Notes: generated by a model from the letters alone, not told the origin. A DNA stretch of 40,866 nt from Chitinophagales bacterium (GCA_015487695.1 WFPF01000011.1:1-40866), one strand, 5' to 3'. Counted from the stretch's first letter, positions 1 to 40,866 are shown. Program-made: numbers and translations.

Positions 1-1178
1 AGGCGATACATTTGCTTAAACAAGGTGGGTTTCGCCAGTTTGTAGCCAACTACAAAAAGGATGCACGCCAGCACGGCCAGAGGGATCATGTTTAGGACGA
101 AGGGAATAAGCGCAACACATATCAGCAGGAGGAAGCCATGCATAATGGCCGACAATTTGGTTCTTCCACCCGACTGAACATTAGCAGAACTTCGTACAAT
201 AACCTGTGTCAGGGGCAGTCCGCCAATCAATCCGGAAATCATGTTGCCCGTACCTTGCGCAAAAAGTTCACGGTTGGTATTGGTAATTCGTTTGTAGGGG
301 TCGAGTTTATCTGTGGCTTCCACGCTGAGCAGGGTCTCAAGGCTGGCCACCACAGCCAGGGTGAGCGCTACCACCCACACTTCGGCATTGCCAATTTGAG
401 TAAAGTCAGGGAGGGTAAATTGATTTATAAATCCTGAAAAGCTGCCGGCCACCGGAACACTTACAAGGTGCCCCGCCTCGATGGCAAATTCGGGAAAAAG
501 AGATTTGGCCATGATTTGATAAATTATTCCGAAGGCCACAGCTACGAGGGGACCCTGAACCAGTCTGAAGAATTTGTGTTTCTTCATGAAATAGACATCC
601 CAACTGATAAGAATGAAAAGAGAGACGATACTCACGATGATTGCCCCCGGTGAGAGATAAGACCACATATTGCTCAGCTCCGAGAAGGTGTTTTCTCCAT
701 CCATCTGCCAGAAAGAGAGATCCCCTTCATAATCCCCGTCATAGCCGAAGGCATGGGGAATTTGCTTCAGAAAAATGATAATTCCTATACCGGTCAACAT
801 TCCTTTGATGACCGAGGACGGGAAATAATATCCAATAACCCCTCCTTTCAGAAGCCCCATAACAATTTGGAATACACCGGCCAGCACTACCGCCAGCAGG
901 AAGGTTTCAAATGCGCCCAATGACTGTATTGCATTCAGTACAATAACCGCCAGACCGGCTGCCGGTCCGCTCACACCGAGAGAGGAGTTGCTCAATGCGC
1001 CCACCACAATGCCACCTACAATGCCTGCTATCAAACCCGAGAACAACGGGGCTCCACTTGCCAGGGCAATGCCCAGACAGAGTGGCACGGCCACGAAGAA
1101 AACCACGATACTGGCAGGCAGATCATGTCGAAGAGATGAAAATATAGAGCTGCTTTTACCGGGATTATCCTGCTTCAT
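1..1178 (-). CDS. SulP family inorganic anion transporter (3' end outside window)
   Basis: This is the N-terminal ~392 residues of a SulP (SLC26-type) anion transporter; the gene runs off the left edge and has no stop here. The product starts MKQDNPGKSS and then shows the conserved SulP N-terminal core: a first membrane segment with VAVPLCLGIALASGAP, then SNSSLGVSGPAAGLAVIV, and later the GGLPLTQVIVRSSANVQSG stretch typical of the family. Several further hydrophobic segments follow. A C-terminal STAS domain would lie beyond the edge and cannot be checked. SulP proteins carry sulfate, bicarbonate or other anions across the inner membrane, and the substrate cannot be told here. The gene follows a regulator/kinase pair on the same strand. 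Four 11-bp direct repeats lie in the 94-bp gap ahead of it, so control by that pair is likely. Confidence 0.93.
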   Translation of the reverse strand, partial: MKQDNPGKSSSIFSSLRHDLPASIVVFFVAVPLCLGIALASGAPLFSGLIAGIVGGIVVGALSNSSLGVSGPAAGLAVIVLNAIQSLGAFETFLLAVVLAGVFQIVMGLLKGGVIGYYFPSSVIKGMLTGIGIIIFLKQIPHAFGYDGDYEGDLSFWQMDGENTFSELSNMWSYLSPGAIIVSIVSLFILISWDVYFMKKHKFFRLVQGPLVAVAFGIIYQIMAKSLFPEFAIEAGHLVSVPVAGSFSGFINQFTLPDFTQIGNAEVWVVALTLAVVASLETLLSVEATDKLDPYKRITNTNRELFAQGTGNMISGLIGGLPLTQVIVRSSANVQSGGRTKLSAIMHGFLLLICVALIPFVLNMIPLAVLACILFVVGYKLAKPTLFKQMYR

Positions 1179-1220
1179 TTTTGGTCACTTTTTAATTGAC
1201 CGCAATGATAGCATCGTGAA

Positions 1221-1264
1221 ATTAGAAGCAGATTAAAAGCAAATTAAAATGAGATTAGAAGCCC
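1221..1264 (-). promoter_or_regulatory. Four tandem 11-bp repeats, probable response-regulator operator for sulP
   Basis: Four abutting 11-bp units begin at 1221, 1232, 1243 and 1254. On the plus strand they read ATTAGAAGCAG, ATTAAAAGCAA, ATTAAAATGAG and ATTAGAAGCCC. On the coding (minus) strand the core is TTYTAAT. One helical turn per repeat is the usual target of OmpR/PhoB-type winged-helix dimers. The array starts 42 nt upstream of the sulP start codon. A -7-like TATCATTG (1203-1210, minus; one mismatch to TAnnTTTG) lies 10 nt nearer the gene. The assignment to the adjacent regulator is an inference. Confidence 0.6.
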
Positions 1265-1272
1265 TGTAATAG

Positions 1273-2619
1273 CTAGATCAATGGCAGGAAAATCATAACT
1301 CGCGTTCCCTTTCCCGGCTCTGATTGTATCTCAAGTGTCCCTTTGTGCAGTTCGATGATTTTTACGCTGAGGGAAAGGCCAATGCCCGATCCTTTGATGC
1401 CCATCGCATTGCTTCCCCTGAAGAAGGGAGTGCTGACTTTTGCCATATCTTCTTTCAAGATACCAAACCCCCGGTCGATGATTGTGATGTTCACACCACT
1501 TCCGGAGCTATGCATCCTGACCTCAACAGGTTGATTGTCCGAGAACTTGCAGGCATTGTCAACAATATTGCTGAAAGCGGCCAGGAGCAGGCTGCGGTTT
1601 CCCTTCACCGGCAAGGGCTTATCCGCTTCATCGCAGTTCAGCTTGATCTGGTGGTCGGGATTTTGAAATGCATAACTATCCATGACTTCAGGTATAAACT
1701 TCCTCATGTCCAGCATTTCAAAGGAAATCTGTTCATCGGCTACCTGCACGCGTGAAAGCTGGAGCAGGTTGCTCACGGTTTGATTAAGTATCTCGGCTTC
1801 GTACAAAATGGCCTTCAATGCATCTTTGTATTCCCTATCGTTTCTTTTCCGGTTCAGGGCAACCTCCGCCTCGCCCAAAATAGCTGTGAGCGGGTTACGT
1901 ATCTCGTGCGATGCATTCCGGATGAAGGCTTTCTGCGCTTCAAAGGAAGTCTCCAGGCGATCGAGCAATTGATTGAAAGCTATGGCCATCCGGCCTATTT
2001 CATCGTTCGGGTTCAGCACTTCCAGGCGTTGGTGGAGATTCGAAGCGCTGATGCTGTTGGCTCTTTCGATCTTTCTTAAAATCGGCATTAATGTCTGGCG
2101 CGTCACAAAATAACTGCTTACGAAGATCAAAGGAATACCAAAAAGCAGAAGAGACAGGATGATCTTTCTGAGATCCGTCAGATAGCGCTGGCCGGTCTCG
2201 TCTCTTGCCGTTACAATGATCAGATAGTCTTTTCCTTTCACCCGGAAAACACGGCTTACGCCCCGTTTATCCCCCCATTTGAATTCGAGACTTTCCTCTT
2301 CAAGAAGGCGTTTTCTCAGACCGGCCGGGTATTCGTAGCTGAATTTCTCCGCTTCGTTTCCTCCCAGCTCGAGCACTTCTTCGGTCTCTTCGGGAAGGGT
2401 ATGCAGAAACTGTTTCCTTATTTTTTCAAATTCCTCATCGGTAAAAGACTCCTTCTCAAGAAATATTTTCTCGGTGATTTCGACCCGTTCTTTCAGGTGG
2501 TTCAGAAAATCCCGATTACGGTGAACAGAAGAGTAATAGTAGACAAAGGCTCCGAAAAGAATAAACAATCCGCTGGCAATGAAAGAGAATACAAGAGAAA
2601 GACGTGTACGGATGAGCAT
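1273..2619 (-). CDS. Two-component sensor histidine kinase (HAMP, HisKA, HATPase_c)
   Basis: A 448-residue membrane sensor kinase. It has an N-terminal membrane segment (about residues 8-28), a periplasmic sensor region, a second membrane segment around residues 150-168, then a HAMP linker. The phosphoacceptor H-box is ASHEIRNPLTA with His238. The ATPase domain shows an N-box (NIVDNACKFS), a G1 box (DRGFGI) and a G2 box (GSGIGLSLS). It autophosphorylates on His238 and passes phosphate to its partner regulator. The start codon lies 3 bp after the stop of the regulator gene, so the two are co-transcribed. The sensed signal is unknown. The neighbours (metal efflux genes upstream, SulP downstream) suggest a metal or anion stress. 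The domain order matches the CusS/ArlS-like class of kinases. Confidence 0.95.
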   Translation of the reverse strand: MLIRTRLSLVFSFIASGLFILFGAFVYYYSSVHRNRDFLNHLKERVEITEKIFLEKESFTDEEFEKIRKQFLHTLPEETEEVLELGGNEAEKFSYEYPAGLRKRLLEEESLEFKWGDKRGVSRVFRVKGKDYLIIVTARDETGQRYLTDLRKIILSLLLFGIPLIFVSSYFVTRQTLMPILRKIERANSISASNLHQRLEVLNPNDEIGRMAIAFNQLLDRLETSFEAQKAFIRNASHEIRNPLTAILGEAEVALNRKRNDREYKDALKAILYEAEILNQTVSNLLQLSRVQVADEQISFEMLDMRKFIPEVMDSYAFQNPDHQIKLNCDEADKPLPVKGNRSLLLAAFSNIVDNACKFSDNQPVEVRMHSSGSGVNITIIDRGFGILKEDMAKVSTPFFRGSNAMGIKGSGIGLSLSVKIIELHKGTLEIQSEPGKGTRVMIFLPLI

Positions 2620-2622
2620 GAT

Positions 2623-3303
2623 CTATTCTTTAATGATGTATCCCATGCCTATGACCGTCCTGATGATCTTTTCTTCATGATCCCGGTCAATTTTTTTCCT
2701 CAGATAATTGATGTAAACGTCTATGACATTGGTTCCCATGTCAAAGTCAATTCCCCATACCTGTTCCAATATCTGGGTTCGGCTTACCACCCGGTTTTTG
2801 TTTCGGAGTAAAAACTCCAAAAGGCGGAACTCTCTGGCTGTGAGCCGGATTTCGACTCCTGCTCTGCGCACTTCCCTCAACTGAAGGTCCATTTCGAGGT
2901 CAAGCACTGTAAGGCGTTCGGTCTCAGGCTTTGAAATGCTTTTTGTCCTTCGGCTCAGTGCATGTATGCGCGCCAGCAGCTCTTTAAATTTAAACGGTTT
3001 GCTCAGATAGTCGTCAGCGCCTGTTTCCAATCCCAGCACAATATCATCGGTAGCTCCGAGGGCTGTCAGCATAAGTATGGGCACCCCGAGTTTGTATTGA
3101 TTTTTCAGTACATCACACAATTCAATGCCGCTCATTCCCGGCATTACCACATCAAGGATAATCAAATCGAAATCCTCCTGTATGGCCAGCCTCAGGCCCT
3201 CTTTGCCATCAAATGCCTGAATCACCTGATGGCCTTCTTCCTCCAGGCCTCGTTTAATAAAGGAAGAGACCCTCACTTCGTCTTCAACAAGCAGTAGCTT
3301 CAT
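2623..3303 (-). CDS. OmpR/PhoB-family response regulator
   Basis: A 226-residue DNA-binding response regulator. The receiver domain (about 1-115) has the acidic pair E7/D8, phosphoacceptor Asp51 in LIILDVVMPGMSG, a conserved Thr in MLTALGA and Lys in YLSKPF. The winged-helix output domain (about 130-226) includes LTAREFRLLEFLLRNKNRVV and ends in GMGYIIKE. I chose the ATG giving MKLLLVEDE because the receiver fold begins exactly there; the frame stays open further upstream, but that extension has no family similarity. A GGAAGG stretch precedes this ATG. It is co-transcribed with the kinase 3 bp downstream. Its likely targets are the four 11-bp repeats at 1221-1264 ahead of sulP. The gap upstream (3304-3416) shows no similar repeats. 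Confidence 0.95.
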   Translation of the reverse strand: MKLLLVEDEVRVSSFIKRGLEEEGHQVIQAFDGKEGLRLAIQEDFDLIILDVVMPGMSGIELCDVLKNQYKLGVPILMLTALGATDDIVLGLETGADDYLSKPFKFKELLARIHALSRRTKSISKPETERLTVLDLEMDLQLREVRRAGVEIRLTAREFRLLEFLLRNKNRVVSRTQILEQVWGIDFDMGTNVIDVYINYLRKKIDRDHEEKIIRTVIGMGYIIKE

Positions 3304-3416
3304 AATTCTTCCTTCCGGCTTCAGCAGTTTGCAGTGTGATGCTGTATTCGCAAATTGATTTTTACCTCTTCTCCTGCCAACTAGCTCAACGCAAGCGGCA
3401 GGGTCTTTGGCTAAAA

Positions 3417-3812
3417 TTACAATTCCCGGCTCATATTTTTCATGCAATGCACCGATTTATCGGGCACATAGCGGAAGCTGAGATAACGGTTGACACTGTT
3501 TTTGTAGTTGCGGAAGTCATCACCGTATATCGTTTCGAGATAGCGTTCCTGTTCCAAAATGAGTCGGTGGTTGACTACAATGAGCAGCAAATAGAGGCCG
3601 AAAAGGACCAGAGAAGGAAATATCAGGAGATAGACCAGAATCACAAGATAATAGAACATAAAATTGGGATTCCTGCTAATGCCATATAGTCGGCACATTA
3701 ATCCGTTGAGCTGCAATGATTTGTTTTTATTCCGTGGCCAATGAAGCCAGGCAATAAAAAAGATCAATGCCATAAAAAGAAGAATAAAGAACCAATGGGA
3801 AAATTCGTACAT
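3417..3812 (-). CDS. Short ICMT/PEMT-like membrane methyltransferase family protein
   Basis: A 131-residue integral membrane protein with about three or four hydrophobic segments. Its C-terminal half has the pattern of the isoprenylcysteine carboxyl methyltransferase / phospholipid methyltransferase superfamily: GISRNPNFMFYYLV (the SAM-site RNP motif), then a long hydrophobic segment, then LEQERYLETIYGDDFRNYK, with the family's paired acidic residues and YGxxFxxY. It is shorter than typical family members (about 190-280), mainly at the N terminus. The ATG at 3812 is preferred. A GTG at 3863, preceded by a GGAGG, would add 17 residues. It lies at the end of the metal-efflux operon. The substrate is unknown; a methylated lipid or thiol acceptor is only a guess. 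Confidence 0.7.
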   Translation of the reverse strand: MYEFSHWFFILLFMALIFFIAWLHWPRNKNKSLQLNGLMCRLYGISRNPNFMFYYLVILVYLLIFPSLVLFGLYLLLIVVNHRLILEQERYLETIYGDDFRNYKNSVNRYLSFRYVPDKSVHCMKNMSREL

Positions 3813-3886
3813 AGCCGGGTGTTTGGTGTAAAAAGAAAGCTCCGGAGGAAGGAAGCACTGCACCCCGCCTCCGGAACTGCTATTTC

Positions 3887-4399
3887 CTAATCATCATCAT
3901 CGTCATCATCTTTATGCCTGACTCCCTCCTGCTGCGTGTCAAGCTGAATGATGCCGGAACCCTGACGAATTTCAGAATGGCGAATTTCACCGCCACTGCT
4001 TCCCGTTTGTTTGGCTGCATAAATATCAACTGCTGCCGCTATGAAGATTGCAATGAAGAGATAACGGACATAAGGTGATCTCCGGTAATGAAGAATCAAA
4101 GTAAGCAGAGCCAGTGCACCCAGAATCAGCGTTGTTATATGAAAAAACTCTGCAAACTCCTCATGCGTATGTATGAGGGTTTCGCTTATTCCAGCCAGAT
4201 GCTCAACGACTTCTTCGGCCTGCTCGCCCGTCAGGTAGGACGCGATAGATGACAAGGCACTAAACACATATAAGCCCAGCGCGGTAACCTTGACTGATGT
4301 GTTTTTGAATATAAATCCCGCAATCAAAACCAGCGTGGCAAGTATTACTCCGACAATAGGAAAATGATTGACTAACAAGTGAAGATGTGCTCCGTTCAT
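3887..4399 (-). CDS. Small membrane protein (DUF2231-like) with poly-Asp C-terminal tail
   Basis: A 170-residue protein with about four hydrophobic segments. The N terminus MNGAHLHLLVNHFPIVG carries the His-rich HLxxNHFP motif seen in DUF2231-type membrane proteins. It also has a conserved-looking loop LTGEQAEEVVEHLAG and a charged HTHEEFAE. The C terminus becomes hydrophilic and ends in HKDDDDDDD, seven Asp in a row encoded by a GAT/GAC run. Such an acidic tail could bind divalent metal, and the clustered His residues could add ligands. It lies 49 bp after the CzcB-like gene in the same orientation, so a role with the pump (metal sensing, storage or delivery) is plausible but unproven. The family assignment rests on the motif only. 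Confidence 0.75.
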   Translation of the reverse strand: MNGAHLHLLVNHFPIVGVILATLVLIAGFIFKNTSVKVTALGLYVFSALSSIASYLTGEQAEEVVEHLAGISETLIHTHEEFAEFFHITTLILGALALLTLILHYRRSPYVRYLFIAIFIAAAVDIYAAKQTGSSGGEIRHSEIRQGSGIIQLDTQQEGVRHKDDDDDDD

Positions 4400-4448
4400 G
4401 ATTTATTTGTTTTAGGGGAATAAATGCTTCTTTTTACTTTTTCTCTTT

Positions 4449-5612
4449 TTATTCGCTGATAATGTTAAATGCCCCGGTCAGTAAAAAACGGGTATTCTCA
4501 TTAAATTCTCCGGCATTCAGTATCTCGAAATAGTCATCGCCCGATGCTCCGGTTATTACTTCTCTTTTCTCGTATATCAGTTCCGAATCCGTGCTGTCGC
4601 TCAGCACAAGGACATATTTTTTTCCATCGCTTTCTACGACTGCCTCATGAGGCAGGGCAAGCCCGTCATGCGAGCGGATAAAAATCTCTGCTTCCACATA
4701 CATTCCGGGTACAAACAAAGAAGGATTGCTTCCTTCGGCAAGGTGAGCATGAATATTGAACGTCCGTTCGGCCCGGTCAATGGAAGGATTGACAAGGTGC
4801 ACACGGGCATGGTAATTCGAAGAAGGGTTATTTTGAACCCGGAAACTGATCTCCTGACCCTTCCGGATCTCTCCCAGGTTCTTTTCAAAAACACTCAGTT
4901 CGAGATGCAAATGATCCGTATTTGTAATATTCATGGCCACATCAGACGGATCGACAAACAATCCCTTGCTCAGGTGGATCTCAGTCACATAGCCGCTGAT
5001 GGGCGACATTACCGGGATAATGCTCCGTATGTTATTTTCATTCAATCCGGAGGGATCAATATTCATAAGTTGCAGCTTCTTTCGAAGTGATTCAACACGC
5101 ACTTTCGTGGCCTGGTATTCTGCCTGCGCCTTCAGGTATTTTTTTTCAGAACTGACACCTTCGCTTGCCAGGCTTTTTTGTCTTTCATAATCGGAGCGGA
5201 GATAGCCCAGACGACTTTTGGCTTCGAGAAAGTCGCGCTGAACTTCAATATAGTCAGGATTCTCAAGGGTAAAGAGGACTTGTCCTTTTTTAATCTTATC
5301 GCCCGGCAGCAAAGTGATGTCTTTGACATATCCACCAAAATAGGTACCGATGGATGCTTTGTTTTCAGGTGGCACTTCAATCATGCCGTTGCTTTTGACC
5401 GACTGGCTGAAATTTCTCTTACTCAGCGTTCCCATCTTCATGCCTGAGGCACTGAATTGTGACGGGGTAATTACGTACACATTGTTTTCGGCTTCCTCAA
5501 GTGTACCGGTTTCGCCCATTGCACTGCTCTCTCCCAGTGAGGAACAGGATAACATGGCACTGCTGCCGGCAAGGACCAGAAAGAAAAGGATTAAGATCTT
5601 TTTATTTTTCAT
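4449..5612 (-). CDS. RND efflux periplasmic adaptor, CzcB/CusB-like lipoprotein
   Basis: A 387-residue membrane-fusion (adaptor) subunit of a tripartite heavy-metal efflux pump. A lipoprotein signal with lipobox AMLSC (Cys23) anchors it to a membrane. The order of regions is usual for the family: first lipoyl half with GYVKDITLLPGDKIKKGQV (about 94-113), an alpha-helical hairpin rich in E/K/R (about 119-182), second lipoyl half IIPVMSPISGYVTEIHLSKG (about 198-217), then a beta-barrel and a membrane-proximal domain up to the end. It bridges the inner-membrane pump and the outer-membrane factor. The gene begins 10 bp after the pump gene and is surely in the same operon. No N-terminal His-rich metal-binding extension is seen. 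Confidence 0.93.
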   Translation of the reverse strand: MKNKKILILFFLVLAGSSAMLSCSSLGESSAMGETGTLEEAENNVYVITPSQFSASGMKMGTLSKRNFSQSVKSNGMIEVPPENKASIGTYFGGYVKDITLLPGDKIKKGQVLFTLENPDYIEVQRDFLEAKSRLGYLRSDYERQKSLASEGVSSEKKYLKAQAEYQATKVRVESLRKKLQLMNIDPSGLNENNIRSIIPVMSPISGYVTEIHLSKGLFVDPSDVAMNITNTDHLHLELSVFEKNLGEIRKGQEISFRVQNNPSSNYHARVHLVNPSIDRAERTFNIHAHLAEGSNPSLFVPGMYVEAEIFIRSHDGLALPHEAVVESDGKKYVLVLSDSTDSELIYEKREVITGASGDDYFEILNAGEFNENTRFLLTGAFNIISE

Positions 5613-5622
5613 ATTCAGGCAT

Positions 5623-8600
5623 TTATTTCGTTAGGTAATTGATCTCAAGTATGCTCTCATTATACTTCCGGAGCGCATTGAGATAGTTCAGTTCTATCGC
5701 CATGGAATGATCGATCAGTTGCACATACTGAAGGAAATCAATCTCCCCCATTTCATATGCTTTAAGGGCATGTTTTACCATTTCCCCGGCAAGAGTCTTT
5801 CCGGTTTCGTCATAGTAATCGAGCATCTTCTGATATTGGCTGGCCTGGCTTTGCAGCCTCTCAAACCTTGTTTTCAGAGCAATGCGATACTCTTCTGATT
5901 CGGCATCGCGAATCATAATTCCCGTTTTTGAGGCTTCTATTCTTGATTTTTGCGAGCCAAACCAAAGCGGAAGGCTCACACCGGCTTCTACCCCGCCATA
6001 GGCTCCGGGCAGACTGCCCGGATTAAATCCTTTAAAAAGCGAGACACGCAAATCGGGAAGCAGGCGCTGCTTTTCATATTGCAGTTTTCTTTGCGACCAC
6101 TCCCTGGCATGTTCACGCATGCGGATACCGGGATGGCTCTCCAGGTCCCCTGCCTTCATGGAGAGCGGGCCGAAGGCTTCGGACGGAACAGAATAAAAAG
6201 TATCCGATTGCAGGTATTGGTTTAATCGCATTTCGGCCATGCGAATGCGTTCAAAGCTCTGGCTCAGTCTGACTTCGCTTTCCTGTTTTTTGCTTTCGGC
6301 TGTTGCCTTTTCGAGGTAATTAAATTCCCCCGCCTCAAAACGTTTGCCGGCTGCAGATGCAAAATCGCTGTAAAGGCTGTCAAGAAATTGCAGCTTCTGC
6401 GACACCTCTTTCCAGTACACCGCCTCATTCCATGCCAGGGCCACATTTCTGATGAGCTCTATCCGGTGGATCTGATATCGGTCTTCCGACAAATCTTCCC
6501 GGCTTTCGTAAATCTTCTTCCTTGCCGAATAAATGGTTGGAAACTCAAAGGATTGGCTCAGGCCCCAGACATTGAGGGGCTGATTCTCGGGGCTCAGGTT
6601 GTTCTGGTCAAAACTGTAGTAAAATTCAGTCTTTCCGGGATCAAATGCACTGCCTTTCAGTTGGCGGCTCTCCGATACTTGCAGTTCCGCTGCTTCCAGT
6701 CCCTTGTTATTTCTCAAAGCGATGGAGATGGCTTCCTCCTGTGTGATCAGCGTCTGTGCCTCTGTACGCAAAGGCAGCAGTACGGCTGTGATAATCATCA
6801 AAAGAGCCAGTGGGTTCTTTATTCTCCTCCTTCTCATTGACTGCCGTTCAAACATGGCATAGAGCACAGGAAGTACAATGAGTGTCAGGGCCGTTGCCGA
6901 AATCAGTCCGCCTATGACTACCGTGGCAAGCGGTCGCTGCACTTCTGCACCTGCCGATGTAGAAATGGCCATGGGAAGGAATCCCAGAGCAGCAGCCGTT
7001 GCTGTAAGCAGGACGGGCCGCAGCCTTTTTCGAGTACCTACCAGGATGCGTTTATGAATGTCTTTTATTCCATTTGCTTTCAATTCTTTGAATTCCTCAA
7101 TCAGAACGATTCCGTTCAATACGGCAATACCAAACAAAGCGATAAACCCGACCCCGGCAGAAATGCTGAACGGCAGTCCCCGCATGTAGAGGAGCAAAAC
7201 ACCTCCCACTGCCGAGAGGGGAATGGCACTGTAAATCATAAGCGCTTCTTTGACAGAGTTGAAAGCAAAATAGAGCAGTACAAAAATGAGCAGGAGTGCA
7301 ATCGGAACGGCCAGCATCAGCCGGGCTCTGGCGGTTCTCAGATTCTCAAACTGCCCGCCATAGCGAACGGTATAACCCGGGGGCAGCTTGACCTTTTTAG
7401 AAATAATGGCCTTCACATCTTTCACTACCGATTCCAAATCCCTGTTGCGTACATTCACGCCTACCACAATGCGTCTTCTTGTATCTTCTCTCGAAATCTT
7501 TGCCGGCCCTTTGGTATAGCGAATGCTTGCAAATTCGCTTAAAGGCAGCGAGCGGCCGTCTTCGAGGGCAATAGAGCCCTTCTCAATATCTTCGATACCG
7601 CTGCGGTGCGCCTCGTCAAAGCGGAGTACCAGGTCGAACTGTTTTTCGCCTTCAAACATGGTTCCGGCAGCCAATCCCGCAAATCCCATGGTGATGACCT
7701 GATTCAGGTCTTCTACGTTAAGGCCGTATTTGGCGATTTTCTGTCGATCATATTTTACCGTCATTTGCGGCAAGCCAGCTACCTTCTCCACGCTGATATC
7801 GGCAGCGCCTTCCACATTGCGAATGGCTTTCCCAATCTCAAGGGCTTTGCTGTAAAGTATATCGAGGTCCTCTCCGAAGATCTTAATCGCCAAGTCCGCC
7901 CTCACACCCGTTATCAGTTCGTTGAACCTCATTTCAATGGGCTGGGTAAACTCAAATTCCACTCCGGGAATTTCAGCCGTCAGGGCTTCCTTGAATCGGT
8001 CGGCCAGCTCATCTTTGCTGTGGACCGTCACCCACTCGCGTCTGGGTTTTAGTTTGATGATTACATCACTTTCTTCCATTGACATCGGGTCGGTGGGTAC
8101 TTCGGCAGCACCAATGCGGCTCACCACCTGTTCCACTTCGGGGAAGCGCAGAAGTATTTTTTCGATGCGTGTGGTCGCTTTTACCGTATTGCTGAGCGAA
8201 GTCCCGGTTTTCAATACGGGTTGTATCACGAAGTCGCCTTCATCCAGGGTAGGTACAAACTCACCTCCCATTCGGGTGAAGAGATAAAAAACGGAGATAA
8301 GCAGAATGAGGGCCAGAGAAAGCACCAGCTCTTTTCTTCTCAGTGCCCAGGCAATGGTCGGCTGATAACGGTCTTCAAGAAAGGAAATCAGACGTTTCGA
8401 GAAGTTTTTACCCTCTTTTTTCGATGGCTTGATAAAAAGCGAAGCCATTACCGGCACGTAGGTAAAGCAAAGCAACATGGCACCCAGCAATGCAAAGGTG
8501 AAGACCAATGCCATGGGGCGGAACATCTTTCCTTCCACACCAACCAGAGAAAGGATGGGAATGAAAACAATGATGATAATGAGCTGACCGAAAACAGCCG

Positions 8601-9954
8601 AGTGCATCATTTTACTGGCCCCGTGGTGCGTAATGCTGTCGATCAGGCCCTGTCGTTCGGCTTTGGAAAGTGAAAGGAGTTTTTGTCGTTCGCTTGTGAT
8701 CTTATAAGCAATGAATTCCACTATGATAACGGCCCCGTCAATGATGATACCGAAATCGATGGCACCAAGGCTCATCAGATTGGCATCCACTCCGAAGATG
8801 TACATCAGAGAGAGCGCAAAGAGCAGGGTCATTGGGATGACGGAAGCCACCACCAGGCCCGATCGCAGATTGCCCAGGAGCAAAACAACTACAAAGATTA
8901 CAATGAGACAACCCAATATCAGGTTCTCGGCTATGGTCGAGGTCGTTTTTTCTATCAGCTCGCTTCGTTCCAGAAAAGCGTTGATGTGTACGCCCGGAGG
9001 CAGAGCCGATTCTATCTCCTGCACCCTTTTCTTTACCGCATCAATCACGGCTTTTGAGTTGGCTCCTTTCAGCATCATTACCTGGCCCAGCACTTTTTCG
9101 CCTTCTCCGTTTCCGGTGATCGCTCCGAAACGTGTCGCATGGCCATATCCCACCTGGGCGAGATCCCTGATATAGACAGGCACTCCCGATCTTCGTGTCA
9201 CTACGATGTTTTCAATATCCTCCAGGCCCGAAAGCAGTCCTTCACCCCGTATAAAATAACTTTGATTTACTTTTTCAATATAGCCACCACCGGCTACACT
9301 GTTGTTTTTTCGCAATGCCTCATAAACCTCTCCAATGGAGATGTGCATGCTGCGCAGCCTTTCGGGGTTTACACCCACTTCATACTGCTTGAGATAGCCG
9401 CCCCAGGTGTTTACTTCCACCACTCCGGGTATTCCCGAAAGCTGACGCTTGATGATCCAATCCTGAATGGTGCGCAGATCCATTAAGGAATATTGATCGC
9501 GGTATGCGGAATCCACCTCAATCACATATTGATAAATCTCCCCGAGTCCGGTACTGATAGGCCCCATGAAAGGCTTTCCGAATCCGGCCGGTATTTTCTC
9601 CTCAGCCGATTTGATCTTTTCGGCAATAAGCTGGCGGGGAAGATAGGTTCCGATGCGGTCGTTGAAAACCACCGTCACCACAGATAATCCGAATTTTGAT
9701 ACGGAACGAATTTCCTTAACGCCCGGCAGGTTAGCCATTTCCAGCTCGACCGGATATGTGAGAAATTTCTCTACGTCTTCGGTGGCAAGATTTCTCGAAG
9801 TGGTGATAATCTGTACCTGATTGTTGGTCACATCGGGCACGGCCCCGATGGGAATCTGGGAAAGGGAATAAAGTCCGAATCCCACAATGAGTGCGGAAAA
9901 CAGGAGGACAATGAGTTTATGATGTATACTGTAACGTATGATTCTGTCTAGCAT
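5623..9954 (-). CDS. czcA: CzcA-type heavy-metal RND pump fused to TolC-like outer-membrane factor
   Basis: A 1443-residue fusion. Residues 1 to about 1037 are a complete HME-family RND transporter with its N-terminal helix (IRYSIHHKLIVLLFSALIV), two periplasmic loops and 12 membrane helices. The helix-4 motif DFGIIIDGAVIIVE (from about D400) matches the DFGx3DGAx2xVE signature described for divalent-cation (Co/Zn/Cd) pumps rather than the Cu/Ag type. Residues 1040-1443 are a TolC/OEP-family outer-membrane factor with long helical stretches. Between them, residues 1040-1067 look like a signal peptide: a basic MRRRRIK, a hydrophobic core and an A-Q cleavage-like site (TEAQ, 1064-1067). The fusion is one uninterrupted frame. 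Signal peptidase may cut it, or Met1040 may serve as an internal start. This fusion type is known in Bacteroidota. Its promoter and operator lie at 9977-10034. Confidence 0.95.
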   Translation of the reverse strand: MLDRIIRYSIHHKLIVLLFSALIVGFGLYSLSQIPIGAVPDVTNNQVQIITTSRNLATEDVEKFLTYPVELEMANLPGVKEIRSVSKFGLSVVTVVFNDRIGTYLPRQLIAEKIKSAEEKIPAGFGKPFMGPISTGLGEIYQYVIEVDSAYRDQYSLMDLRTIQDWIIKRQLSGIPGVVEVNTWGGYLKQYEVGVNPERLRSMHISIGEVYEALRKNNSVAGGGYIEKVNQSYFIRGEGLLSGLEDIENIVVTRRSGVPVYIRDLAQVGYGHATRFGAITGNGEGEKVLGQVMMLKGANSKAVIDAVKKRVQEIESALPPGVHINAFLERSELIEKTTSTIAENLILGCLIVIFVVVLLLGNLRSGLVVASVIPMTLLFALSLMYIFGVDANLMSLGAIDFGIIIDGAVIIVEFIAYKITSERQKLLSLSKAERQGLIDSITHHGASKMMHSAVFGQLIIIIVFIPILSLVGVEGKMFRPMALVFTFALLGAMLLCFTYVPVMASLFIKPSKKEGKNFSKRLISFLEDRYQPTIAWALRRKELVLSLALILLISVFYLFTRMGGEFVPTLDEGDFVIQPVLKTGTSLSNTVKATTRIEKILLRFPEVEQVVSRIGAAEVPTDPMSMEESDVIIKLKPRREWVTVHSKDELADRFKEALTAEIPGVEFEFTQPIEMRFNELITGVRADLAIKIFGEDLDILYSKALEIGKAIRNVEGAADISVEKVAGLPQMTVKYDRQKIAKYGLNVEDLNQVITMGFAGLAAGTMFEGEKQFDLVLRFDEAHRSGIEDIEKGSIALEDGRSLPLSEFASIRYTKGPAKISREDTRRRIVVGVNVRNRDLESVVKDVKAIISKKVKLPPGYTVRYGGQFENLRTARARLMLAVPIALLLIFVLLYFAFNSVKEALMIYSAIPLSAVGGVLLLYMRGLPFSISAGVGFIALFGIAVLNGIVLIEEFKELKANGIKDIHKRILVGTRKRLRPVLLTATAAALGFLPMAISTSAGAEVQRPLATVVIGGLISATALTLIVLPVLYAMFERQSMRRRRIKNPLALLMIITAVLLPLRTEAQTLITQEEAISIALRNNKGLEAAELQVSESRQLKGSAFDPGKTEFYYSFDQNNLSPENQPLNVWGLSQSFEFPTIYSARKKIYESREDLSEDRYQIHRIELIRNVALAWNEAVYWKEVSQKLQFLDSLYSDFASAAGKRFEAGEFNYLEKATAESKKQESEVRLSQSFERIRMAEMRLNQYLQSDTFYSVPSEAFGPLSMKAGDLESHPGIRMREHAREWSQRKLQYEKQRLLPDLRVSLFKGFNPGSLPGAYGGVEAGVSLPLWFGSQKSRIEASKTGIMIRDAESEEYRIALKTRFERLQSQASQYQKMLDYYDETGKTLAGEMVKHALKAYEMGEIDFLQYVQLIDHSMAIELNYLNALRKYNESILEINYLTK

Positions 9955-9976
9955 CTGCGGTCATTCTTTGACACTG

Positions 9977-9984
9977 CAAAGCTA
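9977..9984 (-). promoter_or_regulatory. -7 element of the czcA promoter
   Basis: On the minus strand this reads TAGCTTTG, an exact match to the Bacteroidota -7 consensus TAnnTTTG. It lies 22 nt upstream of the czcA start codon. No TTTG is found at the usual 19-21 nt further upstream. Instead an array of four phased half-sites begins 11 nt away. That layout suits an activator-dependent promoter. A promoter here would let the pump genes be expressed apart from the upstream regulator/kinase genes. Confidence 0.55.
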
Positions 9985-9995
9985 GTGGCACGGCC

Positions 9996-10034
9996 CTTAG
10001 AGCTTTCTCAAGCCCTTCTTAAGATTTGCTTAAA
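9996..10034 (-). promoter_or_regulatory. CTTAAG-type operator: four half-sites with 11-bp phasing
   Basis: Half-sites CTTAGA (9996), CTCAAG (10007), CTTAAG (10018) and CTTAAA (10029) are each followed by a 5-bp spacer, giving an 11-bp period. CTTAAG-N5-CTTAAG direct repeats are a known target form for OmpR-family regulators such as PmrA and QseB. The array overlaps the stop codon of the kinase gene and starts 41 nt upstream of the czcA start. The same two-half-site sequence recurs at 12110-12126 ahead of the cognate regulator gene. Confidence 0.65.
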
Positions 10035-11400
10035 AAACCACGGTAAAGGTGCTGCCCTCACCGGGCACACTTTTGACCTCAATCTTCGCACCGATGGCCT
10101 CGGCAGATTTTTTCACAATGGAGAGCCCGAGTCCGTTTCCGGGAATGTCTTTGTGCTCAAGGGCCTCGGAGCGAAAGAAATGATTGAATACCTGATTCTG
10201 ATCTTCTTCCCTGATTCCGATTCCTTTGTCTTCGATTTCACAGCGTATCTTATCATTCACCTTTGAGATGCGTACCCGCAGTGGCGACTGCTCATACGAG
10301 TATTTGATGGCGTTGCTGATAAGATTGTCAAGAATCAGATGGGCGTGATAGTGAGGTACGGAATACGCACCGTTTTCGTGGATGTCCAAATATATTTTGA
10401 GCTTCTTTTCTGAAATTTCCGCCTTGCGCCTTGAGAGAATATCGTCCATCAGTGTGGCTATGGAAACTTCAGATTCCTTTTGATCTGTCTTTCCGTTATC
10501 GAGGCGTGCCAGAAGCAGCAGCTGCTCAATCGTATCGCTCATTCTGTTGATTTCCGAGAGACTGCATTTGATTTTCTCTTCATATTCTTCGGGGCTTCGT
10601 TTTTTCCTCAGCAAGACTTCGAGCGTACCCCGCAGGGTAGCCAGCGGTGTCCGCAACTCGTGTGAGGCATCTGAGGTAAACTGTTTCTCACGCTCCATGG
10701 CACTTTCGATGCGCTCCAGCAAGGCATTGAATCCGGCCGATAATTCGTATATCTCGTCTTTGTTTCGCGGAAGTTCTACGCGCTCATTGAGGTTATTCTT
10801 TCGTATTCGTTGTATTGTGCGGGTCATTTTCTTGACCGGTATGATGCTTCGTCCGGCCAGAAAACGCGAAATAAAGTACAATCCGATAAGCACAAACAGA
10901 TAGGAAAGAAGCAGGACATTGCGAAGGCGCATAATCACTGATTCTTCCGCCTCAGATGATATGGCTGAAAGGATATACCCGCGGATCTTACCGTTTTCCT
11001 CAATGGGCAACTGCACCTGACGAATGGCTTTTCCATTCAGTCGTGCATCGAAATGCCCTCCGAACTTTTCTTTCTTAAACGGCAGCACATTGTCTTTCAG
11101 GTTGGGTGATTTATCCATCAGGCGGCCCTGGCTGTCGATCAGCTGAATAAAAACCGGATTGACCTGTATCTCCCGGTGTTCCTGCTCTTCCCATTCGGCC
11201 TTGTTGGCAAACATGATGCTGTCCCGCGTCAGTTTGATCTCGGTGCTGTGCTTTTCCGCTTCGAATGACAAATCGTGGTCGAGGTGACGAAAAACCGTTT
11301 CCCTGACCATGAAATAGACAAAGCCGAAAACCAGGGCCATGATAATGGCCGTGGCAATCATGTAGTGAAAAGCAATTCTGTTTTTGAAGCTTAGATTCAT
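10030..11400 (-). CDS. Heavy-metal-type sensor histidine kinase of the czc locus
   Basis: A 456-residue membrane sensor kinase. It has an N-terminal membrane helix (about 10-32), a periplasmic loop of roughly 120 residues, a second membrane helix (about 163-183), HAMP (RRIRKNNLNERVELP region), HisKA with SHELRTPLATLRG (phosphoacceptor His247), and HATPase_c with LISNAIKYS, DKGIGI and GNGLGLSIV. The start overlaps the stop of the preceding regulator gene by 4 bp (ATGA), which implies translational coupling. The pump genes follow at once, so the kinase most likely responds to periplasmic divalent metal. The metal is not identifiable from sequence. The kinase stop codon lies inside the operator array for czcA. 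Confidence 0.95.
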   Translation of the reverse strand: MNLSFKNRIAFHYMIATAIIMALVFGFVYFMVRETVFRHLDHDLSFEAEKHSTEIKLTRDSIMFANKAEWEEQEHREIQVNPVFIQLIDSQGRLMDKSPNLKDNVLPFKKEKFGGHFDARLNGKAIRQVQLPIEENGKIRGYILSAISSEAEESVIMRLRNVLLLSYLFVLIGLYFISRFLAGRSIIPVKKMTRTIQRIRKNNLNERVELPRNKDEIYELSAGFNALLERIESAMEREKQFTSDASHELRTPLATLRGTLEVLLRKKRSPEEYEEKIKCSLSEINRMSDTIEQLLLLARLDNGKTDQKESEVSIATLMDDILSRRKAEISEKKLKIYLDIHENGAYSVPHYHAHLILDNLISNAIKYSYEQSPLRVRISKVNDKIRCEIEDKGIGIREEDQNQVFNHFFRSEALEHKDIPGNGLGLSIVKKSAEAIGAKIEVKSVPGEGSTFTVVF

Positions 11401-12065
11401 ATTTCTCTGGCTATGTAGCCTACCCCTCTTACTGTTTGTATGTAGTTTTCTTTTTCATTCAATCCGAGTTTTTTCCTGAGTGCATTGATATAGACATCTA
11501 TAACTCCGGTGTTGTACTCAAAATGTATGTCCCAGACGCTTTCGATAATGCGTGTTCTGCGGCAAACATTGCCTTTGTTTCTCATTAAAAACTCGAGCAG
11601 TGCAAATTCTTTTTGAGTCAGTTTTATTTCCTTTCCGTTTTTCATCACCTGATGCTTTCGCGTGTTCAGGGTGATAGGCCCGAGCGTAAACTCCGCATGT
11701 TCTCCACTTTTGGGCCTCAACTGCACTTTGACTCTTTCGAGCAACTCTTCAAAATGAAAAGGCTTCTTGATATAATCATTGGCCCCGGCCTGCAAGCCGA
11801 AGATGGTTTCGTCCAGGGTATCTTTTGCCGTCAGGAATATGGCCGGTGTTTCCATGTCTGACTTCCTGAACTGCCGGAGCAATTCAATGCCACTCATCCC
11901 GGGCAGCATCCAGTCGAGCAGAAGCAAATCGTAATCACCGGAAAGCGCCATATCGAGACCTTCCCTGCCGTTGGATGCAATGTCTACGGCATAAGATTCC
12001 TCTTCCAGGCCCTGCTTAAGAAAACCTGAAATACCGATTTCATCCTCCACTATGAGTATCCTCAT
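11397..12065 (-). CDS. OmpR-family response regulator of the czc locus
   Basis: A 222-residue response regulator. The receiver has the acidic pair E7/D8, Asp51 in LLLLDWMLPGMSG, TAKD after the fourth strand and the YIKKPFHF lysine. The winged-helix domain (about 125-222) contains LTQKEFALLEFLMRNKGNV and ends VRGVGYIAREI. It resembles the CusR/CzcR group that controls metal efflux. It is first in a minus-strand run: regulator, kinase, pump-OMF, adaptor and two membrane proteins. A CTTAAG-N5-CTTAAA direct repeat 44 nt upstream of its start matches the array in front of czcA, so autoregulation and pump control through the same site are likely. Confidence 0.95.
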   Translation of the reverse strand: MRILIVEDEIGISGFLKQGLEEESYAVDIASNGREGLDMALSGDYDLLLLDWMLPGMSGIELLRQFRKSDMETPAIFLTAKDTLDETIFGLQAGANDYIKKPFHFEELLERVKVQLRPKSGEHAEFTLGPITLNTRKHQVMKNGKEIKLTQKEFALLEFLMRNKGNVCRRTRIIESVWDIHFEYNTGVIDVYINALRKKLGLNEKENYIQTVRGVGYIAREI

Positions 12066-12109
12066 TTTGCAAATATTTGCTAATTCATTGAATATCCGCC
12101 CGATACAGC

Positions 12110-12126
12110 CTTAAGACTTTCTTAAA
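12110..12126 (-). promoter_or_regulatory. CTTAAG-N5-CTTAAA direct repeat upstream of the regulator gene
   Basis: Two half-sites, CTTAAG (12110-12115) and CTTAAA (12121-12126), are separated by 5 bp (ACTTT). The sequence and spacing equal the inner pair of the czcA array (10018-10034). It starts 44 nt upstream of the regulator start codon. It is probably the autoregulatory site. The rest of the gap up to 12254 shows no other strong signal. Confidence 0.6.
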
Positions 12127-12254
12127 ATATACTTTGGACTGATGCAGAAGCTAACCGGAGGTAAGCCCGGAATAATTCCCTAAACGAAAAATCAGCTCCC
12201 GGAAAGCCGCAGCATTTGCGATCGGTTCTCAGGTCTTTGGCCCGCAGCGCAGCG

Positions 12255-12764
12255 CTAATCTCCTTTTTTCAGGGGTGAAAACTGCCGCAGCGCTTCCCGT
12301 ACTTTTTCATCATCCGAAATGCCGATATAGCGGATTTTACCATTTCTCAGGAGGATACGAATAACCTTGTTTCCGCTCACGGTGTATCCTATGCCTCCTC
12401 CGGCTACGGGCCGAAGTCCCCAGCCTCCCATATCCATCAGCGGTCTGATTTTTTTTAGTTCCAGCTCTTGTATTTCCTCCCAGCGATAGGTCCTCCAACG
12501 AAAGATAAAAGGGAAATAACGAAAAGAGATGCCTTCCTTGTCAATTTTCAGGTCGAGGTGAGTCGTGAAAAGCAGGACGAGCAGCAGGAGAAAAAAGAAA
12601 AATGACAGGAGTACCACCCAATCGGGTGCCGGATTGCTACCGACCGGGTGACCCAGAAAAAGCTGTGTCACAAGAGCATAAGCATTGGCGAGCATCAGGA
12701 AGACAAAAAGAGCTATTAACCAGCGCTGTCTGAAATACTGCTGTTCTTCGTATCTGTTTACCAT
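12255..12764 (-). CDS. Membrane protein with PH-like domain, function unknown
   Basis: A 169-residue protein with two membrane helices (about 15-33 and 48-67) followed by a soluble beta-rich part of about 100 residues. The latter begins LDLKIDKEGISFRYFPF and contains WRTYRWEEIQELELKKI, then MGGWGLRP and GIGYTVSGNKVIRILLRNGK. This order (helix pair, then strand-rich domain with a GxxxGYTVSGNK-like loop) resembles small bacterial PH-domain membrane proteins such as DUF6141. No catalytic motif is visible. The start overlaps the 3' end of the SRAP gene by 7 bp, so the two are co-transcribed, though no functional link is known. A short palindrome (12246-12256) overlaps the stop codon. Confidence 0.75.
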   Translation of the reverse strand: MVNRYEEQQYFRQRWLIALFVFLMLANAYALVTQLFLGHPVGSNPAPDWVVLLSFFFFLLLLVLLFTTHLDLKIDKEGISFRYFPFIFRWRTYRWEEIQELELKKIRPLMDMGGWGLRPVAGGGIGYTVSGNKVIRILLRNGKIRYIGISDDEKVREALRQFSPLKKGD

Positions 12765-13486
12765 GGAATCTCAATCTGTTTTTCAGGGTTAAACAAGGGT
12801 TCCGCTTCCAGCTCCCCGGCATCGTAGGGCCGTATCAGCTCTTCAATCAGTTTCCGATCCGGCTCTTCTTTCCCCGGCATCAGCCATTTATCTTCCAGTT
12901 CCTTTGGCAGAATAAGGGGCATTCGAGGGTCTTTGCTGCCGCGTGGCCGGTTGTGGATCTTCGCAAGCAATTCATTGGCTGCCGTGGTCACAATGCTCAG
13001 GGTTCTGTATTCTTTACCCTCGGGCAGCACACAATGCTCCCAGATACCTCCCAACACCATGGGTTCCCCTTTTTTCAATCTGATCCGGAAGGGATAGGCT
13101 TTGCTGCCGGAATGATAGTATTCATAAAAGGCATCCACCATTATGAGGCAGCGTCTTTTTCTCGCTGCTTCGCGAAATGCGGCTTTGTCAAATAGGCTCT
13201 CTCCTCTGGCGTTCAGTGTCTTGTTTCGGATTTGAAGCGCCTCCTCTTCGCTTTTGACCCAGAAAGGTACAAGTCCCCAGCTGAATAAGGTCACATGAAA
13301 AGGATCGTTGTTGGGGAAAGCCGGCAAGTCGGGATGGGCAAAGCCCTGTGCCTTAATATGGGGAGGTATGGCTTCGCGTACAGAGTCGAATTCTTTCTCC
13401 AGTTCCTTCACCGTGGCCTCATCGTAGCCCCTCCGTTTTGCGTAGTCTATGCTTCGCTTCGTAAGATAATCGACACTATAGCACAT
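12758..13486 (-). CDS. SRAP (YedK/HMCES) abasic-site processing protein
   Basis: A 242-residue SOS-response-associated peptidase family protein. The Met is followed by the invariant Cys2 (MCYS), which, once the Met is removed, forms the thiazolidine crosslink with abasic sites in single-stranded DNA. Other expected residues are present: Asn92-Ala-Arg-x-Glu96 (LNARGESL), Glu122 in VDAFYEYYH, and His178 in AKIHNR followed by RMPLIL. The region between the His and RMP is longer (RPRGSKDP) than in Escherichia coli YedK. The start is fixed by the need for Cys at position 2. The protein shields and repairs abasic DNA in the cytoplasm. It is encoded upstream of, and overlaps by 7 bp, the PH-like membrane protein gene. 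Confidence 0.95.
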   Translation of the reverse strand: MCYSVDYLTKRSIDYAKRRGYDEATVKELEKEFDSVREAIPPHIKAQGFAHPDLPAFPNNDPFHVTLFSWGLVPFWVKSEEEALQIRNKTLNARGESLFDKAAFREAARKRRCLIMVDAFYEYYHSGSKAYPFRIRLKKGEPMVLGGIWEHCVLPEGKEYRTLSIVTTAANELLAKIHNRPRGSKDPRMPLILPKELEDKWLMPGKEEPDRKLIEELIRPYDAGELEAEPLFNPEKQIEIPW

Positions 13487-13556
13487 CCATTTCTGAATTT
13501 GACCCTGAAATTAATCAAGATGAAGCGGCTCCTTTCCATTTTTGAATAAAATTCTC

Positions 13557-13588
13557 TTTGGTATCTGAGAGGATAGGTCTTAAATTTG
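13557..13588 (+). promoter_or_regulatory. Bacteroidota-type promoter for tRNA-Met
   Basis: TTTG at 13557-13560 and TAAATTTG at 13581-13588 match the -33 TTTG and -7 TAnnTTTG consensus exactly, with a 20-nt spacer (family norm 19-21). The predicted start of transcription near 13595 is about 20 nt ahead of the tRNA. Confidence 0.8.
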
Positions 13589-13613
13589 CACACCGTTTTC
13601 ATACGGATAGAAT

Positions 13614-13687
13614 GGCGTGGTAGCTCAGACGGTTAGAGCGCAGGATTCATAACCCTGAGGTCGGGGGTTCAATTCCCCCCCACGCTA
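13614..13687 (+). tRNA. tRNA-Met (anticodon CAU)
   Basis: The cloverleaf can be folded by eye. The acceptor arm is GGCGTGG (13614-13620) with CCACGCT (13680-13686), where the first pair is G-U. The D arm contains AGCTCAGACGGTTAGAGC. The anticodon stem-loop CAGGA-TTCATAA-CCCTG places CAT at 13648-13650, with an A-C mismatch closing the loop. The T arm is GGGGG-TTCAATT-CCCCC (13663-13679). The discriminator base is A and no CCA is encoded. Elongator Met is the most likely identity. A lysidine-modified Ile(CAU) tRNA cannot be fully excluded from sequence alone. A perfect promoter precedes it. Confidence 0.93.
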
Positions 13688-13913
13688 CTCTTTTTATCCC
13701 ATTCCCTCTTTTTCCCTTGACTTCAGATGCCCCGTTACGCATTGTCCCTCTGAAAAAGCGGTCAATTTTCGGGAGACAAGGGTCCGTCTTCGTCATCTTA
13801 AAGAAAACCATACTATCTTGTTGCTTCTTTTTTACGCATTTCGGCAGGCCTGAAGACCATCTACCCACTGTTATACCATTCTATCCTGCAATGCGATCCT
13901 ATAAAATGGCGAT

Positions 13914-15302
13914 ATGTACATTGTGCTTGGAATATTTGCCTACATGGCCCTTCAGATATTGATTGGCATATGGGTATCACGCAAAATATCAAACGAAACC
14001 GATTATCTGATTGCCGGGCGTAACCTGGGATACACCCTTACCACTTTTGGGATATTCGCTACCTGGTTTGCTGCCGAAGGTTTGCTGTCCGTGTCGGGCG
14101 AGGTGTTTCAGAACGGCCTGCCGCTCATCACTGAGGATTATCTGACCTGGGCCATCGGTATACTGGTGCTGGGACTGTTTTTTGCTGCCCGGCTCAGAAA
14201 CAATAAACTGGTCACCTTTGCCGATCTTTTTCAGCGTAGATTCGGCCTCCTTGTCGAGAAAATCGTGGCCATTGTCCTCATTCCTTCCATCCTCTTTTGG
14301 GCTGCCGGCATGATCCGTGCTTTCGGTGTCACCATTGCCGGATTTACGGAACTCGGAATCTTTGCGGCCATCACGATAGCTGCCTTATCAGTTATTCTGT
14401 ACACTACGTTCGGGGGCATGCTGGCAGATGCCTATACCGACCTGATTCAGGGTCTGTTTTTAATTATCGGTCTGATTGTGCTGACGGCCTTTATGCTGGC
14501 CAATGGCGGGCTTAACCACATAGAAGAGATTCCCCGGCAGCATTTTAATCTGACTGACCCATCTACCCCGGTCCTGCAAAGCGTGCAGGGATGGATGGTG
14601 GGTATTTTCGGCTCCATTACAGCCACAGAGCTTATTGCCAGAATTCTCTCTGCCAAAAATGCAAAGGTGGCCAAATGGTCCACAGTCATGGGCGGCATGC
14701 TGTTTATTGTCATCCTGGCTCTGCCTGTGTTGATGGGATTTGCCGGGGGGCATCTTTTTCAGACACTGGACGACCCTGAGCAGTTGATCGTCCTGCAGGC
14801 CGAGCATTATTTGCCGGGCGTGCTTTATATTCTTTTTATCGGAGCACTGATTTCGGCCATCCTCTCAACGGTCGACAGCACCCTGCTGGCAGCAGGTTCG
14901 CTCCTGGCGCATAATTTCTTCATTCCCCTTACACGTATTCGGGAAAAGAGATATAAACTTCTCGTTAACCGGCTGGCTGTTATATTCTTAGGGCTCCTTG
15001 CCTTCCTGATCGCTTTAAACGGAAAGAGTGTGCATGACATTATATTTGCAGCGGCCTCATTTGGCTCTGCAGGCATTGTCGTCCTCTATTTCTTTTCTTT
15101 CGGAAGCAAATGGGGCGGCAAGTGGGCTGCACTCAGTGCCCTTTTTATGGGTACACTCATTCCCCTGAGTGGCGAATACCTGGTTTCATTTATCGCCTAT
15201 CCCTATTTCACCGGATTTTTTGCAGCTCTGATCGCTTATCTGCTTGTTGGCGGCATCGAACGATGGATGAAAATCCCGCCCGTTTCTTTCCGGAACGACT
15301 GA
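13914..15302 (+). CDS. Sodium:solute symporter family (SSS) transporter
   Basis: A 462-residue integral membrane protein with about 12-13 hydrophobic segments. The N-terminal half shows SSS-family patterns: ISNETDYLIAGRNLGYTLTTFGIFATWFAAEGLLSVSGEVFQ and, further on, LYTTFGGMLADAYTDLIQGLFLIIGLI, the Na+/solute symporter signature region. A later segment FIGALISAILSTVDSTLLAAGSLLAHNFF carries the conserved Ser/Thr-rich Na+-site helix. It would import an organic solute with Na+ across the inner membrane; the solute is not predictable. The nearest neighbour, a nucleoside phosphorylase converging from the right, hints at but does not show a nucleoside. The 226-bp gap before it holds no clear promoter. 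Confidence 0.93.
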   Translation: MYIVLGIFAYMALQILIGIWVSRKISNETDYLIAGRNLGYTLTTFGIFATWFAAEGLLSVSGEVFQNGLPLITEDYLTWAIGILVLGLFFAARLRNNKLVTFADLFQRRFGLLVEKIVAIVLIPSILFWAAGMIRAFGVTIAGFTELGIFAAITIAALSVILYTTFGGMLADAYTDLIQGLFLIIGLIVLTAFMLANGGLNHIEEIPRQHFNLTDPSTPVLQSVQGWMVGIFGSITATELIARILSAKNAKVAKWSTVMGGMLFIVILALPVLMGFAGGHLFQTLDDPEQLIVLQAEHYLPGVLYILFIGALISAILSTVDSTLLAAGSLLAHNFFIPLTRIREKRYKLLVNRLAVIFLGLLAFLIALNGKSVHDIIFAAASFGSAGIVVLYFFSFGSKWGGKWAALSALFMGTLIPLSGEYLVSFIAYPYFTGFFAALIAYLLVGGIERWMKIPPVSFRND

Positions 15303-15333
15303 GACAGAATGCAGCCCCGGGTCTGCGTCTCAG
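15299..15333. terminator. Hairpin shared by two convergent genes
   Basis: CTGAGAC (15299-15305) pairs with GTCTCAG (15327-15333), and an inner GCAG/CTGC stem forms after a 5-nt bulge. The stem includes both stop codons, that of the symporter (15300-15302) and that of the phosphorylase (15330-15332). No T-run follows, so it may act as a bidirectional transcription end or mRNA 3'-end stabiliser rather than a classical intrinsic terminator. Confidence 0.45.
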
Positions 15334-16208
15334 AGGCGATCGGCCACCCGTTCGAGAGTGCTGCGAATCATGTGGTCCACAGCTTTCCCCGGATCTTTGC
15401 TGAAAGCCTGCAGGGTGCGGTTGGCAATAACCGTATTTACCGAAAGACACTGATGTCCGAGCAGCTTGCCAAGGCCATAGATCGCAGAAGTTTCCATTTC
15501 GAAATTTGAGAACTTCCAGCCTGCAAACTTAAAATGCTCGAGCTTGTCAATCCAGCCGGGAAGACGCGTTTTCAGGCGAAGCTCTCTGCCCTGCGGGCCG
15601 TAAAAACCACTTGAGGTCATCGTAATTCCGGCATAATAATCCTGAAAAACACTTCTCAGCGCGTCATTTCCCCGAACGGCATAGGGCACAATTCGTATTT
15701 TCTCAAATCCGAAGTACTCATAGACCGCAGCTTCCATTCCCAGTTCCTCCTCATCGGCCTGCCTGTCATAAAACTGAAGCACATTATCCAGCCCCACACC
15801 AAAGGCTCCTACGACCATGCTGTCCACCGGGATGTCGGGTTGCAGTCCGCCTGTGGTTCCCATCCTAATTATCTTAAGAGATTGATGGGTTGATTTTTCC
15901 TCCCGTGTCTTCAGGTCAATATTAACCAGTGCATCCAACTCATTCATCACGATGTCAATATTATCCGTGCCTATGCCGGTAGAAAGCACGGTCATCCGCT
16001 TCCCTGCAAAGCTGCCGGTGTGTGTCACAAACTCACGCCTTTCCTTTTTTCTTTCGATGCGGTCGAAATATTTTGAAACCTTCGGAACACGACCCGGATC
16101 GCCTACAAAGAAAACAATGGGGGCAATTTCTTCCGGATGGAGGTTCAGGTGATAAATGCTTCCGTCTTTATTCAGGATCAGTTCGGATTCAGCGATTTTA
16201 GAAGGCAT
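15330..16208 (-). CDS. Nucleoside phosphorylase (uridine phosphorylase-like)
   Basis: A 292-residue member of the NP-I nucleoside phosphorylase family. It cleaves a nucleoside with phosphate to a free base and (deoxy)ribose-1-phosphate in the cytoplasm. Phosphate-site motifs are visible: GDPGR (36-40) and RMGTTGGLQPD (about 125-135). The nucleoside-site motif FEMETSAIYGLG lies near the C terminus. The phosphate-binding Arg and the Glu-Met-Glu pattern fit uridine phosphorylase-like enzymes best. The protein is longer than E. coli Udp (about 253) through insertions around residues 95-115 and 200-220. It converges on the symporter gene, with only 27 bp between the stop codons. A TAGGTTTG (16246-16253, minus) upstream matches the -7 consensus but lacks a proper -33. 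Confidence 0.88.
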   Translation of the reverse strand: MPSKIAESELILNKDGSIYHLNLHPEEIAPIVFFVGDPGRVPKVSKYFDRIERKKERREFVTHTGSFAGKRMTVLSTGIGTDNIDIVMNELDALVNIDLKTREEKSTHQSLKIIRMGTTGGLQPDIPVDSMVVGAFGVGLDNVLQFYDRQADEEELGMEAAVYEYFGFEKIRIVPYAVRGNDALRSVFQDYYAGITMTSSGFYGPQGRELRLKTRLPGWIDKLEHFKFAGWKFSNFEMETSAIYGLGKLLGHQCLSVNTVIANRTLQAFSKDPGKAVDHMIRSTLERVADRL

Positions 16209-16269
16209 GTTTGGAATCTTTAATTTCGTTTTCTAATTATTCATGCAAACCTAAAAAAATAAGACTGCA

Positions 16270-17127
16270 ATGGAATTAAAAAGAATCCTGGTCCCGACTG
16301 ATTTTTCAGAAACTTCGATTGCCGCCATGCGCTCGGCTGCCTATTTTGCGCACAAACTCGGTGCAAAACTTATTCTGCTTCACGTTTTTGAAACTCCGGA
16401 GTTTCATGCAAGCATCGAAGACCTGGAAACAGCCCTCGACAAAGTGGTAAAAGAGCGGGTGGAGGAAAGGCTGCAACAGCTCATTTCCGAACACAAAGAG
16501 CTGCAAGGACTTGAAGTAATCCCTGTGATCGAGGCAGGGAGGATTCATAAAGTTATCAATGCCGTGGCTGAGGCCAAAGCGTGTGATCTCATCGTGATGG
16601 GTACCCACGGATCGACCGGACTCAGCAATCCCGAGCGATACATCCTCGGTTCCAATGCCTACCGGGTGGTAAATGCCTCCAGAGTGCCTGTTCTCACCAT
16701 CAGGCGGCACAGTCCGATCCAAGAGATCAAAAACATCGTCCTTCCCATTGACCTGACCAAAGAGACCTTGCAAAAAGAGAAAGCAGCCGTGGAACTGGCA
16801 CGGCTTTTCGGTGCCACGTTGCATGTAGTCACGGTCATTGGTTTCTTCTCGGAGTACAACCCCAAAGTGGATGATCTGATCATCGAGCAGGAGAAACTCA
16901 CCGAGCGGCTGGAAAAAGAAGGAATACCCTATGTGGAAGCCCGCATTGAGTACCGCGACATTGCCGACTCCATCATCGACTATGCTGTAGACAATCTGGC
17001 TGACCTGATCCTGATAATGACGCGCCAGGAAAGTCTGGTCGAAGAATTCTTTCTTGGCTCGACCGCACGAAAAATCATAAGCAGATCGCCTGTTCCGGTG
17101 CTGAGTATTCAGCCGGTGAAAAGCTAA
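16270..17127 (+). CDS. Tandem-domain universal stress protein
   Basis: A 285-residue cytoplasmic protein made of two Usp domains. Domain 1 (about 1-145) starts ELKRILVPTDFSETSIAAMRSA and ends with VMGTHGSTGL...LGSNAYRVVNASRVPVLTI, which carries the ATP-binding glycine motif, with a somewhat long stretch between the second Gly and the GS pair. Domain 2 (about 150-285) starts IKNIVLPIDLTKE and ends LGSTARKIISRSPVPVLSI but has MTRQES where the first glycines should be, so it probably does not bind ATP. It is transcribed divergently from the phosphorylase across 61 bp and overlaps the protease gene end by 4 bp. The role is stress adaptation in a general sense. Confidence 0.92.
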   Translation: MELKRILVPTDFSETSIAAMRSAAYFAHKLGAKLILLHVFETPEFHASIEDLETALDKVVKERVEERLQQLISEHKELQGLEVIPVIEAGRIHKVINAVAEAKACDLIVMGTHGSTGLSNPERYILGSNAYRVVNASRVPVLTIRRHSPIQEIKNIVLPIDLTKETLQKEKAAVELARLFGATLHVVTVIGFFSEYNPKVDDLIIEQEKLTERLEKEGIPYVEARIEYRDIADSIIDYAVDNLADLILIMTRQESLVEEFFLGSTARKIISRSPVPVLSIQPVKS

Positions 17128-18932
17128 TAAGCAAGCCGGATAAATTTACGGACCAAAACTTCCTCATTTTCCGTCCCCGGATGGATGATAAGGCGAATGA
17201 TATACACTCCGCTGACCGGGAAGTATCTTGCCGGAATACTGACTACGGCATCTTCAATGTGCTCTCTGTAAAACACAAGCCGGCCATTGAGGTCGTACAC
17301 CTGCACACGGGCATTGGGATCCACGGCATTGATATAGAGGAGCAGTCCGCCACTTCCGGATTGCATCTCCATCGTTCCATTAATGGATGTTTCTGTTCCG
17401 GAAAGCAAGCCTCTTGACAATAGACGGCCAAATATCAATGACTGCCACTCACTGCCGTAGAGCTGTTCAGCAGTTATCAGCAGGAGGCCGGCCGCATTCT
17501 CATAACCGAGATTCCGGCTAAAGCTAAACATCCACTCCATCACCAGGCGATCACAGGTTTCACGGCCCATGCCATTGTATATTTCCATTAAAACGGCAGA
17601 CCAAATCTCTCCGGAAGCATAAATGTCGCTCGTATCAAAGTCTTCGGGATAATGTTTTTTGGTATTGGCGAGCCGGCCGGGCCAGAACTCGTTGTGGCCG
17701 TCCCACTTAAAAACATCCCACCAGCGATAGTCAGAGTACTGGCGGCTGTACGACACCGCCCAGTAATCGCAAACGCCCTCGTCAAGAGGCACGCGCTCTT
17801 CGCCTGTATTGCTATTGGGAGCCGCCCAGTGTGACAGTGCGTGGCCATATTCGTGTACCACTACTTCTCCGTCTTCGGCATCATCCACGTTTCCAAGGCC
17901 GAAGACAATCTGAGGCGGTTGCGAAGGAGAGAAGAAGGAATTGTCATCAGGGCCGCCCCGGCCATCCACTTCCAACTGAAAATCAGTCGCTTTGCCGAAG
18001 CCCAGCGATTTTATGTATTCGTTAAACAAGACAATGTGTGCATAAGCGTGCACCATCTCGAAAGGAGCCTGCCCGCGGGTAAATCGGTAGTCGTCAGCCG
18101 GCAGTGCCGGGGGCAACTGCGAATCGCCTTCAATGTCACGCGCTTTGACATAAGCTTGTTCGAGCCGGAAGGTATTGTTCTGATAAATAGCCGCTATTCT
18201 CTGCTCACTCAGTTGCTGATTGATAAAAGGATTGTCCTGGTCATTGAAATCTCTGAATTGCCCGCCATATTCTTTTTCGGCAACGGTAAGGGGATCGGGC
18301 AGAAAAAGCCGGACACGCACACTCGTATCAGGCCCGAAATGCCTTGATAGCTCCCGGTCGATAAGTATTTCGCCATCCAGTGCAAGCAAGAGCTCGCGGT
18401 ATGAACTCTCACCGCGCACATAAAAATGCAGGGCCGGAATAAGCCTTTTATTCCGCGGATCGGCAATGAGCATTTCACCGCCTCTCCGGCAATTGTCCGA
18501 TTCCAAGCAATAGGGTCTCATCAGTGCTTCTGCATCACTTTCCCTGAAATCAGTTTCAAAGTCGCGCAGGGCATAGTCGCTCAGGTCAATCGTGAGATCC
18601 AGTGCGCTGCTGAGTTTCGAAAGCCCCCTTGTATTCACCTTCAGTTCTGCGTCAAAGAGCGGCCATCGATCCCAATATTGCCGGTACAGAAAATGCAAGC
18701 CCGTAAGGCTTTCACGTTCGTCCAGCAAATGCAGTTTCACAGCTTTCCCTGACTCTCCGCCCAGGCGTTTTTCATAAAATCTTCTGATAAACTCCGAGGA
18801 CTCTCCCCCTTTTGGAATCGGAGCCGCTTCCTTTTGCAATCGTGCTTCCCTCCTGTGGTAGAAGCTTTGCAAATCCTGGCTGTAGAGCGGCCGGATCAGA
18901 AAGATCAATACTGTAAGAATGAAAAGTCTCAT
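17124..18932 (-). CDS. Secreted zinc metalloprotease (gluzincin, M36-like) with T9SS sorting domain
   Basis: A 602-residue exported protein. It has a signal peptide (about 1-18, ending LYSQ), then a propeptide-like region to about 250 including an FTP/PepSY-type pattern. The zinc motif is HEYGHALSHW, with His360, Glu361 and His364. The likely third ligand is Glu385 in LDEGVCDYW, and DIYASGEIWSAVLMEIY follows as in fungalysin/thermolysin-like enzymes. The last ~80 residues (LLLYINAVDPNARVQVYDLNGRLV...VYIIRL...VRKFIRLAY) resemble a T9SS type A sorting domain, so the protein should be secreted or surface-attached. M36 is favoured over M4 because of HEYGHALS. The start overlaps the end of the yigZ gene by 4 bp. 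It converges on the Usp gene. Confidence 0.85.
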   Translation of the reverse strand: MRLFILTVLIFLIRPLYSQDLQSFYHRREARLQKEAAPIPKGGESSEFIRRFYEKRLGGESGKAVKLHLLDERESLTGLHFLYRQYWDRWPLFDAELKVNTRGLSKLSSALDLTIDLSDYALRDFETDFRESDAEALMRPYCLESDNCRRGGEMLIADPRNKRLIPALHFYVRGESSYRELLLALDGEILIDRELSRHFGPDTSVRVRLFLPDPLTVAEKEYGGQFRDFNDQDNPFINQQLSEQRIAAIYQNNTFRLEQAYVKARDIEGDSQLPPALPADDYRFTRGQAPFEMVHAYAHIVLFNEYIKSLGFGKATDFQLEVDGRGGPDDNSFFSPSQPPQIVFGLGNVDDAEDGEVVVHEYGHALSHWAAPNSNTGEERVPLDEGVCDYWAVSYSRQYSDYRWWDVFKWDGHNEFWPGRLANTKKHYPEDFDTSDIYASGEIWSAVLMEIYNGMGRETCDRLVMEWMFSFSRNLGYENAAGLLLITAEQLYGSEWQSLIFGRLLSRGLLSGTETSINGTMEMQSGSGGLLLYINAVDPNARVQVYDLNGRLVFYREHIEDAVVSIPARYFPVSGVYIIRLIIHPGTENEEVLVRKFIRLAY

Positions 18933-19540
18933 TGCAATTCTTTAACTGTGATCCGTACGCCTTTCAGGTCCTTCACTTTCTCCTTCATTTCTTCCACAAG
19001 ACGCTGGCGCATGCTAAGCCTGAAACGTACTTCATCATCCCCGTATTCTTCATTTCTCAATTGCCACGGCCCGTGCTTGACCAGTGCGAGCACCTCGTTC
19101 AGTACCGCATAGTTACAAATAAGTTCCACCTCCTCCTCTACGTAAACCTTATAAACATCCGCTTCCTCGATGGCTATGGCGGCAGCTCCGCCATAAGCCC
19201 TTACCAGACCACCCCGGCCGAGGAGCGTACCCCCGAAGTAACGAACCACTACCACCAGAATATCGCTGAGCGATGCTTTGTCAATTTGCGCCAGAATGGG
19301 CCTGCCCGCGGTTCCCGAAGGCTCACCGTCATCATTGCTGCGATATGCATTGCTTCCGGCACCCAGACGCCAGGCATAGCAGTGATGCCGGGCCTTTGCA
19401 TGCCTGCTTCGAATCTTTGCAAGGGCTTCTTCTATTTCTTTTTCATTCTTTACCGGAAATGCAAAGGCAATAAAGCGCGATCCACGGTCTTTCAAGTCGC
19501 CAACAGACGGCTTGCGAATGCTTAAATACTCATCCTGCAT
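18929..19540 (-). CDS. yigZ: YigZ/IMPACT family protein
   Basis: A 203-residue protein of the YigZ/YvyE (IMPACT) family, whose bacterial function is unclear but is linked to translation by its eukaryotic relatives. The signature is easy to see: HHCYAWRLG, then DDGEPSGTAGRPIL, then VVVVRYFGGTLLGRGGLVRAYGGAAAIAIEEA. A C-terminal DUF1949-like domain of about 70 residues follows. I use the ATG giving MQDEYLSIRKPS; a TTG two codons upstream is less likely. The start overlaps the 3' end of ribD by 11 bp and the end overlaps the protease start by 4 bp. So ribD, yigZ and the protease gene form one minus-strand transcription unit, probably by chance rather than by shared function. Confidence 0.93.
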   Translation of the reverse strand: MQDEYLSIRKPSVGDLKDRGSRFIAFAFPVKNEKEIEEALAKIRSRHAKARHHCYAWRLGAGSNAYRSNDDGEPSGTAGRPILAQIDKASLSDILVVVVRYFGGTLLGRGGLVRAYGGAAAIAIEEADVYKVYVEEEVELICNYAVLNEVLALVKHGPWQLRNEEYGDDEVRFRLSMRQRLVEEMKEKVKDLKGVRITVKELQ

Positions 19541-20573
19541 GTTCAAGTATCATAATTTCATCCTCCTCAATAAAATAATGCTCCTTCATCTTCAATCCCT
19601 GCTGCGACCAGTCCGGAGCACGCACACCGCTTCCCAAAAGCAGGGCATTGTTTCGTATGATTCGCAACTCATCGAATTGTCCGTTTTCTATAAAGTGATT
19701 CAGGGTGAAAGCACCCCCTTCAACCAGTACCGAAAGAATCTCATGCTGCGTACCCAACTTTTCCAGAACCGCGATTATTCCATCGCTAAAATTCACTTTT
19801 ACCCATTCTTTTTTATTCTTTTTCGAAGACTTTATTTCATTTAATATCAATAACTTATCATCTTCTTGCAGAAGTTTCAGATCAGACGGAGCGGAGGCGT
19901 CCCGGTTGATGAGTATGCGCAGGGGCGACTTACCGTAATAAAGCCGGTTATTGAGTTCCGGATTATCTATACGGGCGGTATTGCTTCCGATCAGTATGGC
20001 ATCTTCTTCCATTCGCCAGCGATGTACAAGGCGGTCGCTCCATGCATTGCTTATTTTGCTTCGCTCCCCTTCTCTTGCAATGAAAGCATCCATGCTTTCG
20101 GCCCATTTCAGAATAATCCGGGGTCTTTTCTTTTGATGATAAGTGTAAAACCTTCTGTTCAGGTACAGGGCTTCTTCTTTAAGCAGCCCCGAAACAAGCT
20201 CCACACCCGCTTTGCGCAGCATGGCGGCCCCGCCACCCGATACTTTTTCGTTCGGGTCCATGGCGGCAATTACTACCCGGGGAATGCCCTCCTCCACGAT
20301 GCGTTTTGAGCAGGGCGGTGTGCGTCCGTAATGGCTGCAGGGCTCCAGATTGACATAGAGGGTACTTTGCCTGATCAGATGCCGGTCTGCGGACTGCACA
20401 CTTTCAATGGCCATCACTTCCGCATGTGCTTCTCCGGCCCTGCGGTGATAGCCTTCCCCGATGATGCGCCCATCGGCCACCAGCACACTTCCAACCATTG
20501 GGTTGGGCGACACGCTTCCTGCGCCTATCTTTGCCAGTTGAAGGCAGCGTTGCATGTACAATGCGTCTTCCAT
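19530..20573 (-). CDS. ribD: Riboflavin biosynthesis deaminase/reductase RibD
   Basis: A 347-residue bifunctional enzyme. It deaminates 2,5-diamino-6-ribosylamino-4(3H)-pyrimidinone 5'-phosphate and then reduces the ribosyl side chain, two early steps from GTP to riboflavin. The deaminase domain (1 to about 145) has the zinc ligands His50 in HAE (50-52) and Cys79/Cys88 in EPCSHYGRTPPCSK, plus PNPMVGSVLV near the start. The reductase domain (about 150-347) begins RPRIILKWAESMDAFIA and ends with VLVEGGAFTLNHFI. I set the start at the ATG of MEDALYMQRC, since the family begins just before the MxxAL...A motif; the 36 codons further upstream would overlap prmC. It diverges from prmC, with 31 bp between the starts. 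Confidence 0.96.
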   Translation of the reverse strand: MEDALYMQRCLQLAKIGAGSVSPNPMVGSVLVADGRIIGEGYHRRAGEAHAEVMAIESVQSADRHLIRQSTLYVNLEPCSHYGRTPPCSKRIVEEGIPRVVIAAMDPNEKVSGGGAAMLRKAGVELVSGLLKEEALYLNRRFYTYHQKKRPRIILKWAESMDAFIAREGERSKISNAWSDRLVHRWRMEEDAILIGSNTARIDNPELNNRLYYGKSPLRILINRDASAPSDLKLLQEDDKLLILNEIKSSKKNKKEWVKVNFSDGIIAVLEKLGTQHEILSVLVEGGAFTLNHFIENGQFDELRIIRNNALLLGSGVRAPDWSQQGLKMKEHYFIEEDEIMILEHAG

Positions 20574-20604
20574 TGAATCAAAAATATCTTTTTTTACCTG
20601 GTCG

Positions 20605-21450
20605 ATGACTATCCGAGAAGCAGAATTATATTTAAAAAAGGAACTGCGGCAGATATACGATTTGCGGGAGAGCCGGGCCATTGCCCGATGGCTGATGCAC
20701 AGCCTCTGTGCCCGCGATTATTTTATGCGATACGATGAAAAGCTCAGTGCCGATGCCGGGAAAAAACTCAGGGCTGCCCTGCCCCGCCTTCTGGCCGGGG
20801 AACCCGTGCAGTATATTGCGGGTGAAGCAGAATTCTACGGACTTACATTGACAGTCACACCCGCGGTGCTGATTCCGCGGCCCGAAACGGAAGAGCTTGT
20901 AGACCAGATCAGGAAGTCCGTCCGTATTCACGACCCTGTTGTTTTCGACATTGGAACGGGTTCGGGCGCCATTGCCCTTGCCTTGAAGTCGCTGCTGCCC
21001 GCTGCCAGGGTCTATGCTAGCGATATCAGCCCCAAAGCGCTTTCACTTGCACGCAAGAACGCTTCGAAACTGGGCCTTGAAGTGAGTTTTATTGAACACG
21101 ATATCCTGAATGAACCCTGGCCGGATATTCCCGGGGTTGATGCAATTGTCAGCAATCCGCCCTACATCAGCCGGTCCGAGAGCGCATCTCTGCCGGCCGG
21201 AGTCAGGGAGTACGAGCCTCATCTCGCATTGTTTGTAAACGATGACGACCCTTTGCTTTTTTATCGCATCATCGCTCAGAAAGGCCTGAAAGCGCTACGA
21301 CCGGGTGGGCTGCTTTTCTTTGAGATTCATGAAAATCACGGCCCCCAATTGCTCAGGCTTCTTCTGGCGCTCGGATTTCAAAATGCAGAGACCTACCGTG
21401 ATCTGCAAGGAAAAGATCGCATTGTCAAAGCCTCAGCCGGTTCACGCTGA
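20605..21450 (+). CDS. prmC: Release factor glutamine methyltransferase PrmC
   Basis: A 281-residue SAM-dependent enzyme that methylates the GGQ glutamine of peptide-chain release factors RF1 and RF2. The N-terminal helical domain (1 to about 80) is followed by IPRPETEELV, the family's substrate-side motif. The SAM-binding motif I is FDIGTGSGAIAL (114-125), and the catalytic SNPPYI has Asn174-Pro-Pro-Tyr177. The length is normal for the family (about 275-285). The start at MTIREAEL is chosen over an ATG 17 codons upstream, because the upstream codons overlap ribD and do not fit the family. It is divergent from ribD. A 140-bp gap without a clear signal follows. Confidence 0.95.
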   Translation: MTIREAELYLKKELRQIYDLRESRAIARWLMHSLCARDYFMRYDEKLSADAGKKLRAALPRLLAGEPVQYIAGEAEFYGLTLTVTPAVLIPRPETEELVDQIRKSVRIHDPVVFDIGTGSGAIALALKSLLPAARVYASDISPKALSLARKNASKLGLEVSFIEHDILNEPWPDIPGVDAIVSNPPYISRSESASLPAGVREYEPHLALFVNDDDPLLFYRIIAQKGLKALRPGGLLFFEIHENHGPQLLRLLLALGFQNAETYRDLQGKDRIVKASAGSR

Positions 21451-21590
21451 TACGGCAATTGCATCCCTTTATTTATTAGCGGCCCGAATACAAGGAGCAC
21501 CTTCCCGGCTTGAATCCTGCCGTGAGAAAGGCCCCTGCCCCGATACCTTCAAGGCATTCATATGAAGAAATTGCCTAGATTGTAAAGAAA

Positions 21591-21962
21591 ATGGACAACG
21601 CAATCAACTGGTTTGAGATTCCGGCCGTCAACCTTGACAGAGCCCGGAAATTTTACGGAGAAATTCTGAAAATCGAGTTTCACCTTATCGAGGGAAAGGG
21701 CATGAGAGCTGCATTTTTCCCGGCCGACCTGGCCAACGGCAAGGTGGGAGGTGCCCTGATGGAAGGATCCGGTTTCATCCCCTCCATGGAGGGGACCACG
21801 GTCTACCTCGATACCGAAAAAAAACTGAGTGAGGTGCTCTCAAGGGTCGAAGCGGCCGGAGGGCAAATCGTATTGCCCAAAATGAGCATTGGTCAGAACG
21901 GATTTATGGCCCACATAAAAGACAGCGAAGGAAACAAGGTCGGACTTCACGAATCACTGTAA
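21591..21962 (+). CDS. VOC (glyoxalase/bleomycin resistance) superfamily protein
   Basis: A 123-residue single-domain-pair vicinal oxygen chelate protein. It begins INWFEIPAVNLDRARKFYGEIL, the classic betaalphabeta start with the LDRARxFYGEIL helix. The second half has TVYLDT...LSRVEAAGGQIVLPKMSIGQNGFMAHIKDSEGNKVGLHES, matching the family end (DSEGNxxGLH). Such proteins are metal-dependent lyases, isomerases or dioxygenases; the substrate is unknown. His123-type ligands at the end are partly present (GLHE), while the first-half ligand is uncertain, so catalytic activity is not assured. The PEMT-like gene starts 13 bp later and is probably co-transcribed. Confidence 0.9.
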   Translation: MDNAINWFEIPAVNLDRARKFYGEILKIEFHLIEGKGMRAAFFPADLANGKVGGALMEGSGFIPSMEGTTVYLDTEKKLSEVLSRVEAAGGQIVLPKMSIGQNGFMAHIKDSEGNKVGLHESL

Positions 21963-21975
21963 ATCAAAGAAAATT

Positions 21976-22656
21976 ATGAAAGCATTTAAAGATCAGATTT
22001 GGCATTTCTTCTTTCTCGTGTTGCTGCTTCTGGGCTTGTGTTACTGGATCGAAAGCGACCCCTCCCTGCTTGCCGGCCGGCTTTGGAGCATCGACAGCTC
22101 CGTTTGGCTGATCCTTGCCGTGCTCTCGCCAATCATACACCAGCTCTATGTACTTATCTGCTGGCGTGCAGAGCTTTATGGCCATGCCATCACAAAGCGA
22201 TTCGGAGAAAGAGGCTTTGAGATGTATAAAGCCGGTTTTGCCGTGCTCATACTTTCGCGCCTGCTCACCATCGTTTTGCTTGCCTTTTCCAACAAAGGCA
22301 CGCTGCCTGTCTCCGATGCGCTTTCATGGGGTCTTTCCCTCCTCCTCCTCATTCCGGTAATCTATCTTTTTTATTCGGTAGCACGTTATTTCGGCATGGA
22401 CCGGGCATTTGGCATCGATCATTTTTATCCCGAAAAAATAATGGACGAACCTTTCGTAAAAAAAGGGATTTTCAGGTACACCTCCAACGGCATGTACATC
22501 TATGGCTTTCTGCTTCTCTATATTCCCGGTTTGCTTCTGCATTCCAAAGCGGCCATTGCCGTGGCACTCTTCAATCATCTCTACATCTGGGTCCATTATT
22601 ATTTTACAGAGCGGCCGGATATGAAAGAAATTTACGGGAAAAAGAGCGCGTCCTGA
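21976..22656 (+). CDS. PEMT/ICMT-like integral membrane methyltransferase family protein
   Basis: A 226-residue protein with about six hydrophobic segments: 11-26, 42-62, 87-105, 115-133, 172-188 and 192-207. The C-terminal part KKGIFRYTSNGMYIYGFLLLYIPGLL...LFNHLYIWVHYYFTERPDMKEIYG has the layout of phospholipid/isoprenylcysteine methyltransferases: an RxxxNxMY pattern in the SAM site and a paired-acid region (TERPDM). The usual RHP/RNP is replaced by RYTSNGMY. It sits in the inner membrane and may methylate a lipid, but neither cofactor use nor substrate is shown by sequence. It is co-directional with and 13 bp after the VOC gene. It is a different, fuller-length member of the same superfamily as the gene at 3417-3812. 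Confidence 0.75.
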   Translation: MKAFKDQIWHFFFLVLLLLGLCYWIESDPSLLAGRLWSIDSSVWLILAVLSPIIHQLYVLICWRAELYGHAITKRFGERGFEMYKAGFAVLILSRLLTIVLLAFSNKGTLPVSDALSWGLSLLLLIPVIYLFYSVARYFGMDRAFGIDHFYPEKIMDEPFVKKGIFRYTSNGMYIYGFLLLYIPGLLLHSKAAIAVALFNHLYIWVHYYFTERPDMKEIYGKKSAS

Positions 22657-22785
22657 GAAAGCACGGAAAGGATGGCCGCTTTTCACTCTGTGAATTAAAA
22701 GGATCACTCCCGAAGTGCCCGCTGGAATAGCATCAATGTATTAAGTACGACAGTAAAAGCCGGTAAAATTCCATAAGCTTGCCTT

Positions 22786-23688
22786 ATGAGACATTTTCTT
22801 CCTGCCATTCTGCTACTTGCTTTGGCTCCATCGCTTTGGGGACAGGGTTGCAGCGATGCCGGTGTTTGTTCGGCCGGCAGTATTCACAGCGCTCAGGTCG
22901 ATTCCTTTGTATTCTCGGCAGAAAGCGGAGAGCGAGTGGGATTGGGAGAAGCCTATACCGTGATCAGCAATTCTACCCTGCGACTGCGCATGATGATAAG
23001 GCAAAAAAGCGTCTTTTCCCTGCAAACAAATTATATGATTGCCAGTGGTACGCTAGGCCGAAGTTCCGGTCCGGGCGACCTGCTTCTGGTTTACTCCGGA
23101 ATATTAAAAACGGGGGAAGACTTTCGCATTCTGGGCAACCTGGGCGCCAAACTGCCCTTCGGACAAAGCAATCTTCGCAATTCCGAGGGCCTGCCCCTGC
23201 CGATGCCCTATCAGCCCGGACTGGGCAGCTTTGACATGCTGGCCGGTATAAGCATTTATCTGAATCATTGGCGGTTTTCGGCCGGGTACCAGCATGTACT
23301 CAGTCAAAACAATAATGAGTTTCTCCTTTCTGTCTGGGCCGGCCGGCCCGAAGCCGCTGCCTATGATGAATCCAATCAGCTTTGGCGCGGGGATGATCTC
23401 GTTCTGCGTGCCGAACGCATATTCACCCGTGACGGACGTGTGCTCAGTCTGAGCCTCCTTCCTGTCATTCGTGTAGAAAAAGACCGCTTCCGGAAAAATG
23501 AGCAATGGGTGGAAATAGACGGCTCCCGGGGGCTTACCGTCAATGTAAATCTCGATTGGAGCAAAAGCCTGGGAGAGCACTTCCGTATTCACGGCAATCT
23601 GGCAGCTCCGATCTGGTGGCGAAGGGTGCGGGCTGACGGGCTCACACGTTTCTTTGTGATTTACACCGGAGTGAGCTACAACATATGA
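22786..23688 (+). CDS. Probable outer-membrane beta-barrel protein, function unknown
   Basis: A 300-residue exported protein. It has a signal peptide (about 1-20, ALAPSLWGQ) followed by GCSDAGVCSAG, a short Cys-containing N-terminal motif. The rest alternates polar and hydrophobic residues in many short strands (SLQTNYMIASG, LLLVYSGIL, ILGNLGAKLPFG, FSAGYQHVL, FLLSVWAG). It ends with FFVIYTGVSYNI, an aromatic, hydrophobic C terminus typical of outer-membrane barrels. No transporter family can be named with certainty. The gene lies just upstream of a PepSY membrane protein in the same direction, and the pair could deal with metal or iron reduction at the envelope, but that is only inference. 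Confidence 0.75.
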   Translation: MRHFLPAILLLALAPSLWGQGCSDAGVCSAGSIHSAQVDSFVFSAESGERVGLGEAYTVISNSTLRLRMMIRQKSVFSLQTNYMIASGTLGRSSGPGDLLLVYSGILKTGEDFRILGNLGAKLPFGQSNLRNSEGLPLPMPYQPGLGSFDMLAGISIYLNHWRFSAGYQHVLSQNNNEFLLSVWAGRPEAAAYDESNQLWRGDDLVLRAERIFTRDGRVLSLSLLPVIRVEKDRFRKNEQWVEIDGSRGLTVNVNLDWSKSLGEHFRIHGNLAAPIWWRRVRADGLTRFFVIYTGVSYNI

Positions 23689-23744
23689 ACTTTTAATCGT
23701 ACAGCAAAGAAGCCGAAACCCAGCCTTTCTTATTTTTGAAGGCT

Positions 23745-24458
23745 ATGAAAGCTGGACAGAGAAAAAAGCTGATTCGAAAATTTCATCGCTACCTCTCCAT
23801 CTTTATCGGGGTACAGTTTTTCTTCTGGACTTTGAGTGGGATTTATTTCAGTTGGACCGATATTGATGAAATCCACGGAGATCAGTTTCGGAGGCCATAT
23901 CCTGAGACAATCGCATTTGACAGCCTCATCGATCCGGACGAATTGCAGCTTGCAGGCGGAATACAAAGCCTGGAATTAAGAAATATCGCGGGGAGGCCCT
24001 TTTATTGGATAAATGAAACATCGCTGTATGACGCCCGCAGCGGTAAATTAAAAAAGGAGATCACAAAGGAAGAGGCGCTGGCCATCGCCAAATCGGAACT
24101 GCTGCCTTCGCTGCAGGTGGCATCTATCAGGAAAATTGAGAAAACGGGTCGGCACCACGAATACCGGGAGAAGCCTCTTCCGGCATACCTTATATCCTAC
24201 GAACACCCCTCCCGTTTGCATGTTTACGTATCGGCCCGTGACGGACGCTTTCAAAGCATCAGGCATCGAAGCTGGCGCTGGTTTGATTTTCTCTGGATGC
24301 TGCACACGATGGATTATCGCGGAAGAGATAATTTCAACACCCTGCTCCTGCGTGCAACAGCCTTCCTGGCCATCACGCTGGTGCTGAGCGGTTTTATTCT
24401 TTGGGTGAGTTCCTCGCCCCGGATACACAGGATCAAGCGGAAAATGAAAAGAAAGTAA
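23745..24458 (+). CDS. PepSY-domain membrane protein
   Basis: A 237-residue inner-membrane protein of the PepSY-associated TM type. The N-terminal helix FHRYLSIFIGVQFFFWTLSGIYFSW (about 15-38) is followed by a periplasmic PepSY-like region with ITKEEALAIAKSELL. Next comes RSWRWFDFLWMLHTMDYRGRDNFNTLLL and a second membrane helix (ATAFLAITLVLSGFILWV), and a basic tail. The HRYLS...GxxxxW start and FLWxLHxMDY segment recur in PepSY membrane proteins, some of which act in iron or flavin reductase systems. The ATG at 23745 is used; a TTG three codons upstream is less likely. A TATTTTTG just upstream (23731-23738) fits the -7 consensus but has no -33 partner. Confidence 0.85.
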   Translation: MKAGQRKKLIRKFHRYLSIFIGVQFFFWTLSGIYFSWTDIDEIHGDQFRRPYPETIAFDSLIDPDELQLAGGIQSLELRNIAGRPFYWINETSLYDARSGKLKKEITKEEALAIAKSELLPSLQVASIRKIEKTGRHHEYREKPLPAYLISYEHPSRLHVYVSARDGRFQSIRHRSWRWFDFLWMLHTMDYRGRDNFNTLLLRATAFLAITLVLSGFILWVSSSPRIHRIKRKMKRK

Positions 24459-24480
24459 ACCCTTGCCCGAATGAACTACC

Positions 24481-24912
24481 CTAGAGTTTGCGGGCTACGG
24501 CCATGGTTGAACTGGAATTGCTGACCAGGGTCAGGGTTTCGTCCGCAGCGACACTATATATCTCACTGCTGCAAAAGAAAATATTCCGTCCCGCTTTATC
24601 GACCCGGCCGATAGCCAATAGTTTTCCTCTGGCCGGCCTCATACAATTGACCTGAATAGAAGCCGTCACTACCGCCTCGCCTTTGCCGGCCACCGTAAAA
24701 GCGGCAAAGCCCGCTACAATATCACAAAGCGACATCAACACTCCGCCATGTGCTATGCCGTTTTGCTGCAAAAGCTCCGGCTTTAAATCGAGCGATGCGC
24801 TTACCTCTCCGTGCCTGATGGACTCGAGCCTGACACCCAGGAGATGAGAAAAGGCATTCCCGCTGAATTTTTCTTCCACCGTCCGGACAAAATCACTGTT
24901 TTTAATTTCCAT
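24481..24912 (-). CDS. PaaI-type hotdog-fold thioesterase
   Basis: A 143-residue single hotdog-domain protein of the PaaI thioesterase family, which hydrolyses acyl-CoA (often aromatic acyl-CoA) in the cytoplasm. The characteristic segment is QQNGIAHGGVLMSLCDIVAGFAAF, where HGG lies at the start of the long central helix and Asp serves as the catalytic acid. ASIQVNCMRPARGKLLAIGRV then forms the next strands. It is convergent with the PepSY gene (22 bp apart). It diverges from the gene at 25030 across 117 bp holding a long inverted repeat. The substrate is not predictable. Confidence 0.9.
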   Translation of the reverse strand: MEIKNSDFVRTVEEKFSGNAFSHLLGVRLESIRHGEVSASLDLKPELLQQNGIAHGGVLMSLCDIVAGFAAFTVAGKGEAVVTASIQVNCMRPARGKLLAIGRVDKAGRNIFFCSSEIYSVAADETLTLVSNSSSTMAVARKL

Positions 24913-24935
24913 CGGGTAAAATTAAAGATTGCAAC

Positions 24936-24974
24936 GACTCCGTTAAATTGAAGTGCTAAATTTAAGTCGGAGTC
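24936..24974. repeat. Long imperfect inverted repeat in a divergent promoter region
   Basis: The left arm (24936-24949) GACTCCGTTAAATT pairs with the right arm (24959-24974). The 14-bp match is broken only by two extra bases (GT) in the right arm, and the loop is 9 nt. It lies between the thioesterase start (24912) and the next gene's start (25030), which are divergent. It may be an operator for a dimeric repressor or an mRNA stem. No terminator-like T-run follows either arm. Confidence 0.5.
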
Positions 24975-25029
24975 CTACAATTAGCGATAAAAATGTTATT
25001 ATTGCCCATTCACAAATGATTAAATCACG

Positions 25030-25755
25030 ATGAATAAAATTGTTGTCTTTTCGCTGAAAATCCTTTTAACCCTCCTGATTATTTTCCTCGGTTATCGTTT
25101 GTATGATGAAATCTTCTCGCCCTGGCAGTTTGAAAAAGCAAAAAATCATCGTTACGAAGCCGTAAGATCACGGATGGATGAAATCGTAAAGGCTCAGAAT
25201 AAATTCAAGGATGTGACCGGTACCTATGCCGGATCATGGGACTCACTCGCCTACGTGCTGATCCACGACAGCATCATGGAAGTAAGAAGCATTGGGGCTA
25301 CTGCCGATACGGTAGTCGTTCTCGGAGTCCGCGAAGCCATCAAGTTTTTTGATATTCCACAGGATCTGCAAGGCGAAGACCTTTTCAATGAATTCACAGT
25401 CAGAGTCAAAGCTTACAATGAACAATTGCGGCAGCAGGGCGGTGATGAAATTCTATCGTATAAAATCGAAGATACTTCCTACGTGCCGGCCATTGCCCAG
25501 TTGCACATCAGGACTGCACCCGATTCGCTGAAATACATACCCTACGGCAGTGGCGACACCTTTATCCTCGAGAAGAAAGTACTGACCGTAGGCCTGGGAC
25601 GCGTACAGGTACCGGTTTACAAGGTAGTAGCCTACAACGAAAGCATTCTGAGAGGTTTGGACGAGAGATATTATGAGCCGAAGGGGGGAATCAGGCTGGG
25701 TTCGCTCGAGGAAGCCACCACCGATATACAGGAATTTGAGCCGGGTGAGGAGTAG
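25030..25755 (+). CDS. Membrane-anchored protein of unknown function
   Basis: A 241-residue protein with one N-terminal hydrophobic helix (about 5-22, VFSLKILLTLLIIFLGYRLY) followed by a long soluble part. The region just after the helix, FEKAKNHRYEAVRSRMDEIVKAQNKFKDVTGTYAGSWDSL, resembles the start of pseudopilin-like proteins (helix, then an alignment of A-x-N-K-F-x-x-x-T-G-x-Y), but no prepilin peptidase site is present. It has a conserved-looking acidic C terminus (FEPGEE). It probably sits in the inner membrane with the bulk outside. It is followed directly by a DUF3822-like gene, rsmD and coaD in the same direction, which suggests one transcription unit. The function is unknown. Confidence 0.8.
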   Translation: MNKIVVFSLKILLTLLIIFLGYRLYDEIFSPWQFEKAKNHRYEAVRSRMDEIVKAQNKFKDVTGTYAGSWDSLAYVLIHDSIMEVRSIGATADTVVVLGVREAIKFFDIPQDLQGEDLFNEFTVRVKAYNEQLRQQGGDEILSYKIEDTSYVPAIAQLHIRTAPDSLKYIPYGSGDTFILEKKVLTVGLGRVQVPVYKVVAYNESILRGLDERYYEPKGGIRLGSLEEATTDIQEFEPGEE

Positions 25756-25772
25756 TTTCATTCACCTTAAAT

Positions 25773-26630
25773 ATTGCTGCCATCACATCACTTGCCACAT
25801 CGACCAAGCGAATTGCTGCGCCCTATGATAAAGCGCAAAGCAAAGATTATGAGCTGTCGGTACTGATATCAAGTGCATCCATCCAATTTGCCATCCGCGA
25901 CAGCCGCAGCAATGAATTGCTCCTTCTTTTCAAGCAGGATATTGAAGCGGACGCGAATTTGCCCGAAAGTCTCAGACAGCTTGTCAGGGAAGAGGAAGAA
26001 CTGCTGGCAAGCTACCGGAAAGTTTCGCTTCTCATCTGGACACCCGCTTTTACCTTGCGGCCCGCAGCCCTCGAATCAAAGGATACGGATGCCGAATTCC
26101 TGGAGTTTCTCTTTGGACTGCCCTACCCCGTGGCCTGGAGCGAAACCCTGCTGCAAGAGGACATAAAAGCCATTTACCATCTGCCCGCTGAGCTTCTGGA
26201 AGAAATCAAAAACACTTTTGGCACGGTGGATATTCGCCACAGCGGTGCCGCATTGCTTGATCATTATTTCAGGCTCAATTCGACCAATGGCAAATCAAAA
26301 GTATATGCGCATCTGCACCAACCCTATGTCGAGCTTACCCTCATCAAAAACGGGAAACTTCATTACCACAATTATTTTGAATTCCGCTCCAAAGAGGATC
26401 TTGTTTATTACATCCTGCTCCTGTATGAACAATGGGACCTTGACCGTGAAGAAATACCCTTGATTCTGTCGGGGGATATCATGCAGGATTCTTCGGTATA
26501 TCCGCTTCTATACAAATACATTGCTTCCCTGCAATTTGCCCGCCTACCCGAGGCATTGCAAAGCGATGAAGAATCTTTCGGGGACCTGGCCATGCACCGT
26601 TATGTCAATCTCTTAAGTGCATTCTCATGA
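25773..26630 (+). CDS. DUF3822-like protein with uncertain non-canonical start
   Basis: The frame is open from 25749 to the stop at 26628-26630 but has no ATG, GTG or TTG until the TTG at 25917, which is inside the conserved domain. Residues before that TTG (YDKAQSKDYELSVLISSASIQFAIRDSRSN) fit the start of the DUF3822 family, so the true start is upstream. An ATT at 25773 is my best candidate and would give 285 residues. CTG at 25854 is another choice. The rest includes an ASKHA-like second half (VDIRHSGAALLDHYF...YVELTLIKNGKLHYHNYFEF...IPLILSGDI), which recalls actin-like ATPase folds. It overlaps rsmD by 4 bp (ATGA). The biological role is unknown. The gene often lies beside rsmD and coaD in Bacteroidota, as here. 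Confidence 0.7.
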   Translation: MAAITSLATSTKRIAAPYDKAQSKDYELSVLISSASIQFAIRDSRSNELLLLFKQDIEADANLPESLRQLVREEEELLASYRKVSLLIWTPAFTLRPAALESKDTDAEFLEFLFGLPYPVAWSETLLQEDIKAIYHLPAELLEEIKNTFGTVDIRHSGAALLDHYFRLNSTNGKSKVYAHLHQPYVELTLIKNGKLHYHNYFEFRSKEDLVYYILLLYEQWDLDREEIPLILSGDIMQDSSVYPLLYKYIASLQFARLPEALQSDEESFGDLAMHRYVNLLSAFS

Positions 26631-27190
26631 GAATCATCAGTGGCAGACACAAAGGAAGGCATTTCCATCCCCCAAGGAAAAACCCGGCACGGCCGACTAC
26701 CGACATTGCCAAGGAAGGCCTCTTCAACATTTTAAGCAACAACCTTGACCTTGAGAAACTCCGCTTTCTGGATCTCTTCAGCGGAACCGGCAGCATCAGC
26801 TATGAGATGGGCTCACGGGGTTGTCCCGATATAACGAGCGTGGAAATTTATATGCCCAATGTGCAGTTTATTCGCAGAATGGCCGAAGAACTGGACTTGC
26901 CGATCGAGGTGTACCGCGATGATGTTTTTCATTTTATTGAACACAGCAAAGACCAGTATGATCTCATTTTTGCCGGCCCTCCGTATCCGCTCAAACGCTT
27001 GAATCAGCTTCCGGACCTGGTCTTTGAATATCAACTTCTGAATCCGGGTGGCTGGTTCGTGCTTGAGCACTCTCCGGAGCACAACTTTGATGCGGATGAG
27101 CGCTGCCGGGCAAGGAGAAATTATGGTCAGACCAACTTTAGTATTTTTATCAACAGGGAAGAAAGCCAGGAAAGGATATCCACCAATTGA
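26627..27190 (+). CDS. rsmD: 16S rRNA (guanine-N2)-methyltransferase RsmD
   Basis: A 187-residue SAM-dependent enzyme that methylates G966 of 16S rRNA. It starts MRIISGRHKGRHFHPP, and RPTTDIAKEGLFNIL and the SAM motif I FLDLFSGTGS (47-56) are typical of the family. The catalytic motif IV, normally (D/N)PPY, reads AGPPY here (Gly117-Pro-Pro-Tyr120; codon GGC in place of a GAC). All else is intact and the length is normal. The substitution may be lineage-specific rather than inactivating. The gene overlaps the DUF3822 stop by 4 bp and is followed by coaD after 25 bp, a common arrangement. Confidence 0.93.
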   Translation: MRIISGRHKGRHFHPPRKNPARPTTDIAKEGLFNILSNNLDLEKLRFLDLFSGTGSISYEMGSRGCPDITSVEIYMPNVQFIRRMAEELDLPIEVYRDDVFHFIEHSKDQYDLIFAGPPYPLKRLNQLPDLVFEYQLLNPGGWFVLEHSPEHNFDADERCRARRNYGQTNFSIFINREESQERISTN

Positions 27191-27215
27191 TTAAATTCGA
27201 TTAAACTCATTATAC

Positions 27216-27701
27216 ATGCGTACAGCTGTCTTTCCCGGATCTTTTGACCCCATCACACTCGGACATGTGGATATTATCAACCGGGCCATGCCACTCTTCG
27301 ACCGTCTGATACTGGCCATCGGTGAGAATTCAAGGAAAAAGAGCCTTTTTTCGGTGGAAGAACGGATGGAATGGCTCAGGGATATATATCAGTCGGAGGA
27401 AAGTGTGGAAGTCAGGTCGTACAGCGGCCTTACCATCGACTTCTGCCGGCAGTGCGGAGCTTCTTTTCTTGTCAGGGGATTGAGGAGTACACTGGATTTC
27501 GAATACGAGAAAACCATTGCCCAGCTCAATCACTCACTCGAAGACGGCATAGATACGATCTTCCTCGTCAGCGAGCCAAAATACAGCCATATCAGTTCCA
27601 CCATTGTACGTGAGATTCTTATCAACCGGGGCGATGCTTCGCCTTTTCTGCATGGCAAAGTGGCATCGAAGATAATGGGAGCGCTGGGCCGTCAGCAATA
27701 G
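27216..27701 (+). CDS. coaD: Pantetheine-phosphate adenylyltransferase CoaD
   Basis: A 161-residue nucleotidyltransferase that makes dephospho-CoA from 4'-phosphopantetheine and ATP, the fourth step of CoA synthesis. It starts MRTAVFPGSFDPITLGHVDII, with the TxGH motif (Thr14-Leu-Gly-His17). The second ATP motif is SHISSTIVREIL, at about 124-135, and LVRGLRSTLDFEYEKTIAQLN forms the substrate side. The length is normal for the family (about 160). Two 10-bp direct repeats (GATTAAATTC, GATTAAACTC; 27189-27208) lie directly ahead of the start. It converges with the Nudix gene and overlaps its end by 10 bp. Confidence 0.97.
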   Translation: MRTAVFPGSFDPITLGHVDIINRAMPLFDRLILAIGENSRKKSLFSVEERMEWLRDIYQSEESVEVRSYSGLTIDFCRQCGASFLVRGLRSTLDFEYEKTIAQLNHSLEDGIDTIFLVSEPKYSHISSTIVREILINRGDASPFLHGKVASKIMGALGRQQ

Positions 27702-28333
27702 CGGAATGCCAGGTCGCGGATAGAGAGGTAACTGTGCTTCAGATAGGCCGGGAAATAAGCCGGATCAATCCATTTAACCTTTTCAATGCCTTCGCGTTCT
27801 TCGGGTTTCAAGGGGTCCTTTTTGCTTCCCTCCACCTCAAACCAGTGGGTCAGTTTGATAAGGTACTTTCCATTTTCCTTGTAGAGATGAAGGGTTCCTT
27901 CCTGCTCCAGATCCGGAAACTCCTGTTTCCCTTTTATTTTCAAATGCTCCAGCCCGGTTTCTTCCCGTATTTCGCGCAGAGCTGCCTGCCCGGGCGTTTC
28001 ACCGGGGTCAATCTTGCCTTTCGGAAAATCCCAGTTTCCGCGCCTGTAGATCATCAGCACATCCCCGTCTTCATTGAAAACCAAACCTCCAGCGGCTTCA
28101 ATCAGCTGGAAGTCCTGCATAAATCGCTTCAAAAGTGCTTTGGGCTCTTTGTGCTGAAGAATGACAATCACATTTTCCTTTCTGCAGAAATCCTGAAAAA
28201 ATTTCTTCGGCCTAAAATCATCATCCGCACGGATCAGCATGGGGTTATGCGCAGAATAGCGCTCCAAAAGCTGACGGCTTTCCTCCTCATTGGCTATTAT
28301 TGCACTTACTCTGTTAAAATAAATCTTAATCAT
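27692..28333 (-). CDS. Nudix hydrolase with N-terminal extension domain
   Basis: A 213-residue protein. The C-terminal part (about 85-213) is a Nudix hydrolase domain with the Nudix box GKIDPGETPGQAALREIREETGL, preceded by GNWDFPKG. The box contains REIREE, which binds the divalent metal. The N-terminal ~80 residues (MIKIYFNRVSAIIANEEESRQLL...IVILQHKEPKALLKRFMQDFQLIEAAGG) form a separate region also seen in other Bacteroidota Nudix proteins. Substrates of the class are nucleoside diphosphates linked to another moiety; the exact one is unknown. The ATG at 28333 is used; an ATG at 28342 would overlap the pyrE start codon. It is divergent from pyrE by 7 bp. Confidence 0.92.
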   Translation of the reverse strand: MIKIYFNRVSAIIANEEESRQLLERYSAHNPMLIRADDDFRPKKFFQDFCRKENVIVILQHKEPKALLKRFMQDFQLIEAAGGLVFNEDGDVLMIYRRGNWDFPKGKIDPGETPGQAALREIREETGLEHLKIKGKQEFPDLEQEGTLHLYKENGKYLIKLTHWFEVEGSKKDPLKPEEREGIEKVKWIDPAYFPAYLKHSYLSIRDLAFRYC

Positions 28334-28340
28334 TCTTACC

Positions 28341-28982
28341 ATGGTTTTCGATACCCGCCTTGCCCGTGAACTGGCCAACGATCTTCTACGCATTAAAGCC
28401 ATAAAGCTACAACCAAATGAAGCATTTATTTGGACTTCGGGAATGAAATCGCCCATTTATTGCGACAATCGCAAAACCCTCTCATATCCCGGGATCAGGA
28501 ATAAAATCAGCGAAGGGCTGATACAAGTAATCAGGGAATTGCTGCCGGAAACCGAAGCCATTGCAGGAGTGGCCACAGCCGGCATTCCGCAGGCCAGTAT
28601 TGTGGCCGACCGCCTCCGTCTGCCCATGGGCTATGTGCGTTCCAAAGCAAAGGACCACGGATTAAAAAACCTGATAGAAGGCGACATTAAGCCGGGTAGC
28701 AAAGTGACGGTGATCGAGGATTTAATATCAACAGGCAAAAGCAGCCTGGCAGCCGTAGACGCTCTACGGGAACATGGATACGAAGTAATCGGCCTGCTCT
28801 CAAACTTCAATTATGGCATTCCGGTTGCTGAGAATACAATAAAATCATACGGCATAAAGTGTTATGCCTTATCTGATTATATGACTTTGATTGAAGTGGC
28901 AATTGAGAATAAAATGGTCAATGATTCAGAAATAGAAAGTCTTCGTGCCTGGCGAACCCGTCCCAATGACTGGCCAAACTGA
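28341..28982 (+). CDS. pyrE: Orotate phosphoribosyltransferase PyrE
   Basis: A 213-residue enzyme converting orotate and PRPP to orotidine 5'-monophosphate in pyrimidine synthesis. The N-terminal part FIWTSGMKSPIYCDNRK is the family's substrate-loop start. The PRPP-binding motif is VTVIEDLISTGKSS (122-135), and VRSKAKDHGLKNLIEG holds the flexible loop lysines. The length is normal (about 210). The start is 7 bp from the divergent Nudix start, so the two promoters must overlap. No terminator is obvious after the gene. Confidence 0.96.
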   Translation: MVFDTRLARELANDLLRIKAIKLQPNEAFIWTSGMKSPIYCDNRKTLSYPGIRNKISEGLIQVIRELLPETEAIAGVATAGIPQASIVADRLRLPMGYVRSKAKDHGLKNLIEGDIKPGSKVTVIEDLISTGKSSLAAVDALREHGYEVIGLLSNFNYGIPVAENTIKSYGIKCYALSDYMTLIEVAIENKMVNDSEIESLRAWRTRPNDWPN

Positions 28983-29115
28983 TCGCGTTGAGCAGTTAAA
29001 ATTTCCTGCTTGTCCACATATTTCTGATTTTTCCGATGGATAGCATTAAGTTGTTCACTAGAAAACGAAACGAAAAAGCAGTGAAAAAATGTTTTCATCT
29101 CAGTAACTTTAAAGG

Positions 29116-32100
29116 ATGAGTTTCAGGCAAATATCTATTGCATTTGCGCTGTTCCTTTTTCTTGCACCTAAAATCGGAAAAGCTCAGCTGCAGGTCACGG
29201 CCAGTACGGATGCTACGGCATTGGCTCAGGAACTGGTCGGGCCGGGCGTGGTAGTGAGCAATGCAGTGCTAAACTGCGGAGGCAATGCCTCGGGCTTTTT
29301 TGAGAGCATCAACACTCCGCTGGGCATCGATTCGGGTATTTTTCTTGGATCGGGCACCATCTTCGGTGCCGTAGGCCCCAACAATACAGGTGGCTTCTCT
29401 ACTCAAACCGGTTCGCCCGGTGATCCTGACTTAAATGCCCTTATCAGCCCCTACGTCACTTTTGATGCCTGTATTCTTGAATTCGATGTGCAGCCCTTTG
29501 GTGATACTTTGAAATTCGATTATGTATTTGGCTCGGAGGAATATGATGAATATGTATGTTCCCAGTTCAATGACGTCTTTGCTTTTTTCATCTCGGGTCC
29601 TAATCCGCTGGGAGGCACATACAATAAGAAAAATGTGGCCTTGATTCCCAACACCAATCTGGCCGTAACCATTAATTCTGTCAACAATGGTACACCCGGC
29701 AGCAACGGAAGCCCCAGCGGTTGCACCTCTCTTGCCTATGCCAAATACTACCAGTCAAACGCGGGAAGCGCTACCCTTCAGTACGATGGCCAGACCGTGG
29801 TAATGAATGCCCGGCTCGGTGTGATCCCGTGCAATACCTATCATCTGGCACTGAAAGTGGCTGATGCGGAAGACCGGGTTTATGATTCGGGCGTATTTCT
29901 GCGATCGGGATCACTGACAAGCAACAGCACGCAGGTGGATGTGGCAAGCAACAGCAATGCCTACCCTGATTTGGTCGAGGGCTGCCTGCCCGGATATATG
30001 ACCCTCACCCGAAGCAGCACCATCGGACTGCAGTTGGTCAGACTGGCCTATGGCGGGAGTGCCACCCGAGGCATTGACTACAGCAACCTCCCCGACTCCA
30101 TCTATTTTCAGAATGGCTTCAGTACAGTCACTTTCCCCATCACTCCCTATCTCGACACCCTACCCGAATACGTGGAAGACCTGATCATTTACATTATCAA
30201 CCCCTGTACAGGCCAGGCATTGGACTCGGCTACAATCATGATATATGACTCCATTCAGATCGAGTCGAAACCCGATACCACGGTTTGTATGGGCGACACC
30301 ATCTATCTCTGGGCCAAAGATGCCAACAATTATTACTGGGACAACGACCCCGATATCGTGGCGCAGAATTTTGACAGCATCACGGTGGTGCCCAGCCGCA
30401 CGCATACCTTCCGCGTAGAAAGCACCATCGGTGTTTGCAGCGATTTCGACAACATCAAAGTCACGGTGGTTCCCTATCCCTGGGTGGATGCCGGCCCCGA
30501 CAGAGACCTGTGCCTCGGGACGGTATTGCAGTTGCCCCTGAGTGACAGCAGTCTGCAAAATCCAAGCTATAAATGGGCTCCGGACAGTGCCCTTGCCCAA
30601 ACGCTACTTCGAAATCCGTATACCGTACCGCTGAAAACCACACAATATTTTGTGACGGTTACAAACGAGGGGATTTGTTCGGTAAGCGATAGCATGACCA
30701 TTCGTGTTCACAATCTGCCCATGGTCTATGCCGGCCCCGATCAGCGCACCTGCTTTGGCGACAGTGTGACTTTTTCGGCCACTGCCGACCGCGGAGGCAC
30801 CTTTCACTGGGCTCCTTCTACCGGCCTCAGCGATACACTCGGTCCTGATATTCAGGCATCTCCTCCCGTGACAACACAATATACACTGACATTTACGGAT
30901 TCCTTTGGCTGCAGCTCCAATGACCTGGTCCTCTTAAAAGTCGACCCGCTGCCCGATGTAAAAATCAGCGCATCGCAAAGCGGAAATATCTGCCTGGAAG
31001 ACACTATTTTCCTCCAGGCTTCGGGCGCAGCCAGCTATCACTGGGAGCCGGCCGCTCAGATCAACGATCCCAATTCCTTCAGCACTTTCACGGTCCCTGA
31101 TTCGAGCCTGACCATTTACCTTTACGGAACGGATGCCAATCTTTGCCAAAACATGGATTCGCTAGCGGTGAGTGTGCTTCCCATTCCCTACCCTGAGATT
31201 TTGTCTTCGAAAGACAGCATCTGTCTGGGAGAAAGCCTCACCCTGTATGCCAGCGGTCAGGGCAGCTACAGCTGGGAAAGCAGCACCGGGCTTCAGGTCG
31301 CAGGTGCGGACAGTCTCAAAATTCAACCTAACAGCAATGTGACGTACACGCTCACGGTGACACACCCTTCGGGTTGCGTGAAACAGTTTGTCAAGGACAT
31401 TGCCGTTCTTCCTCTTCCATCGATACAAGCCGGTCCCGATACCACTATTTGCGAAAGCTCGCTGGCGTCTTTGCGGGTATCGGGCGGAGTGCAATATGAA
31501 TGGACGCCCTCCAATCAGTTGAGCTGCAGCAATTGTCCGAATCCGCTCTGGCTTGGCGACAGCACACGAATCTTTACCGTCACGGGATACAACGTTTACG
31601 GATGTGCTGCAAGTGATCAGGTCCGTGTGGATGTGATTCCGATACCAAACCTCACCGTATCACCGGATTCGGCTGCCGTGTGCCGCGGAGAATCGCTGCC
31701 TCTTTCGGCTTCGGGCGGAATCAGCTATCAATGGCAACCGGCCGGATGGTTGGACAACCCCGCGATAGCCAACCCCACGGCAACGCCTGACAGCAGCGTC
31801 ATATTTACGGTATACATTCAGGACGCTCAGGGCTGCGAAGCCATGAAAATGATACCGATAAAGGTCAATCCGCTGCCGCTCATTGATGCCGGGCCGGATG
31901 ACAGCCTTTGCTACGGAGAAAGTATCGTGCTGGCAGCTACGGGTGCATTGCAATATACCTGGACCCCGGCCACGGGGCTCAGCGATCCCAATATTGCCAA
32001 TCCGCTGGCCAGTCCGTTGCAATCAATCAACTACACGATACAGGGAAGCGATGCCAACGGATGTGTGAGTTCGGCCGTGAAACATATCGAGGTGCTGCCC

Positions 32101-33753
32101 CTTCCGCTTGCAGAAGCCGGACCGGCTCAAACCCTTTGTGAAAACGAACGGCTGCAACTCAATGCCAGTGGAGGAGTACAATACCACTGGACACCTTCGC
32201 TCGGTTTGTCCTGCAGTTACTGCCGCAGTCCCGAGTTGAAAGCCGTCCAGTCCACCGCTTACAGTGTGGAGGTTAGCGACATTCATGGCTGCCGCAATAC
32301 AGACAGTGTATATATCACTGTCCTTCCGGGGCCCGATGTCGATGCGGGCATGGATCAATTTATCTGTTACTATGACACGGCCGATCTGCAGGCAAGCGGT
32401 GGAAGCAACTACTACTGGTATCCTCCGGAGGGCCTGAGTGATCCCCGAATCGCTAATCCCCGGGCGCATCCGGATACAAGCAGGTTTTATTATGTGGAAT
32501 CGACAGACAGCAACGGCTGCAAAGGAATTGACAGTGTCGCTGTGACATATTTCCCGATTACACAGGTGCTGGCCCGGGGTGATACGGTGATATGCGCGCT
32601 TTCAAGCACCTATATCGAGGCCGGGGGAGTCAGCAGTTACCGCTGGACTCCGGCTTCTCTGCTTGACAATCCTACATCATACCGGCCGCTGGCAAGCCCC
32701 GATTCCACCACCATCTTTACAGTCACCGGAGAAGATAACAACGGCTGTATCAGCCTTGATTCGGTACGCGTGGCCATCAACCCCCTGCCTCAATTATCCT
32801 TGACTCTGAATGATACTACTATCTGCCGGAACACTTCAATTCAGGTGTCAGCCGGCAATGCTTTCCGTTATGAATGGAAACCGCCCATCGGAATCAGCAA
32901 TACACAGATTTCCGATCCTGTATTTTCTCCGAAAGACAGTACCCTATACACCGTCATTGCATACAGCGATCAGGGATGTGCCGACTCCCAGGCTTTGCAG
33001 ATCAATGTCTTTCCTCCCAGCGATCCGGCACCCTATCCGCAAGATGCCGCTATCTGCCCGGGCGATACCCTCCTGCTGACGGCTCAAAACGGAGTGAGCT
33101 ATTACTGGACCGGAGACCCCGGTATCACAGACAACACGAGTGACAGCATTTGGGTATATCCCGAGTATTCCACCATCTATGTGGTCACGATAACGGACAG
33201 CTTTAGCTGCCGCTTCAGCGATACCATTCAGCTCGAAGTATACGAGCATCCCGTGGCCGATGCAGGCGAGGATCAAAGAGTATTTTATGGCGAAAGCTCG
33301 GAGCTCCATGGATTTGGCAACGGAACGCCCCGGTGGAGTCCGCTGCGCTGGTTGTCCGATCCGGAGATTTATAATCCGGAGATTAAGCCCGACAGCAGCA
33401 TTTACTATGTTCTCACGGTGGTCACGGATGACCAGTGTCGTGCGAGTGACACCGTTTATGTGGAAGTCTACTACGAAACACTGCTCTATATGGCCAGTGC
33501 CTTCAGCCCCAATGGCGATGGACGAAACGACTATATCGGCCCGATATGGTACAATGAATTCGAACTCGATAATTTTTCCATTTACAACAGATGGGGCGAT
33601 CTCATGTTTCGCACCAACGACCCGAATGAGAAATGGGACGGCAGATGGCGGGGAATCATGCAACCCGTTGGATCATACGTCTATATTATCGAAGGCCATG
33701 GCAACCGGGGAGAACGCTTTTACAAACAGGGCAATTTCACACTAATCCGGTAA
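29116..33753 (+). CDS. Giant secreted adhesin-like protein: choice-of-anchor L, 14 Ig-like repeats, T9SS type B domain
   Basis: A 1545-residue exported protein. The order is: signal peptide (1-23, ends IGKAQ), then a choice-of-anchor L-like domain (about 25-275; motif FDYVFGSEEYDEYVCSQFND), a Calx-beta-like domain (about 280-376; GIDYSNLPDSIYF), 14 Ig/PKD-like repeats (about 379-1455), and the gliding-motility-associated C-terminal domain from ASAFSPNGDGRNDY to the end. The FSPNGDG start, FSIYNRWGDLMF and WDGRW...GSYVYII are the hallmarks of a T9SS type B sorting domain. Each repeat usually holds two Cys. It should be displayed or released at the cell surface, perhaps for adhesion; no ligand is known. 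A 6-bp inverted repeat (29082-29097) lies upstream. FkbM, TsaE and alanine dehydrogenase follow. Confidence 0.92.
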   Translation: MSFRQISIAFALFLFLAPKIGKAQLQVTASTDATALAQELVGPGVVVSNAVLNCGGNASGFFESINTPLGIDSGIFLGSGTIFGAVGPNNTGGFSTQTGSPGDPDLNALISPYVTFDACILEFDVQPFGDTLKFDYVFGSEEYDEYVCSQFNDVFAFFISGPNPLGGTYNKKNVALIPNTNLAVTINSVNNGTPGSNGSPSGCTSLAYAKYYQSNAGSATLQYDGQTVVMNARLGVIPCNTYHLALKVADAEDRVYDSGVFLRSGSLTSNSTQVDVASNSNAYPDLVEGCLPGYMTLTRSSTIGLQLVRLAYGGSATRGIDYSNLPDSIYFQNGFSTVTFPITPYLDTLPEYVEDLIIYIINPCTGQALDSATIMIYDSIQIESKPDTTVCMGDTIYLWAKDANNYYWDNDPDIVAQNFDSITVVPSRTHTFRVESTIGVCSDFDNIKVTVVPYPWVDAGPDRDLCLGTVLQLPLSDSSLQNPSYKWAPDSALAQTLLRNPYTVPLKTTQYFVTVTNEGICSVSDSMTIRVHNLPMVYAGPDQRTCFGDSVTFSATADRGGTFHWAPSTGLSDTLGPDIQASPPVTTQYTLTFTDSFGCSSNDLVLLKVDPLPDVKISASQSGNICLEDTIFLQASGAASYHWEPAAQINDPNSFSTFTVPDSSLTIYLYGTDANLCQNMDSLAVSVLPIPYPEILSSKDSICLGESLTLYASGQGSYSWESSTGLQVAGADSLKIQPNSNVTYTLTVTHPSGCVKQFVKDIAVLPLPSIQAGPDTTICESSLASLRVSGGVQYEWTPSNQLSCSNCPNPLWLGDSTRIFTVTGYNVYGCAASDQVRVDVIPIPNLTVSPDSAAVCRGESLPLSASGGISYQWQPAGWLDNPAIANPTATPDSSVIFTVYIQDAQGCEAMKMIPIKVNPLPLIDAGPDDSLCYGESIVLAATGALQYTWTPATGLSDPNIANPLASPLQSINYTIQGSDANGCVSSAVKHIEVLPLPLAEAGPAQTLCENERLQLNASGGVQYHWTPSLGLSCSYCRSPELKAVQSTAYSVEVSDIHGCRNTDSVYITVLPGPDVDAGMDQFICYYDTADLQASGGSNYYWYPPEGLSDPRIANPRAHPDTSRFYYVESTDSNGCKGIDSVAVTYFPITQVLARGDTVICALSSTYIEAGGVSSYRWTPASLLDNPTSYRPLASPDSTTIFTVTGEDNNGCISLDSVRVAINPLPQLSLTLNDTTICRNTSIQVSAGNAFRYEWKPPIGISNTQISDPVFSPKDSTLYTVIAYSDQGCADSQALQINVFPPSDPAPYPQDAAICPGDTLLLTAQNGVSYYWTGDPGITDNTSDSIWVYPEYSTIYVVTITDSFSCRFSDTIQLEVYEHPVADAGEDQRVFYGESSELHGFGNGTPRWSPLRWLSDPEIYNPEIKPDSSIYYVLTVVTDDQCRASDTVYVEVYYETLLYMASAFSPNGDGRNDYIGPIWYNEFELDNFSIYNRWGDLMFRTNDPNEKWDGRWRGIMQPVGSYVYIIEGHGNRGERFYKQGNFTLIR
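30250..33480 (+). repeat. 14 tandem Ig-like repeat domains of the adhesin
   Basis: Fourteen units of about 75-80 residues each run from residue 379 to 1455. A consensus unit starts AGPDxxxCxGxxxxLxASGG, then YxWxPxxGLSDPxIANPxAxP, then YTVxxTDxxGCxxxDSVxVxVxPLP. Cys pairs near the start and in the GC would form a disulfide in each; unit 14 lacks the first Cys (RVFYGE). Units 6 and 9 have an extra CxxC (LSCSNC and LSCSYC). The repeats are similar but not identical in DNA. Confidence 0.85.
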
Positions 33754-33815
33754 GTGAAGCTGCCACACGTTAATATTATTTTTCGCATTACTTTCACGGT
33801 CAAATTTTTTGAGAA

Positions 33816-34616
33816 ATGGCGCTGCTCTTCCGGATTAAAGAAGAACTAAGGACCTTCCGGGCTTTCCTGATCGGTCGCGATCCTTTTTTCCTGCAAACGT
33901 ATTACAGGCTTCACTTTCGAATCCGGCCGGGCAGTATGGATGAAATCTTTGACCGCTATGCCCGGAAAAGAAAGGATTTTTATTTTATACAGGCCGGGGG
34001 AAACGATGGCTTTATGAACGACCCCATTTTTCGATTTATAAAGAAATATGGCTGGAAAGGCATCATCACGGAGCCGCAAAAACGGGTTTTCGAAAGACGC
34101 CTTAAAAGAACCTATCACAATGCCCCGAATGTGATTCTCGAGAATGTGGCCATTTCGGGAAAAGATGAAACACAAACTCTTTACAAGCTGGGAATCAGCA
34201 ATGCAAGATGGGCCACAGGGCTCGCCAGTTTTCGGAAAGACACACTGATCAGACAGATAAAGATCAACTACGTGGGGCGGAAAGCGAAGAAAGAAGGCAT
34301 CCGCCTGCCTGACAATCCGGAGGAATACATTGTCACGGAGGAGATCCGCTGCCTTACTCTTGAAACCCTGATGAAGCGCCACGGCCTTCCCCGCCTCGAT
34401 CTCCTTCAGCTCGATACCGAGGGATATGACTTTGAAATTATCCGTGGCATTGATTTCGACCGCCTTGTTCCGTGTATGATTTCCTTTGAAACCGAGCACC
34501 TCGATCCCAAAGAGCTGGAAGAATGTGAAGCATTGCTGGGCAAGCACAATTACCGGCTGCATAAATTCAGGCGGGATGCCGTTGCCGTTCATGCATCGAT
34601 GGAAGATTCGGAATAG
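33816..34616 (+). CDS. FkbM family methyltransferase
   Basis: A 266-residue SAM-dependent methyltransferase of the FkbM family. The SAM-binding strand reads DFYFIQAGGNDGFMNDP (54-70), followed by IITEPQKRVFERL-like VFERRL. The family's C-terminal motif LDLLQLDTEGYDFEIIRGI lies around residues 195-213. FkbM relatives O-methylate sugars, polyketides or other hydroxyl groups. It has no signal peptide, so it acts in the cytoplasm. Its position after a surface protein gene hints at glycan modification, which is only a guess. It ends about 110 bp before tsaE. Confidence 0.9.
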   Translation: MALLFRIKEELRTFRAFLIGRDPFFLQTYYRLHFRIRPGSMDEIFDRYARKRKDFYFIQAGGNDGFMNDPIFRFIKKYGWKGIITEPQKRVFERRLKRTYHNAPNVILENVAISGKDETQTLYKLGISNARWATGLASFRKDTLIRQIKINYVGRKAKKEGIRLPDNPEEYIVTEEIRCLTLETLMKRHGLPRLDLLQLDTEGYDFEIIRGIDFDRLVPCMISFETEHLDPKELEECEALLGKHNYRLHKFRRDAVAVHASMEDSE

Positions 34617-34723
34617 CTTTGTACAGAGTTCCCTTGCTTCTTCCGGCTCACTTTCCGCTTCGCTTTTACTTTTACATGTCAATTTCAGTTAATCCGATAA
34701 TGAAAAGCTAACTTCGCAGGGAG

Positions 34724-35143
34724 ATGGCATCGATTATCCATATAGCGGATAAAAATTATCTTGAGGAGGCAGCCTCCCGGGTGTTGGAGACTTGCAAAAA
34801 CGCCAAAGTTTTTGCATTTTACGGTGAAATGGGAGCTGGAAAAACAACTTTGATCAAAGCCCTGTCGCGACACCTGGGCTCAGGCGATTCGCTCTCAAGT
34901 CCTACCTTTTCCATTGTAAATGAATACCGTGATGCCGGTGGAAACCCCATTTACCATATGGATCTATACCGACTGAAAAACCTGGAAGAAGCTGAGGAGA
35001 TCGGTGTGGAGGAATATCTTCACAGTGGCCACTACTGCTTTATTGAGTGGCCCGAACTTATTCTGCCCATTCTGCCTGACGATGCCGTTCATTTACTTTT
35101 GGAAACTTCTGCGGACCAAAGCCGCAAGCTAACAATTCAATAA
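34724..35143 (+). CDS. tsaE: tRNA threonylcarbamoyladenosine biosynthesis ATPase TsaE
   Basis: A 139-residue P-loop protein needed with TsaB, TsaC and TsaD to make t6A37 in tRNAs that read ANN codons. The Walker A loop is GEMGAGKT (34-41). SSPTFSIVNEY (58-68), HMDLYRL (78-84) and FIEWPE (106-111) are the family's characteristic motifs. The length is typical (about 140-160). The alanine dehydrogenase gene begins 4 bp after the stop, which is a tight and somewhat unusual pairing seen in several Bacteroidota. Confidence 0.95.
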   Translation: MASIIHIADKNYLEEAASRVLETCKNAKVFAFYGEMGAGKTTLIKALSRHLGSGDSLSSPTFSIVNEYRDAGGNPIYHMDLYRLKNLEEAEEIGVEEYLHSGHYCFIEWPELILPILPDDAVHLLLETSADQSRKLTIQ

Positions 35144-35147
35144 TACC

Positions 35148-36377
35148 ATGATGGGAGAGCAAAATAAACCGATCATTACCGGAATATCTTCGCAGTTCAC
35201 ACTTAGCCCTGCCGAATCACCGGCCCTGCTCGGAAAGAAAAAATCGAGCATGCACATTGGCATCCCTAAAAGCGAAAAAAGCGGAGAGATGCGCGTACCG
35301 CTTACACCTACGGGAGTTGCAGCCCTTGTTTACAATGGCCACCAGGTAAGCATTGAAAGCAATGCGGGCCTTGGCGCTCGCTTCAGCGATCACGATTATT
35401 CGGAAGCCGGTGCGGTGATTGCCTATGACAAGGAACAGGTTTACGGGGCACAAATTATTCTGAAGATGGAGCCGCCCTTCGATACGGAGCTCAACCTGCT
35501 GAAGCCCGGGCACATACTGATCTCTCCCATTCAGCTTTCAACGCTCAAGCCCGAAATAGTGAAAGATCTGATCAAAAAGAAAGTGATTGCCCTGGCATTT
35601 GAATACATAAAAGACGATTCGGGGAATTTCCCCTTTGTCCGTTCGATGAGCGAAATTGCCGGAGATACGGCCATTCTTATTGCCTCGGAATATCTGAGTC
35701 AGGAGCACGGAGGACAGGGAATTCTACTTGGCGGAATTTCGGGTGTGGCACCGGCCAAAACCGTCATTCTCGGTGCCGGTGTCGTGGGTGAGTTTGCGGC
35801 CCGCACCGCCATGGGACTGGGAGCCGATGTTCGCATATTTGACAACAACATCTACAAGCTCATGCGCCTGCAAAACAACATCGGCAGGCGGGTTTTTACT
35901 TCAATCCTCAATCAGGAGGTTTTATTCAACGAGATCACTACGGCCGATGTGGTGGTGGGAGCCATTCACAGCGACTCCGGGCGTTCGCCCGTCATTGTCA
36001 CCGAAGAAATGGTTTCCAAAATGAAAGCCGGATCGGTCATTGTGGATGTGAGCATCGATCAGGGAGGTGTCTTCGAGACCTCGGAAGTCACCACACACGA
36101 AAAGCCGGTTTATCGCCTGCATGATGTCATTCACTACTGTGTACCCAATATTCCTTCCCGCGTTTCGGGTACGGCCAGCCGGGCCATCAGCAACATCCTT
36201 TCTCCCCTGCTCATGAAAGCCGGTGATCTGGGTGGAATTGATCCGTTGATGCACCTTTCCCCTTTCTTCAGGCATGGGGTGTATGTTTACAAAGGCTGTC
36301 TATGCAATCGCTATATCAGCGAACGTTTCGGACTGAAGTATACGGAGCTTGATCTTCTTTTTACCAGCGGGCTCTAA
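35148..36377 (+). CDS. ald: Alanine dehydrogenase (Bacteroidota-type)
   Basis: A 409-residue NAD-dependent enzyme interconverting L-alanine with pyruvate and ammonia. After a ~35-residue N-terminal extension (unlike the ~370-residue Mycobacterium and Bacillus enzymes), the core starts MHIGIPKSEKSGEMRVPLTPTGV. The nucleotide site is VILGAGVVGEFAARTAMGLGA (about 206-226), and the active-site Asp follows in VDVSIDQGG, within the conserved GSVIVDVSIDQGGVFETSEVTTHEKP. ILKMEPP carries the substrate Lys. Where Mycobacterium Ald has a catalytic His (about residue 96), this protein has Gln in SPIQLST. Related transhydrogenase alpha subunits share the fold, but the C terminus fits Ald. It converges with and overlaps the lipoprotein gene by 4 bp. 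Confidence 0.9.
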   Translation: MMGEQNKPIITGISSQFTLSPAESPALLGKKKSSMHIGIPKSEKSGEMRVPLTPTGVAALVYNGHQVSIESNAGLGARFSDHDYSEAGAVIAYDKEQVYGAQIILKMEPPFDTELNLLKPGHILISPIQLSTLKPEIVKDLIKKKVIALAFEYIKDDSGNFPFVRSMSEIAGDTAILIASEYLSQEHGGQGILLGGISGVAPAKTVILGAGVVGEFAARTAMGLGADVRIFDNNIYKLMRLQNNIGRRVFTSILNQEVLFNEITTADVVVGAIHSDSGRSPVIVTEEMVSKMKAGSVIVDVSIDQGGVFETSEVTTHEKPVYRLHDVIHYCVPNIPSRVSGTASRAISNILSPLLMKAGDLGGIDPLMHLSPFFRHGVYVYKGCLCNRYISERFGLKYTELDLLFTSGL

Positions 36378-36841
36378 TTCCTTTTGATCTCTATAGGCTC
36401 TGAGGTGGCCACGTTGCTCCACAATTGCGCCCTGTCTTTCAAACGAACAGAAAAGGTACCCATTTCACTTGTCAGGCTGCTGTCTGACATGAAGGTATAG
36501 GGCAAAACAATCTTGAGATAACCCTGCACAGCGATGTCCGCATTGAGCGGAGCCACCGGTTTTACATAATAGCCCTGTGTGAGATTCAGCCGGTTGTCGG
36601 TAAGAAAGAGGGAAAATGAGTCGGCTTCCGGAAAACCGATGTCTCCGTTGCCATCCTGATAAAAAATTGTGATCACTATGGAATCCTGCAGGGCAATCAC
36701 CGATTTTGGCGCTATTTTGCTCAGCTCAATCCGGGGCGTATCGCTCAGCGGCCCGTCCGGATTGGCGATGACCTCCTCTTTGCTGCGGGTACAGGACACA
36801 CCCAACATAAGTATAAGAATAGCAATCAAAAAGAGTCTCAT
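36374..36841 (-). CDS. Small lipoprotein, last gene of the exported cassette
   Basis: A 155-residue protein with a lipoprotein signal (MRLFLIAILILMLGVSCTR, Cys17). The mature part is beta-rich and contains ITIFYQDGNGDIGFPEADSF, where DGNGDIG looks like a small Ca2+-binding turn of a type found in surface lipoproteins. It ends IEIKRN. There is no known family. It begins directly next to the stop of the CX4CH lipoprotein gene (no gap), so the two are co-transcribed. It is the final gene of the five-gene set starting at 40535. It converges with the alanine dehydrogenase gene, overlapping it by 4 bp. Confidence 0.8.
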   Translation of the reverse strand: MRLFLIAILILMLGVSCTRSKEEVIANPDGPLSDTPRIELSKIAPKSVIALQDSIVITIFYQDGNGDIGFPEADSFSLFLTDNRLNLTQGYYVKPVAPLNADIAVQGYLKIVLPYTFMSDSSLTSEMGTFSVRLKDRAQLWSNVATSEPIEIKRN

Positions 36842-37798
36842 CTAAATTATTTTGAATGAAAAGTAGAGATAGAGGTAAAGTGCTACTCCATTCTCCGGTA
36901 TTTCGGTTACGAAATTGTGGTCTGCGTCCTGCACATAAAGACGCATGTAATAGGTCTTATTTTTCTGAAACTCCGAGCTGTTGATTTTAATATGCAGGTA
37001 ATACGGTGCCAGGCCAATGTAGGAGGGTGCCATGTGAGGCGTTTTTTCAATGATTAGGTTTTTGCTGATCGCCTGATCGAAATTGAAAGGCTCAAGAGAG
37101 AACTTCACATCGGCCACCCGGAAATCGGAGGGCAGGGTGAGATCGTCATACAGGCCATACCATATGTCCACCACGCTGTTATCGGGGAAAAGCATGGGAT
37201 CGGTAATCTGCCTGCGTGTGGTATCCAGCCGCATGCCATTGATATCATTCAGATAGGCCACCATGCCAAAGGGAGCCGGTTCTGCATTGGGTGCTGCCGG
37301 ATCGTTTCCAAAAATATCTTTGGCACCGTTCAATATCCACTTGTTGATCAGCTCGATCTGCCACTGCGCCAGCGTGTCGTAGAGAGGCATGCGGCCCAGG
37401 ACGGGATCATCGGTCGTAATGCGTTCATGTAGCCAGCTGCCTGCCGTGTCGTAGGGCAGAACACGATATTCAAATTGTCCTTGATTGTATTCTTTTAGCA
37501 CGGGATGATACACGGTGGTACTGTAAGAACTCAAAGGAGTCCGGAAGTCCGGCTCGAAAGCTCCGTCATGGCAGGCCGGTTGTCCGCATTTTGTTTTCAG
37601 CACATAGTTGTGCAAGCCCAGAAATCCATGGGTATCGACCTGTACAATGATGCTGCCATCATTGTTATAACTGATGCTGTCATACGGGTTTTCGGGCAGA
37701 TCGGGAAGATCGGCATTAATGACCTGCTCATTGCACGAGCTTTGAACGGCCAGAAAGGCCAGGCTCAGGAGTAATATCAGGAAGCTTAGTTTCTTCAT
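36842..37798 (-). CDS. Lipoprotein with a CX4CH cytochrome-like motif
   Basis: A 318-residue lipoprotein. The signal (MKKLSFLILLLSLAFLAVQSSC, Cys22) fixes the start; the open frame extends 27 codons upstream but without signal-peptide logic. The mature protein contains KCGQPACHDGAFEPDFRT, a CX4CH motif rather than the common CXXCH of c-type cytochromes. RMPLYDTLAQWQIELINKWILNGAKDIFGN follows; the MP resembles the axial Met and the ILNGA a helix end of class I cytochrome c domains. Heme attachment is therefore possible but not certain. A beta-rich C-terminal half of about 150 residues follows. It starts 13 bp after the DUF1501-like gene. A redox or sensing role in the envelope is inferred. Confidence 0.8.
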   Translation of the reverse strand: MKKLSFLILLLSLAFLAVQSSCNEQVINADLPDLPENPYDSISYNNDGSIIVQVDTHGFLGLHNYVLKTKCGQPACHDGAFEPDFRTPLSSYSTTVYHPVLKEYNQGQFEYRVLPYDTAGSWLHERITTDDPVLGRMPLYDTLAQWQIELINKWILNGAKDIFGNDPAAPNAEPAPFGMVAYLNDINGMRLDTTRRQITDPMLFPDNSVVDIWYGLYDDLTLPSDFRVADVKFSLEPFNFDQAISKNLIIEKTPHMAPSYIGLAPYYLHIKINSSEFQKNKTYYMRLYVQDADHNFVTEIPENGVALYLYLYFSFKII

Positions 37799-37811
37799 TT
37801 TCACTTTCGGT

Positions 37812-39152
37812 TTAGGCCAGGGCTTCATGCAATACCCTGCCGGGCAACATGCCCGAAGGTATCTGGTCACGGAATCCAAGCAGTTCGGCTATGGTAGGTA
37901 TAATATCAATGGACTCTCCTACCGGCACATTTCCCGTGCCGATCACCTGCTTTTGATTGATGACACCCGGAGGGCCGGCAATCAGACTGAATATTTGCCG
38001 GGAATTGGCATCACTGGTATGGTCATAAGCCCGCAGGCCGTTGTTGTCATTTACATTGTTCGGATCTGAATTTCTTCCATGTTCCGGCATCAATATCATC
38101 ACTGTATCGTCTTTCAGCCCGAGCGCAGCGCCTTCGGGTCCTTGTATCTTGTTCCAGAGCCATCCAACCCCGTGGTCGGCCCTGTGAAGAAAATTTATGT
38201 ACTGGCTGAAGTTGCTGTGGCAGACATCCAGGTTGAAAGTGTTGATCACCATCAGTTCGGGCTGAAAGGCTTCCATTACTTTCCAGGCGGCACCAATATT
38301 GATCAGGTCACCGGTAAGGCCTTGCGTACCTCCTGTGGGAGTTGGCCATTCGATGGGGTTGCTTCCGCTGAGCAGGCCTTTTACAAAGGAGCGGATTCGT
38401 TCGCGGTCTTCATCGTTGTTGGCAATGCCCGACACGGGCCCTGCATGATTTTCGAAATTGTTGTCGAGGAAATTGCGCAACATATTAATTCGTGAGACAT
38501 CATCCGGCTGGTAATCTTTGGCGGTGGAAAGGTATTCCTGTCCGAGGCTGCCGATGGTTGTGGCCGGACGCATATAGTTGGCGCCATAGAGGGCCCCGTA
38601 ATCGGGGTGGCGGCTGTAGTTCAGCGATGGATAGGGTCCGAGGCCCTCACTCATCCACCAGGCATTCAGTGCGCTGCGGGCCGGGTCGCTGTGCTTGCGG
38701 TAATATTCGAAGACCGTAGGATATTCGGGGTTGATGTTGAGATTGAGGCCAGTTTCCGTGTAATTACCGGTCATAGCCACCGTATGTCCGTTGTAGTGCC
38801 CGGTAGGGCCTTGTTTATATCTCATTTCCGGGAATAGGGTTCCCGACTCCTGCAGGGGTTTGTTCAGCACTGTATTCCAGGGCTGATAAACCAGGTTGGC
38901 TCCGGGTTGAGGGCCGCTGAGCATGTTCGGCATCACATTGCCCTCGGTGGCCAGACCCTGGTTGGCAAGGTATTGTTTCTTCACCGATTCCTGGTTTCGG
39001 ATTCCTCCGGCAAAGAGGATGAATACAACGTGATTCACCTTCCGGGCCCCGGTAGCGGCAAAGAGCCTTCCCGAAGGCAGGATGTAGGGCGCTGCCAGCG
39101 TTCCTGCTGTGATCAGCCCCGCATTTTTTATGAATTTTCTTCTGTTCATCAA
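37812..39152 (-). CDS. Tat-exported alkaline-phosphatase-superfamily (DUF1501-like) protein
   Basis: A 446-residue protein. Its N terminus MMNRRKFIKNAGLITAGTLAAPYIL is a twin-arginine signal (RRKFIK), so it is exported folded. The rest has the layout of the alkaline phosphatase/sulfatase superfamily: VNHVVFILFAGGIRNQES at the first strand, HTVAMTGNYT, MVINTFNLDVCHSNFSQYINFLHRADHGVGWLWNKI, DDTVMILMPEHGRN and YDHTSDANSRQIFSLIAG. The first strand has Ala where many relatives have a metal-binding Asp. The C-terminal DIIPTIAELLGF is typical of sulfatase-like proteins. It resembles DUF1501 proteins found with cytochrome/DUF1549 partners. The start overlaps the end of the preceding lipoprotein gene by 4 bp. 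The enzymatic activity is unknown. Confidence 0.88.
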   Translation of the reverse strand: MMNRRKFIKNAGLITAGTLAAPYILPSGRLFAATGARKVNHVVFILFAGGIRNQESVKKQYLANQGLATEGNVMPNMLSGPQPGANLVYQPWNTVLNKPLQESGTLFPEMRYKQGPTGHYNGHTVAMTGNYTETGLNLNINPEYPTVFEYYRKHSDPARSALNAWWMSEGLGPYPSLNYSRHPDYGALYGANYMRPATTIGSLGQEYLSTAKDYQPDDVSRINMLRNFLDNNFENHAGPVSGIANNDEDRERIRSFVKGLLSGSNPIEWPTPTGGTQGLTGDLINIGAAWKVMEAFQPELMVINTFNLDVCHSNFSQYINFLHRADHGVGWLWNKIQGPEGAALGLKDDTVMILMPEHGRNSDPNNVNDNNGLRAYDHTSDANSRQIFSLIAGPPGVINQKQVIGTGNVPVGESIDIIPTIAELLGFRDQIPSGMLPGRVLHEALA

Positions 39153-39667
39153 TAAAAACTGTATTCGTTAGATAATGCAAAGGCCGTATAGAAATGCTCC
39201 GCGGTGAGTCCCGGGTCTTCATTGATGAGCTTCACCAGGTAGTATTTCTCATAGGCAGTCGGATTGCGGAGGTAAAACTTGCGATAGATATCCGTAACAA
39301 ATTTTTCGGGGTCGTTCCGCATTTGCTGGTTGTCCGGTATTTTGATATCGGGGTCGTTGATAAATGCGCTGACCACCATCTGGTTGAGAATGACCTTGTC
39401 GCCAAAGGAAAGCTTCAGTTCAGACAACTCTCCGGTAATGTTTCCGGCAATGGCTTTGCCAAAAAGATCGGCATAGAGAATGGAGATAAACTGTATGTCC
39501 GATTTTTCCCTGTTCTTTTCGAGATTGGAGCTGTATACCGGCAGCGTGTCCAGTTGGTAGATGACCTCATCATAGACTGTTTCTTTGACAATAGTCTTTT
39601 TGCAGGACGTAGCAAAGAGCAGCGGAATCAGCAATAAGAAGAGATATTTAGAAACCTGCATATTCAT
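39149..39667 (-). CDS. Lipoprotein with DUF1549-like helical modules
   Basis: A 172-residue lipoprotein with a signal up to Cys22 (LLFATSC). The mature part is helical and contains QFISILYADLFGKAIAGNI and later FVTDIYRKFYLRNPTAYEKYYL, patterns of the F/Y-x-x-x-L-Y-x-D-L-F/L-G-R-x-P type found in DUF1549/DUF4214-like proteins. It ends AFALSNEYSFY, a short aromatic tail. The start overlaps the end of the 295-residue lipoprotein gene by 20 bp. A second Met two codons further (39661) is an alternative start. It is probably anchored in the outer membrane. Its function is unknown. Confidence 0.82.
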   Translation of the reverse strand: MNMQVSKYLFLLLIPLLFATSCKKTIVKETVYDEVIYQLDTLPVYSSNLEKNREKSDIQFISILYADLFGKAIAGNITGELSELKLSFGDKVILNQMVVSAFINDPDIKIPDNQQMRNDPEKFVTDIYRKFYLRNPTAYEKYYLVKLINEDPGLTAEHFYTAFALSNEYSFY

Positions 39668-40535
39668 CGCTTTTAAGGATACTGATTAAAACCCCGGCAA
39701 AATCGTCATTGGCCAGGAGGAGGAATGCATCTTCAAGCTCTGCAGCCGTGCTGCTTCTCCCCATCAATCCATTGTAATTGAGATCCACCCAATGGTTATA
39801 GAATTCCTGTGAATTGCTTACTATCTGCACGAAGTCCGGTTTGCTGTTGCCCGACTGCAGCAAGAGCTGCCCTCCGAAACCATTGACCATTTCCTCGCCA
39901 TTGCTCAGCTCCGATTCCGTGGGGAAACGACCGAGCATATTTTCGAAGGTGGCTTTCACAAAATTTTCGCTTCCCATATTGATTTGATCAAAGAAATAAT
40001 TCAGGCAAAAGCGGCCGTAAAATTCATTCCGCGTAATTACTCCGTCTTTGAGGTCCTGATCGGCCCTGATCAACTCACCCAGTTTGCCGATTTCATACTC
40101 GAGAATATAGGCCACCAGTGTATCTCCGTTGATCAGCGACTGTTCGCGGATATAGGCAAAATTTAGAATCTGATCGCTGATTTCATTCTTCAAAAGGCCG
40201 TTGAGATACACCGCGGAAGTTTGATTGAAAAGCTGCTTGTAGTACTTGTCACTGGCCAGCAATTCATCAATGATTATCTCTCGGCTCTCGGCTGAGAGGT
40301 CGCTATTCTTAAGCAATGCCACTTTTTGGTCCAGCTCAGCGGCCGTAGGTTCTTCACCGATAAGGTCGATATAAAGTTTGTTGACGTAGTTTTCTACCTG
40401 GAGCGTGGATACACCCGAGTAATCGGGCACCTGATTTCCATCTACCACAATGTTTTTATGGATCTCCTGTGTGATTTCCGTTTTGCAGGAAAGAAAGAGC
40501 ACAGGAATGAGGGCAATCAGGATTACTTGTTTCAT
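39648..40535 (-). CDS. Lipoprotein with repeated DUF1549/DUF4214-like modules
   Basis: A 295-residue lipoprotein and first gene of the cassette. The lipobox VLFLSC ends in Cys17. Three helical modules share a pattern: YVNKLYIDLIGEEPTAAELDQ (about 50-70), FVKATFENMLGRFPTESELS (192-211) and LNYNGLMGRSSTAAELEDAF (242-261). Each is later followed by an E/D-x-Y/F segment such as LLASDKYY, NSQEFYNH or LKSDEYAGF. This L-x-G-R-x-P-T-x-x-E-L theme is shared with DUF1549 (Planctomycetes) and DUF4214 proteins. There is no enzyme motif. The second lipoprotein gene overlaps its end by 20 bp. Nothing resembling an exact -7 consensus lies just upstream on the minus strand. Confidence 0.82.
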   Translation of the reverse strand: MKQVILIALIPVLFLSCKTEITQEIHKNIVVDGNQVPDYSGVSTLQVENYVNKLYIDLIGEEPTAAELDQKVALLKNSDLSAESREIIIDELLASDKYYKQLFNQTSAVYLNGLLKNEISDQILNFAYIREQSLINGDTLVAYILEYEIGKLGELIRADQDLKDGVITRNEFYGRFCLNYFFDQINMGSENFVKATFENMLGRFPTESELSNGEEMVNGFGGQLLLQSGNSKPDFVQIVSNSQEFYNHWVDLNYNGLMGRSSTAAELEDAFLLLANDDFAGVLISILKSDEYAGF

Positions 40536-40866
40536 AGGTCAGGGTTGGACTGAAAGCTTTTCTGAATGGTTTAAAAACGCATGAAATTAAATTTAAGTAT
40601 ATCATGCCTTTTGAATGACATGATTTTGTCAGGCTTCAGAAAGCCGCTTAATAGTACCTCTCTATTCCTTCTGCACACCCGTCCGGTCGGATGCGACCAC
40701 CTCCGTAGCCGTCAGTCAGCACTGACCGGGAAAGTATATCTCAGCTTCACGCTGGCCTTGTCAGCGAATCGCAATTAATCCGTAAATTGCGGCTCCTCCC
40801 TCATTACCCCCTTCTTGCTAATCATTTTAAATCGCGCTCTTTAGCCTGATTGCCGGAATGTTAGCA
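40536..40866. other. Intergenic stretch upstream of the five-gene cassette
   Basis: No credible gene is seen in these 331 bp. The only plus-strand open frame (40581-40778, 65 codons) has no family resemblance. Three small inverted repeats are visible: TGACA/TGTCA around 40617-40632, GGCTT/AAGCC around 40633-40646, and CGCAATT/AATTGCG at 40770-40791 with an 8-nt loop. None is followed by a clear T-run. The promoter of the cassette (minus strand) must lie here, but no exact TAnnTTTG was found. Confidence 0.5.

Follow-up and report, generated by a model that had tools for sequence, protein, structure and literature searches.

Do five small, closely packed genes for exported proteins form one functional unit, and are their products related to the DUF1501 systems of Planctomycetes? 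In Planctomycetes and their relatives, DUF1501 proteins with a Tat signal pair with large proteins that join a cytochrome-like domain to DUF1549/DUF1553, and the pairing of PSCyt1-DUF1549(PSCyt2)-DUF1553(PSD1) proteins with DUF1501 is known from Planctomycetes and Verrucomicrobia. A sequence-only reading of the window (the whole stretch of DNA analysed, the 40,866-base contig C11 of a 2.77-Mb genome that is 98.7% complete) had proposed that the parts of such a system are divided here among separate lipoproteins. We examined this proposal gene by gene and across related genomes.

Four lipoproteins and one Tat-exported protein in a compact cassette

Genes A to E are five minus-strand ORFs packed within 40535-36374, each located where the sequence-only reading had placed it. 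A and B overlap by 20 bp and B and C by 1 bp, C and D are separated by a 13-bp gap, and D and E abut with a gap of 0 bp. Gene A (39648..40535, minus strand) encodes a 295-aa lipoprotein (lipid Cys17), gene B (39149..39667, minus strand) a 172-aa lipoprotein (lipid Cys22), gene D (36842..37798, minus strand) a 318-aa lipoprotein (lipid Cys22), and gene E (36374..36841, minus strand) a 155-aa lipoprotein (lipid Cys17); all four begin with a lipoprotein signal peptide. The 445-aa product of gene C (P0003; 37812..39149, minus strand) carries the Tat signal MNRRKFIK and no lipobox. The motifs that had been picked out by reading were likewise present: modules of the L-x-G-R-x-P-T type in A (LIGEEPT, MLGRFPT and LMGRSST) and, in B as the second such lipoprotein, FYLRNPT; CX4CH and a later MP in D (CGQPACH and RMP); and DGNGDIG in E.

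The export pattern of four lipoproteins and one Tat protein is conserved. When 84,980 species genomes were scanned, 316 relatives of C emerged; the best 80 of these were taken as loci and, together with the loci of relatives, gave 110 homologous loci. Of the proteins encoded there, 93/99 A, 100/102 B, 92/94 D and 86/87 E (371/382 together) carry a lipobox, as against 0/110 C proteins, 103 of which have an RRxF-type Tat motif. The Bacteroidota surface-export motif followed the lipid Cys in 11/93 A, 7/100 B, 12/92 D and 27/86 E proteins, a mild enrichment over a background of 4/96. Median spacing across loci, computed from longest open frames, was -14, 14, 6 and -1 bp. Inverted repeats 5' of A were short or imperfect, an Rfam search matched only a tRNA, and a search for plasmid carriage of the cassette gave no match.

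Conservation of the five genes as one unit

That the cassette is a co-inherited unit is well supported. Intact A-B-C-D-E, in this order and on one strand, was present at 81 of the 110 loci, and most of the others end at contig edges. The window genome itself holds a second, divergent cassette in which all five genes recur in identical order (C identity 46%). Such a paralogous ordered copy in the same genome, along with the 81 ordered loci, places the arrangement far beyond chance. Among 60 relatives, A, B and full-length C occurred in exactly the same 28 genomes, and strong matches to D and E in those 28 plus two more, G008 and G038; in G008, C is a fragment and D and E lie at a contig end. 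The co-occurrence across Bacteroidota that the sequence-only reading had offered as a check on itself was borne out, the five genes being conserved together.

Carriers and non-carriers are mixed within six families of these relatives, so the entire block was repeatedly acquired or lost. On contig C31 of G038 (approximately 3664-4618) we noted stop-riddled remnants of D and E, with no A, B or C; G026, of the same genus, has the whole cassette: loss of the block is under way. Family f16 has a broken operon, spread over up to four contigs, yet all five genes are kept in 4/4 genomes; in G032, for example, contig 6 holds A and B, contig 25 C, contig 37 D and contig 81 E. That all five were retained despite the broken operon points to a common function over and above linkage. 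The same three clades appeared in trees of A, C and D and nearly so for E, with B grouped differently at that cut, and pairwise-distance correlations, for which the cassette genes were compared only among themselves, ranged from 0.53 (B-E) to 0.87 (C-D), with A-C at 0.81.

The best 80 of the 316 C relatives bore Bacteroidota names (Chitinophagales, Saprospiraceae, Flavobacteriales, Sphingobacteriales, Cytophagales) or no name, with the exception of L053. The label of this locus, Saccharospirillaceae, is proteobacterial and probably mistaken, as the locus has the same cassette flanks as the Flavobacteriales-labelled L054 and L062. A named strain, Phaeocystidibacter luteus LMG 25704 (L119), is among the carriers. 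A search of the 10-kb flanks for a sixth conserved gene found none that was regular, the commonest family occurring at 11/80 loci and following local synteny; several flanking genes are conserved within local groups of loci, and no conserved neighbour in the flanks hinted at a substrate. At three Saprospiraceae-type loci a gene of about 370 codons lies between C and D (L083 11337-12449, L088 1775-2965 and L092 11337-12437) and resembles, as read from the sequence, a PLP-dependent enzyme of the aminotransferase class V kind.

Gene C as a probable remote relative of DUF1501

Searched as a single sequence, P0003 gave no useful match in Pfam or NCBIfam, did not reach the Pfam cut-off for DUF1501 (PF07394), and had marginal matches in a PDB sequence search. 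When 52 C relatives were searched against Pfam, 14 matched Sulfatase (best E 5e-7), 5 DUF1501 (best 0.003) and 4 Phosphodiest (best 3e-5). The predicted structure of C (pLDDT 85, pTM 0.83) matched alkaline-phosphatase-superfamily structures in Foldseek (E 1e-8, probability 1.00, TM about 0.45), and on this model C is predicted to adopt the fold of that superfamily. The earlier description of C as a Tat-exported member of the superfamily is therefore sustained by its relatives, by profile-profile comparison and by the predicted structure, but not by a Pfam match of P0003 itself.

Comparison of the C profile with DUF1501 in hhalign gave E about 3e-9 to 1e-10 (96-97%). Where both families were scored in the same profile comparison, DUF1501 reached E 8e-9 and the sulfatases E 2e-7 (94%), so that C is not much closer to DUF1501; against the DUF1501 proteins of the fused clusters described below, taken alone, the match was weaker (15-76%). 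Compared by eye, C and DUF1501 show the following motifs in collinear order: GG-x4-E/D, a His before TG, D-x1-2-H, E-x-GR and DH. The Asp308-x-x-His311 of C (38217..38228, minus strand) is invariant and supplies candidate metal ligands, EHGRN at residues 356-360 (38070..38084, minus strand) is the counterpart of EFGRT in DUF1501, and the invariant Asp376-His377 (38019..38024, minus strand) is the counterpart of the DUF1501 DH pair. Profile similarity, these shared motifs and the Tat signal together indicate that C is a remote DUF1501 relative.

In the alkaline phosphatase superfamily the nucleophile usually occupies the position that matches His118 of C (38796..38798, minus strand), an invariant residue at the N-terminal end of a predicted helix, 118-127. 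No Ser, Thr or Cys was conserved at the nucleophile position in 25 + 52 sequences, the position being placed by the predicted helix. Hydrolysis by C is doubtful because this usual nucleophile is not conserved.

A predicted cytochrome c domain in gene D

All 43 D proteins share C-x4-C-H, a later M-P and W-I-x2-G-A (WIxxGA). In the window, the putative heme attachment motif is CGQPACH (CX4CH) at residues 71-77 (37568..37588, minus strand), whose two Cys and one His are invariant in 43/43; CX4CH is an unusual spacing for a heme motif. Met137 (37388..37390, minus strand), also invariant in 43/43, is a candidate second heme ligand. In hhalign the N-terminus of D matched the PSCyt1 region of the fused PSCyt1-DUF1549-DUF1553 proteins (E 1e-11, 97%) and a second PSCyt1 protein (E 2e-8, 95%). 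Single D sequences reached no cytochrome family in Pfam, and NCBIfam likewise yielded no useful match for D; PSCyt1 itself (PF07635) matched 0/43 D proteins and none in genome G000. The D model (pLDDT 89) places helices around the heme motif, followed by a C-terminal beta-sandwich. A fold search with the whole model returned weak beta-sandwich matches, with no cytochrome among the best 50, and the PDB sequence search with D gave marginal matches. From the motifs and the profile matches, D is predicted to begin with a PSCyt1-type cytochrome-c domain and to attach heme.

Genes A, B and E

A matched the Pfam family DUF4214 (PF13946) at 29.4 bits (cut-off 23.2), as did 39/46 A relatives, and its profile matched phycobilisome linkers in the PDB (E 1e-9). 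Its similarity to DUF1549 was weak and short: against DUF1549/PSCyt2 (PF07583), A scored 20.1 bits, under the cut-off of 29.8, over profile positions 23-72 of 209; 9/46 A proteins matched PSCyt2 at low significance; and in a profile comparison the N-terminal module of A matched the first third of DUF1549 over about 55 residues (E 1e-4, 50-55%). Matches to DUF1553/PSD1 (PF07587) in 6/46 A proteins were not significant (best E 0.0023), and A lacks any CxxCH, including the second DUF1549 heme motif, CxxCHDHK. A is thus best described, from these matches, as mainly a protein of the DUF4214/phycobilisome-linker type whose N-terminal module weakly resembles DUF1549. The modules of A match both solved linkers and Pfam DUF4214, but unlike those of phycobilisomes they sit on Bacteroidota lipoproteins without phycobiliproteins.

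B resembles DUF4214 at 20.1 bits, below the 23.2 cut-off. For E, which carries the motif DG[ND]GD[IL]G, Pfam and NCBIfam searches gave no useful match and a PDB sequence search was empty. In most of the 60 relatives, E-like lipoproteins with DG[ND]GD, weaker paralogues, also occur outside the cassette, so that E belongs to a wider uncharacterised family.

Relation to fused DUF1501/PSCyt systems

The fused type of system also occurs, in several copies each, in three genomes of the same order as the window genome (G033, G045 and G057). In these clusters a PSCyt1-DUF1549-DUF1553 protein of 729-1093 residues, in most cases bearing a lipoprotein-like signal, is followed directly by DUF1501, and in several of them a second PSCyt1 protein comes after DUF1501. 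Profile comparisons gave significant matches on the expected pairs, with C resembling DUF1501, D the PSCyt1 part and A, weakly, the DUF1549 N-terminus; off-diagonal controls were low, except for short signal-peptide matches and A versus sulfatase (35%). Both systems set a Tat protein of the alkaline phosphatase superfamily beside helical and cytochrome partners that are mostly lipoproteins, and the order helical partner, DUF1501-like protein, cytochrome of the fused clusters is paralleled by A/B, C, D. The cassette differs in comprising five separate proteins, of which B and E have no counterpart, in an A that lacks the DUF1549 heme motif of the fused proteins, in the CX4CH of D where fused PSCyt1 has CXXCH, and in a C that falls below the DUF1501 cut-off.

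Homology of the cassette to the planctomycete-type system is therefore partly supported by these comparisons. Of the proposal that its parts lie in separate lipoproteins, what stands is a remote relationship for C and D and a weak one for A, while B and E fall outside it; the profile searches suggested alongside it bore out C against DUF1501 and D against PSCyt1, and left A with a weak resemblance to DUF1549 and no heme motif. The word "divided" also implies an evolutionary direction, and the order from fused to divided is an assumption that is not supported. We found no publication describing the cassette in the literature searched, which was mostly open-access.

Another pair, DUF1800 with DUF1501, is known from Proteobacteria, Bacteroidota and others, and resembles the cassette in joining a DUF1501-type Tat protein to a helical partner gene; unlike the cassette, the pair as listed has no cytochrome gene. 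We considered A as a DUF1800 relative and rejected this at a profile match of 20%. DUF1800 and DUF1501 occurred in exactly the same 29/60 relatives, a set separate from that of the cassette, and the window genome has neither.

An envelope complex as the favoured reading

We regard it as likely, taken jointly, that the genes are a functional unit and that C and D are correctly identified. With somewhat less assurance, we favour a reading in which the five genes are inherited and work together as a unit, most probably an operon encoding one envelope complex and a sister of the fused pair. The products of A to E would then form a physical complex, most likely an envelope-anchored redox/hydrolase complex. 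The lipoproteins would tether C, in its folded form, to the membrane, with A and B serving as helical scaffolds of the DUF4214/phycobilisome-linker kind. D would move electrons via one heme, bound covalently and ligated by His and Met, and C would bind metal and act on an anionic group (phosphate, sulfate or similar) of a substrate outside the inner membrane. The cassette, with its parts on separate polypeptides, would be a sister to the pair of PSCyt1-DUF1549-DUF1553 protein and DUF1501. That the target of redox-coupled action is an anionic polymer, of the envelope or extracellular, is a guess, more doubtful than probable. Unlikely, too, is a bolder version in which an alkaline-phosphatase-fold metalloprotein, with His where the usual nucleophile would be, works with the heme lipoprotein as a redox machine, coupled to electron transfer instead of simple ester hydrolysis, the planctomycete DUF1501/PSCyt proteins acting alike.

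Part of the evidence could also be read as independent assembly, in which DUF4214 lipoproteins, an alkaline-phosphatase-superfamily protein and a widespread cytochrome module came together, still as one working unit, and resemble DUF1501/PSCyt through common superfamilies. The slight A-DUF1549 similarity, the lack of counterparts for B and E, the sulfatase matches of C and the frequency of PSCyt1-like domains in other proteins of these genomes all fit such an origin. We hold it possible but the weaker account, given that three parts match the corresponding parts of one system in parallel gene order and that C and DUF1501 have in common the His before TG, E-x-GR and DH. An ordinary hydrolase operon, with C a plain periplasmic phosphatase/sulfatase-like enzyme, lipoproteins that bind or anchor, and a CX4CH in D that is structural or holds another metal, would accord with the predicted fold of C, with the Sulfatase and Phosphodiest matches among its relatives, and with the failure of single D sequences to reach a Pfam cytochrome family. 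It is made quite improbable by the full PSCyt1 pattern (Cys/Cys/His, MP, WIxxGA) and 97% profile match of D, and by the missing Ser/Thr/Cys in C.

Least probable is that five unrelated exported proteins stay together merely through a stable operon inherited by descent. All carriers are Bacteroidota, many of them related by descent, and flanking genes too are conserved in local groups, as that would predict; all-or-none occurrence in six mixed families, full retention in f16 after the operon broke and the common clade structure of A, C and D speak against it. The single envelope complex, sister to the fused pair, remains our preferred reading.

DUF1501/PSCyt proteins are numerous in Planctomycetes. 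Rhodopirellula baltica has PSCyt2 and PSD1 41 times each (PMC2754498), and the function of DUF1501/PSCyt proteins has been called unknown (PMC5615132, PMC5122149, PMC4452313, PMC2754498). A compact five-gene version, with one predicted heme domain and one Tat protein, reveals which components are kept together and should lend itself better to deletion, expression and purification than the fused proteins, which run to about 1000 residues, and the P. luteus strain makes the cassette testable.

Other genes in the window

Elsewhere in the window, 1273-12065 (minus strand) looks like a metal-efflux locus: by eye, a 1443-aa protein encoded there resembles a fusion of a CusA/CzcA-type efflux pump with a TolC-like outer-membrane component. 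Its gene has an adaptor-like gene downstream and lies between two histidine kinase/response regulator pairs. At 29116-33753 (plus strand), a 1545-aa protein contains numerous repeats, each about 85 residues long, and its C-terminus, again by eye, resembles a gliding-motility/type IX secretion sorting domain.
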